Below, piece by piece: positions 1 to 64,000 of a stretch of DNA of 64,000 bases (position 1 is its first letter; every line of letters starts with the position of its first letter). Source of the DNA: Candidatus Kapaibacterium sp. GTDB taxonomy: Bacteria > Bacteroidota > Ignavibacteria > Kapaibacteriales > WFXC01. Below the pieces are notes generated by a model that saw nothing but the letters and a program-made list of their open reading frames with translations, ran no database searches and was not told the DNA's origin. The DNA lies in assembly GCA_015490805.1 (NCBI GenBank), contig WFXC01000022.1:1-64000 (forward strand). Reading direction: 5' to 3'. A program made the translations under genes and the position numbers.

Positions 1-90
1 ATCGGGGCTGGATTGAGCAGCGGGGTGTATGTGGTAGTGTTGCGGCAGGGGCAGGCGGAAGCGCGGGTGAAGGTAGAGGTAGTGAGGTAA
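1..90 (+). CDS. C-terminal end of a T9SS-exported protein (5' truncated)
   Basis: The window opens inside a gene. Frame 1 reads 29 residues (IGAGLSSGVYVV... ending KVEVVR) and stops with TAA at 88-90. The LSSGVYVV-x-V pattern followed by a short, basic final strand is the end of a Por-secretion (T9SS type A) sorting domain, which sends proteins through the outer membrane of Bacteroidota-type bacteria and is removed or used for anchoring at the surface. The catalytic or structural part lies upstream of the window, so the function cannot be given. A strong terminator follows 30 bases later. Confidence 0.75.
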   Translation: MGAGLSSGVYVVVLRQGQAEARVKVEVVR

Positions 91-120
91 GGGAGCAGAG
101 CAGGTATGGATAGAGCGAAA

Positions 121-147
121 GGGGTGCCATTCGGCACCCTTTTTTTG
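121..147 (+). terminator. Rho-independent terminator
   Basis: A 7-8 bp GC-rich stem (GGGTGCC / GGCACCC) with an ATTC loop is followed directly by seven T residues. It lies just after the stop of the truncated T9SS gene and ends that transcript. Confidence 0.85.
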
Positions 148-280
148 TTTGCAAGAGATGCTATTGAACACGCTGTGGAGCTTCAGAAACCAGCCAGCCT
201 GACGCTAAACATTTCCGGTACTCGTTACCTTGAACTTTAACTCTGTGAGTCTGTTGGATAGTCAAAGGAGCGGTATATCG

Positions 281-1444
281 ATGCGGTCGCTACTGGGAGT
301 TCTGATTGTGTTGTTTGTAGCCGGATGCAGCACAGGAAATCCGGAAGTGCAGAATACTGGACAGGAACAATATGATCCTTCGAAGGATACCTTGCGATTC
401 CCTGGCGAGTTGCACCTGCGGAACATTCGCCAGCTTACCTTTGGCGGGAACAATGCGGAAGCGTATTGGAGCTTTGATGATTCTTTGCTGGTTTTTCAGA
501 CGGATTGGCAAAAAATCAATCCGCAGGGATGCGATCAAATTTTTGTGATGCGAGCTGATGGAAAGCCATTTTCAGACGGAGTGCGATATCGACTGGTATC
601 AACCGGAAAGGGACGAACAACCTGCTCTTACTTCTTACCGGATGGCAGGATTCTTTATGCCTCCACGCATGCAGCGGATTCTGCTTGTCCTCCGATTCCA
701 GAACGGCGGGGAGGACGATATGTCTGGCCCATTTATGATACGTATGACATCTACGTTGCCAATCCCGATGGATCGGATCCTGAAGTGCTCATTGGCGGTC
801 CTGGATATGACGCTGAAGCAACTGTTTCCCCTGACGGTCGCTACGTTGTCTTTACCTCTGATCGCTCTGGTGATCTGGAATTGTGGCGGTATGATTTGCA
901 GACAGGAGAGCTGCTGCAGCTGACGCACGAGCTGGGATATGATGGAGGAGCCTTTTTCTCACGTGATTCTAAGAAAATCGTCTGGCGTGCGAGCCGACCC
1001 AAAACGGAGGAAGAAGTGCGAGTTTACAAAGAGTTGCTGGCGCAGGGATTGGTCCAGCCAACGGAGATGGATGTGTACATAGCAAACATTGATGGGTCAA
1101 ATGTACAGAAGGTAACAGACCTGCCCGGAGCGCAATGGGCACCTTTTTTCCATCCTGATGGAACCAAGGTGCTGTTCTGTTCCAATCATCACCGTCTGCA
1201 GGATAGACCGTGGTTGTTTGACATTTTTATGGTTGACTTGCAGACTGGTGCAATGGAACAGATTACACACTCCGGAACCTTCGATGCTTTTCCGATGTTC
1301 TCCTTCGACGGTAAAAAGTTGGTCTTTGCCTCGAACCGGAACAAAGAACGGAAGCCAACAAGGGAAACCAATATTTTTGTTGCAGATTGGGTTGAACATC
1401 CAACCGCTATTGATTCGGCTTTTGGAAAGCTTCGGAAGCCATAG
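281..1444 (+). CDS. TolB/PD40-type beta-propeller lipoprotein
   Basis: A 387-residue lipoprotein of unknown substrate. The start at 281 is preferred because AAAGGAG lies 10 bases upstream and the protein then begins with a clean lipoprotein signal (MRSLLGVLIVLFVAGC, lipid Cys16). An ATG at 230 would put 17 unrelated residues before the signal. The rest is a repeat protein with WD40-like PD40 blades: SPDGRYVVFTSDRSGD near residue 183, then HPDGTKVLF and SFDGKKLVFASNRN, the same blade signature as TolB and the DPP-IV propeller. Such propellers are usually periplasmic or surface protein-binding modules. No enzyme domain follows. The DNA-repair gene starts about 120 bases downstream on the same strand. 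Confidence 0.8.
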   Translation: MRSLLGVLIVLFVAGCSTGNPEVQNTGQEQYDPSKDTLRFPGELHLRNIRQLTFGGNNAEAYWSFDDSLLVFQTDWQKINPQGCDQIFVMRADGKPFSDGVRYRLVSTGKGRTTCSYFLPDGRILYASTHAADSACPPIPERRGGRYVWPIYDTYDIYVANPDGSDPEVLIGGPGYDAEATVSPDGRYVVFTSDRSGDLELWRYDLQTGELLQLTHELGYDGGAFFSRDSKKIVWRASRPKTEEEVRVYKELLAQGLVQPTEMDVYIANIDGSNVQKVTDLPGAQWAPFFHPDGTKVLFCSNHHRLQDRPWLFDIFMVDLQTGAMEQITHSGTFDAFPMFSFDGKKLVFASNRNKERKPTRETNIFVADWVEHPTAIDSAFGKLRKP

Positions 1445-1565
1445 CACTATGCAGAAGTCCGGCAATAGTGTTTGTGCCGTTGAGCTAAAGCCAGAGGGTA
1501 AGTCAAAGTATTCCGGGACGGGTACAAAAAGAGGCTATTTGTTGTCACGGGTAGAAAAAGCGTTA

Positions 1566-2210
1566 ATGATGCAGTTGTATCAATTAGCACGCCGCTTTTG
1601 GGATCGGTGGGACGAGCGTTATCAACAGGTTGCACCAATTATTGAGCAACGAATTGACAGTTTTCTTCGACTTCCGAAAGAACAGTACTTTTACGAAATG
1701 TGCTTTTGCCTCTGTACGCCCCAGTCAAAGGCAGAGCATGCTTTGCAAGTACAACGGCAATTGGAGGCGTTGAATTTTCAATTTGCCGATGTCGATCCTC
1801 TGTCGTTGTTGCGGGACCCACGCCATTATATTCGCTTTCATCGACAAAAGGCAGAGCGGTTATGCTGGCTCAAAGCGCACTGGCAGGTCATAGCTTCGGG
1901 TTTAGCGGCAGCAGAGACAGTAGCTACAAAACGGCAGTTTTTAGTGCGAACGGTGAAGGGCTTAGGCTGGAAAGAAGCTTCTCACTTCCTGCGGAATATT
2001 GGACATCTTGACGTTGCGATCATAGATCGCCATATTGTGCGAATGATGATAGAGGTGGGTATTTTATCCCGAATGACTGTCCCGAGGACCAAAAAGCAAT
2101 ATGAGATCATAGAAAAAATTTTCCGTGATTTTGCTCGTGCCGTTGGTCTCACACCTGCTCATCTGGATTTGTTTTTGTGGTCCTTACGGACAGGTGTGGT
2201 GATAAAGTAA
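1566..2210 (+). CDS. ogg: N-glycosylase/DNA lyase, archaeal-type Ogg2 (8-oxoguanine repair)
   Basis: Base-excision repair enzyme of the helix-hairpin-helix superfamily that removes 8-oxoguanine and nicks the abasic site. The 214-residue protein matches the compact Ogg2 family known mainly from thermophiles such as Methanocaldococcus: the block VKGLGWKEASHFLRNIG carries the hairpin and catalytic lysine (GWKEAS), and the following AIIDRH carries the catalytic aspartate. It ends LRTGVVIK, and a C-terminal lysine is a reported substrate-recognition determinant of Ogg2 enzymes. The frame stays open upstream to an ATG at 1449 (253 aa), but the family length and N-terminal homology favour 1566 or 1569; no convincing ribosome-binding site settles it. 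Confidence 0.85.
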   Translation: MMQLYQLARRFWDRWDERYQQVAPIIEQRIDSFLRLPKEQYFYEMCFCLCTPQSKAEHALQVQRQLEALNFQFADVDPLSLLRDPRHYIRFHRQKAERLCWLKAHWQVIASGLAAAETVATKRQFLVRTVKGLGWKEASHFLRNIGHLDVAIIDRHIVRMMIEVGILSRMTVPRTKKQYEIIEKIFRDFARAVGLTPAHLDLFLWSLRTGVVIK

Positions 2211-2358
2211 AGCCTATTCGTTGCATTTGCTACTGTAGATGACTTTACCTTTTGAAGCTTTCCCGAATCGTCGACAAGCATATTAACGACTTTTTTGTAT
2301 TTTAGTAAATTTAAGAGGTGGGTAGCGGTAAAGTCAAACAAGGGAGTCTTAGCATATC

Positions 2359-5115
2359 ATGAAAAAGTCGAAAGTAAGCCTGTTAAGAAGGTGGAGAATA
2401 AGGAGAATTTTTCTTTCAATTTCGCTTTTTGCTGCTTTAAGTGTTGCAATCCCATTGGTAACAACAATCGTAGAGTTTTCCTATTCGATGCAAGGATTGT
2501 CGCAGTCTGCTGCCAGCACCCGGCTCTTTGATGAGGTATGGCGAATGGTACGGTTGGTTCAGATTCATCGGGGGCTGGTCTTTGCCTTTCTTCGGGGAGC
2601 AGAAGACGTTCAGTCAGGAATTGAGGAAACACGGATATTGCTGGATCGGCAGGAGCATCGTATCGACACTTTAATACAGCAGAAAGCACTGGATCCAGTG
2701 TTACAGTACCTCTGGCAATTGGCAGCACGGCAGATCGATACTGCCGTAGCAGAGTGGGAGATGTTGACTGCCAAGCAGTCGTTTGAAAGTCACACTCGAG
2801 CAGTTCGCAAGCTGTTCGTTGTAACTGATCAGTTGAAACTCCTGGCAACAGGGGTTGATGATACTGCTGTTCGAGATCTCCTGAATCTTCTTCAAGGACA
2901 ATTGTTGCCTGTGCTAGAACAGATAGGGCAGTTGCGGGCGTACGGTGCGGCGGCAGCAGCGATAGACACAATTGACTTCCAGTCCCGTCTTGACATTATT
3001 CAGCGGCTTGTCTCGCTCCGGATAGCTATGGAGGAAATGGAGCTATTGCTGAAAGAGATTCGTTTACCTGCCGATCATCCGCTGCAGCCAGTAGTGAAAA
3101 ACCTGAGGGAATACATTCAGCAGTTCGCTGCATTTAGAGATTTTGTACAGGAAACGTTTGTTTACTCTGACTTTATTGAGATTGAAAGCAAGGAGTTTTT
3201 CGATAGGGCAACGACAGTGATTGATCAGGGATATCAAATTGTGGAACAAGGGACCCAGGTTTTACAGGAATATATTGCTGATTTGCAGAGTCGCCGTTTC
3301 CAAATGGCGGCAGCCATAGGCATTGGAGTGCTCGTTTTGTTAGTTCTTACCATTGTTCTGACAACGGGAGGGATGCGGAATATTCTGCGGGGTATCGTGT
3401 CCCTTCAGGATGCTGTGCGAGCTTTTCAGGGAGGAGGAGATGCGGAAACACCACTTCGTGAGATTGTGGAGCAGTATCAAAATGAGTTTCGAGAGATTGC
3501 TGAGGGACTCCGGGAGGCAATTCGGTATGCGCAGCAGCAAATTGCAGCGCTCCAGTCTTCGGTACAGATTTCCCGGTTGATAGCAGAAGAGCGTCCGGAG
3601 GCAGAAGTTGGGCGGGCAATAGCGGAGAAAGCGCAGGAGATTGTACGGGCACGATATAGTGCATTTGCACTTTTTGATGATAACGGAGCTGTTCGGGAAT
3701 TTTTCAACACTGGAATGAGTCAGGAGGAGAAGGCACGGATAGCGGAGTGTCCGCAGGGACGGGGATTGGTGCGTGCAGCGTTTGAAGCGCGTCAGGTCAT
3801 TCGGCTGGAAGATTTAACCCAGCATCCGGCTGCGGGCGGATTTCCACCGGGACATCCAATGATGAAGACATTGCTGGCAGTCCCAATTCAGACGAAAACG
3901 CACTTTTTGGGGTATATTTTTGAGACGGAACGTGAAGATGGACAACCATTTGATGAGCGTGATGAAGCAGCATTAGTTGCTTTTGCCAATTTGGTTGCGA
4001 TTGGATGGCAGTCGCTGGAGCAGCGACGAGAGGTGCATCAACTTTTGCAGCGATTCCGGACGTCTGCTGAGAAAATCGGAGCTATTTTATCGGAAATGGC
4101 GTCGGGGAATTTAGGAGTTGTTTCGGAGGTCGATCGGACAGAAGAAGAATCGATCCAGTTGATCCGGGGACATTTGAAGCAGTTGCTGGAGCAGTGGAAA
4201 GAAATTATTGGGAAACTGCAGGAAACATCTGCTCATTTAGCATCGGCATCGGAGCAGATGAGTAGTTCCACAGAGCAGATGAGCGCAGCGCTCCAGGAGG
4301 TAACGGCACAGACGAACGAAATTGCCACCGGTATCGAGGAACTGGCAGCAACCAGTAGTGAAACAGCACAGAATACGCAGCGATCGGCAGAGGCAGCAAC
4401 AAAAACTGCCCAGGTTGCGCAGGATGGAAGCCAGGTTCTGCAGCAACTAATTCGCCAAATGGAAATCATTGTAGAGCGAGTTGGGACAGCAATGGGACAG
4501 ATTGAAAAGTTCCATACAGCTACTGAAACCATCGGAACGATCACGCAGGTAATCAAAGAAATAGCAGATCAAACTAACCTTTTGGCGTTAAATGCAGCCA
4601 TTGAAGCCGCACGTGCTGGAGAAGCAGGGCGGGGATTCGCTGTTGTTGCAGATGAGGTTCGAAAATTAGCAGAGCGGACAGCAGAATCTGCGCAGGAAAT
4701 TGCACAGATTATCGAAGGTCTCCAGCAAGCAACAGGTGCTGCAGTGGATTCGATGCAGCAGGTGCAACAAGTTGTACAGGAAGGCAAGAAGCTAACAACT
4801 TCTGCACGTAGTTCACTGGAGAATATCTTGGGCGCTGCGGAAGAATCGCAAGCGTTAGCAGAACAGATTGCCAGTGCTATTACGCAGCAATCAGCGACAG
4901 TCGATGAAATGGCACGAAGCATTTCCCAATTGTCGCAGGTTATTGAGCAGAGTGCAGCGGGCGTGACACAACTGGCGCAGACGGCTCAGTCCTTAGCCCA
5001 ATTAGCGGTTGAGCTGGATTCGATCGCCAAGCGATTCGTACTACGAAGCGCCGGGCAGCCAGTGCTGACCGGACAGTCAGAAATCAGAGCACTGGGGGAC
5101 GGCGCGCGGCAGTAG
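2359..5115 (+). CDS. Methyl-accepting chemotaxis protein with periplasmic helical and GAF domains
   Basis: A 918-residue chemoreceptor. Membrane helices at about 17-38 and 314-336 bracket a roughly 275-residue all-helical periplasmic domain whose [10 protein letters not shown] segment resembles NIT (nitrate/nitrite-sensing) domains, though only weakly. The cytoplasmic part has a GAF domain at about 410-550 ([13 protein letters not shown] to the NLVAIGWQ helix) and then the long signalling coiled coil, with the hairpin tip near 733-770 ([28 protein letters not shown]) that contacts CheA and CheW. There is no CheR-docking pentapeptide at the C-terminus. A purine-rich AAGGGAG lies about 13 bases upstream. 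It probably feeds the flagellar motor encoded elsewhere in this window. Confidence 0.92.
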
Positions 5116-5116
5116 C

Positions 5117-5320
5117 TTACAGAGAAGTAAGCGTATTCTGCCACTGGGAATACCAAATTGAAAGTGCTGGCTTGGTCCGGTAACTTTTCTCTTTTGCCAG
5201 AAGCAAAGCGTTCTGGAAAGCGTCCTGCTGACAAAGCAGCAGCTCTATCGGTGGAGAATGCACACTGAAGTGTGTGCTCCCGGCGAGAAGTAGATAATAC
5301 AAAATCGTTACTCGCCACAT
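5117..5320 (-). CDS. Possible small secreted protein, thioredoxin-like remnant (doubtful)
   Basis: A 67-codon frame that overlaps the end of the upstream lipoprotein gene by 13 bases. It starts with a hydrophobic segment (MWRVTILYYLLLAG) that could be a signal peptide. The C-terminal part (FQNALLLAKEK ... LSIWYSQWQ) recalls the first helix and strand of thioredoxin-fold proteins but stops before any CxxC. It may be a truncated gene, a small translationally coupled protein, or chance. No ribosome-binding site is evident. Confidence 0.25.
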   Translation of the reverse strand: MWRVTILYYLLLAGSTHFSVHSPPIELLLCQQDAFQNALLLAKEKSYRTKPALSIWYSQWQNTLTSL

Positions 5321-8061
5321 CCACACGGCGAAGGGCGCATTTCTCGATGTCGAAAACGAATGCGATGGATCGTAATGTCGATTCGGCGAACGTCATCGTA
5401 TTCAAAAAAGTCTTTTGATCGGATCGCTTTCGGATCACATTGGGAAAGCAGAGCGGTGTTGCGGTATCCGTAGATTTCTGCTTGCTCGGTTGTGTCCACA
5501 TATCGTCCTTCCACCAGAATCCAGATGCTGCGATCTGCTGCTTTGCGATAGAAATCCTCTGGTGACTGGACGTCGGTTGGCAACAGCACTTTTCCTGCTG
5601 CTTCAAAACGCTGGAAAAGAGGGCTCTGCCGGAGTCGATACAGCAATTCCTGGTAGCCATAATATGCCCGCAGCTTGGAAAGCGTGTCATTGTCTGTCCC
5701 AACCAGCGAAGCTTTGGGACGGATAATGACGGGCCGCGCTCCTGCAAACCGCACCTGATGTGTGGAGCTATCGAACGCTGCAGCAAAATAACGAACCGTG
5801 TCGCCAACGTACCAGCCCCGGCGGATTGGGCGCGGATCACTGAACGCTGTGACCTGAATGATCAGTTTCTCTTCCGGTACTGCCTGATATGGATCACCGT
5901 AAAGTTTACGCAGCAACTGTTCGTAAGCTGGCAATAGGGTGTCGTTGATTGCTTTTTGCATAATCCGCAAATTTTTCTCAACGATGCGGGCATAGCATCG
6001 GTATTGCCACACTCGCTTTTCCCAGAGTTGTTCAGCGGCTGGTCTACCAGCACGGATGGGATGCTCCGGTCCCCAGTACTGATTTTTGCGGTGGAGCTCG
6101 ATAAACCCAGCGTCTCGAAAAGCAGCGGTGCGGAACAACGCTAAATGTCGTTCCAGATTTCGAGGAGTGTTGACTTCCCAGAAAGCAGTCTGGAAATACG
6201 GAACGTTTCGGATGAAGTGTTCATCCTTTGTAAATTCACGAACGCACGGCGGATAAGAGATGTATGCTGGAGTAACCCAGATGGTGTCGAAGATGAGAAC
6301 ATCTTCCTGATAAGCGAAATGGGGATTACACGAAGGGAAAGCGTTCCGGACTGTCAGAACCGAGGGGGCAAATTCGCGATATGCTGCAACGGTTGTTGTA
6401 TCCCATACAATGAGCGTGTCTTTCCACCGCAGGGTTGTTGTCACCGTTTTGAATTTTGCTTTGCTGCTGTCGAGTTTACGACGTGTTATTGCCATCGTGA
6501 CCTTGAGAGAATCGCCATAAAGCTGTACGCCGAGGATTTTCTCGTTAGCTTGCGTCCGAATCTTGCCAAACTGATTGATCGGAATGGCAAAAACGGTGGT
6601 GTCAATGATAGTGGTAAAAGCATCTTTTTTGTTTGCAACCACTTGCTGCTGGATTTTTTTCTGACGTTCAATCACCATTGTATCGACCGGTGTCACTTTT
6701 TGCCACGTATAGTGACTTAAAGCCTGTGGCGCAGGGATGCATTGCACTGAGTCGTATAGGGAGCCGCCGAAGGCAGCAATGTGATCACCACAGCGCAGGC
6801 GGAGAAAGAGCGAATCGGTGTGGTAACGCGTGCGTTTGCCATTGACCACAATTTCGATGATTGGCTGGAGCACGGGTTCCGAGGGGTTCAGGGCATTCCG
6901 CAGGACGACGGTGTAGAACAGTTGCGGAGGACGGCACTCTTCTTGCAGCGGAAAACGATAGAGATCGAATTTTCCCACGTTCTTGATGGTAAAACTTCCG
7001 CGTTTGCGAAGTGCATAGCGAGCAGTATCCCAATGTCGGGTCGTATCATCACGGTCAGAGGCAAGGTAGATTTCATATTGGCGCTGGTTAAGGTGCGGGA
7101 AAGGGATGAACGGAAACATTTCGTTGGCGTCAGCAGTATTGATCCCCGCACTATCCTGAGGCAACATTTCAATGGATTTAACTACAATCATCTGCTGACC
7201 AAAATTGATCTGCAAAGTTGCACGGTAAAGATTGAGCTTGCCTGTGTTGCGATCGCTGGCAAAGTACAACTTTGGAGATCGAGGAACGCAGAAAAGGAAA
7301 GGGGAGTATTCGTTAGCAACGGTGTTGATTTTTTTGCCGAAGGCGGCATTGAGATTTTGCGGCGGTGTCCATTTCCCATTAACGAAGAAAGCAAAGTACA
7401 GATCCGCATTGCCGCTGATGGTGTCGTTCCGGACAACAGATTGCTGGTTCCGGAATGGGACGCTGAAACCAATGGGGTTCCCATCGGATCCCGTGGGAGC
7501 AGGGCGATCGGAGGAAAAAATGAGCAGGAGCGTATCGTTCCAGTGTGCAACCGCAGGATGAGCGTCCCAGTAGAAAGAATTCAATATTCGGAGATTGCGA
7601 ATTTCGTAGCTGCTGTCTGCGTGGAGCATAAAGGAAAAGAGGTCAGTTCCACCTACCAGACCACCAACGGGACTGCCAGATCGGTTGGCATAGAGCTCAT
7701 CCAGCGGATGGCCAGTTGCGAAGATTCCACTGGTGTCGGTGAGAAAAGCAATGGATCCATCATTGGTCAGTGCCAGCGAGAGCAAACGGCTCAGTATCGT
7801 CCGATTCGGACGTGCAGAGTCAAAAGTGTTACCTGCTTGCCGGGCGACCCACAGGTCCTGCTGTCCTTGCCGATCGGTTGTGAAGTAGAGCAAGGGGGTT
7901 CGGGGTGGAATAGCAGGATTGATTTCGTCGGCAGCGGAGTTGATGTGCTTGCCCAGATTACCGGGCGGGAGCTGAGTTTGCTGGAGTTCAACTTCTGTTT
8001 GGCAGCCAAGGAGCAGGAAAGCCAGCCACCATCCTCCGAGAACTACTCCCAGAAATTTCAT
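5308..8061 (-). CDS. Large envelope lipoprotein with PD40 propeller and divergent OmpA-like C-terminus (PorE-like architecture)
   Basis: A 917-residue lipoprotein. The start at 8061 has GGAGGA upstream and gives a signal ending LAFLLLGC; an ATG five codons earlier would place this GGAGGA inside the gene. The first half has PD40-type blades (LLYFTTDRQGQQDLW, LYFASDRNTGKLNLYRA, YEIYLASDRDD). The middle is unassigned. Near the end, IIQVTAFSD, then DTLSKLRAYYGYQELL, then DVRRIDITI follow the order of the OmpA peptidoglycan-binding fold, with insertions. Lipoprotein plus propeller plus OmpA-like end is the layout of PorE, a T9SS component; that link is inferred from architecture, not from a search. 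It is the last large gene of a three-gene operon with two barrel-like proteins. Confidence 0.7.
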   Translation of the reverse strand: MKFLGVVLGGWWLAFLLLGCQTEVELQQTQLPPGNLGKHINSAADEINPAIPPRTPLLYFTTDRQGQQDLWVARQAGNTFDSARPNRTILSRLLSLALTNDGSIAFLTDTSGIFATGHPLDELYANRSGSPVGGLVGGTDLFSFMLHADSSYEIRNLRILNSFYWDAHPAVAHWNDTLLLIFSSDRPAPTGSDGNPIGFSVPFRNQQSVVRNDTISGNADLYFAFFVNGKWTPPQNLNAAFGKKINTVANEYSPFLFCVPRSPKLYFASDRNTGKLNLYRATLQINFGQQMIVVKSIEMLPQDSAGINTADANEMFPFIPFPHLNQRQYEIYLASDRDDTTRHWDTARYALRKRGSFTIKNVGKFDLYRFPLQEECRPPQLFYTVVLRNALNPSEPVLQPIIEIVVNGKRTRYHTDSLFLRLRCGDHIAAFGGSLYDSVQCIPAPQALSHYTWQKVTPVDTMVIERQKKIQQQVVANKKDAFTTIIDTTVFAIPINQFGKIRTQANEKILGVQLYGDSLKVTMAITRRKLDSSKAKFKTVTTTLRWKDTLIVWDTTTVAAYREFAPSVLTVRNAFPSCNPHFAYQEDVLIFDTIWVTPAYISYPPCVREFTKDEHFIRNVPYFQTAFWEVNTPRNLERHLALFRTAAFRDAGFIELHRKNQYWGPEHPIRAGRPAAEQLWEKRVWQYRCYARIVEKNLRIMQKAINDTLLPAYEQLLRKLYGDPYQAVPEEKLIIQVTAFSDPRPIRRGWYVGDTVRYFAAAFDSSTHQVRFAGARPVIIRPKASLVGTDNDTLSKLRAYYGYQELLYRLRQSPLFQRFEAAGKVLLPTDVQSPEDFYRKAADRSIWILVEGRYVDTTEQAEIYGYRNTALLSQCDPKAIRSKDFFEYDDVRRIDITIHRIRFRHREMRPSPCGCGE

Positions 8062-8080
8062 TTGCTCTTCCTCCATTTCT

Positions 8081-9355
8081 TTACAATGTTACACCGATTC
8101 GGAGTCGCCACTGTCCCACGCGTCGAGGAACGGGAATTTCCGTTCCCTGATAGCGCAGCAGATCCGCAATACCCCAGGAGCGATAGCCGATATCTGCAGC
8201 GATGTCCAGCCAGGAGAAGAGGGGAAACTCCAGACCGATTCCGATACCCCATGTAATTGGAGGAAGTCCAGCATCCAGGAGTAAATTGAGAGAAGGCAGA
8301 ATGGTTCCATAAGGCAGGTAAGCATTAAGACATGCGGTGTCTAGATCAATTTTATCGACGGCAGCCTCAATGTCGGCGTCGCCGGCGATCCGGAACTTCC
8401 ATAGCTTACGGGTTGCACGGTCCAGAGCAACTCCCGCCTGGGCATAAATGAAGGGGCGAACGCACGCGAATGTCCGATCAAACTGGTATCGGAGATGCAG
8501 CAGCAACGCTGGACGGTTGATGTCCTCCGGCGGTGTGGGACTTAAAGCATTGTAAATGCCCAGTGGACTGGTAAACGCTAAACCAATGCCCCATCGATAG
8601 CAGAAATCCTGCGGCGCATCGGAAGAGAATTCTGTGAAAGTTGTTTTTTTGTTACACGGTGATGCTTTTTCTTTGAGAAAAGCGTCGAACGTGTGGATAC
8701 CGAACCGCCAGCCAATGGCGATTTCGCTGGTGAATTGTTTGCGATATTCCATTGAAAGTCGCGTGGGATAGTCTGCATAGGAAAAGATCGCAGGAATGGC
8801 ACGGAGTTCAACAAAGAAAGGTAAACAGGTCCGTTGCGGACACTTCCAGCCGATGCGGGGACGAAAGCGGAAAGTAAGACGGAGCGGATCACAATCGCAA
8901 TCAGTGATCACGCGTACCGGTACTTCTCGAATTTCTGGAATCCCGGTGACATTGTTATAGCTGCGGATTTTGTTGATATTGTTCCACTGGTTTCGTACCA
9001 TCGGTGAATCCAGAGCAGGGAGGATAACGTCTCGGAGAGGAATATGCTCAACGCATCGCTCAGGATCTGCTACGCCTTTGTTCAGGAAAACGAAAAAAGT
9101 GTCTTTGCGAGCAGTGTCCTGAGCGAGAATAACCAGCTCCAGCACCTGCCCGCGCAGCGTTCGTCCATCCCGACGGTTGCCATCCGGGTTCGTCGTATCG
9201 ATACAGGGCGCAACTTCGTATGCGAACTGGCGCTCCGGTTTGATGTCCAGCGCATCATCGTACACCGCCATTTGCGGTGTTGAACAGTGAAAAAGTAAGA
9301 GGGCTGGCAAACCGCAGAGGATTCGCCACCACCATCGTTGTACCTGTTTTTCCAT
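8081..9355 (-). CDS. Outer-membrane lipoprotein, predicted beta-barrel C-terminus
   Basis: A 424-residue protein of unknown function. The N-terminus (MEKQVQRWWW... LLLFHCS) is a lipoprotein-type signal with the lipid cysteine near residue 24, and AAAGGA sits about 9 bases before the start. From about residue 200 the sequence alternates polar and aromatic residues in strand-like segments (GWRFGIHTF, WGIGLAFTSPLG, LLHLRYQFD, ITWGIGIGLEFPLFSW, WRLRIGVTL) and ends in a short strand, as outer-membrane barrels do. It lies 12 bases after the small barrel gene and 19 bases before the PorE-like lipoprotein gene, so the three are probably co-transcribed. Confidence 0.7.
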   Translation of the reverse strand: MEKQVQRWWWRILCGLPALLLFHCSTPQMAVYDDALDIKPERQFAYEVAPCIDTTNPDGNRRDGRTLRGQVLELVILAQDTARKDTFFVFLNKGVADPERCVEHIPLRDVILPALDSPMVRNQWNNINKIRSYNNVTGIPEIREVPVRVITDCDCDPLRLTFRFRPRIGWKCPQRTCLPFFVELRAIPAIFSYADYPTRLSMEYRKQFTSEIAIGWRFGIHTFDAFLKEKASPCNKKTTFTEFSSDAPQDFCYRWGIGLAFTSPLGIYNALSPTPPEDINRPALLLHLRYQFDRTFACVRPFIYAQAGVALDRATRKLWKFRIAGDADIEAAVDKIDLDTACLNAYLPYGTILPSLNLLLDAGLPPITWGIGIGLEFPLFSWLDIAADIGYRSWGIADLLRYQGTEIPVPRRVGQWRLRIGVTL

Positions 9356-9367
9356 CCGGTTGTTCCT

Positions 9368-9961
9368 TTACAGTTTGACAAATCCACCAAAGTGTAGTCC
9401 GAATCCGGAGAGATGCGGGCGAGTATCACTTCGCCAGATGCCGTTGTATGAATGATAGCGGATCGATACATCCAGAAACCAGTCACAGCAGTGAGAAGAG
9501 TAGAAGAGCAGGTAGCCGATTCCAATCCCAAAGCCAATTCCTGAAGGCGATGGTTCATCTTCTGTAGCAGATTGTTGAGAGAAGCGAACGCTGCGTGGTG
9601 TATGGCCAACATCACTAAAACTCAGATTTCCAGCAACATAAAATGGGATATCGGTAGGTAGCCAGGGAAACCATCGGAGCTCTCCAGAAAGTATAGCAGC
9701 ATTCTGATAGCTAACGGTGAGGGAATCCAAATTCGGTTTTCGCTGAAGAAAGCCATAGTCGAACCGGACTCCGTACCACCAATGACAGAACTGTCGGTTC
9801 AACAGCGAAAGGGTTGCAGAAGCGTACTCCCTGTTAACCGCCGAAAACCGTTGACCTGAGGGGAGCGTATAGCTACCACTGAGCCCGAAGGTCCATTGCG
9901 ACCACCCTGGCAAAGCTACCGGCAGCATCAGGATAATCCACAGTGCATACGGCTTTTTCAT
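9368..9961 (-). CDS. Small outer-membrane beta-barrel protein, unknown function
   Basis: A 197-residue exported protein, first gene of the three-gene envelope operon. The start at 9961 is chosen because AGGAG lies 8 bases upstream and yields a normal signal peptide (MKKPYALWIILMLPVALPGWSQ). The mature part is made of amphipathic strands (WTFGLSGSYTLPSG, WWYGVRFDYGFL, IGFGIGIGYLLFY, WFLDVSIRYHSY) and ends FGGFVKL, consistent with an 8-strand barrel of the PorT/OmpX type. No catalytic motif is present. Confidence 0.7.
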   Translation of the reverse strand: MKKPYALWIILMLPVALPGWSQWTFGLSGSYTLPSGQRFSAVNREYASATLSLLNRQFCHWWYGVRFDYGFLQRKPNLDSLTVSYQNAAILSGELRWFPWLPTDIPFYVAGNLSFSDVGHTPRSVRFSQQSATEDEPSPSGIGFGIGIGYLLFYSSHCCDWFLDVSIRYHSYNGIWRSDTRPHLSGFGLHFGGFVKL

Positions 9962-10337
9962 TGTACGGCTCCTGTTGTTGAACACCGTCGCTTCGATTGC
10001 AACAGAAACTAAAAATACCGAAACACAGGGAAATCATTGCGGTGTGCTACCCTTTTGAGAAGGTTCTTGTCAAAGCGATATGGTAGCGTGTGGTAGCAAG
10101 AATGTGCAATCCGGAATTGTAGCTTGTATGAGAGCAGACAGCAGGGAATTGGAATACTGTGGCTTTTAGGTGCAGCGCTGTACAAAGAGTGCTGATAGCT
10201 GTCGGTGCACCGTTAGTTATGACGAAACCAATAGTACTGTTTTGAGGAGTTTGCAGAATGGCAATTTTTCCAAAACAACGGAGCAGTGGCAACGTCAACA
10301 TTGCGAAGGGAAGGAGCGATCGAACGAAGGTGAATTC
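9962..10337. other. Divergent intergenic region, no gene recognised
   Basis: 376 bases between the envelope operon (leftward) and recG (rightward). It must hold promoters for both, but I find no convincing TAnnTTTG -7 element on either strand. The recG frame is open through part of it from 10170, without homology to RecG. No hairpin with a T run was seen. Confidence 0.5.
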
Positions 10338-12563
10338 GTGCAGCAGCAACGAAACAGTGGTCTCGAAGCGATTCAGTATCTGAAAGGCGTGGGTCCAGCA
10401 CGGGCGGAAGCATTAGCGCGTTCCGGCATTCGGAATGTGGAGGACCTGGTGTACTACCTGCCACGAGGATACATCGATCGGACGGCGATGGAATCAATAC
10501 GACAATTGCGGCAGCGGCTGTCTGCATCCCACCATTCTCCGTTGTTTGAAAATTCAGAAGTCGCGCTCTACACGGAAGTGACAGTAGTTGGTAGGGTCGT
10601 CCAGAAAGAACTCCGCTCGTTGCGGAACAACCGTTCATTGCTGGTGGTGACGGTCCGGGATGATTCAGGAGATATGGCGGAGATGCTGTTCTGGAACGGC
10701 ATTGAGTATTACCGCAAGCGGTTTCACGTCGGAGAGTGGCTTGCTATCAGCGGGCGACCGGAACTGGGACGGTATGGGCAGGTGCAATTCCATCATCCGG
10801 AGGTGGAGACGCTGGACGAGGAAGATGCGCAAACGTACCATCAGGGAGGGATCCTGCCCAAATATCCGATGACGCAGGCAATGCACAGGGCTCGGATTAC
10901 TTCCAAAGTGATGCGAAAAATTATTCGTTCAGCGCTGGATCGTTATTTGCCGGAGCTTCGAGATCCACTACCGAAGAGTCTTCTGGAGAAGTACCGATTT
11001 CTGGATCGTGCTACGGCACTACAAGAGATTCATTTTCCCACCTCTCCACAACGGTTGCAGCAGGCACGTAATCGGCTAAAATTTGAGGAAATTTTCTTCT
11101 TTGAGCTTCTGCTGGCACTTCGCCATCGCGGGTTAAAGTTACGATCCAGAGCTTTGCCGATGCTGCAAAAAAGTCCGCGGGCGCGCCAGTTGCTGGACAG
11201 CCTGCCATTTGAGCTGACCGGAGCACAAAAGCGGGTGCTTCGGGAAATTATCGCTGATCTCCAGCGTTCGGAACCAATGAATCGATTGTTGCAGGGTGAT
11301 GTTGGCTCCGGCAAGACGATCGTTGCTGCATTGGCAATCGTTTATGCGGTGGATAACGGCTTTCAGGCGGCGATTATGGCACCAACGGAAATTTTAGCAG
11401 AGCAGCATTTCCATACGTTCCAGCAGTATCTGGAGCCGCTGGACATTACCGTTGTCCAGTTAGTTGGGGGACAGAAGCAGAAATTGCGGAAGGAACTGCT
11501 GGAGCAGATAGCTGCTGGTGAGGCAAACGTCATTGTAGGGACCCACGCCTTATTTCAGCAGACCGTTGAATACCATCGCCTGGGGTTGATTGTCATTGAT
11601 GAGCAGCACCGATTCGGCGTTATGCAGCGGGCGGCGCTTCGGGAGCGGGCAATGCAATCGTATCAGCAGGCAGGTGTGGCGCCCCATATCTTGGTGATGT
11701 CTGCTACGCCGATTCCGCGAACGCTGGCGATGACGCTGTATGGCGATCTGGATGTTTCTATCATTGATGAAATGCCGAAAGGGCGGAAACCGGTGATGAC
11801 AAAAGTTGTGTTTGAGAGCGATTTGCCGGAGCTGTACCAGTTCGTTCGGGAACAGGTGCAGCAGGGGTATCAGGCGTATTTTGTATATCCATTGGTGGAA
11901 CAGTCGGAAAAATTGCAGTTGAAATCAGCAGTAGAGCATTACGAATATTTGCAACAGAAGATTTTTCCAGATCTGCGGATTGGATTGTTGCATGGACAGA
12001 TGTTCTGGTACGAGAAAGAAGATGTGATGCGCGCATTCAAGAACCGGGAGTATGATATTCTGGTTGCTACAACGGTGATTGAAGTAGGCATTGATGTACC
12101 GCAGGCAACGATTATGGTGATTGAAAACGCGGAGCGCTTTGGATTGGCACAACTCCATCAACTGCGAGGACGGGTGGGGCGTGGCGCTGTCCAGTCCTAC
12201 TGCTTCCTGGTCACGAGAGATCATTTCCGGTATCATCTTTCGGCAAAGGATGCCGCTTCGGAGCGAAGCGCAACGATCGTGCGACTGCGGACGATGGAAC
12301 GCACCACCAATGGATTTGAAATTGCAGAAGTGGATCTTCAATTGCGAGGTCCTGGCGATCTGTTGGGAACACGGCAGTCAGGATTACCAGAATTTCGGTT
12401 CATTGACCTGGTTCGGGATGGCAATATTATTTCGGAGGCACGTCGGGAAGCGTTTGCCATTGTAGAACGCGATCCACAGTTGCGAACACCGCCGTATCGA
12501 CAGCTTCGGGAGGAGTTGCTGTCGCGGTTTCAAGAGGAAATGATGTTGTTGGATGTTGCGTAG
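10338..12563 (+). CDS. recG: ATP-dependent DNA helicase RecG
   Basis: Branch-migrating helicase that remodels stalled replication forks and Holliday junctions. The wedge/OB domain starts at once (LKGVGPARAEALARSGI, then LVYYLPRGYIDR); the helicase core has GDVGSGKT (Walker A), DEQHRFGV (the RecG motif II), MSATPIPRTLAMTLYGD (motif III) and QLRGRVGRG (motif VI). The frame is open back to 10170, but the first 56 residues there are not RecG-like. A GTG at 10338 has GAAGG 7 bases upstream and gives 741 residues, within the family range. The glycosyltransferase gene follows after a few bases, so the two are probably one transcript. Confidence 0.93.
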   Translation: MQQQRNSGLEAIQYLKGVGPARAEALARSGIRNVEDLVYYLPRGYIDRTAMESIRQLRQRLSASHHSPLFENSEVALYTEVTVVGRVVQKELRSLRNNRSLLVVTVRDDSGDMAEMLFWNGIEYYRKRFHVGEWLAISGRPELGRYGQVQFHHPEVETLDEEDAQTYHQGGILPKYPMTQAMHRARITSKVMRKIIRSALDRYLPELRDPLPKSLLEKYRFLDRATALQEIHFPTSPQRLQQARNRLKFEEIFFFELLLALRHRGLKLRSRALPMLQKSPRARQLLDSLPFELTGAQKRVLREIIADLQRSEPMNRLLQGDVGSGKTIVAALAIVYAVDNGFQAAIMAPTEILAEQHFHTFQQYLEPLDITVVQLVGGQKQKLRKELLEQIAAGEANVIVGTHALFQQTVEYHRLGLIVIDEQHRFGVMQRAALRERAMQSYQQAGVAPHILVMSATPIPRTLAMTLYGDLDVSIIDEMPKGRKPVMTKVVFESDLPELYQFVREQVQQGYQAYFVYPLVEQSEKLQLKSAVEHYEYLQQKIFPDLRIGLLHGQMFWYEKEDVMRAFKNREYDILVATTVIEVGIDVPQATIMVIENAERFGLAQLHQLRGRVGRGAVQSYCFLVTRDHFRYHLSAKDAASERSATIVRLRTMERTTNGFEIAEVDLQLRGPGDLLGTRQSGLPEFRFIDLVRDGNIISEARREAFAIVERDPQLRTPPYRQLREELLSRFQEEMMLLDVA

Positions 12564-12569
12564 GGTGTG

Positions 12570-13733
12570 ATGAAGATTCTGGTCATTAACTGGCAGGACT
12601 GGACGAACCCGCTCAGTGGAGGGGCAGAAATTCACCTCAAAGAGATCTTTACGCGGCTGGTTCGGCGTGGGCATCAGGTGACCCTGTTTTGCTCCCATTT
12701 TCCCCAGGCAGCACGGCAGGAAGTGCTGGACGGCATCACGATCATTCGCCGGGGATCGCGAGCACTGTTTAATTACGTGGTTCCTCTGTGGTACTACCGG
12801 GTTTTTCGCCATCAGCACTTTGACATCGTCGTCGATGACTTAAACAAAATTCCGTTTTATACGCCGCTTTACGTTCGGGAGCCACTGGCGGTTATCGCAC
12901 ATCATTTTTTTGGTCGCAGTATTTTTCTGGAAACCAATCCCATTGCAGGAAGCTATGTTTATCTGGCAGAGAAATTGGTTGATCGGGTATATCGGAACGT
13001 TCCCTTTGCTGTTGTAAGCCAGAGCACGCTGGAAGAGTATGTGCAGCGAGGATTTCCGCGGGAGAATTTCACGATTATTCCGAACTGCATTGATCAGGAT
13101 GCTTTTCCGTTTCGGGTTGGAGAAAAAACTTCCTATCCATCGGTTGCATATTTCGGGCGTTTGAAGCGGTACAAAAGCGTTGACCACGTGCTGCGAGCGT
13201 TTGCCAGGCTGGTACCGGCGTTCCCGAAAGCGAAGCTATTTATCTTAGGGCGAGGATCATTCCAGCCCACGCTGGAACGGTTAGCGCAACAACTGAGGAT
13301 TGCCGATCGCACGATTTTTACCGGTTATGTGTCGGAAGAAGAAAAAGTTCATTACCTGTCGAAAGTATGGGGGGTGGTCAATCCTTCGATGAAAGAGGGA
13401 TGGGGAATTACGAACATCGAAGCCAATGCCTGCGGAACACCGGTCGTATCTGCTGACGTTCCCGGATTGCGGGATTCGGTGCGACATCAGGAAACGGGAT
13501 TGTTGTATCCGTATGGCGATATTGAGGCTCTGGCAGCAGCCATACGCGCCATCTGGGAATCCGAGCCATTGCGGCACCGCCTCTCCGAAGGAGCAGTCCG
13601 ATGGGCACGCCGATTTGATTGGGAAGATTCTGCAGCGAAGATGGAAACTTTTCTCCATCAGGTTGTTGAGCAAGGGAGTGTCCAGGTTCGGTCAACTCCC
13701 AAAAAGGAGAAAGCAGAATGCAGCGATTTGTAA
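12570..13733 (+). CDS. Glycosyltransferase, GT4-like (GT-B fold)
   Basis: A 387-residue retaining glycosyltransferase of the GT-B fold. The N-terminal Rossmann half begins KILVINWQDW...GGAEIHL, typical of GT4 enzymes acting on lipid-linked or surface glycans. The C-terminal half has the nucleotide-sugar site: FGRLKRYKSVDHVLRAF, ILGRGS and the EX7E motif EGWGITNIE followed by ANACGTPVV. There are no membrane segments, so it works on the cytoplasmic face. An ATG at 12570 and a GTG at 12567 are both possible starts; either begins within 10 bases of the recG stop. The acceptor is unknown. Confidence 0.88.
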   Translation: MKILVINWQDWTNPLSGGAEIHLKEIFTRLVRRGHQVTLFCSHFPQAARQEVLDGITIIRRGSRALFNYVVPLWYYRVFRHQHFDIVVDDLNKIPFYTPLYVREPLAVIAHHFFGRSIFLETNPIAGSYVYLAEKLVDRVYRNVPFAVVSQSTLEEYVQRGFPRENFTIIPNCIDQDAFPFRVGEKTSYPSVAYFGRLKRYKSVDHVLRAFARLVPAFPKAKLFILGRGSFQPTLERLAQQLRIADRTIFTGYVSEEEKVHYLSKVWGVVNPSMKEGWGITNIEANACGTPVVSADVPGLRDSVRHQETGLLYPYGDIEALAAAIRAIWESEPLRHRLSEGAVRWARRFDWEDSAAKMETFLHQVVEQGSVQVRSTPKKEKAECSDL

Positions 13734-13795
13734 TATTGAGTTTCGTATATTTGTTTTCTTCCTGCGTGAGCAAAGTAAACGATAGTGCTGAATAG
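13718..13795 (+). CDS. 25-residue lipoprotein-like small ORF
   Basis: A very short frame, M-Q-R-F-V-I-L-S-F-V-Y-L-F-S-S-C then nine polar residues, stop TAG at 13793. It has a strong ribosome-binding site (AAAAAGGAGA, 7-8 bases upstream) and overlaps the last 16 bases of the glycosyltransferase gene. The composition is that of a lipoprotein signal with a lipobox-like FSSC and almost no mature part. It could be a true micro-lipoprotein, a toxin-like peptide, or the front of a decayed lipoprotein gene. A TATATTTG element overlaps it at 13746-13753. Confidence 0.4.
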   Translation: MQRFVILSFVYLFSSCVSKVNDSAE

Positions 13796-13965
13796 AGGCA
13801 AGTAGAGAGCCCCTCAGTGGAGGAAAAGCAAGAAAGCATTTTGCTCCTTCCGTCCGCGTGGATAGTGCAGTGCTGCTATGTCTGCTTTCGCATCTATGCT
13901 GAAGAAACGCTCTTTGCCGAAACTTGCCGAGAAACTTTTGTTGAATAAATCAATGGGATGGCAGA

Positions 13966-16317
13966 ATGCGTTTCGGCATTTTTTTGCGAATCAGCATAGT
14001 GGGTGTTAGTATCCTGATTAGTGGCAACATTAGCATTCAGGCGCAAGTCCCAACCGTTATAAGCTACCAGGGTATTCTGACCGATGCCAATGGCATTGCG
14101 TTGCCTGATGAAGAGTATGATGTAACCTTTCAGCTCTATGCACAACCGACCGGTGGCGTTGCACTGTGGAGCGAGACACAGCGCGTTCGGATGGAAAAGG
14201 GAGTGTTTAACGTCATTTTAGGCAGTGTCAATGCCCTGAGCGGGGTAGACTTTTCACAACCGCTCTGGCTGGGCATTACCGTTGCGGGACAAGAGGAATT
14301 CCGTCCAAGAGTGCAACTGACGGCTGTTCCGTATAGTTTGATGGCAAAGCACGTGGAGCAGGATGCCATCGGTACTTTTGAGATTGCTGATGGAAGTATT
14401 ACGCTGTCGAAAATCAATACGGAAGGGGCGAGCAAAGGGCAGGTGATGAAATTCGATGGGGATCAGTTAGTTTGGGATTGGGATTTAGCTGTGGCTTTTA
14501 CCCTGCCATTTCAGGATACAGTGGATCTCGCCAACGTTCCTGCTTTCTGGATTGTACAAAAGGGAGTGACACCTGTTGCCCGATTCGAAGCTCGCAATGA
14601 TGGAGCCGGAAGTGTGCTCGAAGTCATCAGTGAAGGTTCGGCACCAGCGATTGAGGTAGAAAATCGTTTCCCGGTCCGTTTCGACGCCAGTGCCATTCGA
14701 GCGGTGAGCGAAGGTATCGCACCGACTATTTATGTCAGCAACACCGGAGATCTGGCTGATGGTTCCGCCATTGTTGCTTATAGCGAGAGTGATCCTCAGA
14801 ACAATGATCCATCAGCAGGTAGTGCAACGATCGTGGCAGCGCATGGAGAGGGATGGGGAGCGGCGATTGAAGCAAGCAGCTTTGGCAAAGGCGGAGCGGC
14901 GGAACTGTATGCGGATACCAGCAGTCGCTCAGTAACGCTTAATGTGGAAAGTTTTTCTCGCTATCACAGTACCGTTGCTCGCTTTGCCTACGGTCCGGTA
15001 GCGGGCAATTATACGCCGAATCAGCCAGTGGTTGAAATCTGGAAAAGGGGATATGCCTCAGATGCATTGCGGGTGATCGATTCTCTGGGCAGTGGATATA
15101 CCGCAGCATTTTATAAACCACTGAATGCTCGAACGGGACAGTTGCGGAACAGCGCAGTGTTGTATGCGGAAGGAGCAACCGATCGGTATTTCGACGCGCC
15201 GATTGCCCAGTTGAAGCAGACAGGGAGTGGCTATGGTTTGATGGTGGATTTGACAGACTCCGGATCCGTGGCTGCGGGTGTTGTAGTGCGGCATCAGGGG
15301 CGGGGAACGGGGATGAAAATCGTCACCGAACGGCTGCGGGAATCGCTCCAAACACCGGACATCGAGGCATCGTTCTATGTGGAGAACCGTTCTCACTCTT
15401 CCAGCCCTGTTGTGTTTGTCCACAATAAATCCAACGGCTCGACAGGTGTGGCGTTAGATGTGCTACAGCGAGGAGGTGGCATTGCGTTGCGAGTGGTACG
15501 AGCTGATACGAGTCGTTCAACTTCCGCAGCTCTTTTTAAGGGATGGACCAACGGCACGCCGGGTTCTGATCCGTACGCTGATGACGCAGTTGTACGTATC
15601 GAATCCGATTACATGGGATTTGTTGCCGGCGTTGCTCTCTCAGTGAAAGGCGGGGTTGTGATGGAAAGTCGTGGGTTTTTCCCGGCGTTGCGCTTGCGCG
15701 CTAATCCGCCAATGATCACTGCTCTGGTAGTTGATACCGGAAGCGTTGAATTTGGCGATGATCTGCAGGTTGATGGTTCGATCAATTCCGATACCCGTAT
15801 AACCGTGGGCGGGGTTGGACTGAACAGTGTTGTTATTCAACGGACTGTTACCCAGTTTCCCGGCGATCTTTCCGTTGGAGGCAACGTGGGGATCAGCGGC
15901 AATTTGACGGTCTCTGGCACCATTACAAAAGGCGGTGGAAGCTTCCGAATCGATCATCCGCTGGATCCTGAGAACAAGTATCTCTACCACTTCTTTGTAG
16001 AAAGTCCTGAGATGAAGAATGTGTACGATGGTATTGCCATATGCGATCAGCACGGGGAGGCAGTTGTCGAACTACCGGAGTGGTTCGAAGCGTTAAACGA
16101 GGACTTCCGGTATCAGCTAACGTGTGTCGGTGGCTATGCGCCGGTGTATATCAAGGAAGAAATTCGAGACAATCGGTTTGTGATTGCTGGAGGAAAACCG
16201 GGATTGAAAGTATCCTGGCAGGTGACCGGTGTTCGAAAGGATAAGTGGGCATTGGAGCATCGAATGCCGATCGAGCAGGAAAAACCCAGAAGTCAACGGA
16301 TGGGGGTGCAACGATGA
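13966..16317 (+). CDS. Secreted surface protein with conserved N-terminal module and long repetitive beta region
   Basis: A 783-residue exported protein. After a signal peptide (to about residue 27, ...ISIQAQ), residues 28-130 form a module common in secreted proteins of this group: VISYQGILTDANG, then a D-E-Y-x-V-T-F-Q-L-Y strand, LWSETQRVRMEKGVFNVILG, and VQLTAVPYSLMA. The body (about 200-690) is low in lysine, rich in Ser/Gly/Val and made of recurring segments (ALRVVRADTSRS, ALRVIDSLGSG, VALDVLQRGGGIALRV) that suggest a stacked beta fibre like a tail fibre or adhesin stalk. The last 120 residues (LYHFFVESPEMKNVYDG ... VVELPEWFEAL) are a distinct globular end. It overlaps the next gene by ATGA. 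Confidence 0.7.
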   Translation: MRFGIFLRISIVGVSILISGNISIQAQVPTVISYQGILTDANGIALPDEEYDVTFQLYAQPTGGVALWSETQRVRMEKGVFNVILGSVNALSGVDFSQPLWLGITVAGQEEFRPRVQLTAVPYSLMAKHVEQDAIGTFEIADGSITLSKINTEGASKGQVMKFDGDQLVWDWDLAVAFTLPFQDTVDLANVPAFWIVQKGVTPVARFEARNDGAGSVLEVISEGSAPAIEVENRFPVRFDASAIRAVSEGIAPTIYVSNTGDLADGSAIVAYSESDPQNNDPSAGSATIVAAHGEGWGAAIEASSFGKGGAAELYADTSSRSVTLNVESFSRYHSTVARFAYGPVAGNYTPNQPVVEIWKRGYASDALRVIDSLGSGYTAAFYKPLNARTGQLRNSAVLYAEGATDRYFDAPIAQLKQTGSGYGLMVDLTDSGSVAAGVVVRHQGRGTGMKIVTERLRESLQTPDIEASFYVENRSHSSSPVVFVHNKSNGSTGVALDVLQRGGGIALRVVRADTSRSTSAALFKGWTNGTPGSDPYADDAVVRIESDYMGFVAGVALSVKGGVVMESRGFFPALRLRANPPMITALVVDTGSVEFGDDLQVDGSINSDTRITVGGVGLNSVVIQRTVTQFPGDLSVGGNVGISGNLTVSGTITKGGGSFRIDHPLDPENKYLYHFFVESPEMKNVYDGIAICDQHGEAVVELPEWFEALNEDFRYQLTCVGGYAPVYIKEEIRDNRFVIAGGKPGLKVSWQVTGVRKDKWALEHRMPIEQEKPRSQRMGVQR

Positions 16318-16820
16318 AACGCTGTAGAACATTTCTGCTGTGGTGGATGCTCCTCACTCCAATGTGGGGACAGAGCATTTTCTGGGGTGGAGGCAGTGTT
16401 GGAGCCGGTGCTCAGTGGGCAGCGACAGCGCAGCAGCGGCTGCTATCGCACATAAGCAGTTACGCTACAGGAGTTGCAGTGTCAGGTTCAGTGTTTGAAT
16501 ACGGGGGATTTCTCTACTGGATTGGCCGACCGCTGCCGCTGGCAGTTGCAGATTCTTTATCTTCTGCTACACTGATTGTGCATAGGATACGGTATGATCG
16601 AGAAACAATTACCCTGTTGGGAGTTGCCAATGCTACGGGTTTTATCAAGATCGATCTGGCCACAGTGGCGGGGGCGAAGGTAGCACAGTATCGCTTTCGA
16701 TATACCTCAGGTAAGATCATCTTCTCCCTTCCTATTCCTGATCTCAGCAACGGAGTGTACATCATCCGCTGGCAGACTTCAACCCATACAGGCGCAACAA
16801 TAGTGCCTGCGGTGCGATAA
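16314..16820 (+). CDS. Small secreted protein with degenerate T9SS sorting domain
   Basis: A 168-residue exported protein whose start overlaps the stop of the fibre-like gene (ATGA), so the two are translationally coupled. The signal peptide is MKRCRTFLLWWMLLTPMWGQ. Its end (IPDLSNGVYIIRWQT... TIVPAVR) follows the pattern of a T9SS type A sorting domain, in line with export of the pair to the cell surface. There is no recognisable enzyme domain. The coupling suggests it is a partner or minor component of the long fibre-like protein. Confidence 0.65.
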   Translation: MKRCRTFLLWWMLLTPMWGQSIFWGGGSVGAGAQWAATAQQRLLSHISSYATGVAVSGSVFEYGGFLYWIGRPLPLAVADSLSSATLIVHRIRYDRETITLLGVANATGFIKIDLATVAGAKVAQYRFRYTSGKIIFSLPIPDLSNGVYIIRWQTSTHTGATIVPAVR

Positions 16821-17043
16821 AGTCCTGCAATTGCAGAGAGCTTGGATGTTTGAGTAAAACAGGATGTGAAGAGACTTCGCGATGGACAGGATTTAGTGTT
16901 TGTCTGAGAGGGTAGAGAAAAAAGGAGGATCTCACAGGCTATTTTATCTGTGTAAACCTGAGTGGTAGCGGAGTACCATCACCGGGACATTTTGCCATTG
17001 GTGGTCGTCAGAAAAATCCTACAGAGAAGTCGGAATTTTTCTG

Positions 17044-17074
17044 TTGACTTGGAAGCATTGAAATGCTAAGTTTG
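17044..17074 (+). promoter_or_regulatory. Bacteroidota-type promoter (TTG - 20 bp - TAAGTTTG)
   Basis: TTG at 17044-17046 and a perfect TAnnTTTG (TAAGTTTG) at 17067-17074, separated by 20 bases, match the -33/-7 consensus of Bacteroidota housekeeping sigma factors. It lies about 70 bases before the large LamG protein at 17146. The rest of the 16821-17145 gap shows nothing else I can name. Confidence 0.55.
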
Positions 17075-17145
17075 CATTTAAGTAAGTGGCAATTATCAAT
17101 GTCACGCAGCCCATAGAGTGAGTCGAACGACAAGGAGCCACAGTG

Positions 17146-20100
17146 ATGAAAGTACCTGTATTTTTTGGTTTTTTCGTTGCAATGGTTCTTGGAGTATGGC
17201 ACCACACAGGATACGCACAGGTACGGGATTGTGTCCCGCCACCGGATCAATTGGTTGCCTGGTGGCCTATGGATGATCCTGCCGGAGTACATCAAATTGA
17301 GGATATTATCGCTGCTCCGGTGTTTAATAATGGGGTTCTTACTGGACCGTTACCATCGGTTCCGGGGAAGGTGCAGACAGCTTTGCAATTTGATGGCGCC
17401 ACCTGGGTGAGGGTTTATGATCATCCAAGTTTAGATTTCGGAGATAAAGACGAGTTCACCATTGACTTTTGGCTTCTGCCCAGGGCACAGCAAAATTATC
17501 CTCAGTGGTTGTTGCGCAAAGTAGACAGCCTCTCACCGAATATTTATGTGGGATATGAAGTGTATTTGATTCAGAATCGTATTGGTGTTGGTCTTGGTTC
17601 CACTACAGGAGCATATGACTACATTACTCCAGCACCAACTCTGTTTAATGGGGAATGGCACCATGTAGCAATTGTTGTGAGGAGGGATACCGCACCTCTG
17701 CATCCAGTTGTTACATTTTTTATCGACGGGAACTTGCATACAACGATACCAACGCCGGCTGGACACCCTGGAGTTTCCAGTCTGGAAAACGCGGCAGATC
17801 TAAGCATTGGAGAGGGATATATGGGGAGAATTGATGAGTTAGAAATTTTTCGGCGAGGACTTCAGGAGAAGGAGATACGTGATATTGCGGATGCGGGATC
17901 TGCTGGCAAGTGTAAATCAGCAGCATGTAAAGTCCAAGGGGAGTTACAGTTTCAGGGCATTGATGGTCTGACAGGCTGTTGTCGATATGAAGTATGGATT
18001 ACCAATCATCGCTCCGATGTATGGGAGATTACGTGGGGCGTTGGGGGAGCTCAAGTTGTCAGTTATGGTGCTTTAGGACCAACGCAGTATGCTGCTTTGG
18101 GTATCTTCAAACGAACTATTACTCCCTATCCGATTGGTACATACCCCATCGGATACTTTTGCCTGCAGCAACCACCTGGCGGTAGTGGGATCTTTACGGT
18201 CACAGTTCAGTTCCGCGATAGAGAAAGGCAGGTTGTGTGCAAACAGACACTGAGATCAGATATCCCATGCATTGCTGAGAATCCTGTGGATTCTTGCCAT
18301 ACCAATGAGCTGATTTTGAACACAGGATATGATCCGATGACAGGTACTGCATTACCTGTAGGAGTACCCGATCCGTATTGGATCGTTGTTTCTGATCCGT
18401 TGCCGGGGACAATTGAGCCTCGACCGGCAACAACAATTCAAAAACATCCAGCATGGGCGGGTCCCTTGACAAATTCTCGATGGATAGCTGTGTATGGTTC
18501 GGCCTCCAACAACGTTAATGGTACATATGTCTACCGGCGTTGTGTCTGTGTCGATAGCGGTGGCATTGGACGATTAAATTTAGAGGTATATGCTGATGAT
18601 ACCGTGGCAGTGTTCTGGAATGGGCAAAAAATTGGTAGCCGTGGAGGAGGAGCTTATCTCTCCCCAGCATTAGTGATTGATACTATCATCGCCATCGTGC
18701 AGGGTGAAAACTGTCTTGAAATTGTTGTTGAAAATGCAGGACCACTGTTTGGGAATGCTCATGGGTTAAATGTAGCAGGCAGTTTAACATCGGCACTATA
18801 CGGTAGCTTACGAGTTGATTCTTGTTGCAATCCCAGAGCGTGGATTCAGGGACAAAAATTCTTCGATTTTAACTGCAATGGACAAGTGGATCCAGGTGAT
18901 TTTGCATTCCCTGGGTGGACGATCCAGGCACTCAGTTCAACCGGTATTACGTATTCAGGGGTAACGGGTAGTGATGGCTGGTACAATATTTCTGTTCCTC
19001 CGGGAACCTATACGGTCTCGGAGATAGTACAGCCTGGATATACTCCCTCGGCAGGGGGACCGTATGTAGTAACGGTTCAGGCAGGTGATGTTGTGCAATA
19101 TGACTTTCTTAATTGTACCAGTACTCAAGTTTCGTGTGATACGCTTGGACAGGTGACACTGGATAGCAGTTGTTGTGCTTTTACGTTGCCAATATTTTTA
19201 GCTGATCCTGCTGATGGAATTTCCCAGATTAATTGGAGCCTCAGTGGAGGGACAATGGAAAGTATCCTGAGTATACCCTGTCCTCCAATGTTAACTCCGA
19301 ATCCGCCGTTTGGTGCTGTCAGTGGATCCATTGCCTATTCTGCTCCTTGTATAGCATCTCCTGTGGCCCTGACCTTTGAGGTCACCCCAACGCTGGCAAG
19401 TGGTATTGTAACACTGGCGCTGGAGATTATCCATGTCAGTGGACAAGTATGCTACGATACAGTACAGCTTCATTGTGCAAGAGCACCAATCACGCGGTGT
19501 GATTCTCTGGCGGTGTTCCCATTCGTATACCCGGGGCTGAACAAATCAGGACGAACATTTGTCATTCACAATCAAAAACAACCTCCTTCGCCAATTCAGC
19601 AAGTGCTCATCCAACTAATACCAGATCCATTCCCACAGGATCCAAACTTCAAGTGGGATGGAGGGGGATTGCTGGTTGACGGTAATAGTCGAAACTGGAC
19701 TGTTTTCAACAGCGGATCTCCGTATTATAGCCAGATTGTGATGGATTGCGGCAATAATCCTAATGCGCCGCAGGGACTGGCAGCAAATAATACCGTTCAG
19801 TTTAATTTAGGCGTGGATTACACACTGAACTGGGTTGGTAGCGTAGTATTAACGATCATTCATTGCGATGGAGATACGTGTCAGGTAATTTATGATGACT
19901 GGTGTGCAAAGAGAAATCCTCAAGAGTGTTGGGAGCTGAGGGATATTCCTCTTATTCGAACCAACATTCTACTTGGAAATCTGATCGGTGGTACCTGGAC
20001 CATTCAAGATGTAAAGCAAAAAGTGTGTTATGTGGTTATCGCCGTCGATCCAAAGATTCGAGAGGCGAAGGCTGTGGAATTTCTCAGCGGGAGTCTTTTG

Positions 20101-20613
20101 CTTCCTCAAGCAACCAGTGAGCTGTTGTACGATTCAACTCAGCAGCGTGTTGTGGGCATCCGGCTATGGAAGCCGTGTTATTATCCTACCGATAGCATTC
20201 CATTGACGGCAATGGTGAAAGTGGCTGAAGGGGTAAAACAGGTGCCGTTGCAGGTCATACTCTATGACCGCAATGCAAATCCAATCAGCGATACGATTGT
20301 GAGTGCTACAATTCCAGTGACCGGGGTGGAAGATCGTGCCTGGAGGGCAGGACGATCAGAGCTCCGGCTCATTCCCAATCCAGCATTGGAAGAGGTTCGA
20401 TTGGAATTTATGCTGACACAGCCGGGGTGGGTTGTATTAACCCTGGTGGATGCAAAAGGTGCCATCATTGGTCGGTGGCAAGAGTACTATGGGATGAAAG
20501 GGAAACAGTATATGGGCATCAGCACGCGCCAATTAAGTGCTGGGAGTTATGTAGTGCAACTCCAGCTTCCGGGAGGAGTAATATTAACGGCACCACTGAC
20601 TATTGTGCGGTAG
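17146..20613 (+). CDS. Large T9SS-exported protein with LamG-like and SdrB-like domains
   Basis: A 1155-residue surface protein. AAGGAG lies 8 bases before the ATG at 17146, and a signal peptide ends near GYAQ. Residues 35-250 are a laminin-G/concanavalin-like domain (LVAWWPMDDPAG, ALQFDGATWVRV, GEWHHVAIVV, GRIDELEIFRRGL). Around 565-645 is an SdrD/CNA-B-type beta domain (GQKFFDFNCNGQVDPGDF, SDGWYNISVPPGTYTVSE), with several unassigned Cys-rich beta modules on either side. The last 80 residues (LRLIPNPALEEVRLEF ... LSAGSYVVQLQ ... LTIVR) are a complete T9SS type A sorting domain. It probably binds glycans or other surfaces. A strong terminator follows 30 bases downstream. Confidence 0.85.
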   Translation: MKVPVFFGFFVAMVLGVWHHTGYAQVRDCVPPPDQLVAWWPMDDPAGVHQIEDIIAAPVFNNGVLTGPLPSVPGKVQTALQFDGATWVRVYDHPSLDFGDKDEFTIDFWLLPRAQQNYPQWLLRKVDSLSPNIYVGYEVYLIQNRIGVGLGSTTGAYDYITPAPTLFNGEWHHVAIVVRRDTAPLHPVVTFFIDGNLHTTIPTPAGHPGVSSLENAADLSIGEGYMGRIDELEIFRRGLQEKEIRDIADAGSAGKCKSAACKVQGELQFQGIDGLTGCCRYEVWITNHRSDVWEITWGVGGAQVVSYGALGPTQYAALGIFKRTITPYPIGTYPIGYFCLQQPPGGSGIFTVTVQFRDRERQVVCKQTLRSDIPCIAENPVDSCHTNELILNTGYDPMTGTALPVGVPDPYWIVVSDPLPGTIEPRPATTIQKHPAWAGPLTNSRWIAVYGSASNNVNGTYVYRRCVCVDSGGIGRLNLEVYADDTVAVFWNGQKIGSRGGGAYLSPALVIDTIIAIVQGENCLEIVVENAGPLFGNAHGLNVAGSLTSALYGSLRVDSCCNPRAWIQGQKFFDFNCNGQVDPGDFAFPGWTIQALSSTGITYSGVTGSDGWYNISVPPGTYTVSEIVQPGYTPSAGGPYVVTVQAGDVVQYDFLNCTSTQVSCDTLGQVTLDSSCCAFTLPIFLADPADGISQINWSLSGGTMESILSIPCPPMLTPNPPFGAVSGSIAYSAPCIASPVALTFEVTPTLASGIVTLALEIIHVSGQVCYDTVQLHCARAPITRCDSLAVFPFVYPGLNKSGRTFVIHNQKQPPSPIQQVLIQLIPDPFPQDPNFKWDGGGLLVDGNSRNWTVFNSGSPYYSQIVMDCGNNPNAPQGLAANNTVQFNLGVDYTLNWVGSVVLTIIHCDGDTCQVIYDDWCAKRNPQECWELRDIPLIRTNILLGNLIGGTWTIQDVKQKVCYVVIAVDPKIREAKAVEFLSGSLLLPQATSELLYDSTQQRVVGIRLWKPCYYPTDSIPLTAMVKVAEGVKQVPLQVILYDRNANPISDTIVSATIPVTGVEDRAWRAGRSELRLIPNPALEEVRLEFMLTQPGWVVLTLVDAKGAIIGRWQEYYGMKGKQYMGISTRQLSAGSYVVQLQLPGGVILTAPLTIVR

Positions 20614-20643
20614 GGTATATGGCTGGCCAGAGAGCAAACAGTG

Positions 20644-20675
20644 AACCCCGATACTTCTGAGTATCGGGGTTTTTT
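20644..20675 (+). terminator. Rho-independent terminator
   Basis: A perfect 12-bp stem (AACCCCGATACT / AGTATCGGGGTT) with a TCTG loop runs into a six-T tract. It closes the transcript of the LamG-domain protein. Confidence 0.9.
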
Positions 20676-20957
20676 GATAGTGTAGACACTATGTTGTATT
20701 GCACATGGGATTTGTATGGGGGAGGCTCAATTTTGAATGGTCGTATCCAGATAATAAGGATAGGCAAGACGAGACACTGCAAAGCTGACAATGAAAATAC
20801 AGTTTGACGAAGCAACTTTCTGGAACTATCCTTAAGAACAGGATAGCGCCAACGTGTAGCGTAGATTACCCATCAATACGCCATCCCTGTCCCGAACTTT
20901 GCGTATTTTTGCCTCCAATTTTGCAAAAGAAGTAGCTGAAGAACTGGAGAAAAATGG
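20676..20957. other. Intergenic stretch upstream of the trans-sulfuration gene
   Basis: With the terminator, this forms a 344-base gap. The only element I can support is a perfect -7 box, TATTTTTG, at 20904-20911 on the + strand, 46 bases before the start at 20958; no clear -33 TTG accompanies it. No coding signal or RNA structure was recognised. Methionine/cysteine genes often carry SAM riboswitches, but no such fold is evident here. Confidence 0.4.
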
Positions 20958-22106
20958 ATGAAGTACGGTTTTGCAACCAGGGCGATTCACGTAGGGCAGG
21001 AGCCGGATCCGCTGACCGGTGCGGTTGTGGTCCCGCTGTATCAGACCTCGACGTATGAGCAGGAAGCGGTGGGAAAGCATCGAGGGTATGAGTATTCCCG
21101 GACGCAGAATCCGACGCGGGCAGCGTGGGAAAAGAACCTGACTGCGCTGGAAGAAGGAACGGCAGCTTTTGCTTTTGCCAGCGGTATGGCAGCGATTGAT
21201 GCCGTGTTGCGACTGCTCCCGCCGGGGTCGCACGTTCTGGCAGCAGAAGATATGTACGGCGGAACGTATCGGCTTTTTCAGCAGGTGCTGGCACAAACGG
21301 GACTGGAATTTCAGTATGTGGATATGACCGATCTGGACACAGTACGGATGGCAGTTCGCTCAGATACCCGGATGATTTATGCGGAAACACCAACGAATCC
21401 AACGATGCGGCTAACGGATATTGCTGCGGTGAGTGAGATTGCGCACCAGCACCAGCTATTGTTTGTTGTAGACAACACTTTTATGAGTCCGTATTTCCAG
21501 CGTCCGTTGACACTTGGAGCCGATATCGTGATCCATTCGGTGACCAAATACCTTGGGGGGCATAGCGATCTGGTTGGAGGGGCAGTCGTTGTCAAAGATT
21601 CAGCGATTGCTGAGCAGCTCCAGTTTCTTCAGAATGCCGTTGGAGCAGTTCCGTCGCCTTTTGATTGCTGGTTGTGCCTCCGCTCGGTGAAGACCTTAGC
21701 AGTGCGGATGGAACAGCATCAGAAAAATGCTCTTGCTATTGCCCAATTGTGCGAAGAGCATCCGGCAGTTCACATTGTTTATTATCCCGGATTGCCATCG
21801 CATCCGCAGCATACGCTGGCGCAGCGCCAGATGACGGGCTTCGGAGGAATGCTTTCCATCGATTTGGGAAGCAAGGAAAAAGCCTTTGCTTTTATTGATC
21901 GTTTGCAGATTTTCACGCTGGCTGAATCGCTGGGAGGCGTCGAGTCACTGGTGTGTTATCCAGTGACAATGACGCACGCATCGGTACCGGAATCGCTCCG
22001 ACGTCGCCTGGGCATTACCGAAGGATTGGTGCGATTATCGTGCGGTATTGAGGATACAGCCGATCTGGTGGCAGATGTGCAGCAAGCTTTAGATGCTGTT
22101 GCATAA
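20958..22106 (+). CDS. PLP-dependent trans-sulfuration enzyme (cystathionine gamma-synthase/lyase family)
   Basis: A 382-residue cytoplasmic enzyme of the Cys/Met-metabolism PLP family (fold type I). The pyridoxal lysine is K197 in SVTKYLGGHSDLVGG; other family blocks are YEYSRTQNPTR, FASGMAAIDAVL, DNTFMSPYFQRPL and the C-terminal SLGGVESLVCYP. It acts on cystathionine or an O-activated homoserine. Sequence alone does not separate synthase (MetB), lyase and O-acylhomoserine sulfhydrylase, although the length and SLGGVESL fit MetB/MccB-type enzymes best. GGAG lies 8 bases upstream of the ATG. There is no neighbouring pathway gene. Confidence 0.88.
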   Translation: MKYGFATRAIHVGQEPDPLTGAVVVPLYQTSTYEQEAVGKHRGYEYSRTQNPTRAAWEKNLTALEEGTAAFAFASGMAAIDAVLRLLPPGSHVLAAEDMYGGTYRLFQQVLAQTGLEFQYVDMTDLDTVRMAVRSDTRMIYAETPTNPTMRLTDIAAVSEIAHQHQLLFVVDNTFMSPYFQRPLTLGADIVIHSVTKYLGGHSDLVGGAVVVKDSAIAEQLQFLQNAVGAVPSPFDCWLCLRSVKTLAVRMEQHQKNALAIAQLCEEHPAVHIVYYPGLPSHPQHTLAQRQMTGFGGMLSIDLGSKEKAFAFIDRLQIFTLAESLGGVESLVCYPVTMTHASVPESLRRRLGITEGLVRLSCGIEDTADLVADVQQALDAVA

Positions 22107-22120
22107 GTAGGGGACACGAA

Positions 22121-22327
22121 ATGTGGCGCCGACGCTCTTTCTGGCTGGGAATCCTGGTCGTAATGGTGCTATTGTCTGTTGATCTCTGGCACTGGTATCA
22201 ACCGCCGACATTGGGATGGTTGGGGTTGCCATTCTGGGTGTTCTATATCGCTGCTTTGCACGGTGTTTTGATCGGTATTGTCTGGGCACTGTGGCGGGCA
22301 GTTGGACAACAAGAAGAGCAGCAATGA
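22121..22327 (+). CDS. DUF3311-type small membrane protein, symporter partner
   Basis: A 68-residue protein with two membrane helices (about 8-25 and 33-58: FWLGILVVMVLLSVDLW and LPFWVFYIAALHGVLIG). Its size, the conserved P-x-x-G-W-L-G-L-P-F-W loop and the position directly ahead of a sodium/solute symporter match DUF3311, a small subunit or chaperone often paired with SSS transporters such as YhdT-PanF. Its stop overlaps the symporter start by four bases (ATGA), so the two are made together. Confidence 0.75.
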   Translation: MWRRRSFWLGILVVMVLLSVDLWHWYQPPTLGWLGLPFWVFYIAALHGVLIGIVWALWRAVGQQEEQQ

Positions 22328-23754
22328 TCTACGTTGCTCTGATTGCCTATGTCCTAATTGCGCTTGCCCTGGGGTTGATTGCCCGGCGAATGGAAGTGGC
22401 GAAAACACCAGAGGATTACTTCCTGGCGAATCGGGGATTGGGGATTCTGTTGCTGTTCTTTACAATGATCGCTACGAATTTCAGTGCGTTCTTTTTTCTC
22501 GGATTTGCCGGAGCTGGATACCGCATTGGACTGAGCTATTATGCGATGATGGCGTATGGTACGGCATTGGTTGTATTTTCCATCTTTTTCGTGGGACTTC
22601 CTATATGGCGGCAGGGAAAGCAATTAGGATGCATCACACCGGCAGAATTGATCGAGAAAAAACTCCGATCCAAACCCTTAGCACTGCTCTATATGGCAGT
22701 GATGGTTGTGTTTACATTACCCTACATTGCGATTCAGCCAATTGGAGCGGGATATCTGCTGGAGCAGTTGACTGGTGGTGAAATTCCCTATTTCTGGGGT
22801 GCTTTCCTGCTGACGGCTGTTATGGTTGCTTACGTATGGTTGGGCGGGATGCGAAGTGTGGCACTGACCGATGCGTTTCAGGGAATTATGATGTTTGTCT
22901 TTATGTTCCTTGCGCTGTTTACAATTGCCGAAGCTCTGGGCGGATTTGCACAGGCAAATGTGGCAGTGTGGCGCCAACATCCATCACTATTTTCCCGTGA
23001 AGGAGTCGACGGATACTTTACGCCACAGAAGTGGATCAGTTTTATGATTCTGTGGATTGTCAGCATTCCAATGTTTCCGCAGATTTTTATGCGGTACTAC
23101 ACCGCCCGGAGTGCACGGGGACTCTACATCACCGCGCTGCTGTACCCGATCGTTACCGTCACGTTGTTTCTCTGTCCGGTACTGATTGGCATCTGGGGGC
23201 ATCTGAAATTTCCGGGGTTGGAAGGGAAAGCTTCAGATCAGATTTTGCCAATGATGCTGAGTGCGTATGCGCCGGAATGGATCCCCCCGCTGGTGATGAT
23301 GGGTGCCCTGGCAGCCTTTATGTCCACGATGGACTCTCAGCTTTTAGCGCTGAGTTCAATGTTGACGCGGGATGTATACACCGATCTTCTGGCACCGACA
23401 GCGCCGCTGGAACAACAGACAAGATTGGGCAGATGGCTGGTCGTCATATTGGCAGTCGCTGGATTGGCAATTGCTGTGCAGCCGCCAGCGACGATCTTTG
23501 CGATCGCGAAAAATGCGTTTACTGGATTGGCAGTTTTGTTTCCAACTACCATCGCTGCGCTGTACTTTGCGGATCGAGTGCATCCTCTGAGTTGCATTCT
23601 GTCCATTCTCTTCGGTGAATTGCTGTTAGCCGGCTTTCTTCTGAAGTTGATTCCCTCAGAGTGGACGTTTGGATTTTTGGAGGTTGTGCCAATCCTGGTT
23701 GGTGCAACTGCTGTGTTGCTTGGCAGCAATATGCTTTTGCGCTCCAGAAAATGA
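22324..23754 (+). CDS. Sodium:solute symporter (SSS family)
   Basis: A 476-residue inner-membrane transporter with about 13 predicted helices. Family marks include the unwound TM1 region (MIATNFSAFFFLGFAGAGYRIG split across helices 2-3), YVWLGGMRSVALTDAFQG in the middle, and ALAAFMSTMDSQLLALSSMLTRDVY at the Na+ site region. The substrate cannot be read from the sequence; pantothenate, proline or organic-acid symport are typical for DUF3311-paired members. The start at 22324 is set by the ATGA overlap; an upstream in-frame ATG at 22216 would duplicate the small gene's region. Confidence 0.88.
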   Translation: MIYVALIAYVLIALALGLIARRMEVAKTPEDYFLANRGLGILLLFFTMIATNFSAFFFLGFAGAGYRIGLSYYAMMAYGTALVVFSIFFVGLPIWRQGKQLGCITPAELIEKKLRSKPLALLYMAVMVVFTLPYIAIQPIGAGYLLEQLTGGEIPYFWGAFLLTAVMVAYVWLGGMRSVALTDAFQGIMMFVFMFLALFTIAEALGGFAQANVAVWRQHPSLFSREGVDGYFTPQKWISFMILWIVSIPMFPQIFMRYYTARSARGLYITALLYPIVTVTLFLCPVLIGIWGHLKFPGLEGKASDQILPMMLSAYAPEWIPPLVMMGALAAFMSTMDSQLLALSSMLTRDVYTDLLAPTAPLEQQTRLGRWLVVILAVAGLAIAVQPPATIFAIAKNAFTGLAVLFPTTIAALYFADRVHPLSCILSILFGELLLAGFLLKLIPSEWTFGFLEVVPILVGATAVLLGSNMLLRSRK

Positions 23755-23794
23755 GGACGGCGTCAAGGGAAGAGTTTTATGGCGGTATTTCGTA

Positions 23795-23831
23795 GAAAAA
23801 AGGACCACCTCCTCGATGGGTGAGGAGGTGG
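23795..23831 (-). terminator. Rho-independent terminator of rpsF-rplI
   Basis: On the minus strand a 10-bp stem (CCACCTCCTC / GAGGAGGTGG) with an ACCCATC loop is followed by TCCTTTTTT. It lies 10 bases beyond the rplI stop and separates this operon from the convergent symporter gene. The stem also serves the + strand as a barrier, but without a T run there. Confidence 0.8.
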
Positions 23832-23840
23832 GGGAGATTG

Positions 23841-24296
23841 TTAGACTTCTTCTTCTTCGCTGATTACCCAGATTTTCAATGCAGCTATGACCTCAGGGTG
23901 GAGGCGAATCTTCACATCGAAGATTCCTAAGGACTTAATCGGCTCGTCAATGATGATCGATCGTCGATCGATAACGTATCCTAACAATTCCAGTTCTTTA
24001 GCAATCATCTGCGGCGTAACGCTTCCGAAGAGGCGTCCCCCTTCACCAACTTTCATTGGAATAGTAATTTGCAGGGTACTGAGTTGTTCAGCCAATTCCT
24101 GAGCATTCGCAATTTCTTGCTGCTTTCGCTGTTCGTATCGCTTTTTCTCCTGTTCGATCAGCTTCAGTGCTTTCGGAGAAGCATAATAAGCAAGACCGCG
24201 CGGGATCAGGTAGTTCCGAGCGTATCCGTCTTTGACATTCACTACGTCACCGATGGAGCCCAGATCAGGAACGTCTTGTCGCAGGACAACTTTCAT
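23841..24296 (-). CDS. rplI: 50S ribosomal protein bL9
   Basis: A 151-residue ribosomal protein that binds 23S rRNA domain V. The N-terminal globular domain (MKVVLRQDVPDLGSIGDVV... VKDGYARNYLIPRGLA) is the L9 signature, followed by the long connecting helix (about 42-75) and the C-terminal domain (GRLFGSVTPQMIA). It ends in an acidic EEEEV tail. Its ATG overlaps the rpsF stop by four bases, so translation is coupled. The usual rpsR is not between them. Confidence 0.95.
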   Translation of the reverse strand: MKVVLRQDVPDLGSIGDVVNVKDGYARNYLIPRGLAYYASPKALKLIEQEKKRYEQRKQQEIANAQELAEQLSTLQITIPMKVGEGGRLFGSVTPQMIAKELELLGYVIDRRSIIIDEPIKSLGIFDVKIRLHPEVIAALKIWVISEEEEV

Positions 24297-24802
24297 TGCT
24301 GGTTCTCCTCTGTTGTCGGTTCAACTTCTTCGGATGTTGATTCTTCCGCTGGTGAAGAGGCTGTTTCCTCAGCAGGACTTTCGGCCGATACGGCAATTTC
24401 TTCCTCTGAGGCAATTGCTTCTTCGATAGCTTCCATCTGGTAATCGCTCTCGGTTGGTGCTGTGAGCCCCTTTGCTGCAATCCACTGATCGCGGTATTCG
24501 ATTCCCCGTTTGTCGAGGCGAACCGTCAGGAATCGAAGGATGTTTTCTTCCAGGCGGAAGAATCGCTCCAGCAGCGCAGGGAGGAGAGGAGGAGCATCGT
24601 AGTAGACGTAGATGTAGTAGCCGTTGACTTTCTTTTCGATGGGGTATGCCAGACGACGGCGTCCCATCTGTTGCCATGCAATGATTTCACCTCCGTTGTT
24701 GCGGATGAGGTTCAGCACTTCTTTGGTAAGCTGCTGAACCATAAGTTCTTCTAATCCACCGTTGATAATGAAGGTTGTTTCGTATCGACGTTTTTCAATC
24801 AT
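24293..24802 (-). CDS. rpsF: 30S ribosomal protein bS6 with long acidic tail
   Basis: A 169-residue S6 protein. The first 110 residues are the normal ferredoxin-like S6 fold (YETTFIINGGLEEL, IAWQQMGRRRLAYPIEKKVNGYYIY, FRLEENILRFLTVRLDKRG). The remaining 55 or so residues are an unusually long, Glu/Ser-rich tail (SEEEIAVSAESPAEE... TTEENQQ), comparable to the glutamate tails that RimK adds to S6 elsewhere, but here gene-encoded. AGAGGAG lies 7 bases before the start. It is the first gene of a two-gene operon with rplI. Confidence 0.95.
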   Translation of the reverse strand: MIEKRRYETTFIINGGLEELMVQQLTKEVLNLIRNNGGEIIAWQQMGRRRLAYPIEKKVNGYYIYVYYDAPPLLPALLERFFRLEENILRFLTVRLDKRGIEYRDQWIAAKGLTAPTESDYQMEAIEEAIASEEEIAVSAESPAEETASSPAEESTSEEVEPTTEENQQ

Positions 24803-24824
24803 CGTTACTCCTCTGGTTGTGTAA

Positions 24825-24859
24825 CAAAAAACAGCCCTCTTCTCAAACGGGAAGAGGGC
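24825..24859 (-). terminator. Terminator hairpin, or possibly rpsF leader hairpin
   Basis: On the minus strand a perfect 9-bp stem (GCCCTCTTC / GAAGAGGGC) with the loop CCGTTTGA runs into TGTTTTTTG. It most simply ends the transcript of the secreted metal-binding protein. However, it sits only 30 bases before the rpsF start, and a near-consensus -7 box (TGTCTTTG, 24870-24877) lies upstream. It could therefore instead be part of an rpsF leader; the S6:S18 autoregulatory leaders known in other bacteria carry a CCG near a hairpin. Confidence 0.65.
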
Positions 24860-24911
24860 AGGAGTTTTTCAAAGACAGGTCTAAGACGACAAACGGGAGA
24901 AATTCCTGTGT

Positions 24912-25310
24912 TTACTTGGATTTACAGCAGTCGGCGGTATTGCATTCGTGTTTTTTCTTGGACTTTGTGGAGGTTTCTGCGTTGTCCGTTGTGGTTTTAT
25001 CACCTGTTCCTAAGGAAACTGTGTAATCGGTTTTCTGCAAAGCGGCTAAGATTTGCTTTTCGTTCACTTTTTCTGGATCATAACTAACTTTGGCAACACC
25101 ATCCTTGAGAGAGACATCGCAATCCAGAACGCCGTCGACGGAGAGGGCTGCTTTCTTTACTTTGGAAACACATCCCATACAGGTCATTCCTTTGACGGTA
25201 AAGGTTGCGACTTTCTTCGAGGAAGCTGCTGCTTCCGATTGTTGCGCCACTGCTGTAAAAGCAAAAAATGCAAGGGCGAGGAACGCTGAGAGAATGATTG
25301 AGCGGTACAT
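24912..25310 (-). CDS. Secreted heavy-metal-associated (HMA) domain protein
   Basis: A 132-residue exported protein. The start at 25310 has GGAG 8 bases upstream and gives a clear signal peptide (MYRSIILSAFLALAFFAFTAVAQQ). Residues 33-95 are an HMA ferredoxin-like domain with the metal-binding GMTCMGC motif (Cys44, Cys47), as in MerP, CopZ and P-type ATPase N-domains. A Lys/Thr-rich linker leads to a C-terminal HEC-x4-DCC cluster that could form a second metal site. It probably binds Cu+ or another soft metal in the periplasm. No transporter gene is adjacent, and a terminator follows. Confidence 0.85.
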   Translation of the reverse strand: MYRSIILSAFLALAFFAFTAVAQQSEAAASSKKVATFTVKGMTCMGCVSKVKKAALSVDGVLDCDVSLKDGVAKVSYDPEKVNEKQILAALQKTDYTVSLGTGDKTTTDNAETSTKSKKKHECNTADCCKSK

Positions 25311-25514
25311 ACGCTGCTCCGTTTTTTGTTGAACATTTCCAGGAAAGTCGAGCGTTAACACGAACAGGGGGGTGTTTTATTTGTAGCCTACGTGACAGTT
25401 TCAGCGTGTGCACCGGTTCCGATCTTTGTGTGCTCTTCGTTCCACAACCAGAGTAGCTGGAAAAATGTTAGCATAGCGAGTGGCATAGGCTTACCTGTCA
25501 GAAAGGAGGCAGGA

Positions 25515-26264
25515 TTAGTCGCTTTCGCCCTGGTGATTACTGGCGGCATTCAGAAGCTGTTGCAGGTAGGCAGCATTGTGCGGCGCATACGCATTGACGG
25601 TGTTGTTAAAGTAAATCCATCCACTCTGGATGTGGAGCTGACAGAGGCGTTTTGCCAGTGAGCGGAGTTCGGTTTCGGAGAAATTCTGGCGATACCAGGG
25701 ATCGCCGTGGATGCGCAAATAGAGCTGATCGTTGGTCACGATGAGCCGGACAGGGAAATGTGGAGCAATGACAGAACAAAACACAAGCTGGTGGTGCTCG
25801 CACCATTCAATCCACTCTGGAATCCACCATCCTGAATGGCGAAACTCACAGACAATCATCGCATCCGTGCGTTCGCGAAGCTGTGCTAAATGCTGTAGCA
25901 ATGGTTGCTGGGGATACTGGTACCGGGGAAACTGAAAGAGAAATCCACCAAGATGGGGATGAAGCTGGGAGGCAACGGTCAGGAAGTCATCGATTGACGG
26001 CGGTGGAGAGTGCCATTGGCGGTGGTGCGTAAACTTGCGCGGAGCCTTCAGAACATAGTAAAAATCTGGTGGTGCCTGCTTTTTCCATCGCTGGATGACG
26101 GTAAGCGACGGGAGGCGATAAAAAGTGGCATTGATTTCAACGGTGCGGAAGTGACGGGTGTAGTAATGAAACCACTGCGAACGTGGCAGGTCCGGTGGAT
26201 ACCAGCGTCTTTTCCACTCCGGGTAGGCATAACCGGAGCAGCCAATCCAGAAAGTTGTATGCAT
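25515..26264 (-). CDS. DUF72 (YecE-like) TIM-barrel protein
   Basis: A 249-residue protein of the DUF72 family, whose biochemical role is not established. Family blocks are present in order: FWIGCSGYAYPEWK, HFRTVEINATFYRLPS, FYYVLKAPRKFTHH, FLFQFPRYQYP, CEFRHSGWWIPEW, YLRIHGDPWY and WIYFNNTVNAYAP. The start at 26264 begins at the family's usual N-terminus. A frame extension to 26324 would run into the obg ribosome-binding site on the other strand. It is divergent from obg, with only about 60 bases for both promoters. Confidence 0.88.
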   Translation of the reverse strand: MHTTFWIGCSGYAYPEWKRRWYPPDLPRSQWFHYYTRHFRTVEINATFYRLPSLTVIQRWKKQAPPDFYYVLKAPRKFTHHRQWHSPPPSIDDFLTVASQLHPHLGGFLFQFPRYQYPQQPLLQHLAQLRERTDAMIVCEFRHSGWWIPEWIEWCEHHQLVFCSVIAPHFPVRLIVTNDQLYLRIHGDPWYRQNFSETELRSLAKRLCQLHIQSGWIYFNNTVNAYAPHNAAYLQQLLNAASNHQGESD

Positions 26265-26325
26265 CAGAGTGTGAGAAACTTCGTCTATGCTGCTGCAGTT
26301 CAAGGTTAAAAAGGAGGAACGCACA

Positions 26326-27363
26326 ATGTTTATTGATCGTGCAAAGATTTACGTAAAAGCGGGCGACGGAGGGCGTGGTATTGTCAGTTTCCGCCGGGAA
26401 AAGCACGTTCCCCGCGGAGGACCGGATGGTGGCAATGGGGGACGTGGCGGCAATGTGCTGCTGCAAGCAGATTCGCACCTGACCACCTTGATGGACTACC
26501 ATTACAAGCGGCATTATAAGGCAGAAAAGGGACAGCCGGGCGGAAGCTCCAACAAAACAGGAAGGGACGGTGAGGATATTGTGTTGAAGGTGCCCTGTGG
26601 CACGGTCGTCTATGATGCTGAAACCGGAAAGATGCTTGGCGAGTTGGTTGAGCCGGGATCGACGCTGGTTGTTGCTCGTGGGGGCAAAGGAGGGCGGGGA
26701 AACGCCGCTTTTGTTTCCTCGACGAATCGAGCGCCACGAGTCGCTGAACCCGGAACACCCGGAGAAGAACGGTGGATTGTGCTGGAATTAAAATTGCTGG
26801 CGGATGTTGGATTGGTCGGATTTCCGAATGCAGGGAAATCGTCGCTATTGCGCGTCATCACACACGCACAGCCGAAAGTTGCTGATTATCCCTTTACCAC
26901 CGTGCGCCCCTACCTGGGAACAGTTCGGTATGCACCGTGGCAAAGTTTTGTTGTTGCGGATATTCCCGGACTGATCGAAGGAGCGCACACGGGCAAAGGA
27001 TTGGGACTGGAATTCCTTCGCCATATTGAGCGAACACGGGTTTTGCTCTTTTTGCTGGATCCTCAGAATCCGTTGCCCATTGAGCGACAGTTTGCAGTGC
27101 TGCGGCAGGAATTGGAGGCTTACCATTCGCAACTGCTCGATAAACCTTTCATCATTGCCATTAGCAAAGCAGATTTGTTGTCTGCAGAAGAACGGCAGCA
27201 ATTTGCCCATCATCTGATCGGGGGACAACTGCCATTACTGATCTCCAGTATCACCCGTGAAGGGCTGGATACCCTGGTTCAGCAATTAGCGCAGCAGCTC
27301 CAGCACATGCCAGAGCCAGCGCCAGCGTATGCTGATCGGTTCTCAGAGCCCCTGCACAGGTGA
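26326..27363 (+). CDS. obg: Obg/CgtA GTPase
   Basis: Essential GTPase of 345 residues that acts in late 50S assembly and stress signalling. The glycine-rich Obg fold is at residues 1-160 (FIDRAKIYVKAGDGGRGIVSF, GPDGGNGGRGG, GRGNAAFVSSTNRAP); the G domain follows with G1 GFPNAGKSS, G2 in DYPFTTVRP, G3 DIPGLIEGA and G4 SKAD. AAGGAGG before the ATG at 26326 fixes the start; the frame opens 13 codons earlier. The variable C-terminal OCT domain is absent, as in many short Obg proteins. The gene ends 7 bases from the convergent acylase gene. Confidence 0.95.
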   Translation: MFIDRAKIYVKAGDGGRGIVSFRREKHVPRGGPDGGNGGRGGNVLLQADSHLTTLMDYHYKRHYKAEKGQPGGSSNKTGRDGEDIVLKVPCGTVVYDAETGKMLGELVEPGSTLVVARGGKGGRGNAAFVSSTNRAPRVAEPGTPGEERWIVLELKLLADVGLVGFPNAGKSSLLRVITHAQPKVADYPFTTVRPYLGTVRYAPWQSFVVADIPGLIEGAHTGKGLGLEFLRHIERTRVLLFLLDPQNPLPIERQFAVLRQELEAYHSQLLDKPFIIAISKADLLSAEERQQFAHHLIGGQLPLLISSITREGLDTLVQQLAQQLQHMPEPAPAYADRFSEPLHR

Positions 27364-27370
27364 CGGTTTT

Positions 27371-29821
27371 TTACCGCTGGGGCAGCATCTGGAGGCGAAA
27401 GGGGAAGGATTCGAAGGTTTCCGATGTTGCGCTGAAGGGGATTTCGATCAGTTGTCCGAAAAGCCAGAACGGCAACTGGTCGCTGTAGTATCGATGGAGT
27501 GGATGACCGGATTGTCCACCGGGCAGAATGCACCACCATCTGGATTGACGGAGATCGGTGAGAAAGCGCATAGAGGGTCCAATGACAGGGTGAAACGGGG
27601 CAAGGTACGACCATTGTTGATGGTTGATGGTTGTATTGTCGCCGCCAATAGGGTAGGGTCCTAAGTTGACCAGAGAGCGGAAGAATTTGACAATACCCAG
27701 CGGATGGTAGAGTTCCAGTTGGTGGAGCATTCCGTATCGCAGTGTGTCTGTTTGATACTGGACAGCCTGTTGCCGGTACTGGTCGACTGCTTTACGAAAA
27801 GTCAGGGTGAGTATGTCGGCGACTGTTTCCGGCTGTGGAGTTTCTTTCCGATCGACCCACCACTGGTAGGTGGTATCAGTGAGCAAAAATGGCAGAAGGC
27901 GTGTAGGCAGGCTGGCGGTGAAGCAATAGAGATCATAGGTGTCGCCGAGTTCATCCTGAAGCAGTTGCCGGGTAAGTTCAACGCGTAAAATGCTGTAGAA
28001 AGCTGCTTCAGGCGATTGAGGATCAAGAATGCCATTCCATTGCTGCAATCGGTGCAGCCATTGCCGCATTGGGGCAGACCACGACGTTGTATCGGCAGCA
28101 GCAGCGATCAGGCGGATGAGACGAGCTGCATAGGGTGATTGCACATCGTTCTGCATCAGTTCCATATCAGCGAGCGTGGGATGATCGAGGCTCGAAAGCC
28201 ATTGCTGGATCCGGCGGGCACGGGAAAGAGGTTCCCACAGAAATCCATTATTGAGCCGGGGAGCTAACGGGTTGTTTGCAGAAAACACAAATCCCGCTGA
28301 GGGATTTTTTTGCCGGGGCAGTTGTGGTGTCGTCCAGTATCCCTGCCAGTCTGCGGTAGTGTCCCATCCGGGGCGTGGCAGCACAGTCACCCCATTGCGC
28401 TGTGGTAACCATCCAGCGGGAACAATGCCAAGGTTGCCACTGGTATCGGCATAAGTGAGATACAGCGCGGGACTCCCATAAGTGTCGAGAGCCCGGAGGA
28501 ATTCTTCCCAATGCTGGGCTTTCTGGAGTTTGTAAAAAGCGGTAGCCTCGTCCGTGAGTTCGAACCCTGTCCATTGAATTGCCAGTGCGTACTGGTGTAG
28601 AAATCGTTCAGCAGACCGGAGTGTGTCGCCCAGTATGGCAAGCAAAGTGATCAGGTGGTGCGGAGTGATAATGGGTCCGTGGCGGGTAGAAGCAATGCGT
28701 ACAACCAGGGGATCAGCATTCCGAACCCTGATCGTGTCATAGCGAACGTTCAACGGACGTTTGTGCGAAGGCGTTGCAAAGTAAAATTTTCCGGTGGAAT
28801 CCAGACGTTCCACAAAGAAGTCACAATCGTCAGCCATCATATTGGTCATTCCCCAGGCAATTGCTTCATTGCGCCCAACGATGACGAAGGGAAGCCCCGG
28901 AATCGTCAATCCAGCAACGTGTAGAGAAGGAGCAATCAGTTGCACGGCGTACCAGCGGGGAGGGAGGAAATAGGTCAGATGGGGGTCGCTGGAAAGAAAC
29001 ACTCGATCCTTTGACTTGATTGCCCACGAATTGCTACCAGTGGCGGTCTGGAAAAAGAATGCGGTAGACGGGCGGTGAGGATTCAGGAGGCGGGAAAGTG
29101 GAGTAAACAGAGAACGAAACGGTGTAGATTGCAGGGAGTCGTTGGAGTACCAGTTGAGAGGATGATCAATGATGGTAGGGAGTGAGTCGGGAGGAAGGGG
29201 AGGGAAGAGTTGCATTGCACGATCAACTCCCAGCGTATCGGCAATGGCACCGAAAGCAAGATCTGTCCAGTACGAAAGGTTCAACTCCCACGCCATCAGG
29301 CGAGCCAGGACGAGGCAATCCAGAACGGACCAGGGTTCAGGAGAATAGCGGAGCAGTGAAAATTCCAGTGGCAATGTCGCGCTGCGGATAAATGCATTCA
29401 CTCCGGATGCGTATGCTTCCAGTGCCCGGCGCGTTGCCGATGGCAACTGCTGCGCCAGTTTGCTGGCAAACGCAGGAAGCTGCAATAGCCGCATTGTGTA
29501 GTCAACCGGCACAAAGTCTTTGCCCAAGATTTCCGACAGTGCCCCTTTACCGAATCGGCGGAAGAGATCCATCTGCCACAGTCGATCTTGAGCGTGGAGA
29601 TAGCCCAGGGCGAAGAAAACATCCGGTTCGGAATTACCAAAAACCGCCGGAATGCCGTATTGGTCGCGAAGCACCAGAACGGTATCAGAGAGATCCGGGA
29701 ACGAGAGCGTCGTTGCGTACCGGGGAAGCGTCTGGCGGAGCAGGAAATATCCCAGTGTAGCGAATCCTGCCAGGAGAACCAGGAGCACCAGAAGGCAGCC
29801 GGTCAAAGAAAAACGTCGCAT
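27371..29821 (-). CDS. Penicillin-acylase family N-terminal nucleophile hydrolase
   Basis: An 816-residue member of the penicillin amidase family. An N-terminal hydrophobic helix (about 5-28) directs it to the membrane or periplasm. Residues 45-230 form the alpha chain (VLRDQYGIPAVFG, DVFFALGYLHAQDRLWQMDLFRR). Autocleavage is expected at TG/SNSW, making Ser263 the beta-chain N-terminal nucleophile (TGSNSWAIKSKDRVFLSSDPHL); NMMADDCDFFVE and NNP fit the oxyanion and Asn positions. Members cleave amides such as N-acyl-homoserine lactones, beta-lactam side chains or capped peptides; the substrate here is unknown. It starts 4 bases after the epimerase stop and is likely co-transcribed with it. Confidence 0.9.
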   Translation of the reverse strand: MRRFSLTGCLLVLLVLLAGFATLGYFLLRQTLPRYATTLSFPDLSDTVLVLRDQYGIPAVFGNSEPDVFFALGYLHAQDRLWQMDLFRRFGKGALSEILGKDFVPVDYTMRLLQLPAFASKLAQQLPSATRRALEAYASGVNAFIRSATLPLEFSLLRYSPEPWSVLDCLVLARLMAWELNLSYWTDLAFGAIADTLGVDRAMQLFPPLPPDSLPTIIDHPLNWYSNDSLQSTPFRSLFTPLSRLLNPHRPSTAFFFQTATGSNSWAIKSKDRVFLSSDPHLTYFLPPRWYAVQLIAPSLHVAGLTIPGLPFVIVGRNEAIAWGMTNMMADDCDFFVERLDSTGKFYFATPSHKRPLNVRYDTIRVRNADPLVVRIASTRHGPIITPHHLITLLAILGDTLRSAERFLHQYALAIQWTGFELTDEATAFYKLQKAQHWEEFLRALDTYGSPALYLTYADTSGNLGIVPAGWLPQRNGVTVLPRPGWDTTADWQGYWTTPQLPRQKNPSAGFVFSANNPLAPRLNNGFLWEPLSRARRIQQWLSSLDHPTLADMELMQNDVQSPYAARLIRLIAAAADTTSWSAPMRQWLHRLQQWNGILDPQSPEAAFYSILRVELTRQLLQDELGDTYDLYCFTASLPTRLLPFLLTDTTYQWWVDRKETPQPETVADILTLTFRKAVDQYRQQAVQYQTDTLRYGMLHQLELYHPLGIVKFFRSLVNLGPYPIGGDNTTINHQQWSYLAPFHPVIGPSMRFLTDLRQSRWWCILPGGQSGHPLHRYYSDQLPFWLFGQLIEIPFSATSETFESFPFRLQMLPQR

Positions 29822-29825
29822 AAGT

Positions 29826-30818
29826 TCAGGTGGTAATCCATCCTTGTTCGATGTACCATTGCAGCGTCTCCGGAACGCCCCGGTCGATTTCTACTTCCTG
29901 CCGGTAGCCCAGCAAGCGTTTTGCTTTGTCGACAGAGCAGATCCAGTATGGCTGAATGAAGTCTCTGCCCTTATCCAGATTGAACACCGGTGGTTTCGTT
30001 GAAAAGCGGCCCAGAAATTCGGAGAAACCGGCAATGGTGAGCACCAGAGCGTGCGGAATCTTGACCTTAAAATATCGTCGTTTCCCGGCAGCGCGGATAA
30101 CGGTCGTTCCCACTTCTTCCCAGGTGTAGAAACGTTCGGAGGAAATGAAGAAGGTTTCGCCAGCAGCGTTCGGGGATTCGAAGGCTAAGAGTGTTCCTCG
30201 GACCAGATCAGCTACGTGAACGAGGCTGACGTATTTTTCTTTGAGCCCGATAAGAGGGACGATGCCCCGCACAATCGTCTGGAAAAGGGCAACCAGTGCT
30301 GCATCGCGGGGTCCATACACGGCTGGCGGGCGAATGATTGTTACAGGAAGTCGATCCTGCACTGCAAGCACTTCCCGTTCCGCTGCCGCTTTGCTGCGCC
30401 CGTAAGCAGTAATGGGATGTGGAGGGGTGTCCTCGGTGACCGGTTGATCCAGAGAAGGGGCAGGTCCAACGGCTGCTAAGCTGCTCATATGGAGAAAACG
30501 CTGGATGGTCGGATTATAGCGCAGCACTGCTTGCAGCAAATTGCGTGTTCCTTTCTGGTTCGCTTCAAAATATCCCCGCTCGGAGCGTGCTGCGATCACC
30601 CCTGCAATGTGGAAAACTCCCTCGATTCCCTGAACTGCCTGTTCTAAGCTCTGCACATCCTGCAGCGATCCTTCCACCAATTCCACCGGTTTATTCACTA
30701 ACCACTGGAGATTGCTGGTTTTCCGAACCAAACAGCGAACGGCATACCCACGTTCCAGAAGCAGATCAACTAAATGGCTGCCGACAAATCCCGTTGCGCC
30801 TGTAACCAGAACTTTCAT
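29826..30818 (-). CDS. NAD-dependent epimerase/dehydratase (extended SDR)
   Basis: A 330-residue extended short-chain dehydrogenase/reductase. The Rossmann NAD(P) motif is GATGFVGSHL at residue 7, and the active-site YxxxK is in AYGRSKAAAE; FHIAGV and IIRPPAVYGPRD are further family marks. It resembles dihydroflavonol-reductase/3beta-HSD-type sugar or steroid reductases, but the substrate is unknown. The start at 30818 is chosen because residue 1 then begins MKVLVTGATG. The frame is open another 72 codons upstream without homology, through a -7 promoter box. It heads a two-gene unit with the acylase. Confidence 0.87.
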   Translation of the reverse strand: MKVLVTGATGFVGSHLVDLLLERGYAVRCLVRKTSNLQWLVNKPVELVEGSLQDVQSLEQAVQGIEGVFHIAGVIAARSERGYFEANQKGTRNLLQAVLRYNPTIQRFLHMSSLAAVGPAPSLDQPVTEDTPPHPITAYGRSKAAAEREVLAVQDRLPVTIIRPPAVYGPRDAALVALFQTIVRGIVPLIGLKEKYVSLVHVADLVRGTLLAFESPNAAGETFFISSERFYTWEEVGTTVIRAAGKRRYFKVKIPHALVLTIAGFSEFLGRFSTKPPVFNLDKGRDFIQPYWICSVDKAKRLLGYRQEVEIDRGVPETLQWYIEQGWITT

Positions 30819-30848
30819 CAGTTTCCATCGCAAGGTTCTACAAAGCCA

Positions 30849-30856
30849 CAAAGATA
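30849..30856 (-). promoter_or_regulatory. Bacteroidota-type -7 element upstream of the epimerase gene
   Basis: The minus strand reads TATCTTTG, a perfect TAnnTTTG, about 30 bases before the epimerase start at 30818. A -33 TTG at the ideal distance is not seen. The remaining intergenic sequence up to 31094 holds nothing else I can name. Confidence 0.4.
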
Positions 30857-31094
30857 CGACATTTCGTCGGTGCATTGCATTGCAAGCAACCAGATGGGGT
30901 AGAAGTAATGGCAATGCCAGCAAGGCACAAAGCGGGAGATAAGCGGACGTTCGGACACTGAGAAGCAGAACGACAGGAGCCAGACGCCAGGCGTTTGTTG
31001 TTTCCGGGGAAGTATAGGCTACGTAGAACGGCACAAAGCAAGGAGCTCAAAAAGAGCAAGAAAGCTGAGGTGAGGAGGAGAAGTTACGGAATAG

Positions 31095-31778
31095 CTATGC
31101 CGGCGCTGTAATTTCAACAATTTCGCCTAAAGCGTATTCGGCGCCGTTGATGCGGAGTTGCGCTCCATTTTCTCCAAAACGAACGGCTTCGATGGTTCCT
31201 CTGGAGAAAATCGTTGTTTGAATCGGGCTGTCATCTCCAGCTCTGGCTTCAATGTCGACAGTGTAAGTTCCTTGAGGCAGGATATTGCCATTGTCATCCC
31301 GTCCATCCCAGGTCAGCCAGTAGGTCCCGGACGGCTGGCTACCCTGGGAGAAGGTGCGGACGACGGTGCCGCTGCTGTCTTTGATACGGACGGTAACGGA
31401 TTTTGCCGGCAAAGCAAGCTGATAGCCAATGCTGGTCGGTGTGCCATTCCAGCCAATGCGGGCGCTTTCGACCGTAGCGAGTTTGCCGATGAGCGATGCT
31501 GCCGAGAGGTTCGTGATGGATTGGCTCAGCACAAGATTCGTCTGGATTTGCTGCTCTAAGAGATTTTTCATCGTGACCAATTGCTCGACCTGTGAAAATT
31601 GGGCAAGCTGGGCGACAAACTGCTCATTATTCATTGGCTCTAAGGGGTTCTGGAGGCGCAGTTGAGCGGTCAGGAGTTTTAAAAACTCTTCTTTGCCCAG
31701 TTGCCGTTCATTGCGTTGTGGAGGGGTCAGATTCACATTGGGAGCGGTCGTCTGCGTTCGGTTGATTGCTTCTGCCAT
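31095..31778 (-). CDS. flgD: Flagellar hook assembly (capping) protein FlgD
   Basis: A 227-residue hook scaffold that caps the growing hook and allows FlgE subunits to add. The N-terminal FlgD motif is clear (FLKLLTAQLRLQNPLEPMNNEQF... QLAQFSQVEQL). The C-terminal half has the FlgD Ig-like/tudor domains (VRIKDSSGTVVRTF, WDGRDDNGNILPQGTYTV). It is the last gene of the flagellar operon, 4 bases after fliK. FlgE itself is not next to it, which is unusual, and must lie elsewhere. Confidence 0.93.
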   Translation of the reverse strand: MAEAINRTQTTAPNVNLTPPQRNERQLGKEEFLKLLTAQLRLQNPLEPMNNEQFVAQLAQFSQVEQLVTMKNLLEQQIQTNLVLSQSITNLSAASLIGKLATVESARIGWNGTPTSIGYQLALPAKSVTVRIKDSSGTVVRTFSQGSQPSGTYWLTWDGRDDNGNILPQGTYTVDIEARAGDDSPIQTTIFSRGTIEAVRFGENGAQLRINGAEYALGEIVEITAPA

Positions 31779-31782
31779 TGCT

Positions 31783-34700
31783 CTATACCTGTTGATCCAC
31801 TTGTTGACTCAGTTCGTACAATGTTGACAACATTTCCAGATATTCGCGCTGGGATTCATACTGCTGATTTCCTGAGTGTGCCATCTGTTGCTGCAAAGAA
31901 TGTTCCAGAATGGTTCGGTGGCCATCTGTCGCCGCCTGCACCGTGACGTCTTGCAGAGAGAGACGATGGGTTGCCAGCGCTTCCCGCAGCAAAGGAAGAC
32001 GCTTTTCAAATGTTTCTTTGACACTTGATTTCTCGACAAATATCCGGAGCGTTACTTGATTGCCCGTGATGGTGATAGCGATGTCGACACTGCCAAGATT
32101 TTCTGGCTGGAGCGTGAACCGGACGCGAGATGTGGGAATGTTCCGCTGCTTCGCTCCAGCGATAAAAGCAGCCAGTAGAGACGGGAGTTGTGCCATTGGT
32201 ACGCGAATTGGTAGAGATGAGGCAGGTGTCGGCATTGGAGTGCCCGCTGGCAAAGATTCGCCCGTATGCGTCACCATACGGGCTTGGGCTGTGATATCCG
32301 TCGCTGAAAGATCTTCGGTGGGCTGTAAGGATAGATCCTGCAAAGCCGTTTCAGAGGCTTCAGCGAAAGAACCAGTTATCAAAGGTGGTGTGACACCAGC
32401 AGTGTTTGGCTGCCGCTGGAAAGAGTGGGAAGCCTGCTGGTGATTGCCTTGCGAGTTAGCATTGTTTCCTCGGTGAGATTGTCGAACCGTACGGAAAGCG
32501 GTTGCAGGGAAGTGATTCGGATATGGTGAATTCGGTGTCCGGATCGATGGCGAAGGTGGTGAGGTCACAACGGTCGGAGCTACTGGGATGTCGGCTGGTG
32601 AAGATGGCGAAAAATGCAGTTTCCCCTGTTGCATTCCCTCAGCCGGTTTTTCACCCGTGCTTGTGAAGGGATCAGTTATGGTAATGGATGGTGAGCTGAT
32701 GGAAAGAACGGGGGTAGATGGGGCAATGCGCATTGTACTCTGGGCGGAGGATGCAGTGGTGACGGTCGGTGGACGGTAGGTGATCGTTGCCGCCGGTGGC
32801 TGGATTGCAAGCCGATGGATAGAAGAACTGGGTGATGCAGAAGGTGTAGAGCCAGTTAGTGAAGATGGCTCCGGCGAGGGTGAGCGATGTTCCAGCGGCG
32901 AAGTGCTAGGCAGTGGCCGCGCTTCGTTTTCTGCTCTGTTCAGTGCTGCAGAAGTCGTTAAATGCGGTGCAGCGGGCTGTGTTTCGGTGATCTGACGGAA
33001 AGAACGGTCAGTAATGGAAGGTTGCTGAATTGTGTCACTCCGCCGCGCTGTACGGGATATGATTTGCTTGCCTATATCGATCGCTGCTTGGCGTAGCACT
33101 GCCATTGAAGCAGAGCGGCGATGCGAAGATTTTTGAGTGCTGCCAGCTTTGTTTTGAGGTGGTACCGTTTTCGGAATGGAGGATGGGCCCGCAACCTTCG
33201 CCTGTTTCGATGCCTGAGCGGCTGAAGAAGTGAGCGATTGCCGGGATTGTTGCAAAGCTTTTCCAGTGTGGACATCCCTGTTGGGACGCAGGCGTTGACC
33301 GTTGTTCGGAATGGAGGGAGCGGCGTTCTCACCCGTGTTTACCCTGTTGGGACGCAGGCGTTGTCCATTACCCGGCGCATACGTGGAGACTGTTGGCAAT
33401 GCCCTTTCGCTGCCGGGAGTTGAATGTAGCCGTGCTTGGAACGCAACACCGGTGGAAAAAGGTGCTTTCTCTGGCAGTATTGGTTGCTGTGGGATAGCGT
33501 CGAAGGTAGCTGCGTTCGAATTGCGCTGCGTTCCTGAGAAGAATGTTACAGATGCAGATAGATCGCTCGGATTTTCCCGTCCGCTGGTGCTGGAAGCTGA
33601 GGATGTCGGCGTGGAACGAAGGAGCACTTGGTGGTGCAGCCGGAGCGAAGGTGAAGCAGGAAAGCGAATTATCTTTGTGGACAGTATTTGCCCTGGTTGG
33701 TACAGCCGGGGAGAAGAGACAGTCAGGGGACGTCGTAGCGTGTGAGAGGAGCGCTGGAGAAGGCTGCTACTCTCAGGGGAAGTTTGGGATAGAGGCACTT
33801 GATGGATAGATGGCTTTTCTACTCTGTTTCTGAAAATGTGCAGAGCCCGGCTGTAGTCAGCAGGCAGAGACTGAGATTGTCGGGACTGGACATAGTGTAA
33901 AGGTGAAACTGACAGCCCCAGAGAGCCGTTGGGCAGCCGCGGGCGCTTCGATGTGAGTAGGACACTTTGTTGTCGTAAGAGTCGGGCAGGTAATGCTGCC
34001 GGGTGATGGTTCAAAACAGGTCGGGGATGGGAGGAAAGACGGCTTATTGCAACAATAGCTGATGCTGATGGAGAGCGAAGATGATGGGAGATTGCTCTAT
34101 GAAGCACAACAGAAGACTTTTTGACTTTCTTCCCTTGTGTTCGGTGAAATCTCAGAAAATCTGATGCGAAGCTTTTTTGAGTTTTTCGCTGCTCTGTCGT
34201 TTCGAGAGATGGGGTGTGGGGGTAAAGGGTACGAGATATCACGTGTTGTTCAGATGAAAAAAGAGGAGCTTGCGCAGTTGTCCGGATAGGTGCAGAGAGG
34301 CGGTAGAGAGCAGGTTGAGCAGCGCTATGCAGATCCGGGGACTGTATAGCAGCGGTGTTGGGGTGTGGCATAGAGACAGTGTTCTGGACAGAATTCGCGG
34401 AGACACCCCGCGACAATGGCGGGTGTTGTGCGCTATGTAAACGGTCTTGTGCCCGGAGCACCTGACCTGTTTGGAGCAGCGATTGGGTCCGCTTGTGCCC
34501 GACTTGCGGACGAATCTTTGAGCCGTTCCAGCGTGGTGGAATACGGTTGGCAACTGGAGATTGCTGAGCGCCATCTGTCTCAGGTTGGGGAGAGCGCACA
34601 GATGGTGGAGGTGTATGAGATTGGGTAACATTCTTTAGCGAAATAGTTGGCTGGGAACGTGTGGCGGGGTTGAGGATCTGAGTGGGAAGTGGCTGCATTC

Positions 34701-37700
34701 GTTCGGAGGTAGCGTGTGAAAGGAGCTTCTTTAATGAGCTTGATACCGGGCGAATAGGGATACGATGTATGGACGATGATTCCGGAGTGTCCGGAGAGGA
34801 AGCGTGTGGTTGTTTCTTGAAGCTGGGCAGCAAGTGAGAAAATGATGGTTGCCTGCGCCGGATTGGTGCGGGATGTAATGGAAGCTTGTTGGCGGTTGTT
34901 TGAGCACCAGAGAGCGGAAGATTGTCCGGGCGTTTGGAGCCAGCAGTGGTGATTGGTGCACCTGGACGCTCGTGGTGTCTCGATCCTGTTTTGCCCGATT
35001 GCTGAGTGGATTGGATCGGGACGGAGCGGTGTTTGAGAGCGAGGGCAAAAGAACGCGCTGCTGGAATTGCTGGTGATCCAATCGCCGCAGATTGCAGAGA
35101 TGTTAACGGTGAATGTCGGGGTGGTGCTGAAACGGGCGATTCCGTCCAGACTCGGGATACAGGCGTGTTACTGGAAGGTGCTTTACTGTGCTGGATGTCG
35201 CCCTGAGGGGGTCGAACAATTAGTGGGTTCGCTCTAAGGGGTGTTGGTTGAGCATCCAGGAGATTTTCCCCATTATGACGGTCGAAACGAACCTGAGTTC
35301 GAGAAGGTATGGAAGCTCGAAGTTGTCGCTGGACATTGGCGCTGGGTGGTGGTGGAGTGCGTAATGATGCTGCCGTATGCCGTTGGTTTGACGAAGGTTG
35401 CAGACGCTGGATCGGGAGCGTTTCAGCAGAGGAAAAGTAGGTTTGTTGCGCTTTCCCATTGGAAGCATTGGGGCGGTTCTCCATAGCTGCTGGAAGCAGT
35501 TCTGGTGATAATCTGACCGCTCGCTGTTGGTGCAGCAGTTGTCGGGAGGAATTGGAAAAGTGACGACGTTCCTGTGGGTGAGTGTGGAGCGGATGAGATC
35601 GCCCTTTTGGGATAGCAATCGTAGTTGCCGGTGTGCTGGTATTGGGAGTTGGGGCCGAGGAGCGATCTCCTAGCTGCCCGAAGGTTGGTGACGGAGACGC
35701 AGTGCTTTTCGCTGGGGTCTTTGGAGAAGCTGGGAGGAATTGATGGCGTCTGGCAGCGGTTGCTGCTTCTTTGCGACCGGCGAGGATCAGATTTCTGCGA
35801 TCAGAAAGATTGTTTCGCGTTGTGGTGGTCAAGAAGAGAGATTTTTCAGCTTGCGAGCGGGAAGCAGGTTCTGGTGCCGTTGCTTCGGCTGAAAGCTTTC
35901 TCGTAGCGAGAGTTTGTAGCCTAGACCCAGGGGGCAGATGACTGGAACGAAGTTTTTGTCTGGTTTCTGGTGTAAAGTTTGAACGTCTCGATACCTGTAG
36001 CCGATGCACAGCGCGGGTTCGGTGATCCTGCTGCTGCGACCGCTGTCGGGTAGTGAAAGCAACGGATGGAACGTGATCTTGCAGAGTCCTTTCGATTCGT
36101 TCAATCCGTTGCCGGGTAGCGAAAACAGCAGGTGAAAGAGGCTGTGGAGCTGTCAGCAGATTTTTTGCTCCATAGGGACGTGCTGGACTACCCGTGGATG
36201 GAAGCTGTGAGGTTCTCAGGAAGTGGCGGAGAGGAACGTGCTGAGTGCGTGGTTGCTGGTGGGCAGTCCCTAGAAAACCGGGAGAATCCGTGGGAGTCTG
36301 AGCTGAGATGATCTCCTGTTGCCCCCGCTGCTGGTGTGCACTGGTAGTCTCTACTATCGACCGGGACGGCTGGATAGTCGAAACGCTGTGGTATGGGTTA
36401 GCCAGACTGCGGGAGAAACGAGGATAAATTGAGAGCGTTTCTGGTGAAGAAGGAAGCTGACGACGGCGCTGCCGGTGCATTCCCTGATGCGGTGTGGGCA
36501 TTGCCCGTCTTGTCGGGATAGCAAAAAACTGTTCGGTGGCACTGGCATCAGAGCGTAGCAAGTGTGCAGCCGGGGACGAAGTAGACTGGATCGGTGGTAG
36601 CGGAGCTGGATCCAGATGGGTCCGGTGATGCTGCAACCCGGGGCGTGAAAGGGAGCGCGGGGATCCAGAGATTTTATGGTTAAAGCGCAGGCTGGCACGG
36701 GTATGGTTGGGAGACACTTTCGGTGCAGTGGACAAATGGTTGTCAGTGGGTATCGGTGCAGCAGCAATGCGAGTCGTGGATAACCCTGGCTTGTTTCGCT
36801 TTTGGGAGAAGGGGTTTGCTGTTGGCAACCTTCGGGATGCCCGAGAAGAGTGAGACGGTAAGGGCTGAGCGATGGAGCGTTGAGAGGGCGCAGGAGGCCG
36901 AAATTCCTCTGGCGTCCGGAGGTAGTGCCCGCGGCGGAACTTCAGAGAGGCAGGTGTCCGGAAATGCGGTGTTCGATTGCTGCGTTGTGGCACTATGCTG
37001 CCCTTGAAACGCTGCGAAGGATACCATTGGTTTGCGTTTCCACGGTGTGCAGGCTGAGCAACTGGTTGTGGTGGTATAGCGAGGGGAAAGTCTGTTTGCT
37101 GCTGCTGGAGAAGCCGGTTTGCCAGGAAAGTCCTTTTCCACGATGTCCCGAAGAGCTCAGGTCGATGCTGTCGCAGGAGGCGTGCCGCGGCTGACTGCAG
37201 CAGTGGATGGTTGGCGCGACGGGATGGTACGTCTCGAAGATCGGGTGATGCTGAGTGGGAAGTTGCAGGATGCTGGGAAATAGCGGAAGAGGGGGAAAAA
37301 ATGGCGATATGGTGTGAATTCACAGCCTGCTGAGAGTGGAGCGCCAGAGGTGCTGGACGTGGTGCTGAGAAAGATGACACTGTGGAAGCACCCGCTGAAA
37401 GCGACTTGAGAGTCTGCTCAACCTGCGATACCGATGGCGCTTTCACGAGAATTGTTCGTTGAGACACGGGGTTCACGAATAAAATTTCTACGTCTGTTGC
37501 CTGATAGCGCTGAAGCAGATGCAGTAGATCTGTAAGTGGACGCCAGCGCTGCGCAGAGGGGGAATTTGATGATGTGAAGGGTAAAAGGAAGCTCTGTCGC
37601 CGGGGTGATGAGTTCGGTGAGGAATGTTGTCCGGGGACCGAATTGGTGGACACCGTTGCCTGAATACCGATCGGGACGGTGCGGGTCAGGGCTATCAACA

Positions 37701-38511
37701 ATGGTTGATCCAGCGGCTTCTGGGTCAGCGTCAGGGTATGATCCGGCGATGTGAAGTGTTTTTGCAGTTCCGATCCGTCGATGGTTGAACGCAAGAGCTC
37801 GGTGGGGACAAATAAGGAGGGAACAACAGCAGGTGCTGCGCTGGTAGCAGTAGGTGCTGTTGCGAGTTTTGGAGAATGAGCGGGAATAATGCTAGACGTT
37901 GAAGATGAAGGTGAATACAGCAGTGAATCTGGAGAGAAAGACCGAGCGTCTGATGGTTTCTCTATTGCCCGATTCGTGTCTCGTGGCGATAGAAGGGATG
38001 GGTTCTGCGGAACTGTTACTGAAGAGGTCTGCGTGTTCTGAGCGGGGTGTTTTGGCACCGCGATGGCGGAATCTTGTGGTGATGGAGAAAGAGGAGTGGC
38101 GGCACCGCTGGATTGAATCCTGGGGGAAAGGCGTTGCGATGCATCAGAAGCTATGGTGTGGATTTGACTGCCGGATTGGTTGGTATTCGCTGGAAAAGAC
38201 GGGGATGTATCGGTGCTTGTTGCGGATGCTGGTGGCGTTGAAGGAGCATTTGCTGAGCGGTCACCTTTTGGGGGGAAGGTCGACGGAGATTGAAGAGGAG
38301 GTATGGAAGGAACACTGGTGGCAGAAGGCGTGTGGGATCCGGGAACTACTGGTTGTTGAGAAGAAGCAGCGATAGAACGCTGAAGGAGTTTCTTCTGGAG
38401 CAGTGATCGAAAAACAGTCGCAGCAGCGGACAGTTTCCGCCCTTTCGATGCTCCAGATGGCTGGAGTGCACCCCGTACAACGAGCCAGGAATGGAACGTT
38501 TTAATGCTCAC
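31783..38511 (-). CDS. fliK: Giant FliK-type flagellar hook-length control protein
   Basis: A single uninterrupted frame of 2242 codons (GTG start; AGGA 9 bases upstream). Only the last 150 residues or so are recognisable: the Flg_hook domain of FliK near 2090-2200 (RVRFTLQPENLGSVDIAI, VTLRIFVEKSSVKETFEKRLPLLREAL), which switches the export gate from hook to filament substrates by contacting FlhB. The preceding 2080 or so residues are a low-complexity, probably disordered tract very rich in Ser, Pro, Gln, Arg, His and Thr, with almost no Cys or Trp. Typical FliK proteins have about 400-500 residues. The position between the MotE-like gene and flgD is the normal fliK position. How the long tract relates to hook length is unknown. 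Confidence 0.88.
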   Translation of the reverse strand: MSIKTFHSWLVVRGALQPSGASKGRKLSAAATVFRSLLQKKLLQRSIAASSQQPVVPGSHTPSATSVPSIPPLQSPSTFPPKGDRSANAPSTPPASATSTDTSPSFPANTNQSGSQIHTIASDASQRLSPRIQSSGAATPLSPSPQDSAIAVPKHPAQNTQTSSVTVPQNPSLLSPRDTNRAIEKPSDARSFSPDSLLYSPSSSTSSIIPAHSPKLATAPTATSAAPAVVPSLFVPTELLRSTIDGSELQKHFTSPDHTLTLTQKPLDQPLLIALTRTVPIGIQATVSTNSVPGQHSSPNSSPRRQSFLLPFTSSNSPSAQRWRPLTDLLHLLQRYQATDVEILFVNPVSQRTILVKAPSVSQVEQTLKSLSAGASTVSSFSAPRPAPLALHSQQAVNSHHIAIFSPSSAISQHPATSHSASPDLRDVPSRRANHPLLQSAAARLLRQHRPELFGTSWKRTFLANRLLQQQQTDFPLAIPPQPVAQPAHRGNANQWYPSQRFKGSIVPQRSNRTPHFRTPASLKFRRGHYLRTPEEFRPPAPSQRSIAQPLPSHSSRASRRLPTANPFSQKRNKPGLSTTRIAAAPIPTDNHLSTAPKVSPNHTRASLRFNHKISGSPRSLSRPGLQHHRTHLDPAPLPPIQSTSSPAAHLLRSDASATEQFFAIPTRRAMPTPHQGMHRQRRRQLPSSPETLSIYPRFSRSLANPYHSVSTIQPSRSIVETTSAHQQRGQQEIISAQTPTDSPGFLGTAHQQPRTQHVPLRHFLRTSQLPSTGSPARPYGAKNLLTAPQPLSPAVFATRQRIERIERTLQDHVPSVAFTTRQRSQQQDHRTRAVHRLQVSRRSNFTPETRQKLRSSHLPPGSRLQTLATRKLSAEATAPEPASRSQAEKSLFLTTTTRNNLSDRRNLILAGRKEAATAARRHQFLPASPKTPAKSTASPSPTFGQLGDRSSAPTPNTSTPATTIAIPKGRSHPLHTHPQERRHFSNSSRQLLHQQRAVRLSPELLPAAMENRPNASNGKAQQTYFSSAETLPIQRLQPSSNQRHTAASLRTPPPPSANVQRQLRASIPSRTQVRFDRHNGENLLDAQPTPLRANPLIVRPPQGDIQHSKAPSSNTPVSRVWTESPVSAPPRHSPLTSLQSAAIGSPAIPAARSFALALKHRSVPIQSTQQSGKTGSRHHERPGAPITTAGSKRPDNLPLSGAQTTANKLPLHPAPIRRRQPSFSHLLPSFKKQPHASSPDTPESSSIHRIPIRPVSSSLKKLLSHATSERMQPLPTQILNPATRSQPTISLKNVTQSHTPPPSVRSPQPETDGAQQSPVANRIPPRWNGSKIRPQVGHKRTQSLLQTGQVLRAQDRLHSAQHPPLSRGVSANSVQNTVSMPHPNTAAIQSPDLHSAAQPALYRLSAPIRTTAQAPLFSSEQHVISRTLYPHTPSLETTEQRKTQKSFASDFLRFHRTQGKKVKKSSVVLHRAISHHLRSPSASAIVAISRLSSHPRPVLNHHPAALPARLLRQQSVLLTSKRPRLPNGSLGLSVSPLHYVQSRQSQSLPADYSRALHIFRNRVEKPSIHQVPLSQTSPESSSLLQRSSHTLRRPLTVSSPRLYQPGQILSTKIIRFPASPSLRLHHQVLLRSTPTSSASSTSGRENPSDLSASVTFFSGTQRNSNAATFDAIPQQPILPEKAPFSTGVAFQARLHSTPGSERALPTVSTYAPGNGQRLRPNRVNTGENAAPSIPNNGQRLRPNRDVHTGKALQQSRQSLTSSAAQASKQAKVAGPSSIPKTVPPQNKAGSTQKSSHRRSASMAVLRQAAIDIGKQIISRTARRSDTIQQPSITDRSFRQITETQPAAPHLTTSAALNRAENEARPLPSTSPLEHRSPSPEPSSLTGSTPSASPSSSIHRLAIQPPAATITYRPPTVTTASSAQSTMRIAPSTPVLSISSPSITITDPFTSTGEKPAEGMQQGKLHFSPSSPADIPVAPTVVTSPPSPSIRTPNSPYPNHFPATAFRTVRQSHRGNNANSQGNHQQASHSFQRQPNTAGVTPPLITGSFAEASETALQDLSLQPTEDLSATDITAQARMVTHTGESLPAGTPMPTPASSLPIRVPMAQLPSLLAAFIAGAKQRNIPTSRVRFTLQPENLGSVDIAITITGNQVTLRIFVEKSSVKETFEKRLPLLREALATHRLSLQDVTVQAATDGHRTILEHSLQQQMAHSGNQQYESQREYLEMLSTLYELSQQVDQQV
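33276..33363 (-). repeat. 66-bp-period direct repeat inside fliK
   Basis: A 22-base block (CCCTGTTGGGACGCAGGCGT plus TG on the + strand) occurs at 33276-33297 and again at 33342-33363, exactly 66 bases (22 codons) apart. It encodes the NGQRLRPNR motif twice. It shows that at least part of the long fliK tract grew by in-frame duplication. Confidence 0.9.
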
Positions 38512-38548
38512 CCTTCTGCATCCTGCAGATCATACATCCTGTTTGTTG

Positions 38549-39106
38549 CTATGGAAGCGTCGTGCTGAGCGCCAGAATTCTGGCAGCACGTTCGGGATCC
38601 ATAGCACCCAGGACCTTGGCTGCCTGTTTTTGATCCATTAGCAGCAAGATCTCTGCAGCATCTTTATCGTCCAAATTCGCTAGAATTTTAGCAACATCTT
38701 CAGGATTTGCCTGGTTGTAGATTTGCGCAAATTGCCTTTTGGTTGCTAAGATCAAAGAATCAGCCTGAAACAACTGTTGCAGTTGTCGGAGAGAATCCTG
38801 CCGTTGGTAGGTAAGGATGATGGTTTGTAGGCTGTCTTTCTGGGAGCGCAACCGGACAGTGGTATCCTGACAGGCAGCGATCAGGGCTGATAGAGAATCT
38901 TGCTGATGCTGGAGTACCTGCTGGAGTGAATCGATTTTTTGCTGCATCAGCACAAGCGTATCCACCACCTGTGTTGAGTCCTGCACAGGGCGGGGAAGTC
39001 CAAGATATTCTGGATGGTGCTGCATAACCCAGATCAATCCTCCCAGCAGCGCTACGAAGCTGAAGGAGAAGAAAATGATCAAGCCGATGACCAGCCGCGG
39101 ACTCAT
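38549..39106 (-). CDS. MotE-like membrane-anchored flagellar protein (MgtE_N-type domain)
   Basis: A 185-residue protein with one N-terminal membrane helix (LVIGLIIFFSFSFVALLGGLIW), a coiled coil (about 50-120, rich in Gln/Leu/Ser) and a C-terminal helical repeat (NQANPEDVAKILANLDDKDA ... MDPERAARILALS) of the MgtE N-terminal/FliG-like type. This layout and the place between fliJ and fliK match the MotE family; in Sinorhizobium MotE chaperones periplasmic MotC. Whether it serves the motor or the export apparatus here is not known. Its ATG shares one base with the fliJ stop (TAATG). Confidence 0.8.
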   Translation of the reverse strand: MSPRLVIGLIIFFSFSFVALLGGLIWVMQHHPEYLGLPRPVQDSTQVVDTLVLMQQKIDSLQQVLQHQQDSLSALIAACQDTTVRLRSQKDSLQTIILTYQRQDSLRQLQQLFQADSLILATKRQFAQIYNQANPEDVAKILANLDDKDAAEILLLMDQKQAAKVLGAMDPERAARILALSTTLP

Positions 39107-39555
39107 TACTCTGTGGATTTATTGTGCGAGTGTCGGCGCTGGCTGATCTCGTCCATTTGTTTCTCTTCCTGCTGCTGGAGCAGGTGCTGATATTCCTGCT
39201 GTTTCCGTTCCTTGAGCTTTTCCAGACTACGCTGCCGCTGGAGTGCTGCCGTGAGTTGCTGTCGGCAGTGTGTTTCCTGATCCACGAGGTACTGATAATG
39301 CTGCTCCAGGGTATCCAGCTCAATCTGGAGCCGGCGCAGATAGTGCCATCGTGTTTCCAGTTCGTGGATAGAATGAGGACGCTGTTTTTCAAATTGGCCG
39401 GCTTCCGTTTCCAGACGCTGACGGTAGTGCAATAGTTGGTGTTCCACCTCGGCTTTGCGTTGCAAGATAGCAGCCAATTCACGTTGGAGACGATCAACTT
39501 CGTGCGTCCGAATCTTTAGCAGGGTTGCCAGCCGAAACTGGAACTTTTTCGCCAT
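39106..39555 (-). CDS. fliJ: Flagellar export protein FliJ
   Basis: A 149-residue, almost wholly coiled-coil protein. It begins KKFQFRLATLLKIRTHEVDRLQRELA, the FliJ signature, and forms the stalk in the centre of the FliI ATPase ring, linking it to FlhA. It is Gln/Arg/Leu-rich. It lies about 40 bases after fliI and overlaps the MotE-like gene by one base. Confidence 0.88.
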   Translation of the reverse strand: MAKKFQFRLATLLKIRTHEVDRLQRELAAILQRKAEVEHQLLHYRQRLETEAGQFEKQRPHSIHELETRWHYLRRLQIELDTLEQHYQYLVDQETHCRQQLTAALQRQRSLEKLKERKQQEYQHLLQQQEEKQMDEISQRRHSHNKSTE

Positions 39556-39593
39556 TGCGTTTTTCCATAACTATCGGAGCTTTCACTACAAAC

Positions 39594-40946
39594 TTAAGCA
39601 TTCTGTGCTAATTGGAGAAGGGCCTGGATGGTCTGGTCGAAGGAAAAGCTCTCGTTCATTTGTTGCCGCAGGAACTGTTCAATGGCAGGTTTTTTTTGTA
39701 CTGCTACATCCAGGTCGGGATTTTGTCCCTGTTTATAGGCACCCACGCTCAGCAGGTCTTCTGCTTCCTGGTAGCGTGACCACCATTCTTTGACACGTTG
39801 TGCCGCTTGCAGATGGGGTGGAGAAGCAATGTCTGGCATAATGCGGCTGACACTTTCCAGAATGTCGATAGCGGGATAATGTCCGCGGGTTGCCAATTTT
39901 CGCGAGAGCACGATGTGCCCGTCCAGGATACCGCGGGCAGCGTCTGAAATTGGTTCGTTGAGATCGTCGCCTTCTACCAGTACGGTATACAGCCCGGTGA
40001 TTGTTCCCCGGTCGCTGGTGCCTGCCCGTTCCATCAGCTTGGGAAGCAGGGCAAACACAGACGGCGTGTAGCCTTTGGTCGTTGGGGGTTCTCCAATGGC
40101 TAAACCGACTTCCCGTTGCGCCATTGCAAAGCGAGTGACGGAGTCAATCATCAGCAGCACATCCAGTCCCAGGTCGCGGTAGAATTCGGCGATAGTTGTG
40201 GCGACGAAAGCCGCTTTAATTCGCAGTAAGGGTGGTTGGTCGCTGGTTGCAACGACCAGCACGGACCGCGCTAATCCCTCAGCACCCAGATCTCGCTCGA
40301 TGAATTCCCGAACCTCGCGTCCCCGCTCGCCGATCAATCCAATCACGTTGACATCTGCGGCTGCATTGCGAGCGATCATTCCCATCAGCACCGATTTTCC
40401 CACCCCCGAACCGGAGAAAATCCCTACCCGTTGCCCTTTACCCAGGGTAAGCAAACCATCGATGGCTTTAATACCCGTGGCAAAAGGATGCCGGATTCGC
40501 TGCCGAAGAATGGGGTTGGGGGGAGGAGCATAGATACTGCGGTAGGCTTCTATAGGGGGCATTGGTTTTCCGTCCATTGGCTCTCCCAAGCCATTCAGGA
40601 TGCGGCCCAACAATCCTTCACCAACACCGACCTGCAGCTTTGTCCCCGTGGCTGCAATTTTGGTCTCCGGCGCAATTTCTGTTGTGTCGCCCAGGACCAT
40701 CGAGAGAATGCGATTGTCCTGGAACCCAACAACTTCTGCTTTCCCGATTTCTTTTCCGGATTTATCAGTGAGAATGCACACTTCCCCAATGGAAGCAGGA
40801 GGTCCTTCGCTTTCAAGGACCAATCCGACAACTTTGGTAACTTTGCCGACGGCGCGAAAAGCCGGTCCCGTTGGCAGGAAAGCGCGGTACTTCTGGACTA
40901 CTGTTTCGGCGTTGAATTCCGGCGGCGATGATGAAGAACGGTTCAT
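39594..40946 (-). CDS. fliI: Flagellum-specific ATPase FliI
   Basis: A 450-residue export ATPase related to F1-beta. Walker A is GSGVGKS at residues 179-185; then LIGERGREVREFIERDLG, Walker B VLLMIDSVTRFAMAQREVGLAIGEPP, and TVLVEGDDLNEPISDAARGILDGHIVLSR, all diagnostic of FliI/YscN-type ATPases. The flagellar context separates it from type III secretion. It unfolds or presents substrates to the FlhA/FlhB gate encoded at the right end of the window. The gene begins 11 bases after fliH. Confidence 0.96.
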   Translation of the reverse strand: MNRSSSSPPEFNAETVVQKYRAFLPTGPAFRAVGKVTKVVGLVLESEGPPASIGEVCILTDKSGKEIGKAEVVGFQDNRILSMVLGDTTEIAPETKIAATGTKLQVGVGEGLLGRILNGLGEPMDGKPMPPIEAYRSIYAPPPNPILRQRIRHPFATGIKAIDGLLTLGKGQRVGIFSGSGVGKSVLMGMIARNAAADVNVIGLIGERGREVREFIERDLGAEGLARSVLVVATSDQPPLLRIKAAFVATTIAEFYRDLGLDVLLMIDSVTRFAMAQREVGLAIGEPPTTKGYTPSVFALLPKLMERAGTSDRGTITGLYTVLVEGDDLNEPISDAARGILDGHIVLSRKLATRGHYPAIDILESVSRIMPDIASPPHLQAAQRVKEWWSRYQEAEDLLSVGAYKQGQNPDLDVAVQKKPAIEQFLRQQMNESFSFDQTIQALLQLAQNA

Positions 40947-40957
40947 CGCAGCTCCTC

Positions 40958-41656
40958 TTAAGTTGTTGCCGCCTGTTGCAGTCGCTGCCGGATTTGCGCT
41001 AATTGCGTGGAAAGTTGTGCGTCGATGGCGCCCAGCGGGGTTTCGATAATGCAGCCGCCACGTTCAATGCGCTCGTCAGGAATCAGCGTGATGTTCCGCA
41101 CTTCACCCGGAGCAAAAAGTTGCGACTGTGCCTGCTGCAACGCCTCGATATCCTGAGGATTCAGTCGGATCGTAAGCTCTTCGAAGACAGGAAATTCACG
41201 GAAAACTGCCTGGATTTGTCGAATGATGAGTTGAATCTGTTCTTCTTGCAATTTTTCCTGCAAAATGGTTTCCGCAATGGCGATAGCTAAATCTACCACA
41301 GCTTTTTCCAGTTCAGATTGGAGTTTCTGGAATTGCTGTTGGATGGAAAGGAGAAGCTGGTCGACGGAACGAATGTGTTCTTCCGCTGCTTGCAACTCTC
41401 GCTGAAACGTGCGGCTGGCGACTTCACGCCCATCATTAAATCCTTGGTCGTATGCCGCTTTGAGCTGCGCCTTTAGTTCTTCTTCCGTTAAAGTCACAGT
41501 TGCTGGCTCGGCAGGGGTTTCCGAAGAAGCGTCTGCTGGCTCTTCCGGTTCTTGATCGAAGGATTCAAATTCGTAGGGCACTGCTTCTGGGGCTACTTCT
41601 TCCCGATAGATCGTGATATTTCGGGTTTTGACCGGTACTCGCACTCGAACTGGCAT
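40958..41656 (-). CDS. fliH: Flagellar assembly protein FliH
   Basis: A 232-residue regulator and stator of FliI. It has an acidic, poorly conserved N-terminus (about 20-60, rich in Glu/Pro/Ala), a coiled coil starting around AAYDQGFNDGREVASRTF, and the conserved V-ATPase-E-like C-terminal domain (ETILQEKLQEEQIQLIIRQI ... DERIERGGCIIETPLGAIDA). The GG-C-I-I-E-T block is the FliH/YscL hallmark. It lies between fliG and fliI as usual. Confidence 0.9.
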   Translation of the reverse strand: MPVRVRVPVKTRNITIYREEVAPEAVPYEFESFDQEPEEPADASSETPAEPATVTLTEEELKAQLKAAYDQGFNDGREVASRTFQRELQAAEEHIRSVDQLLLSIQQQFQKLQSELEKAVVDLAIAIAETILQEKLQEEQIQLIIRQIQAVFREFPVFEELTIRLNPQDIEALQQAQSQLFAPGEVRNITLIPDERIERGGCIIETPLGAIDAQLSTQLAQIRQRLQQAATT

Positions 41657-41670
41657 AGGCTCATTGCTGT

Positions 41671-42702
41671 TTAGACAAACACTTCTTCAGCACCACCGCG
41701 GCCACTGATGGTAATCTCTTCCCGCTCTTCCAATTGTTTGATAATTTCCACGATACGGGCTTGCGCTGCTTCCACGTCTTTCAGGCGCACTGGACCCATA
41801 AACTCCAGTTCTTCCTTGATTGTCTGGGCAGCCCGCTCTGACATATTCTTGAAGATTTTCTCCTTGACTTTTTCGCTGGCAACTTTGAGTGCCAGTGCCA
41901 GATCCTTCTTGTCCACCTCCCGGAGAATTCGCTGAACACCTCGATCGTCGATGAGTACGATGTCTTCAAACAGGAACATTTTCTTGCTGATTTCATCTGC
42001 CAGTTGGGGATTCTTAGAAGCGATGTAATCCATAATCATTTTTGTCTGCGAAGAGCTCATCCGGTTGAGAATGCTGGCAACAACTTCCGAGCCACCCTGG
42101 ACCGCGGCGCTTTGAGACAATGTGGCTTCAGCAACTCGTTCAACAACCTGCTCAATTTGCTCAATCAAATGCGGGGAAACCTTGCCCATCGTAGCGATTC
42201 GCATGATGACATCAGCGCGGAACTCGTCATCGAATTCCTCCAGAATGGCAGCTGTCTGGTCGGCAGGGAGGTGGGAAAGGATGAGCGCAACAATTTGAGG
42301 ATGTTCTTTGCTTAAGAAGCTGGCGATTTGTACCGGATCTGCTTCTTTCAAAATGTCAAATCCCCGAATAGTGGTCAATGCTCGAATTTTTTCGATGATT
42401 TCTCGCGCTCGCTCGGGACCAAAGGTTTTTTCCAGCAGTTGCTGCGCATATTCTAAGCCGCCCTCAATGTAGAATCGCTGGGCAGTCATCAACTGGTAAA
42501 ATTCCTCAACGACCTGATCGATCACCTCTGCCCGAACCCCTTGTAGGTTGGCAATTTCCACTGCAATAGCCTCAACATCTTGCGGATCCAGATGGTGGAA
42601 GATTTTGGCTGCGGTTTCAATGTCTAAGGTCATCAGCAAGATGGCGACTTTTTGTCGTTCGGTCAGTTCCTGATATGTGATGGTTTCGCCAATGGTTGGC
42701 AT
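41671..42702 (-). CDS. fliG: Flagellar motor switch protein FliG
   Basis: A 343-residue rotor protein that joins the MS ring (FliF) to FliM and interacts with the stator. The N-terminal (LTERQKVAILLMTLDIETAAKIF), middle (EHPQIVALILSHLPADQTAAIL, with the EHPQ motif) and C-terminal torque domain (FLFEDIVLIDDRGVQRILREVDKKDLALALK, charged helix) are all present. The length is typical. There is a 104-base gap to fliF upstream that shows no separate promoter I can support. Confidence 0.96.
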   Translation of the reverse strand: MPTIGETITYQELTERQKVAILLMTLDIETAAKIFHHLDPQDVEAIAVEIANLQGVRAEVIDQVVEEFYQLMTAQRFYIEGGLEYAQQLLEKTFGPERAREIIEKIRALTTIRGFDILKEADPVQIASFLSKEHPQIVALILSHLPADQTAAILEEFDDEFRADVIMRIATMGKVSPHLIEQIEQVVERVAEATLSQSAAVQGGSEVVASILNRMSSSQTKMIMDYIASKNPQLADEISKKMFLFEDIVLIDDRGVQRILREVDKKDLALALKVASEKVKEKIFKNMSERAAQTIKEELEFMGPVRLKDVEAAQARIVEIIKQLEEREEITISGRGGAEEVFV

Positions 42703-42806
42703 TTACCGTGTCACCTGCTTGTTCACCAGCTTTGTTTAAGTATGACGAAGTTGCCGAATTTGAAATTGAAAATTCCTTACCGATGCGCTGGAGATAGATT
42801 GTTACG

Positions 42807-44447
42807 TTACTTGCCTTTCCGTAACATTGATCGCAACAACCGTGCTGCTTCTTCCGGTTGTTCCGTCAGGAATTTTTGCACCTGTTTGTGCATTTCTTGC
42901 CGTAGGAGTTCTTCCGGTGTTTGTTCGATTTGCTCAACCATTTCCAGCAACTCTGGACGCTCTTCCGGTCCCGGCAGCGCCGGAACTTCTAATTCCCGGC
43001 TTAAGGTTTCCAGCAATGCCTTTTGCCGCTCCGCCACTGCCTTCATCAATTCCATTCGCTGCTTTTCAATATCTGTTGGCAGCATCAATACCTCCAGCCG
43101 TTTTTTCACAATAGGAGAGTGGAGAAAACGCCAGACAGCGATCAGTGCTAACAGCATCATCAGAACAAGGAGCACTTTTTCTGCAATTTCTTCCGGTGCC
43201 ATCGGTGCTGCCGTCGGCGGAGCTTCTTTCATTGTTTCAAATTCAACACTCACGACGGAGATTCGATCATTCCGATTGGGATCGAAACCAACAGCGTTAC
43301 GGATGATTTGCTCCAATTGCTGTAATTCTTCTTCTGATCGTGGAACATATTCAACCACTTGAGTTCCATCCTCCAAAGTTTGGGTTTGCGGTTTCCCGTT
43401 GATCAATGCTGAAACGGTAAGGCGTTTGATGCGCCCGACTTCTCCAATGATGCGGCGAATTTCTTTTGAGATTTCATAGTTGGTGATCGTGTTGGTCCGG
43501 GCTGATTGACTGTTCACCGCAGGATAATTCAATGAATCCTGCGATTGGCTTTGTTCACTGATCGTTTGTTCACTGCGAACCACCTGTCCGGCTGGGTCAT
43601 AGCGCTCAACCGTTTCTTGGGTTTGTGTAAAGTCCAGCTCAGCATTTACCTGCACCACAGCGTTACCAACGCCCAGAACCTGATCCAGTAGGGATTGCAC
43701 CTTTCGGGTAAGGTAATTGTCGACTTTTTCTTTGATTTCATACTGAGAGGCAGTGAGCCCGCCAAAACCCTGCTGATCGGCGGTTTCTGATAACACGCGT
43801 CCACGGTTGTCGATGACAGTGACGTTGTCAGGACTGAGTCCTTCAACACTACTGGCAACCAGAAACTGGATGGCTTCGACAGAGCGTTGACGGAGTGATC
43901 GATTTGGTTTCAGTTTCACTACAACGGAAGCCGTGGGCTCTTCTTGCTGCGCTTCAAAAAGGCGACGTTCGGGGATGACCAGGTGAACCCGCGCTTTTTC
44001 TACTTCATCCAGGCTGGCAATAGTGCGCGCCAGTTCTCCTTCCAGTGCCCGTCGGTAGTTCAACTTCTGGACAAACTCCGACATTCCCAAGTTGGTTTTG
44101 TCGAAGATTTCATAACCAACTGTGCTGCTTGCCGGGAGTCCTTCTTGTGCCAGTTCCAATCGCAGCTTGTAAAGCTCGTTTCGGGGCACCAGAATAGTCT
44201 TGCCATTGTCTTCCAGTTCATAAGGGATTTGGTTCTCATCCAGTTTCTCCGTGATCTTCGCTGCATCAGTAGCAGAAAGATCCGTAAAGAGCACTGCCAT
44301 CTGCGGTTGAGGAGCAGAGAGGAGTAACCAAAGAAGTCCGCCAATGGTGCCAGCAGCAACGGCAATGAGCAGCGTTTTTTGCAGACCTGTAAGACGGGAC
44401 CAAAAGTCCCGGAGTTGCTTCCAGATTTGTTGTAGTGTGCTTGGCAT
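42807..44447 (-). CDS. fliF: Flagellar MS-ring protein FliF
   Basis: A 546-residue membrane ring protein. Helix 1 is near residues 22-42 (TLLIAVAAGTIGGLLWLLL) and helix 2 near 415-440 (KVLLVLMMLLALIAVWRFL). Between them are the ring-building motifs (ILVPRNELYKLRLELAQEGLP, RRALEGELARTIASLDEVEKARVHLVIPE, VTVIDNRGRVLS). The cytoplasmic C-terminus (EEAARLLRSMLRKGK) is the FliG-binding tail. It anchors the operon's rotor and export genes. Confidence 0.96.
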   Translation of the reverse strand: MPSTLQQIWKQLRDFWSRLTGLQKTLLIAVAAGTIGGLLWLLLSAPQPQMAVLFTDLSATDAAKITEKLDENQIPYELEDNGKTILVPRNELYKLRLELAQEGLPASSTVGYEIFDKTNLGMSEFVQKLNYRRALEGELARTIASLDEVEKARVHLVIPERRLFEAQQEEPTASVVVKLKPNRSLRQRSVEAIQFLVASSVEGLSPDNVTVIDNRGRVLSETADQQGFGGLTASQYEIKEKVDNYLTRKVQSLLDQVLGVGNAVVQVNAELDFTQTQETVERYDPAGQVVRSEQTISEQSQSQDSLNYPAVNSQSARTNTITNYEISKEIRRIIGEVGRIKRLTVSALINGKPQTQTLEDGTQVVEYVPRSEEELQQLEQIIRNAVGFDPNRNDRISVVSVEFETMKEAPPTAAPMAPEEIAEKVLLVLMMLLALIAVWRFLHSPIVKKRLEVLMLPTDIEKQRMELMKAVAERQKALLETLSRELEVPALPGPEERPELLEMVEQIEQTPEELLRQEMHKQVQKFLTEQPEEAARLLRSMLRKGK

Positions 44448-44462
44448 CAGGTGCTACAGTGA

Positions 44463-44780
44463 TTACACTTGGATTCGTATGATTTCACGGTACAGGTCAA
44501 TAGCGCGGTTGCGGATTTCTAACAAAAGCTCCATACTAACTTTTGCTTTTTCAGCAGCAATCATTACGTCGTGGAGCTGGACAGGTTCGCCAGCAATAAA
44601 TTTTTCGGCTTGCTGTGCGGCTGTTTTCTGAAGCGTATTAACATCGGAAAGGAATTCCTTCAGGGTTGCTGCAAAAGTTTGTCCCTCAGGCGCCGTCGAT
44701 TGTTGCTGCGTGCGTTGCTGGATGGCCGGTAAATATTGCTGTTGCGCTAAGATCTCAGCGATCGTCATTGCTCTATCCAT
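44463..44780 (-). CDS. fliE: Flagellar hook-basal body protein FliE
   Basis: A 105-residue adaptor between the MS ring and the rod, and the first substrate of the export gate. The conserved part is at the C-terminus (SDVNTLQKTAAQQAEKFIAGEP... LHDVMIAAEKAKVSMELLLEIRNRAIDLYREIIRIQV). It ends 15 bases before fliF and starts directly after an unidentified 100-codon gene. Confidence 0.93.
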   Translation of the reverse strand: MDRAMTIAEILAQQQYLPAIQQRTQQQSTAPEGQTFAATLKEFLSDVNTLQKTAAQQAEKFIAGEPVQLHDVMIAAEKAKVSMELLLEIRNRAIDLYREIIRIQV

Positions 44781-45083
44781 CTATAGTCGAACATCCACCA
44801 GCGTTCCAATGCCAGGATCAATAGGTTTGAGGTTGCCGTTCTGATCGAAAGCGAAATATTCTTGCAGAAACTGCTGCATCGAGGGAAATTGTTGTAGAAA
44901 AAATTGTTGTTCTTCAGGACTCAGGAGGCTGCTGGGACGCTCCACCGTAATTGCCCGGGCAACAATAAGTTCGTCAGTGACTGAGGACGAAGAGGTGGAA
45001 ACTTTGCTGCTGATAGATCCCTCTTCTTGATTCTGCGTCGGAATGTTTGCGGAACGATAAATGTGGAGTTTTTGAATTTCCAT
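44781..45083 (-). CDS. Unknown 100-residue protein in the flagellar operon
   Basis: I do not recognise this gene. It encodes a soluble 100-residue protein: a Ser/Gln-rich N-terminal half (QEEGSISSKVSTSSSSV), then VARAITVERPSSLLSPEEQQFF, a helical FPSMQQFLQEYF segment and the end DPGIGTLVDVRL. There is no signal peptide or membrane helix. It lies between flgC (11 bases) and fliE (its stop abuts the fliE start), so it is surely co-expressed with the rod genes. A small rod, export or chaperone role is a guess from position only. Confidence 0.7.
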   Translation of the reverse strand: MEIQKLHIYRSANIPTQNQEEGSISSKVSTSSSSVTDELIVARAITVERPSSLLSPEEQQFFLQQFPSMQQFLQEYFAFDQNGNLKPIDPGIGTLVDVRL

Positions 45084-45094
45084 CTGGATGCCCC

Positions 45095-45580
45095 TTAGAT
45101 TTCTATTGCTTCACGTGCAATGTTTTTCGTTGCCGTTAGTACGGCAGTATTTGCCTGAAACCCGCGCTCAGCCGCAATCATTTCTACCATCTCGGTCACA
45201 ATGTTCACATTGGGATAAGCAACGTATCCCTCAGCATTGGCGTCCGGATGCGTTGGGTCGTATACCAGTCGGGGTGGAGAGGCGTCTTTTGCGATACGGG
45301 AACGGAGTGTTAAATCTGCTTGCTGATCGCGCTGTTGCGTCCAGAAGTCGTTGAAATGCCCGGATCGCGAGGTGACCAGGGCAATCTGGGTTTTGAGATG
45401 TTCCATAAATGGCTGAGGTTCAATCGCACGCACGATGACAACTTCTCGCCGATACGGTCCGCCATTTTGTGTTTTCGTTACCTCTGCGTTGGCAATGTTT
45501 TTCGCAACCGTTTTGAGCCGCAGCCGCTGAACTGAGAGTCCTTGTCCCGAAATATGAAAGATCGAAAAGATGTTGTCCAT
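45095..45580 (-). CDS. flgC: Flagellar basal-body rod protein FlgC
   Basis: A 161-residue proximal rod subunit. The N-terminal helix (FSIFHISGQGLSVQRLRLKTVAKNIANAEV) and the C-terminal helix (YPNVNIVTEMVEMIAAERGFQANTAVLTATK) are the rod/hook family signatures that pack in the D0 domain. A YPNVNIVTEM motif marks FlgC rather than FlgB, FlgF or FlgG. It lies 18 bases after flgB. Confidence 0.95.
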   Translation of the reverse strand: MDNIFSIFHISGQGLSVQRLRLKTVAKNIANAEVTKTQNGGPYRREVVIVRAIEPQPFMEHLKTQIALVTSRSGHFNDFWTQQRDQQADLTLRSRIAKDASPPRLVYDPTHPDANAEGYVAYPNVNIVTEMVEMIAAERGFQANTAVLTATKNIAREAIEI

Positions 45581-45598
45581 TTTCCACTTGCTGTGCTG

Positions 45599-46021
45599 TT
45601 ACCGTATTGTTCCACGGATTACAGTGCTGAGTCCTCGAAAGTGTCGCTGTGTTAGCCGCGAAACCAGCCGGAAACGGATCTGGTTTGTGGCTAACTCAGC
45701 CATTTCCTTATCAATGTTTACGTGCGCGTCACCAGAGAAGAAAACCTCTGGGCGAGGGATAGGGCGGTCAGCGCGCTCTGGCAAGATCTGTCCCTGCGCT
45801 GCACTGCCCACAGGGAAGTGGCGAATGTGGGTGCGTTTTCCGGGAATCAACTCCTTCACCTTGCGAAGTTCTTCTTCAAATCGCACCCGTTGCGGTCGAT
45901 AGCGAGGCGTTGTGACATTTGCAATGTTGCGAGCGATAGTTGATTGTCGCAGCACATAAGTATCCAGCGCCCGTTGATAGAGCGGAATCCGATGTTTGAA
46001 CAAAAAGTATTGAATCAGCAT
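45599..46021 (-). CDS. flgB: Flagellar basal-body rod protein FlgB
   Basis: A 140-residue proximal rod subunit and the first gene of the operon. It has LYQRALDTYVLRQSTIARNIANVTTPRYRPQRVRFEEEL at the N-terminus and NIDKEMAELATNQIRFRLVSRL at the end, the FlgB pattern. The start at 46021 is preferred. An open frame reaches 46276 but has no homology there and contains the sigma-54 promoter. Confidence 0.93.
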   Translation of the reverse strand: MLIQYFLFKHRIPLYQRALDTYVLRQSTIARNIANVTTPRYRPQRVRFEEELRKVKELIPGKRTHIRHFPVGSAAQGQILPERADRPIPRPEVFFSGDAHVNIDKEMAELATNQIRFRLVSRLTQRHFRGLSTVIRGTIR

Positions 46022-46057
46022 CCTGCACGCCCATTCGTTGAACCTGCTGGCAGTAAT

Positions 46058-46072
46058 GCAATTGATATGCCA
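46058..46072 (-). promoter_or_regulatory. Sigma-54 promoter of the flagellar operon
   Basis: The minus strand reads TGGCATATCAATTGC followed by A. The GG (-24) and GC (-12) doublets are exactly 12 bases apart and it matches the consensus TGGCAC-N5-TTGCW at all but one position. It ends 36 bases before the flgB start, giving a leader of about 25 bases. It implies RpoN plus an enhancer-binding activator (FlrC/FleQ-like) for this operon; neither is in the window. Confidence 0.75.
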
Positions 46073-46235
46073 CGGCGCAGGAGAGGCGAAAATGGTGAAA
46101 AAGTGCTCAGAAACACATAGGTGGTGGAGAAAATTCGCCGGATCAGGAAGCGTGCATAGATTGAACCCGAAGGTCACAATGGAACAAGGGAGGATTCCGT
46201 TGCAGAGAAAAAGTAGGATAGCAATTGCTGTTCGG

Positions 46236-46664
46236 ATGATGCAGAAGCAGCGAGTGCTTTTTCTCTGTACGCACAATTCCGCACGTTCGCAGATGGCAGA
46301 GGGACTGCTGCGGGCGCTGTACGGAGATCGCTACGAAGTTTTGAGTGCCGGAACAGAACCCACGTCGGTGCATCCGCTGGCTGTACAGGTGATGGCGGAA
46401 ATCGGGGTTGATATTTCAAACCATCGGTCGAAAAGTATCGAAGAATTCCATAATCTTTCATTCGATTTTGTCGTAACGGTGTGTGATCGCGCAAAGGAAC
46501 AATGTCCCTGGTTTCCCGGAGCGCGGCGTTTGCTCCATCACTCCTTTGAAGATCCCGCCAGTGTTCGTGGCAGTGAGCTCGACCGCCTTGCTGCTTTCCG
46601 CCGGGTTCGCGACCAGTTGCGCCACTGGATCATCCAGACCTTTGGCGCTTCGGAACAACAGTGA
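46236..46664 (+). CDS. Arsenate reductase / low-molecular-weight phosphatase family (ArsC, thioredoxin type)
   Basis: A 142-residue enzyme of the LMW-PTP fold. The P-loop is CTHNSARSQMAEG (C-x5-R), and a second pair of cysteines lies in VTVCDRAKEQCPWFPG, matching the Cys10/Cys82/Cys89 shuttle of thioredoxin-coupled arsenate reductases, so reduction of As(V) is more likely than phosphatase activity. The start is placed by family length; ATGs at 46236 and 46239 lie just before VLFLCTHNS, and an upstream ATG at 46179 with GAAGG before it is also possible. No arsR or arsenite pump is adjacent. Confidence 0.83.
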   Translation: MMQKQRVLFLCTHNSARSQMAEGLLRALYGDRYEVLSAGTEPTSVHPLAVQVMAEIGVDISNHRSKSIEEFHNLSFDFVVTVCDRAKEQCPWFPGARRLLHHSFEDPASVRGSELDRLAAFRRVRDQLRHWIIQTFGASEQQ

Positions 46665-46745
46665 TCGGTGCTGTGCCACTAAATCCGGAAAGCTGATTGT
46701 TGATTTCTCCAGGCTCCGGGACAACAGCGATCAGCGCTGTGCTGC
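46648..46745 (+). repeat. Degenerate direct repeat pair, period 66 bp (left flank of the island)
   Basis: Two 32-base copies, 46648-46679 and 46714-46745. The shared core is ACAACAGYGATCRGYGCTGT; the copies differ at seven positions, all transitions. The first copy contains the arsC stop codon. Only two copies are present; nothing similar is found 66 bases before or after. Confidence 0.6.
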
Positions 46746-46874
46746 ATCGAGCCAATGCGGTAAGTCGCAAATTTTTTGTAATTTGCAAGGAAAAAAGTTC
46801 CGAAACGAGGCAACAGCAATGCAAATCAGGAAAGAGTGAGCTGGAAGTTCCATCAACAGGAGTAGAGTGATGGG

Positions 46875-48164
46875 ATAAAGCTTCTCAGCTTTCTGGGAAA
46901 CACAAGGTATCACGAGATCCGGTACCAGTACGAAGGCTTTCTCCAGGAGCCAACGCCATTTGTTCAGGAAGCTCTCCTGCGAATTTTTGCCGAGCAATAC
47001 GGTGACGAAGGCATCACGCTGGTGGTTTTTCTGACCGATGAGGCGCGGAAGCGGAACTGGGTGAGTCAGCACCACTCTGAAGAGGCGAATTTTGAGAAAG
47101 GACTTCAGGAGCGGTTGCAGGAGCTTCAGCAGCAGTACGGTGGAAGGATTGCTGTCAAAAGTCGGTGTGTGCCGAAGGGCGAGAGGGAGGAGGAAATCTG
47201 GGAAATTTTTGAGGCTATTGAGGCTGCGGTTGAACGCGATGACCGGGTTGTTTTAGATATCACACACAGTTTCCGCTATCTCCCAATGCTGATGGTGGTA
47301 GCGCTGCACTACAGCCGGTTTTTGAAAGAGAATGTGCAGATCGAGCGTATTCTCTATGGCGCAATGGAAGCTTTGGGAGCACCGGGAGAAGTTGCCCAAA
47401 TGCCTGTGGAAAAGCGCATTGTCCCGATTTTTGATTTGACGGTATTGGTCAGCTTGCTAGATTGGACCATCGCGATCGAGCAGTTTTTGCAGACAGGAAA
47501 CGCTGCAATACTTAGGGATCTGAGCGGAGAACAGTTGAAGCGCTGGTTAGCGCCAACGAAGGGACAACTGGGAGGAAAGATACGGAGATTAGCTGACCGA
47601 TTGGCAGATTTCTCAGATGTTGTTGTGACGTGCCGCGGTCCACAGATTCGGCCAGTGGTGCAGCAAGTTGCAACAGTACTCCCGCAAGCAAAGCAAGAGC
47701 TGGAGCTGCTTCCTCCATTCAAACCGCTGTTTGGCAGAATCCAGGATCGTTTCACGAAGATGGACCTGGGTGACGAGGTGTGCACCCATATTGAAGTGGC
47801 GCAATGGTGTGCTGATCGAGGACTGATCCAGCAAGGGCTCACGATTCTGCGAGAAGCAATGGTCAATGCTGTTATTGCGCGAGTGCTCCAGCAGCCGGAT
47901 AAGCTCAATGACAAAGCCTATCGGGACGATGCAGAATGTATTTTGAATGCTCATAAGTGCGAGCAATCCGATGAGTTGCTTGCCGGGCGCTCTTACGATG
48001 TTGATTTAACAACTCTCCGGAAATTATGGTCACAGATCGCTGAATACCGCAACGACATTAACCACGCCGGGTGGGGTCGGCATAATAAGCACGTGGCAGA
48101 GCGTTTCAAAAAGGATTTACCGAAATTTGTGTCGAAAATGCGGCAGTTGCTGTGTGAAATTTGA
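46875..48164 (+). CDS. CARF-HEPN ribonuclease, TM1812/DxTHG family (Csx2-like), start region frameshifted
   Basis: A 429-residue protein. The N-terminal CARF Rossmann domain begins KLLSFLGNTRYHEIRY, continues LVVFLTDEA and holds the family motif LDITHSFRYLP (D128, T130, H131). The C-terminal helical domain has the HEPN RNase motif R-N-D-I-N-H (R392, H397). Such proteins bind cyclic oligoadenylate made by type III CRISPR complexes and cleave RNA. Oddity: no ATG, GTG or TTG precedes the first conserved strand in frame; the codon there is ATA. An ATG with AGGAG 7 bases upstream sits at 46870 in another frame. The first legal in-frame start is GTG 47022, which would drop 49 conserved residues. 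No other cas gene or array is nearby. Confidence 0.8.
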   Translation: MKLLSFLGNTRYHEIRYQYEGFLQEPTPFVQEALLRIFAEQYGDEGITLVVFLTDEARKRNWVSQHHSEEANFEKGLQERLQELQQQYGGRIAVKSRCVPKGEREEEIWEIFEAIEAAVERDDRVVLDITHSFRYLPMLMVVALHYSRFLKENVQIERILYGAMEALGAPGEVAQMPVEKRIVPIFDLTVLVSLLDWTIAIEQFLQTGNAAILRDLSGEQLKRWLAPTKGQLGGKIRRLADRLADFSDVVVTCRGPQIRPVVQQVATVLPQAKQELELLPPFKPLFGRIQDRFTKMDLGDEVCTHIEVAQWCADRGLIQQGLTILREAMVNAVIARVLQQPDKLNDKAYRDDAECILNAHKCEQSDELLAGRSYDVDLTTLRKLWSQIAEYRNDINHAGWGRHNKHVAERFKKDLPKFVSKMRQLLCEI

Positions 48165-48255
48165 TCGAAGAATGTGGAATTTGCAAATTCGAAAAGACCT
48201 GCATAGGGTGTCTGGGTAAATCCAAGGAAGGAGACTCCGTTGGGAGCTCTTTTGG

Positions 48256-48263
48256 TATTTTTG
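48256..48263 (+). promoter_or_regulatory. -7 promoter element upstream of the PD-(D/E)XK gene
   Basis: TATTTTTG, a perfect TAnnTTTG, lies 32 bases before the start at 48295, giving a short leader. No well-placed -33 TTG is seen. It suggests the nuclease gene can be expressed separately from the CARF gene. Confidence 0.4.
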
Positions 48264-48294
48264 CGATTATGGATCAAATGAGGAGATAGCGGAA

Positions 48295-49440
48295 ATGCAG
48301 AGCGAAACAGTGGCAAGAGTAGAACGCTTTCTGCAGGAACTGAAGGAGCGATACAGTAAGAATCTACTTCAGCGATTTGATGAAGCGGCAACTAAGCAGG
48401 CGATTATTTTGCCGATTCTGGCAAGCATGGGATGGAGCATCTGGGATATTAAGGAAGTGGTCCCGGAGTATCCGGTGCAGAAGGGCAGAGTTGACTATGC
48501 GTTGCAAATCAATGGAGAGCCGAAAGTCTTTCTTGAGGTCAAAAAGATTGGGGAGGATTTGGAGCGACATCAGGAACAGTTGCTGCAATATGCTTTCGCC
48601 AGGGGAATACCGCTGGCAGTGTTGACCAATGGAATAGGATGGTGGTTCTATTTGCCGCTACTTCAGGGGAGTTGGGAACAGCGAAAGTTCTATACGATTG
48701 ACCTGTATGATCAGGCGAGTCAGAGTGTAGCAGCGCGGTTCGAGCAGTTTCTTGGTAAGCAGAGTGTGCTGACGGGAAGAGCCGTAAAGGATGCAGAGGA
48801 GATTTATCATAGCCAGCAGCGGCAGCGCAGTATTCAGGAGACATTACCTAAAGCGTGGAGAAAAGTTGTTCAGGAACCAGATCCCCGGTTGGTTGAACTG
48901 CTGTCGGAAGTGACGGAGGAGCTTTGTGGGTATCGTCCAGATCATACTACGGTGGAAAAGTTCTTGCGAGGCTTAGCTTTGCCGAAACCATCGCCGGTCG
49001 GGAAAACAAACCAACAATCCCAGGATAGTCAGTCGAGCGGAAGAAGAAGGGTAGCGCCTGTTACCAAAACTCTGCTTGTTCCACTGACCCAAGTTGTCGC
49101 ACTGCCCAATGGAACCGAAGTGCAGGCGTTTTTTTTTCAGGGGAAGACCTATACGGTTCGGTCGTGGAAAGAGTTTCTGGTCAGGCTGTGCGAACTTATC
49201 GCCCAACAGCATCGTTCGGAATTTTACCGGGTCCTGGATATTCGGGGAAGAAAACGACCATACTTCGGGGACTTTTCAGAGCTGACAAGACCAGCGCAGA
49301 TCGAAGGAACAGCGATCTTTGTCGAAACCAATTGGGGTATGAAAGGGGTGCGGAAGGTTGCCCAGAAGGTCTTAGAGACCTTTGGGTATGATCCGGAGAG
49401 GGATGTAGAAGTTGAAATACTGGAAGGTACAAGGACATAG
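48295..49440 (+). CDS. Stand-alone HsdR_N-type PD-(D/E)XK nuclease-like protein
   Basis: A 381-residue protein. Residues 15-160 match the N-terminal nuclease domain of type I restriction HsdR subunits: FDEAATKQAIILPILASMGW, then the active site VDYAL (D67) and LEVKK (E81, K83), then LTNGIGWWFYLP. No helicase domain follows. Residues 260-381 form a separate unnamed domain (GTEVQAFFFQGKTYTVRSWKEF ... RKRPYFGDFSEL ... ETFGYDPERDVEVEI). GAGGAGA precedes the ATG. Single proteins of this type are scattered in archaea and bacteria with no settled role; next to a CARF ribonuclease, a defence role is plausible. Confidence 0.78.
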   Translation: MQSETVARVERFLQELKERYSKNLLQRFDEAATKQAIILPILASMGWSIWDIKEVVPEYPVQKGRVDYALQINGEPKVFLEVKKIGEDLERHQEQLLQYAFARGIPLAVLTNGIGWWFYLPLLQGSWEQRKFYTIDLYDQASQSVAARFEQFLGKQSVLTGRAVKDAEEIYHSQQRQRSIQETLPKAWRKVVQEPDPRLVELLSEVTEELCGYRPDHTTVEKFLRGLALPKPSPVGKTNQQSQDSQSSGRRRVAPVTKTLLVPLTQVVALPNGTEVQAFFFQGKTYTVRSWKEFLVRLCELIAQQHRSEFYRVLDIRGRKRPYFGDFSELTRPAQIEGTAIFVETNWGMKGVRKVAQKVLETFGYDPERDVEVEILEGTRT

Positions 49441-49814
49441 GATGTGGATGCCGGTGTGGGAGATATAGTAAGGAGCGTACGGAGGTTTGTAAAAGCGTTT
49501 CCGGTCTGGATATACCTTTGATCGGATTCGTGTGAGCGTTTGGAGCGTGTGCTGCTTGCTTATCTGTCATTTCACGCGTGAAGAGCTTGTTGCTGTCCGT
49601 AAGAGCGCTGATCTTGGTATGAGAACTCCGGTCTTGCGAACCGAATCGTTTCTTGCGCTGCTGTCCATAAAAGAGCTGATCCTGACGGCTGCTGCCCTGC
49701 TTTTCCGGTCGAAAGTCGGGTAGGAGACAGAATGGAGGCAGTGGGTTAATCCCTGAGGTGTGAATGAGACTCTTATAGCCGAGGTTGAGGGTTGCAAGTG
49801 GAAAGGATGGTGCA
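49441..49814. other. Intergenic region with repeats and a promoter-like element
   Basis: A 374-base gap between the nuclease gene and the glycoside hydrolase. It holds TACCTTTG (a perfect TAnnTTTG) at 49513-49520, with TTTG at 49486-49489 as a somewhat distant -33 box, and the repeat pair at 49592-49684 just downstream. A 63-codon frame spans the repeats but has no coding character, so a short untranslated transcript is possible. Confidence 0.35.
49592..49684 (+). repeat. Degenerate direct repeat pair, period 68 bp (right flank of the island)
   Basis: Two 25-base copies, 49592-49616 and 49660-49684, of the form GCTGTCCRTAARAGMGCTGA, followed by TCYTG, with four mismatches. The reverse complement (GATCAGCGCTCTTACGGACAGC) shares the GATCAGCGCT core with the left-flank repeats, so the two flanks carry related elements in opposite orientation. 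Confidence 0.55.
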
Positions 49815-51923
49815 ATGGGGCAATGGTTACAATGGCTGCTGTGGAGCCTGACAGTCGTGAGCCTTGCGGCTCAACCGCTGCTGGAAGCCCGGATCCATAT
49901 TGATGGAAATACCGTACTGCGGCAAATTGACGGTCGACTGTGGGGTACGAATCTTACCAATGAGTCCCGGACGGCCGATCGTACAGTTCATAACGATAAC
50001 TTCGTTGCGGCTGCACAGCAGATCGGAATCCGGATCCTCCGCTTTCCCGGAGGAAACAATGCCGATGGGTATGATTGGAAACGACACGAGATGATTCTGC
50101 CCGGAGGACGGAAATCGTGGACAGGAGCGATTACCCTTGCCGAGATTATCACTTTTTGTCGGAGAATCGGCGCAGAACTGTCGCTGACGGTGAATTTTGG
50201 GAGTGGCACTCCAGAGGATGCGGCGGATCTGGTGGAGTACTGCAATGGACCGGCTGACAGTGAATGGGGGCGCAAACGGGTAGAAGATGGATTCCCGGAA
50301 CCATTGAATGTGCGGTTCTTTGAAATTGGGAATGAGATCAACCAGCCACACCAGTGGTATTACTCGTGGACAGCAGAAGATCCGTACAAATACTTCTTCG
50401 GTGGTTCCGAGGAACGGCGGGGGAATTACGAAGCGTCGCCTAACTTAGATCCGATCGGGAAAAAAGGAGATGTTTTTAAAGCTCGCGGTGGTGATTATCA
50501 GGTGTATGCATTGCGATTCCCGCCGGTGAAGAATGTGGATGTCTTCTGGGCGCCAACACAGGAAGCGGCTGAGCAGGGGCAGTTTGAAAAATGGCGGCAG
50601 GTGGACAGCTTGCAACCGTATGACGGCAATGCAAAGGTGTTTGTGCTGGACTCACTCAATGGGAAATTATTTTTTGGCGATAATCGCCACGGATTTGCGC
50701 CGCCGCAGGGTTCGTGGTTTCTGGTGGAGTATACAACCTATAATCGTCCTGGATTTCTGGATTTTGCTCGAGCAATGCGCCAGGCACCTTCCAGCGTCCC
50801 GATTCAAATTGGAGCGGTTACTGTTCCTTTTGAAGGGCAAAAACCCATAGCCTCACTCGATAGCTTGCGGATGATCTATCAGGAAATGGACTTTCTGGTC
50901 GCTCATCAGTATGGCGCGCCGTTCCCCGTGGATCGGTACGACTATCGGCGTCAGATTCCATACCAGCGGACGCGAGGAACAAGCTATGGACGCATTCGTC
51001 GGAATCAGCAGATTCTCGATAGTCTAGGGATCGAGAAACGGCTGGGATTGGCGATTACCGAATGGAATATTTTTCTGGACGAAGCGCACTGGAAGATCAA
51101 TCGAACCTTAGAAGCAGCCGTGCTGGCTGCGGAATTCTTTGTGCGGATTCTCAATTCCGGAGAAGATTTCCCCGTCTGGTTTGCCGAGCAATTTGCACTG
51201 GGTGGTGTCTGGCTGGCATTGTATAACAACTGGACCAGTTTCAGCATTGCGCCGATGGGATACGTGTTTCAGGGATTTCAGCCGTGGAAAGGGAAGTGGC
51301 TACTCCAAACGCAGGTGGAATCGCCGGAAGCACAGGCATATGATCGACCGTTGCCCTATATCACGGCAGCCGCTGCGCGATCTACCAGCGGCGACACCGT
51401 CGTAGTTGCTATTGTGAACAGCTCAGAAGTTGATTCCATACGGTGTATGCTGGATTGGAACGGACCGCCGTTTGCTCAGATGATCGTTCACCGGCTCGAA
51501 GGGGATTCGCTGTGGGCGAACAATGATGGGGGTGATCCGTATAATGTGGCGTTGCAGTCCAGCAGTGGCGCTTTCCGCAGTGCCATTACCGTCGCACCAC
51601 ATTCTGTGATATTCCTGGAGCTGGTACGCTCTGTGCCATCCAGCGTGGGAAAACAACGAGCATCGGATACTCCAGCCTTGAGCATCCTTCCACTGGATGG
51701 TGAGCGAACGTATCAGGTTCGCATTGCCTTAGAAAAACCTGCGAGCGTTGCTCTGGAATTGTGGGATCCACTGGGACGACGCATTGAGCAGATCATCCGG
51801 AAAGAGCTTTCTGCTGGGGAGCACATCTTTCCGCTTTCTGTTTCACCTGTTGCATCCGGGTCCTATTGGGTGGTGCTTCGGTCTGAGGATGCAATGGTCG
51901 TGCAGCCGATCCTGCTTCGGTGA
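49815..51923 (+). CDS. T9SS-exported glycoside hydrolase (arabinofuranosidase-like, clan GH-A type)
   Basis: A 702-residue secreted enzyme. AAAGGA 7 bases before the ATG at 49815 and the signal MGQWLQWLLWSLTVVSLAAQ set the start. The barrel begins LWGTNLTNESRTADRT and IRILRFPGGNNADGYDW; the likely acid/base is Glu174 (FEIGNE) and the likely nucleophile Glu416 (ITEWNIF). These are the placements of GH51/GH39/GH79-type retaining enzymes, closest in feel to alpha-L-arabinofuranosidases; the family is not certain. A beta-sandwich follows (about 500-620), and the last 75 residues (YQVRIALEKPASVALELWD ... VASGSYWVVLRSED) are a T9SS sorting domain. Confidence 0.85.
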   Translation: MGQWLQWLLWSLTVVSLAAQPLLEARIHIDGNTVLRQIDGRLWGTNLTNESRTADRTVHNDNFVAAAQQIGIRILRFPGGNNADGYDWKRHEMILPGGRKSWTGAITLAEIITFCRRIGAELSLTVNFGSGTPEDAADLVEYCNGPADSEWGRKRVEDGFPEPLNVRFFEIGNEINQPHQWYYSWTAEDPYKYFFGGSEERRGNYEASPNLDPIGKKGDVFKARGGDYQVYALRFPPVKNVDVFWAPTQEAAEQGQFEKWRQVDSLQPYDGNAKVFVLDSLNGKLFFGDNRHGFAPPQGSWFLVEYTTYNRPGFLDFARAMRQAPSSVPIQIGAVTVPFEGQKPIASLDSLRMIYQEMDFLVAHQYGAPFPVDRYDYRRQIPYQRTRGTSYGRIRRNQQILDSLGIEKRLGLAITEWNIFLDEAHWKINRTLEAAVLAAEFFVRILNSGEDFPVWFAEQFALGGVWLALYNNWTSFSIAPMGYVFQGFQPWKGKWLLQTQVESPEAQAYDRPLPYITAAAARSTSGDTVVVAIVNSSEVDSIRCMLDWNGPPFAQMIVHRLEGDSLWANNDGGDPYNVALQSSSGAFRSAITVAPHSVIFLELVRSVPSSVGKQRASDTPALSILPLDGERTYQVRIALEKPASVALELWDPLGRRIEQIIRKELSAGEHIFPLSVSPVASGSYWVVLRSEDAMVVQPILLR

Positions 51924-51985
51924 GCAAAGCACTGAAGTGCAAGGATGCCCGTCGAGAGAAGCACGAGAAAAATGGGAGATCGGCA

Positions 51986-52411
51986 ATGTCCCGGCATTTG
52001 AAGTACTGGGTCATTTACTATGGAATCTGGCAATTCGTTCACCTTGTTTTAAATCTGATCCATTTTCTGGGTGATCCCGCAACCTCGCCCATTCGGGCAC
52101 TGGTTGGTGGAACAATGGGGGAAGAGCAGATTCGGATTTTCGAGCTCAGTGGCTACATCGATACGATTGTTGCCATCCCGGCAGCGATGGCGTTTGTCAT
52201 AGGATATATGTTCCGGAAATCGTGGGCATTGCCCGTTGGACTGGTATCATTAACCATTGCGGTGTATAGCGCATACGTGAATATCTACCTGCACGGCATA
52301 TTCGGCACTTTTGCTGTGAATGCGTTTTCTGCGTTCATTGGATATCTCAGTTTTCTTCCCAATATGATTTTGTGGGTGCTGGTGATTGTAGAAATAAGTC
52401 GGAGGCAGTGA
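51986..52411 (+). CDS. Small integral membrane protein, unknown function
   Basis: A 141-residue protein with four predicted membrane helices (YWVIYYGIWQFVHLVLNLI; IDTIVAIPAAMAFVIGYMF; ALPVGLVSLTIAVYSAYV; AFIGYLSFLPNMILWVLVIV). The start at 51986 has GGGAG 8 bases upstream; a GTG at 51920 overlaps the hydrolase gene and adds only a charged, non-homologous leader. No family is recognised. It ends 3 bases before the transglutaminase-like gene, so the two are probably co-translated. Confidence 0.65.
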   Translation: MSRHLKYWVIYYGIWQFVHLVLNLIHFLGDPATSPIRALVGGTMGEEQIRIFELSGYIDTIVAIPAAMAFVIGYMFRKSWALPVGLVSLTIAVYSAYVNIYLHGIFGTFAVNAFSAFIGYLSFLPNMILWVLVIVEISRRQ

Positions 52412-52414
52412 TCG

Positions 52415-53875
52415 GTGATGCAAGCGGTTGCAAAGCAGCGATCGACCATTACTACTCAGGATCCCATCGAATTGCGTTCGCGCGCGGTTAGTTTGACTGT
52501 GCTGGAACTGGATGTAAACAAAGAAATTTTGATTCCGGCATATTTCCTTGCCAATCTGTTGTCTCCAGCGCTCTGGCGGTGGCGGCAGCAGCGTCGAGCT
52601 TTCGATTTGAAGGGGAATTTGCTCAGCGAAAAGCGGCGGTGTCGGGAATTGGAACGGCATTTCCGCCGTTATGCATTTACTCATTACCCAGAACATCCAG
52701 GGGGAGATCCGTGGGGACTGCTTTTTTTCCCGGAGGAAGAAAAGCGCTTAGGCAAGGAGTATATTCAGCAGGTGCGGCAGGAATATGATCAAACGTTACG
52801 GCGGCTGTTGGAAACGAATCCTGAGAGTCAGTTTGGACAAATTGTGCTGCAGGATTATTACCAACGAGGGTACTTTCCACGGTTGCGAAATGAAATTATT
52901 GATGTGATGGATGCGTATAACCGAGTGACTCCTAAAGGATCTGGCAAATGTGCGGCATTGACGATGCTTTGGGCAGCGGCTCTGTGTGTTTGGGCTCGGT
53001 TTCCGTTGGAAAAGATTTACATCATTGGCAATAAAGCCCATATGTTTGGCTTTTTAGATGAAGGTGATGGTCACTTGTTCAATAACACCAAGTGGTTCCA
53101 CAAAGTTCGTATTCATAATGCTTCGGAGTTGTCGGAGTTTGTGCGTATGATTACAACAGATGCTGAAACAATGTTTTTTTACAATCCTGTGTGGGGAATG
53201 TGTCGATGCTATCCAAAAGAGAGTGGTATTCCCCTTGACCATTTACGGTACTTGTTTCGTCGCTTAGAAGAATTTTTGGGTATTCCTTTAAAGCATCCAG
53301 ATCCGGCGGCGATCCGTTCACTGCCGGGGACGTGTTGTTCGGCTATTCCCGATCCTTTGCGCTTTGATTCAGTAGAAGCGTATCAGCAGCACGTTTTTGC
53401 CTTAGCACAGCAGCGTCCGGATTCTGTCTATGACTATGCCCGTTATGCTTTTCGCTCGCTGAATGTACCGCTGCCGCAGGCATACGTGCGGGCAGCGTTG
53501 CGAGATTATCATACGGCACAGCGAGCAGCAACAGTTCAGTCTCTGGACGATGCGTTTCGTATACTGGAGTCCGTTCCGGATCGAGAGTCGATTTTCCATT
53601 CCCGAAATCGCGTTGCACTGCCCGATGAGGTGCTCTTTTTCCGAACCGGAAGTGACCGGGATCGCGCCCTGTTGCTCTTTACCGTGCTGCGCCAGTCACC
53701 GATTGGTGACCTGGATTCAGAAATTGTGCTGACACCGGATCGGAGTTACGTTCGATATCGAAAGCAGTGGATCGATGTAGAAACGTTGATGATCCAGACT
53801 CGCGAACCTTCCGATGCGATGGTCGTGTTCAATGAGCAGAATGCTTTCCTGCGATCCGAAGGACGCAGTCACTGA
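52415..53875 (+). CDS. Transglutaminase-like cysteine-protein, unknown function
   Basis: A 486-residue soluble protein. GGAGG at 52401-52405 serves the GTG at 52415 (9 bases) or the ATG at 52418. I do not recognise a named family, but the middle holds a papain/transglutaminase-like order of Cys, His and Asp/Asn: GSGKCAALTMLWAAAL (Cys after a turn at a helix start), IIGNKAHMFGFLDEGDGHLFNN (His, then Asp). The N-terminal 180 residues are helical and Arg-rich; the C-terminal 150 include PDEVLFFRTGSDRDRALLLFTVL, another transglutaminase-like trait of coupling to housekeeping of small molecules or peptides. Its stop abuts the convergent tsaD stop. Confidence 0.55.
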   Translation: MMQAVAKQRSTITTQDPIELRSRAVSLTVLELDVNKEILIPAYFLANLLSPALWRWRQQRRAFDLKGNLLSEKRRCRELERHFRRYAFTHYPEHPGGDPWGLLFFPEEEKRLGKEYIQQVRQEYDQTLRRLLETNPESQFGQIVLQDYYQRGYFPRLRNEIIDVMDAYNRVTPKGSGKCAALTMLWAAALCVWARFPLEKIYIIGNKAHMFGFLDEGDGHLFNNTKWFHKVRIHNASELSEFVRMITTDAETMFFYNPVWGMCRCYPKESGIPLDHLRYLFRRLEEFLGIPLKHPDPAAIRSLPGTCCSAIPDPLRFDSVEAYQQHVFALAQQRPDSVYDYARYAFRSLNVPLPQAYVRAALRDYHTAQRAATVQSLDDAFRILESVPDRESIFHSRNRVALPDEVLFFRTGSDRDRALLLFTVLRQSPIGDLDSEIVLTPDRSYVRYRKQWIDVETLMIQTREPSDAMVVFNEQNAFLRSEGRSH

Positions 53876-54925
53876 TCAGGAAGCAGGCGAAGACGCCGTT
53901 TGATGTTGAGGAAGAACAAAGGTGGGGGAGGCAAGGAATTGAAGCGACAGATTTGGATGATGAAGCAGCTTATAGCGTCCTACCAGTCCGATCATAGCAG
54001 CATTGTCCGTGCAGTATTCCATTGATGGGATGAATACCTGCAACCCTTCTTTCCGGGCAATCTGTTCGAACCATTCCCGCAGGCGAGAGTTGGCAGATAC
54101 ACCGCCAGCAACGACAATTCTGGCGATGCCGAATTTTCTGGCTGCTTTCAAAGTCTTTGCCACTAACACGTCGACAATTGCTTCCTGTGCCGATGCACAG
54201 ATGTCACAGATGATCGATTCGGGCAGTGGGTCTTGGTGGCGTTGAATGACACCGCGGACAGCCGTTTTCAGCCCACTGAAACTGAATTCAAAGTTTTTGG
54301 CGTGGATTAAAGAGCGGGGAAATTGATAGGCGTGTGGATTTCCTTTGCGTGCGTGGCGGTCGATTTCCGGACCACCGGGATATCCCAGTCCTAACATCTT
54401 GGCAATTTTGTCGAAGGCTTCACCAGCCGCATCGTCGCGGGTTGTGCCCAACACTTCGTAGTGCTCGAAGGAGTGAACCAGTGCTAAAAGGGTATGTCCC
54501 CCGCTGACGATGAGCGCCAGATATGGGAATTCCAGAGCGTGGTGTTCTAAGAATGGAGAGTAAATGTGTCCTTCGATGTGGTTGACTGGCACGACGGGAA
54601 TGTTCCAGCGAACCGCCAATCCCTTTGCGAAGTTCGTTCCAACCACCAGTGCCCCAATCAAACCGGGAGCGTTCGTGACCGCAATACCATCGATTTCAGC
54701 GGGGTAAACATCTGCTTGCTCCAGCGCTTCGCGGACGATAAAGGTGATCGTCTGCACGTGTGCACGGGAAGCCAGCTCTGGTACAACCCCGCCATACTGG
54801 GCGTGGACTACCTGGGAAGAGATCACATTTGCCAGGAGCCGCTCCCCTCGAAAAACCGCTGCTGCGGTTTCATCGCACGAAGTTTCAATTGCCAGCAGGA
54901 TGCTATCTTCTGTAAATGCCTTCAT
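53876..54925 (-). CDS. tsaD: tRNA N6-adenosine threonylcarbamoyltransferase TsaD
   Basis: Universal tRNA-modifying enzyme of 349 residues that transfers threonylcarbamoyl to A37 of ANN-decoding tRNAs. The ASKHA fold starts ILLAIETSCDETAAAVF; the metal site is H116-x3-H120 (VNHIEGH); PGLIGALVVG, SGGHTLL, GEAFDKIAKMLGLGYPGG and GGVSANSRLRE are family blocks, and the last metal ligand is in DNAAMIGLVG. The start at 54925 is chosen; the frame runs 40 codons further without homology. TsaB, TsaC and TsaE are not in the window. Confidence 0.96.
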   Translation of the reverse strand: MKAFTEDSILLAIETSCDETAAAVFRGERLLANVISSQVVHAQYGGVVPELASRAHVQTITFIVREALEQADVYPAEIDGIAVTNAPGLIGALVVGTNFAKGLAVRWNIPVVPVNHIEGHIYSPFLEHHALEFPYLALIVSGGHTLLALVHSFEHYEVLGTTRDDAAGEAFDKIAKMLGLGYPGGPEIDRHARKGNPHAYQFPRSLIHAKNFEFSFSGLKTAVRGVIQRHQDPLPESIICDICASAQEAIVDVLVAKTLKAARKFGIARIVVAGGVSANSRLREWFEQIARKEGLQVFIPSMEYCTDNAAMIGLVGRYKLLHHPNLSLQFLASPTFVLPQHQTASSPAS

Positions 54926-55274
54926 TGCCGTTGCTGATTGATTGGCATATTCACCACAGTAGAAAACAACGGGGAAGGAGCAACTCCATTGTGAGCATAA
55001 CGTATCGCCCGGCTTTGAGGGGTATAGCGTATGCTTCCTGTCCATTGACAGACGCAGTGGTGCGCGTGCTGCCTGTGTATCCGGGATGTATAGCCGGATA
55101 GGATCTGGTATCCCGCAGCCTATGGAAGTTGCATTGATCGAGTGTATCCGGGATATGCCGTCGGATGGAAGATGCCTGAAGCTTTTGTCAGGTTATCGGT
55201 GATCCATCGTAAAACAATGTGATCGCAGGGTCTGCGTGAACTTGTGGGGATGAAAGCAATGAAAGGAGACAGCA
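54926..55274. other. Divergent intergenic region, nothing recognised
   Basis: 349 bases between tsaD (leftward) and the FAH-family gene (rightward). I see no TAnnTTTG box, no terminator and no coding signal beyond chance frames. Confidence 0.5.
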
Positions 55275-55955
55275 ATGGAGTGGCACATTGACGGTAGTAC
55301 GCTGCCAGTGGGGACGATCTATTGCATAGGTCGCAATTATGCCGCGCATATAGCGGAAATGGGTGCTTCGGTGCCAACGGAACCACTGGTTTTTCTCAAA
55401 CCGGCGTCTGCCGTTGTCCCTTCAGGCACGATGGTGTTTTGTCCACCATTTTCACAGCAACTGGAGTACGAAGGAGAAATCGTTGCCGTTCTTGGTAAGC
55501 CATTGTTTTGCGCTACCTTTGCCGAGGCTGAATCGGCAATTGTGGGTTATGCGGCCGGTATTGACCTAACCTTACGGGATGTGCAGGCTGAGGCGAAGCG
55601 TTCTGGACAACCGTGGGCTGTGGCGAAAGGATTTTATCGATCTGCACCGGTCTCGCCGGTTGTTGCAGCCTCTGCTGTCCAGTTGCCGCTGGAAATTCAC
55701 CTGTTGGTCAACGGCGAGAGTCGGCAGAAAGGGAATACCGAACAGATGATCTGGCAAATTCCCCAGCTTGTCGTATATTTGTCAAAAATTTTCCAGCTCC
55801 TCCCCGGTGATGCAGTGTTTACTGGCACACCAGCGGGAGTGGAAGCCGTGAAAGTGGGTGATCGGATAACGGCGAAACTACAGCAGGGGACAATGGTGTA
55901 TACACAGGTAGAAGTGACAGTGGGGGAAAGTCCATGCTCGGTGCCGCTGTTTTGA
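55275..55955 (+). CDS. Fumarylacetoacetate hydrolase (FAH) family enzyme
   Basis: A 226-residue member of the FAH fold, which cleaves C-C bonds in acylpyruvates or decarboxylates/isomerises related diacids. The N-terminal IYCIGRNYAAHIAEMG and FLKPASAVVP and the metal ligands in LEYEGEIVAVLGK (E-x-E) and GIDLTLRDVQ (D) are intact; TGTPAGVEAVKVGD is the usual C-terminal block. The compact length fits the YcgM/acylpyruvase-type group including oxaloacetate decarboxylases such as FAHD1. GGAGAC precedes the ATG. It overlaps the next gene by 22 bases. Confidence 0.9.
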   Translation: MEWHIDGSTLPVGTIYCIGRNYAAHIAEMGASVPTEPLVFLKPASAVVPSGTMVFCPPFSQQLEYEGEIVAVLGKPLFCATFAEAESAIVGYAAGIDLTLRDVQAEAKRSGQPWAVAKGFYRSAPVSPVVAASAVQLPLEIHLLVNGESRQKGNTEQMIWQIPQLVVYLSKIFQLLPGDAVFTGTPAGVEAVKVGDRITAKLQQGTMVYTQVEVTVGESPCSVPLF

Positions 55956-57241
55956 TTGGGCTATTGCTATTAACGGGCTGCATCACCCGTACGGAAGTGG
56001 AGAATTACACCATTACGATGGTCGATACTACGGTGCGGATTCTTTCAAAAACGCCGCCGGATCGGAAAGATTGGGGCATTGTTGCTCCTTCCTCCCGACA
56101 GATTCACATTGAGCGAAAAGTGGTACAATGGGATAGCGTGGTAGAGCGGTACTATCCTGATTTTATACGGCTGGGCGTGTTTGAAAGTGCTGGACTGGTT
56201 GGAACAGCACCGGAAGGGACAGAGCCGCTGTATCCCGGACTATTCGGACTCTTCAGTTTGACGGATCGAGATACCAGCGGGGTTTTTTCTGGAGGATTGT
56301 ATCGATTTGGCATTGGGGAATGGCGTTTGCGGTGGTTTCGGGATGCGCCCAACTGGACTATTGGTACGTATGCAATGGAAATGTTGATCCCGTACCGCTC
56401 ATCATCGGGAAGAGAGATTTTGTATGGCGTTTTGCCGTTGTATCTCCGAAAGCGATTCTTTCTCCGAGAGACCATCCCATACGTAGCTCTTACGCCGACG
56501 GTCGGAATTAGTGCCATTCCTTCTGCTTATATCCATTTGGGGGGAACGTTCGATGTGGGATCAATTGGGGGATTGAATTTGCGAGTGTATTTGGGATATT
56601 GGTACGGAGTGACGGCTGGAGGGGATATAGCCCTCACGTCTCAGCGGTCGGTGACATTCTCCACCTTTGCTGCTGGAATCGGTATCTCTTTTTTGGATTT
56701 TCTCAATCGGGTTGAAGAAACAGAGATTGAGTGGAAAGATCATCCGCACTCAGCATGGAATGTAGGCGTCGCACACTTCGGATTATTCTATCGAGAGCCA
56801 GACACAGCAGGAAATCCACGGCTGCCGGGAGTGAGTTTTACCTTGTTCCCAAGTTATCTGGCATTGCCGATAGACAAAGAACATTTTCGTTTCTTGATCG
56901 GACTTAGTGCTTTTCGGGCTGTGATATTGGATGATACGACCTCTGCCTACTCCTTTGTACCGCTCCGCTTTGGATATTGGTATACGCTTATTCCGGACGA
57001 GCTGTCCGTTTCTCCCTTTCTTGAATATGGTTTTTATCCATATGGATTGCTGGACCTTGGAGTGTCCCTGAATTTGTATGTCAATCCGTACGTAAGTCTT
57101 CGCCTGGTCGGTGGCTATATGCAGAGTTCTGCTGTTTCAGAGTGGGTCGAAGATCGGAGCATTCGTCGCTGGTATGGAGCTATTGTGGTGGGACTGGGAG
57201 ATCGAATCTTTTTTGATCACCAACTGCGGTATGCGAAATGA
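55934..57241 (+). CDS. Outer-membrane lipoprotein with predicted barrel
   Basis: A 435-residue protein of unknown function. The start ATG at 55934 lies inside the FAH gene and gives a lipoprotein signal (MLGAAVLIGLLLLTGC, lipid Cys16). From about residue 110 it consists of amphipathic strands (GGLYRFGIGEWRLRWF, LPLYLRKRFFL, LNLRVYLGYWYGV, FAAGIGISFLDFL, FRFLIGLSAFRAV, LSVSPFLEYGFYPYG, VSLRLVGGYMQ), consistent with an outer-membrane barrel. It is translationally coupled to both neighbours. Confidence 0.65.
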   Translation: MLGAAVLIGLLLLTGCITRTEVENYTITMVDTTVRILSKTPPDRKDWGIVAPSSRQIHIERKVVQWDSVVERYYPDFIRLGVFESAGLVGTAPEGTEPLYPGLFGLFSLTDRDTSGVFSGGLYRFGIGEWRLRWFRDAPNWTIGTYAMEMLIPYRSSSGREILYGVLPLYLRKRFFLRETIPYVALTPTVGISAIPSAYIHLGGTFDVGSIGGLNLRVYLGYWYGVTAGGDIALTSQRSVTFSTFAAGIGISFLDFLNRVEETEIEWKDHPHSAWNVGVAHFGLFYREPDTAGNPRLPGVSFTLFPSYLALPIDKEHFRFLIGLSAFRAVILDDTTSAYSFVPLRFGYWYTLIPDELSVSPFLEYGFYPYGLLDLGVSLNLYVNPYVSLRLVGGYMQSSAVSEWVEDRSIRRWYGAIVVGLGDRIFFDHQLRYAK

Positions 57242-57837
57242 GAAAAACGGTGGGGATTCTGGTTCTTGCTCTGAGTTTGTGGCAATGTGTCCCTGATCAG
57301 TTTGCGCTGTATGAGACGCGAGGAATTTTTGCCACTGATCTGGTAGCCAGAGGAATAATTTTGAAACCGCCGTATGATGGTGTTAAAGTTTCCGAGAAAC
57401 AGGGAGCACTGACGCTGCACGATGATGCATGGGTCGCATTGCGGCGGTATGGAGTTACTCAGTATGTTGCCAATTTTTTCTTGCGAATTCCGAAGGGAGA
57501 GGAGGCAACGATTTATGTGCAGCCACAGCTTGTGAACAAGCAGATCATCGATTCGGGATTTGTTCTTCACCTTTCACCCGATGGATGGCAAGTGCGTCGT
57601 GGGCAGTCTACCCTGGCTGCTTTTTCAACTCCCTTAGAGCTTCGGCAGTGGCTATGGATTCAACTGTATCGTTTTGGTGAGCAGTTCCACTGTATTGTGC
57701 AGTGTGATACCGCGCGTATCCAGACCGGAGTACCAGCAACCGATTGGATTGTGTTCCACGCACCGAGAGAGGGGCAGGTTGAAATTCGCCAGTATCGATG
57801 GCATTCCGAAGAACCGGAGCGGCTTTCGGAAGAGTGA
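57238..57837 (+). CDS. Lipoprotein, unknown function
   Basis: A 199-residue lipoprotein (MRKTVGILVLALSLWQC, lipid Cys17) whose start overlaps the barrel-lipoprotein stop by ATGA. The mature part looks like a single beta-sandwich (IFATDLVARGIILKPPYDGV, FFLRIPKGEEATIYVQPQ, GFVLHLSPDGWQVRRG, WLWIQLYRFGEQFHCIVQ), reminiscent of small carbohydrate-binding or LamG-like folds, though no family motif is certain. It is the last gene of a three-gene unit with the FAH enzyme. Confidence 0.65.
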   Translation: MRKTVGILVLALSLWQCVPDQFALYETRGIFATDLVARGIILKPPYDGVKVSEKQGALTLHDDAWVALRRYGVTQYVANFFLRIPKGEEATIYVQPQLVNKQIIDSGFVLHLSPDGWQVRRGQSTLAAFSTPLELRQWLWIQLYRFGEQFHCIVQCDTARIQTGVPATDWIVFHAPREGQVEIRQYRWHSEEPERLSEE

Positions 57838-57923
57838 AAGTGGTTTTTGTCGCCTCTGTATTGAAGTAGCGGTAGATGGGGTGGATACAGCGCTGTGTCC
57901 TTCTGCGGCGGTGGAGCAGGTTG

Positions 57924-59621
57924 CTACGAATGCTTCGGCAACCACACGGTAAAAGTGCTGCCCTTCTGTGGGGAAGAGTCCACGGTGATCGTCCCTCCCA
58001 GCGCCTGCACCAGTTGTTTGACAATTGCCAATCCTAAGCCGGTAGAAGTTTCCTTGCCAGTGGGCCGATCCCCTTTGAAAAAGGGTTCGAAGATGCGATC
58101 AATGTTTGCAGGAGTAATGCCAATACCCGTATCTGTAACCGCAATACCGATTTTTTGGTCAGTGTGGTTGGTATGAATGGTGATAACGCCACCTTCAGGT
58201 GTGTATTTAATCGCGTTACTGAGCAAGTTGACCAGAATCTGGTGAAGAAAAGAAGGATCTGTTTTGATAGTGCACGGTTCAACTGCCTGCTTAATGGTTT
58301 GCCGTTTCTGTTTTGCAGACAAAGCAACGGCATCAATTGCTTCTTTAATGATGGTAGTGCAGTCGCAATCTACCAGTCGTGGAATAAAAGTTCCGGCTTG
58401 GAGTTTCAGAAAGGTCAGGGATTGTTCGAGAATCTGCGTGGCTTGCTGGATACTGTTTTGAGCAATGTCCAATAGCTCTCGGTTGGGATTGCTCTGGACG
58501 GGAAGCTCAGGATTGAGCAATTGGAGAGAAAGCTGGATCTGGGATAGGGGATTTTTCAAGTCGTGGGAGAGCATTCGTAGAAACATCTCGCGTGTATGGC
58601 TCAATTCTTGCAGTTCCCGATTGATCTGTTCCAGTTGTTTGTTTTGTTGCTGGGCTGTTTCCAGCTCAACCTGGTAACGAATCAATTCCAGCCGGTTTTC
58701 CCATTGAGCTTGGAGGCTTTGCGTCACTAATTGGTGGTATCGTTGAAACCAGCGCAGAGCTTTTTCCCATTCGCCGAGCTCCTGATAATGGTGTGCCAGT
58801 TTTTCAAAAACGAGCCGCTGAGCCCTAAGGGGCGTCTCAGCATCGATGGTTTGCGCTGCTTCTTCCAGTAACCGAAGGGCTGCCTCAGGTTGCTGCTGCC
58901 TTTGTGCAATTTGTGCCCGGGTAAGTAAGGCTTCGATGATTAGTTGCGAGTTGGCCACTGCTTTCGCCTGCTGGTAGGCTTGTTCTGCATAGAATGCTGC
59001 TTCATCTTCTTTTTCCAGCGCTAAGTAGCCTCCTGCTGCTGTATTGTTGATTTCCGATAGATCCATCGGATTGCGAAAAACGGAGCGTAGTGCTAAGAGT
59101 TCCGGGAGAATTTGTTCAATTTCTGGGAGCTTTTGTTGTTGTATCAATGCCCCCATCAGATTGAGCAGAATGTCCCTTCGGTACTTGGAGTGTTCACCGA
59201 AAGCCTCAATGCGATCGTACGCCTGACGGAGGAAGTGTTCTGCTGTTTCCGCATTGTAGGTTTCCAGGGATAAAGCGCCAAGGTTGATAAGGATCAGAAT
59301 TTCCCGTTCCCGGTCTGGATACTCCGATTGTTGAATCAAACTCCACGCCTGCTGGTAATAGGCAAAGGCTTCTTCCAGGGCACCGATGTGTTCCAGATAG
59401 ACCCCGATGTTCATCCAGAAGGTTGCCTGGGTGTTGGGATCTAAGTTGCTGTTGACGCTGAAGGGAAGCAGGATTCGAATAGCTTCGTGAAGCTTTCCCT
59501 GTTCTCCGTAGGCTAAAGCTCGATTCGATGCGATGCGTACCTGCAGCGTTTGCCGTTCATTCTCAGCAAATTGCTGAGCGTAGAGTTTCAGGATTTCCTC
59601 CGCAAAATCTAAGGTTTGCAA
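57924..59621 (-). CDS. Histidine kinase with TPR sensor region (main part of a frameshifted gene)
   Basis: A 565-codon frame. Residues 1-290 are tetratricopeptide-type helical repeats (ATFWMNIGVYLEHIGALEEAF, NNTAAGGYLALEKEDEAAF, EKLAHHYQELGEWEKALRWF), then a coiled coil and a complete kinase core: H-box MLSHDLKNPLSQIQL (His about 352), N-box LVNLLSNAIKYTPEGG, G1 DTGIGITPANIDRIFEPFF and G2 GLGLAIVKQLV. There is no membrane helix, so it is cytosolic. The nominal start (TTG 59621) is artificial: the TPR array continues in the frame of 59629-60060, one base out of register. No response regulator is adjacent. Confidence 0.85.
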   Translation of the reverse strand: MQTLDFAEEILKLYAQQFAENERQTLQVRIASNRALAYGEQGKLHEAIRILLPFSVNSNLDPNTQATFWMNIGVYLEHIGALEEAFAYYQQAWSLIQQSEYPDREREILILINLGALSLETYNAETAEHFLRQAYDRIEAFGEHSKYRRDILLNLMGALIQQQKLPEIEQILPELLALRSVFRNPMDLSEINNTAAGGYLALEKEDEAAFYAEQAYQQAKAVANSQLIIEALLTRAQIAQRQQQPEAALRLLEEAAQTIDAETPLRAQRLVFEKLAHHYQELGEWEKALRWFQRYHQLVTQSLQAQWENRLELIRYQVELETAQQQNKQLEQINRELQELSHTREMFLRMLSHDLKNPLSQIQLSLQLLNPELPVQSNPNRELLDIAQNSIQQATQILEQSLTFLKLQAGTFIPRLVDCDCTTIIKEAIDAVALSAKQKRQTIKQAVEPCTIKTDPSFLHQILVNLLSNAIKYTPEGGVITIHTNHTDQKIGIAVTDTGIGITPANIDRIFEPFFKGDRPTGKETSTGLGLAIVKQLVQALGGTITVDSSPQKGSTFTVWLPKHS

Positions 59622-59628
59622 TGCTCTA

Positions 59629-60060
59629 TCAAAACGCTGGACTGCGAAGGTACACGACCGACAGTGAAATGGCTATCCGGACCATTAGCGGTGCATATTC
59701 AACCTGTGCGGCGATGCGCAACCCGTGAGCAAGATACTGGAACGCTGTGCCCAGCTTCCCCATCTTTCCTGCGATCATTCCTGCAATGTGCAGAACTTCT
59801 GCACGCAATGAGTCCGCAAGATCCGGGAAGTCTTGTTGTAGTGCCTTCTCAATAAGACGGTGTGCAACTGGCAGATTGCGGCGCATTGCTGACTCTGCTG
59901 CGGTTGCCAGCATTTCGATTTGTTCTTCTGGCGGGTGATGCTGGAGTTGTAGCTCGTTGAAGAATGTTTGCAACGCTGATTCCAGCAGTGCTGGATCAGT
60001 GGTGTGAACGAGCTTGTCCAGTTCTTGAAACACCCCCGCCGAAAGTTTTGCCGACTGCAT
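59629..60060 (-). CDS. N-terminal TPR part of the histidine kinase, separated by a frameshift
   Basis: A 143-residue frame beginning MQSAKLSAGVFQELDKL. It is all helical TPR-like sequence (HRLIEKALQQDFPDLADSL, GMIAGKMGKLGTAFQYLAHGL) and ends SVVYLRSPAF then TGA. At the end the minus strand reads GCG TTT TGA TAG AGC. With one T fewer in the T4 run (59631-59634) it would read A-F-D-R-A-L-Q-T-L-D-F straight into the kinase frame, which restores a continuous TPR of about 710 residues in all. It is either a mutation or assembly error, or a +1 slippage site. Confidence 0.75.
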   Translation of the reverse strand: MQSAKLSAGVFQELDKLVHTTDPALLESALQTFFNELQLQHHPPEEQIEMLATAAESAMRRNLPVAHRLIEKALQQDFPDLADSLRAEVLHIAGMIAGKMGKLGTAFQYLAHGLRIAAQVEYAPLMVRIAISLSVVYLRSPAF

Positions 60061-60096
60061 CGCTAAGTCTTCAGCACTGTTGGCATCACGGAATTA

Positions 60097-60104
60097 CAAA
60101 CATA
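60097..60104 (-). promoter_or_regulatory. -7 promoter element for the histidine kinase gene
   Basis: The minus strand reads TATGTTTG, a perfect TAnnTTTG, 37 bases before the start at 60060; TTTCG lies 20 bases further upstream as a weak -33 box. Confidence 0.4.
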
Positions 60105-60265
60105 CAAAACGGCTGTGACAAGGACGAAATGCTTTGGATGGGAGACAACGGGATAAAACGGAGACCGGGTGTTACAGCGAAAAATGTCTCCAGCTTTATG
60201 GATGCTTTCGGGGGGGTAGCAATCAGACAGAGAATTGATGAAAGCAGGTGCCGTTATGCTGAAGC

Positions 60266-62446
60266 TCAGGAGGATTCACCGCGGCTTTCTGGCAGTTCTC
60301 CCGTCTGCGGTGATTCGATAACAGCGACGATGTCTACTTCGGTATCTGGTGGCAGTTCAGAGAAGCTGATGACGTGAAGTTCGGGGAAGAAGGGAGAAAG
60401 GAGTCGGAACAGCGAACTGCGGATCAGAGCGGATGTCAGGATGACCGGTTTATATCCTCGAAGGTTGAGTTCCTCCAGTGCCCGCTGGACATTCTGTCGA
60501 AGCTGCTCGATGAATTCTGGTGAAAATCCTAAGGTCGGACTTGCCGTGCGCTGGTTGTCCTGCAGGGCAGCCGTGATGGCATTTTCCAGTTCGGGGGAAA
60601 CAGCAGCACCGTGAATAACGCCATTGTCGTCCTGATAGAGCTGTCGAATGGTATCGCTCAGGGCGTGGCGCACGTATTCGGTGAGGACTTCTACATTGGT
60701 TGTTGCCTTGGTATAGTCCGAGAGAGCTTCGATGATGAGCGCCAGATCTTTGATGGGAATTTGTTCCCGAAGCAAATTCTGGAGCACTTTTTCCAGGGTC
60801 CCAATCGGTACTTTGTCGGGCGCAATTTCTTCTGCCAGCAGCGGGTATTCCTTCCGCAGATTTTCCACCAATTGTTGCACTGCCTGGCGATCGAGAATTT
60901 TGTAAGCGTATTTTTTGAAAATTTCCGTCAGATGCGTTGTCAGCACGGCGGCTGGCTCAACGACGGTATACCCCATAATTTCTGCTTGTTGCCGGGCACC
61001 GGGTGGGATCCAGATAGCGGGCAAGCCGAAGACAGGCTCTCGAACGCGAATGCCCTGAAGCTCGCCTTCAGCGGTGCCAGGATTCATTGCTAAAAGCATA
61101 TCGGGGTACAAAGTATTGCGGGCAACGGTATTACCGCGGATTTTTACAACGTACTCTTCTGGCTGTAATCGCAAGTTGTCCCGCACTCGTACTGGGGGAA
61201 GAATGAAGCCCAATTCATACGCCAATTGCCGTCGGATGTTTGAAATGCGCTGAAACAGATCGCCGCCCTGCGATTGATCGATGAGTGAGAGTAATCCGTA
61301 TCCCAATTCCACTTCAACCGGATCGACAAAAAGCAGTTCTTCAACTGGTTTTTCTTCTTCGGTTTTCTTCTTCTGCGCTTCCTGTAATTCTTCCTGCACC
61401 TTTTTTCGGGCTTCTTCCAGGAGCATCTGTCGCCGGGCATAGCCGATGGCGCCAGTGGTGAGGGATAACAAAAAGAAGGGGAAAAATGGGAATCCGGGGA
61501 GCAGAGAAAAGAGGATGAGAATGGTCGAAGCTACAAAAAGAGCGCGGGGATCCTGGGTGAATTGCGTCCCCATTTCTTCTTCTAATTTCTTCCCGGAGGC
61601 GGAGCGGGTCACCACCAATCCGGCGGCAACGCTGATCAAAAGCGCAGGAATTTGCGAGACCAAACCATCCCCAATGGTGAGAACCGTATAGGTCTGGAGT
61701 GCTTCGCTGATGCTCATTCCACGTTGTAGTACACCGATCCCGAAGCCACCGAGGATGTTGATACCGGTGATGACCAGCCCGGCGATGGCATCACCACGAA
61801 CAAACTTAGCAGCACCATCCATTGCTCCATAGAATTCCGACTCGCGGTTCAGTTGCTCTCGCCGCTTCCGTGCTTCTTCCTCGCTGATAAATCCTGCATT
61901 GAGGTCAGCATCGATACTCATTTGCTTGCCGGGCAGCGCATCTAAGGTGAAACGGGCGGCGACTTCTGCAATCCGGCTGGATCCTTTGATGATTACGACA
62001 AAGTTGATGACCACCAGGATGATGAAAATGATCAAACCGACGATGTAATTGCCCGAAATCACAAAATCTCCAAATGCCTGAATGATCCGCCCCGCCGTTG
62101 CTTCGCTGAGAATAAGGCGGGTGGAAGCGACATTCAAACCCAGGCGAAACAAGGTAGCGACTAACAGAATGGTGGGGAAAATCGACATATCCAGCGGGCT
62201 GCGGATGTAGAGAGCAACCATCAGAATGAGGACCGAAAACGTAATGTTGGTTGCCAGCATAAAATCCAGCACAGTGGGAGAGATCGGAATGATCAGCAGG
62301 GCTAAGATCGCAACAATGCCGGCAGCAATCAGCAGGTCCGATTGATGCTGCAAACGAGTAAACCACCGGGTTAGAGGCGTTCCGACTTCCCCTCCGGTCC
62401 CCGAAACCGTTGCAATTCCCGGAAGCGCCTGCGTTTGCTTTGCCAT
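60266..62446 (-). CDS. flhA: Flagellar export gate protein FlhA
   Basis: A 726-residue core component of the flagellar type III export gate. The first 330 residues contain eight membrane helices with the conserved FHIPEP-family cytoplasmic loop (DALPGKQMSIDADLNAGFISEEEARKRR region). The C-terminal 350 residues form the nonameric substrate/chaperone docking ring (PPVRVRDNLRLQPEEYVVKIRG, AIWIPPGARQQAEIMGY). It follows flhB by 3 bases and ends the fliR-flhB-flhA block. Confidence 0.96.
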   Translation of the reverse strand: MAKQTQALPGIATVSGTGGEVGTPLTRWFTRLQHQSDLLIAAGIVAILALLIIPISPTVLDFMLATNITFSVLILMVALYIRSPLDMSIFPTILLVATLFRLGLNVASTRLILSEATAGRIIQAFGDFVISGNYIVGLIIFIILVVINFVVIIKGSSRIAEVAARFTLDALPGKQMSIDADLNAGFISEEEARKRREQLNRESEFYGAMDGAAKFVRGDAIAGLVITGINILGGFGIGVLQRGMSISEALQTYTVLTIGDGLVSQIPALLISVAAGLVVTRSASGKKLEEEMGTQFTQDPRALFVASTILILFSLLPGFPFFPFFLLSLTTGAIGYARRQMLLEEARKKVQEELQEAQKKKTEEEKPVEELLFVDPVEVELGYGLLSLIDQSQGGDLFQRISNIRRQLAYELGFILPPVRVRDNLRLQPEEYVVKIRGNTVARNTLYPDMLLAMNPGTAEGELQGIRVREPVFGLPAIWIPPGARQQAEIMGYTVVEPAAVLTTHLTEIFKKYAYKILDRQAVQQLVENLRKEYPLLAEEIAPDKVPIGTLEKVLQNLLREQIPIKDLALIIEALSDYTKATTNVEVLTEYVRHALSDTIRQLYQDDNGVIHGAAVSPELENAITAALQDNQRTASPTLGFSPEFIEQLRQNVQRALEELNLRGYKPVILTSALIRSSLFRLLSPFFPELHVISFSELPPDTEVDIVAVIESPQTGELPESRGESS

Positions 62447-62449
62447 TGC

Positions 62450-63532
62450 TTATGATGCCCTGCGCTGTGTGTAAACGTATGCTAAGACTTCGGCAACTGC
62501 TCGATAAAGAGATTCAGGAATCATCTCATCGATGTCCACCAGTTTATACAAAGTCTGTGCCAGCGGCGGATTGTGGACAATAGGCACCTTTGCCGATCGA
62601 GCAAGCTCAATAATTTTGAGTGCCAGGTAGTCAACCCCTTTCGCTACGACAATAGGAGCATCCATTGTGTCGGCTTTGTACTGGAGGGCAACCGCATAGT
62701 GCGTCGGGTTGGTAATCACCACATCGGCTTCCTTGACCCGTTGTAAAATCAATTTCCGCAACCGCTCGCGTGCCAGCGCCCGAAGTCGCGCCTTGATTTT
62801 GACATCGCCCTCCATTTGCTTCATTTCATCCTTGACTTCCTGCTTTGTCATTTTGAGATCTTCCCGGTACTGGTACTTCTGGAAAGCATAATCTCCGATG
62901 GCAATGAGGATGTAGGCGATGGCAACTTTATAGGTCAGTTCAAAGGCAATGTCAAACATAAAAGTGGCAATTTGCGACATCGGCAGTGAGGGTAGCAGAA
63001 TAAACTGCTCAATCTGTCCCGATAACACCCAGTACATCACTCCCATAATGATCCCCATTTTGAAGAAGCTTTTGAGCAGTTCTACCACGGTTCGTTTGGA
63101 AAAGAATAACCGTCGAAGTCCCGGCAACGGGTTGATGAACTTTTTGAAGTCGAGACCAGCAGTAAATTTTTTTGTCGCAATTTTGAGTCCAACCTGTGCA
63201 ACTTCGCCAGTGAAAGCGACCAGGAAGATGATGAGAAGGATGGGCAAGATGGTTGCAGAGAGGAACACGAGGAGATCACCTCCGAAGCGTAACAATTGGT
63301 CGATGGTACTCAGTTGCAGCTCGGTTGCGATGCGAAAGATGGAGCGGAACAAAGTCTTGAGGTTGTCGGTGAGGAAGTCACCGAAGAGGAAGAGCGTTAA
63401 AGTGCCCAGCAATAGAACAAGAGCCGAGGTTGTATCGATACTTTTGGCAACTTGTCCTCGCTCACGCGCTTCTTCCAGCCGTTTTGGCGTCGGCTCTTCA
63501 GTTTTCTCCTGGCCTTCCGGATTCTCTGCCAT
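62450..63532 (-). CDS. flhB: Flagellar export gate protein FlhB
   Basis: A 360-residue export-gate protein that sets substrate specificity. It has four membrane helices (about 35-55, 90-112, 145-165, 185-210) and the self-cleaving motif NPTH (N275 in DVVITNPTHYAVALQYK), followed by the FlhB-C domain (PIVVAKGVDYLALKIIELA). FliK switches this protein from hook to filament export, which matters here because fliK is giant. ATG 63532 has AGGA 7 bases upstream; a GTG at 63535 is the alternative. Confidence 0.95.
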   Translation of the reverse strand: MAENPEGQEKTEEPTPKRLEEARERGQVAKSIDTTSALVLLLGTLTLFLFGDFLTDNLKTLFRSIFRIATELQLSTIDQLLRFGGDLLVFLSATILPILLIIFLVAFTGEVAQVGLKIATKKFTAGLDFKKFINPLPGLRRLFFSKRTVVELLKSFFKMGIIMGVMYWVLSGQIEQFILLPSLPMSQIATFMFDIAFELTYKVAIAYILIAIGDYAFQKYQYREDLKMTKQEVKDEMKQMEGDVKIKARLRALARERLRKLILQRVKEADVVITNPTHYAVALQYKADTMDAPIVVAKGVDYLALKIIELARSAKVPIVHNPPLAQTLYKLVDIDEMIPESLYRAVAEVLAYVYTQRRAS

Positions 63533-63536
63533 CACT

Positions 63537-64000
63537 TTATCCTGTCGGTTTTAACGTCAGCAGCAGTTCCGTGAGTTGCGATTGGAAGTTCTCCAGTGCG
63601 TTGCGGATGATGATAATGAGGAACGGAGCAGTAGCAAAAAGCAGCAGGAGTCCAACGGCAATTTTAAGTTGGAAGCTCAGGATGAAAATATTCGTCTGCG
63701 GTGCTACTCGCGCCAGCAGTGCCAGCGCTAAGTTGGTGATAAACAGCGCAATGAGAATTGGAGCGGCGATTTTCAGTGCGATCAGGAAGGTGATCCCCGT
63801 AGCGTGGATGAGAAATTGAACCGTTGGAGAGGTGAGTGCGAAGGTGTTGATCGGGAGCACTTTGAGACTGGCAGCAATGGACTCGATGAGATAGAGATGC
63901 CCATTGAGCAGAAGGAACAGCATCAATCCAACCAGGAAGTACAGCTCGCCCAGGAGGGTCGGGATGCCAACGTCCAGATTGAACAGTGAGGCGGTCTGGA
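63537..64000 (-). CDS. fliR: Flagellar export gate protein FliR (5' end beyond the window)
   Basis: The last 154 residues of FliR; the frame continues off the right edge. Readable are LLGELYFLVGLMLFLLLNGHLYLIESIAAS, the helix pair after the periplasmic loop, and ALKIAAPILIALFITNLALALLARVAPQTNIFILSF, the FliR/SpaR family signature ending in the conserved P-Q-x-N-x-F block. FliR forms the export pore with FliP and FliQ. Its stop lies 4 bases before flhB. Confidence 0.93.
   Translation of the reverse strand, partial: QTASLFNLDVGIPTLLGELYFLVGLMLFLLLNGHLYLIESIAASLKVLPINTFALTSPTVQFLIHATGITFLIALKIAAPILIALFITNLALALLARVAPQTNIFILSFQLKIAVGLLLLFATAPFLIIIIRNALENFQSQLTELLLTLKPTG

Follow-up and report, generated by a model that had tools for sequence, protein, structure and literature searches.

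How a secreted protein measures an extracellular structure is central to understanding the assembly of flagella and injectisomes. In Salmonella enterica, FliK (405 aa) combines an N-terminal export region, a disordered ruler/linker stretch and a C-terminal core (FliK_C), in which Val302 and Ile304 contact or lie close to FlhB (PMC6972891). Salmonella FliK variants of 363-785 aa produced hooks of 42-135 nm, with hook length increasing linearly by 0.2 nm per residue (PMC6126814), and a model has been described for FliK in which the protein is secreted from time to time as the hook grows, a length-proportional ruler is coupled with a pause of the chain at full hook length that lets the switch domain act on FlhB, and secretion rate matters for switching (PMC13344023). 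The ruler model rests largely on this engineered FliK-YscP series, which reaches 785 residues. SctP rulers (e.g., YscP and PscP) share the switch-domain fold and the ruler principle, but control the needle rather than the hook. Ordinary FliK proteins of Ignavibacteria/Kapabacteria, the class that includes the genome studied here, have 340-700 aa and are encoded at a ylxF-fliK-flgD locus. The natural series of FliK proteins of about 340-2414 residues in one order, the Kapaibacteriales, would make it possible to test stretched length against timing as well as the limits of a ruler.

The window analyzed here comprises 64,000 nucleotides (positions 1 to 64,000 of contig WFXC01000022.1) from Candidatus Kapaibacterium sp.; its genome (G000; 2.67 Mb in 48 contigs) also encodes a Por_Secre_tail protein. 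The best named relatives of its FliI include 'Candidatus Kapaibacterium' as well as unclassified Bacteroidetes and Ignavibacteria, which points to a Kapabacteria-type order of the Bacteroidota as GTDB defines them. In this window, fliK is a single open frame of 2242 codons on the minus strand (31783-38511), which begins with GTG at 38511 and which is supported by a Pfam Flg_hook match (E=5.1e-16) and by an orthologue of 2216 aa in a congener. The product is thus about 5.5 times longer than FliK of Salmonella enterica, with an extra 1800 Ser/Pro/Arg-rich residues and a different C-terminal end, and three to six times longer than the ordinary FliK proteins of its own class; its operon position, by contrast, is the familiar one. 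The hook cap gene flgD (31095-31778; Pfam FlgD, FlgD_ig, and FlgD_tudor) lies directly downstream, and a gene for an MgtE_N-like protein (38549-39106; Pfam MgtE_N, E=3e-9) occupies a YlxF/MotE-like position upstream. Beyond it are fliJ (39106-39555), the export ATPase gene fliI (39594-40946), fliH (40958-41656), fliG (41671-42702), fliF (42807-44447), and fliE (44463-44780), all assigned by Pfam, as well as a gene for an FlgC-like rod protein (45095-45580; Flg_bbr_C), all on the minus strand. The resulting order, fliG-H-I-J-ylxF-fliK-flgD, places fliK between a ylxF-like gene and flgD, as in most relatives examined, and the order from fliE to flgD is that of the Bacillus fla/che operon. Also on the minus strand, flhA (60266-62446; Pfam FHIPEP, E=1e-264) encodes the export gate and flhB (62450-63535), with an NPTH self-cleavage site at residue 276, the switch partner of FliK; both are ordinary, as an earlier note on this DNA had held. 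Genes for FlgE (456 aa), FlgK, an FlgL-like protein, two flagellins, an FlgF/G-like protein, and FlgI are found elsewhere in the genome, and the flagellum looks genetically complete as far as its gene set was tested. Assignment of the giant protein as an SctP injectisome ruler was rejected; there is no injectisome context (needle, secretin), and the neighbors are flagellar. Elsewhere in the window, a 783-codon frame (13966-16317) without a Pfam match is located between the genes for a glycosyltransferase and a Laminin_G_3 protein.

Several lines of evidence indicate that the giant frame is a real, translated coding sequence and not an assembly error. The remaining five frames over the same DNA contain 42 and 49 stops on the same strand and 72-104 on the opposite strand. 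Local GC skew is strong (0.27-0.34), but the C fraction by codon position is 0.38, 0.42, and 0.26 for positions 1, 2, and 3, respectively; since C is enriched at the first two positions and not at the third, the skew is an effect at the protein rather than the DNA level. No internal Met occurs before residue 671; the GTG start is preceded, nine bases upstream, by AGGA (38521-38524, minus strand), which by its resemblance to the consensus is a possible ribosome-binding site, and the N-terminus is kept in the congener. This congener (G002), represented by an independent assembly, has the same frame with 2216 aa, 64% identity, and 17 in-frame indels, while the frame of a second congener (G001) encodes 2041 aa before it is interrupted by a contig end. 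Given these independent copies with in-frame indels, the codon-position composition, and an ω below 1, we consider it extremely unlikely that the frame is an assembly or gene-calling artefact, such as a fusion of separate frames or a long frame arising spuriously from the skew of the DNA, even though fragmentation of the window's own assembly into 48 contigs could be taken to favor this explanation. The earlier note had described an uninterrupted 6.7-kb frame in the fliK position, without its strand, and had allowed for a discontinuous frame or for separate short fliK genes at this locus in close relatives; the frame is as described, the congener carries it as one continuous frame, and no separate short fliK genes are present at the locus in close relatives.

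Sequence searches and structure models together firmly identify the giant protein as FliK. PF02120 (Flg_hook) matched residues 2121-2197 (31921-32151, minus strand) above the cut-off, the domain that had already been recognized at the end of the frame; it was the only Pfam match in the protein, and searches of NCBIfam and PHROGs yielded no match. Searched as a single sequence, the protein had one match in the PDB, to the C-terminal domain of FliK (2rrl, E=1e-4), and a profile of 20 relatives matched the same structure with E=1.6e-15. AF2 without an alignment predicted a folded switch core (block-mean pLDDT about 79-90), for which the top two Foldseek matches were 2rrl (E=3e-7) and the substrate-switch domain of PscP (5cuk, E=7e-5). 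In the alignment to 2rrl, both Salmonella switch residues in strand β2 are kept, Val302 as V2142 and Ile304 as I2144 (32080-32088, minus strand). The C-terminal tail that follows the core (residues 2198-2242; 31786-31920, minus strand) ends in SQQVDQQV or SQQVDQEV in the window's genus and does not have the (E/F)xYA end of many relatives; as FliK of genus g9, which ends in FQSQR or FNTNR, also lacks this end, xYA is frequent among relatives but not a defining FliK feature.

At the other end of the protein, helices are predicted for residues 3-14 and 26-48 (AF2 pLDDT about 47-66), and the region from residue 3 to residue 48 (38368-38505, minus strand), with non-polar WLVV at 9-12 and FRSLL at 34-38, is a candidate type III export signal. 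These two motifs resemble the hydrophobic signal and the gate recognition motif found in substrates that are exported early, although their spacing is slightly below the 26 residues reported for FlgD (PMC8983047). An FxxΦΦ motif starting at residues 33-46 was found in 14 of 17 full-length relatives, which are not independent of each other, as compared to 1.1% of tract windows. Giant FliK is presumably secreted.

Between the two ends lies a tract of about 2050 residues (50-2100; 32212-38364, minus strand), which composition, pLDDT, and dN/dS mark as a low-structure, Ser/Pro/Ala/Thr/Arg/Gln-rich candidate ruler. The whole protein contains 14.4% Ser, 11.5% Pro, 9.6% Ala, 8.7% Leu, 8.6% Thr, 8.5% Arg, 7.8% Gln, and 4.1% His, and the tract is basic (K+R 11.5%, D+E 4.3%). 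By composition measures the tract scores as less ordered than FlgD, FliI, FliG, and FlhA. Single-sequence AF2 models covered the first 400 residues and the C-terminal part, with residues 401-2021 outside the models; 312 of the first 400 residues, including most of 50-320, had pLDDT below 50. The view that the tract is mostly of low predicted structure is thus supported, and the disordered, low-complexity character that had been ascribed to it agrees with both composition and pLDDT, as a prediction modeled for the first 400 residues. TRF found no tandem repeats in the window copy of fliK, and self-BLAST with 60-residue pieces yielded six weak matches as compared to 0-2 in shuffled sequences, which may at most represent decayed duplications.

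Comparison across genomes marks giant FliK as a lineage trait within the order, with occurrences in at least four families. Flg_hook matches were found in 72 of 122 genomes of the order, and 11 genomes, including the window's own, have a frame of 1600 codons or more and belong to families f1, f4, f8, and f9; these giant frames span 1600-2414 codons and occur alongside relatives of 340-700. Some of these families also include short or intermediate FliK, with lengths of 489 and 1732 within f4 and of 1138-2215 within f9; as the FliI tree leaves the branching among families unresolved, gains and losses of giant FliK are uncountable. Across the class, the median was about 694 codons among 150 frames listed, some of them cut by contig ends, and 12 of the 150 reached 1600. 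The control sets were samples, with Pseudomonadota outside the survey; the longest frame was 1372 codons among the matches listed for Desulfobacterota (138 genomes with matches), 961 among 150 matches listed for Bacillota, and 1086 among frames with a Flg_hook match in 38 mixed named genomes. The 400-500 residues that the earlier note gave as usual for FliK are therefore not typical of this class, and its wording "this cell" was too narrow. A literature search of open-access papers turned up neither giant FliK nor long hooks for this group, and no imaged hook of the order.

The tract evolves under much weaker constraint than its surroundings. Between the window's genome and congener G002, dN was 0.246 and dS 0.397 for the tract (ω about 0.62), whereas the C-terminus of FliK had a dN of 0.073, and FliI, FlgD, the YlxF-like protein, and FliJ had dN of 0.008-0.020 at dS of 0.26-0.45 (ω 0.03-0.06; e.g., FliI with dN 0.014 and dS 0.449 and FlgD with dN 0.008 and dS 0.287); the protein sequence of the tract thus evolves about 12-30 times faster than its neighbors. 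The reading frame is thus kept while the tract is nearly unconstrained in sequence, as would be predicted for a spacer. Across genera, alignment is confined to the ends of FliK, with no tract sequence in common, and composition shifts from basic Ser/Pro/Arg to acidic Asn/Ser/Lys/Glu-rich or Ala-rich. The tracts of several relatives contain recent tandem arrays, and those scoring above 100 have periods of 18, 36, 66, 87, 126, 159, 180, and 252 bases, all divisible by 3; in-frame arrays include a 159-base unit repeated 6.1 times in G050 (L050:4467-7787), a 180-base unit repeated 2.8 times in G018 (L039:5153-10672), and a 252-base unit repeated 2.8 times in G010 (L042:5877-12374). These arrays indicate that in relatives the tract lengthens by in-frame tandem duplication. 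The fliK frames of G024 (L033:1-290) and G011 (L038:15419-15494) stop at contig ends inside repeats with an 18-base period (PVVDxK and KPEQA units), so that their 408 and 471 codons (for G011 and G024, respectively) are minimum lengths; short-read assemblies probably tend to break at fliK, which may lead to an under-count of giant FliK. Length-stabilizing selection was not detected in a test for which only genus g1 offered reliable alignments and in which low-identity pairs were limited by alignment; in most pairs, net length change was at least that of a random walk given the summed indel sizes. FliK length varies by about 1-7% within genera g1 and g9, while two members of one genus with closely related FliI (G025 and G057) have FliK lengths that are 252 residues apart.

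We consider it probable that the giant protein is the hook-length control FliK with a vastly enlarged ruler, a longer tract giving a longer hook. Under this model, FliK would be secreted at intervals through the rod and hook while these grow; so long as the stretched tract exceeds the hook in length, the switch domain would pass FlhB too fast to act, and once hook length equals tract length, it would pause at FlhB and flip export from hook to filament proteins, such that a longer tract would yield a longer hook. In-frame tandem duplication, together with deletion and fast substitution, would make the tract grow and shrink, and ruler length would hence vary several-fold among related genera. 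Extrapolated from Salmonella scaling, the tract is best read as giving an exceptionally long hook; a value of 0.2 nm per residue would predict about 422 nm for this FliK and 310-457 nm for the remaining giants, while the unfolded contour value of 0.35 nm per residue (PMC8983047) would give about 700 nm for a fully extended tract. The extrapolation reaches almost five times as far as any extension tested, and goes from helical inserts in proteins of no more than 785 aa, artificial constructs that resemble giant FliK in combining a longer ruler with a retained switch domain, to a Pro-rich chain that may not extend equally. We see about an even chance that, in several lineages of the order, hooks of roughly 0.3-0.45 μm are built with FliK rulers of about 1700-2400 residues, with a mainly disordered ruler working far beyond the tested range. 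Hooks that do reach 0.4 μm would make the universal joint a linkage of far greater length and flexibility, with consequences for swimming, and we know of no comparably long, flexible hook linkage.

Alternatively, the ruler rule may break down at such a length. A working FliK switch could also operate with a tract that is mostly slack, through coiling, fast secretion, or an effect on timing only, in which case the hook would not be proportionally long and tract length would drift near-neutrally. This is the main rival to the enlarged ruler and a serious one, given that no length selection was found and that the gap of 252 residues within one genus would be odd if hook length were tightly important. 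The contrast in ω between tract and neighbors, the several-fold differences in FliK length within families, and the importance of secretion rate for switching (PMC13344023) also agree with slack. The linear lengthening of Salmonella hooks over 363-785 aa, the far stronger constraint on the switch domain than on the tract, the retained N-terminal motif, and the stability of length within g1 and g9 argue against it, and we regard a slack tract as possible but on the whole doubtful.

Salmonella releases secreted FliK, and a tract that is basic and Ser/Pro/Thr-rich in the window's genus might, once outside the cell, have a second job around the flagellum, such as a matrix, sheath, lubricant, or adhesin; the earlier note had proposed a matrix, sheath, or adhesin. 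We found no positive support for such a role and judge it quite improbable, as equally long tracts elsewhere are acidic and Asn/Lys/Glu-rich or Ala-rich, so that genera have the FliK ends in common but neither the sequence nor the composition of the tract, and as neither an adhesin or carbohydrate-binding domain (Pfam, NCBIfam) nor repeats were found in the window copy. The genome also encodes a 411-aa paralogue with a weak Flg_hook match of 31 bits (contig C12:70892-71119; L051:9339-10574, minus strand), which is conserved in the genus and could be the true ruler if the giant gene were decayed or had a different function. However, it lies close to a HIT-family gene and not within a flagellar operon, it does not have the N-terminal motif, and it appears hydrophobic and folded rather than spacer-like; second, weaker Flg_hook matches are common in flagellated genomes, including those of Desulfobacterota and Bacillota, and the giant gene keeps both its frame and a constrained switch domain, all of which makes this explanation highly improbable.

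One feature of the tract counts against the enlarged ruler, as one would not expect it in a pure spacer, namely a genus-specific, possibly folded patch at residues 305-375 (37387-37599, minus strand), which is kept within the genus and for which AF2 predicts helix-strand-strand-helix elements at low confidence (pLDDT about 35-68). No convincing homologue of this patch was found, and Foldseek with the low-confidence N-terminal model gave no significant match. Tract patches were also compared by hhalign as potential degenerate copies of the switch domain, an idea that was rejected as the matches were unconvincing; the top-scoring pair, both from family f9, reached E=0.006. Other genera carry different conserved tract patches, at residues 195-260 and 1730-1765 in G010 and at residues 640-680 in G025.
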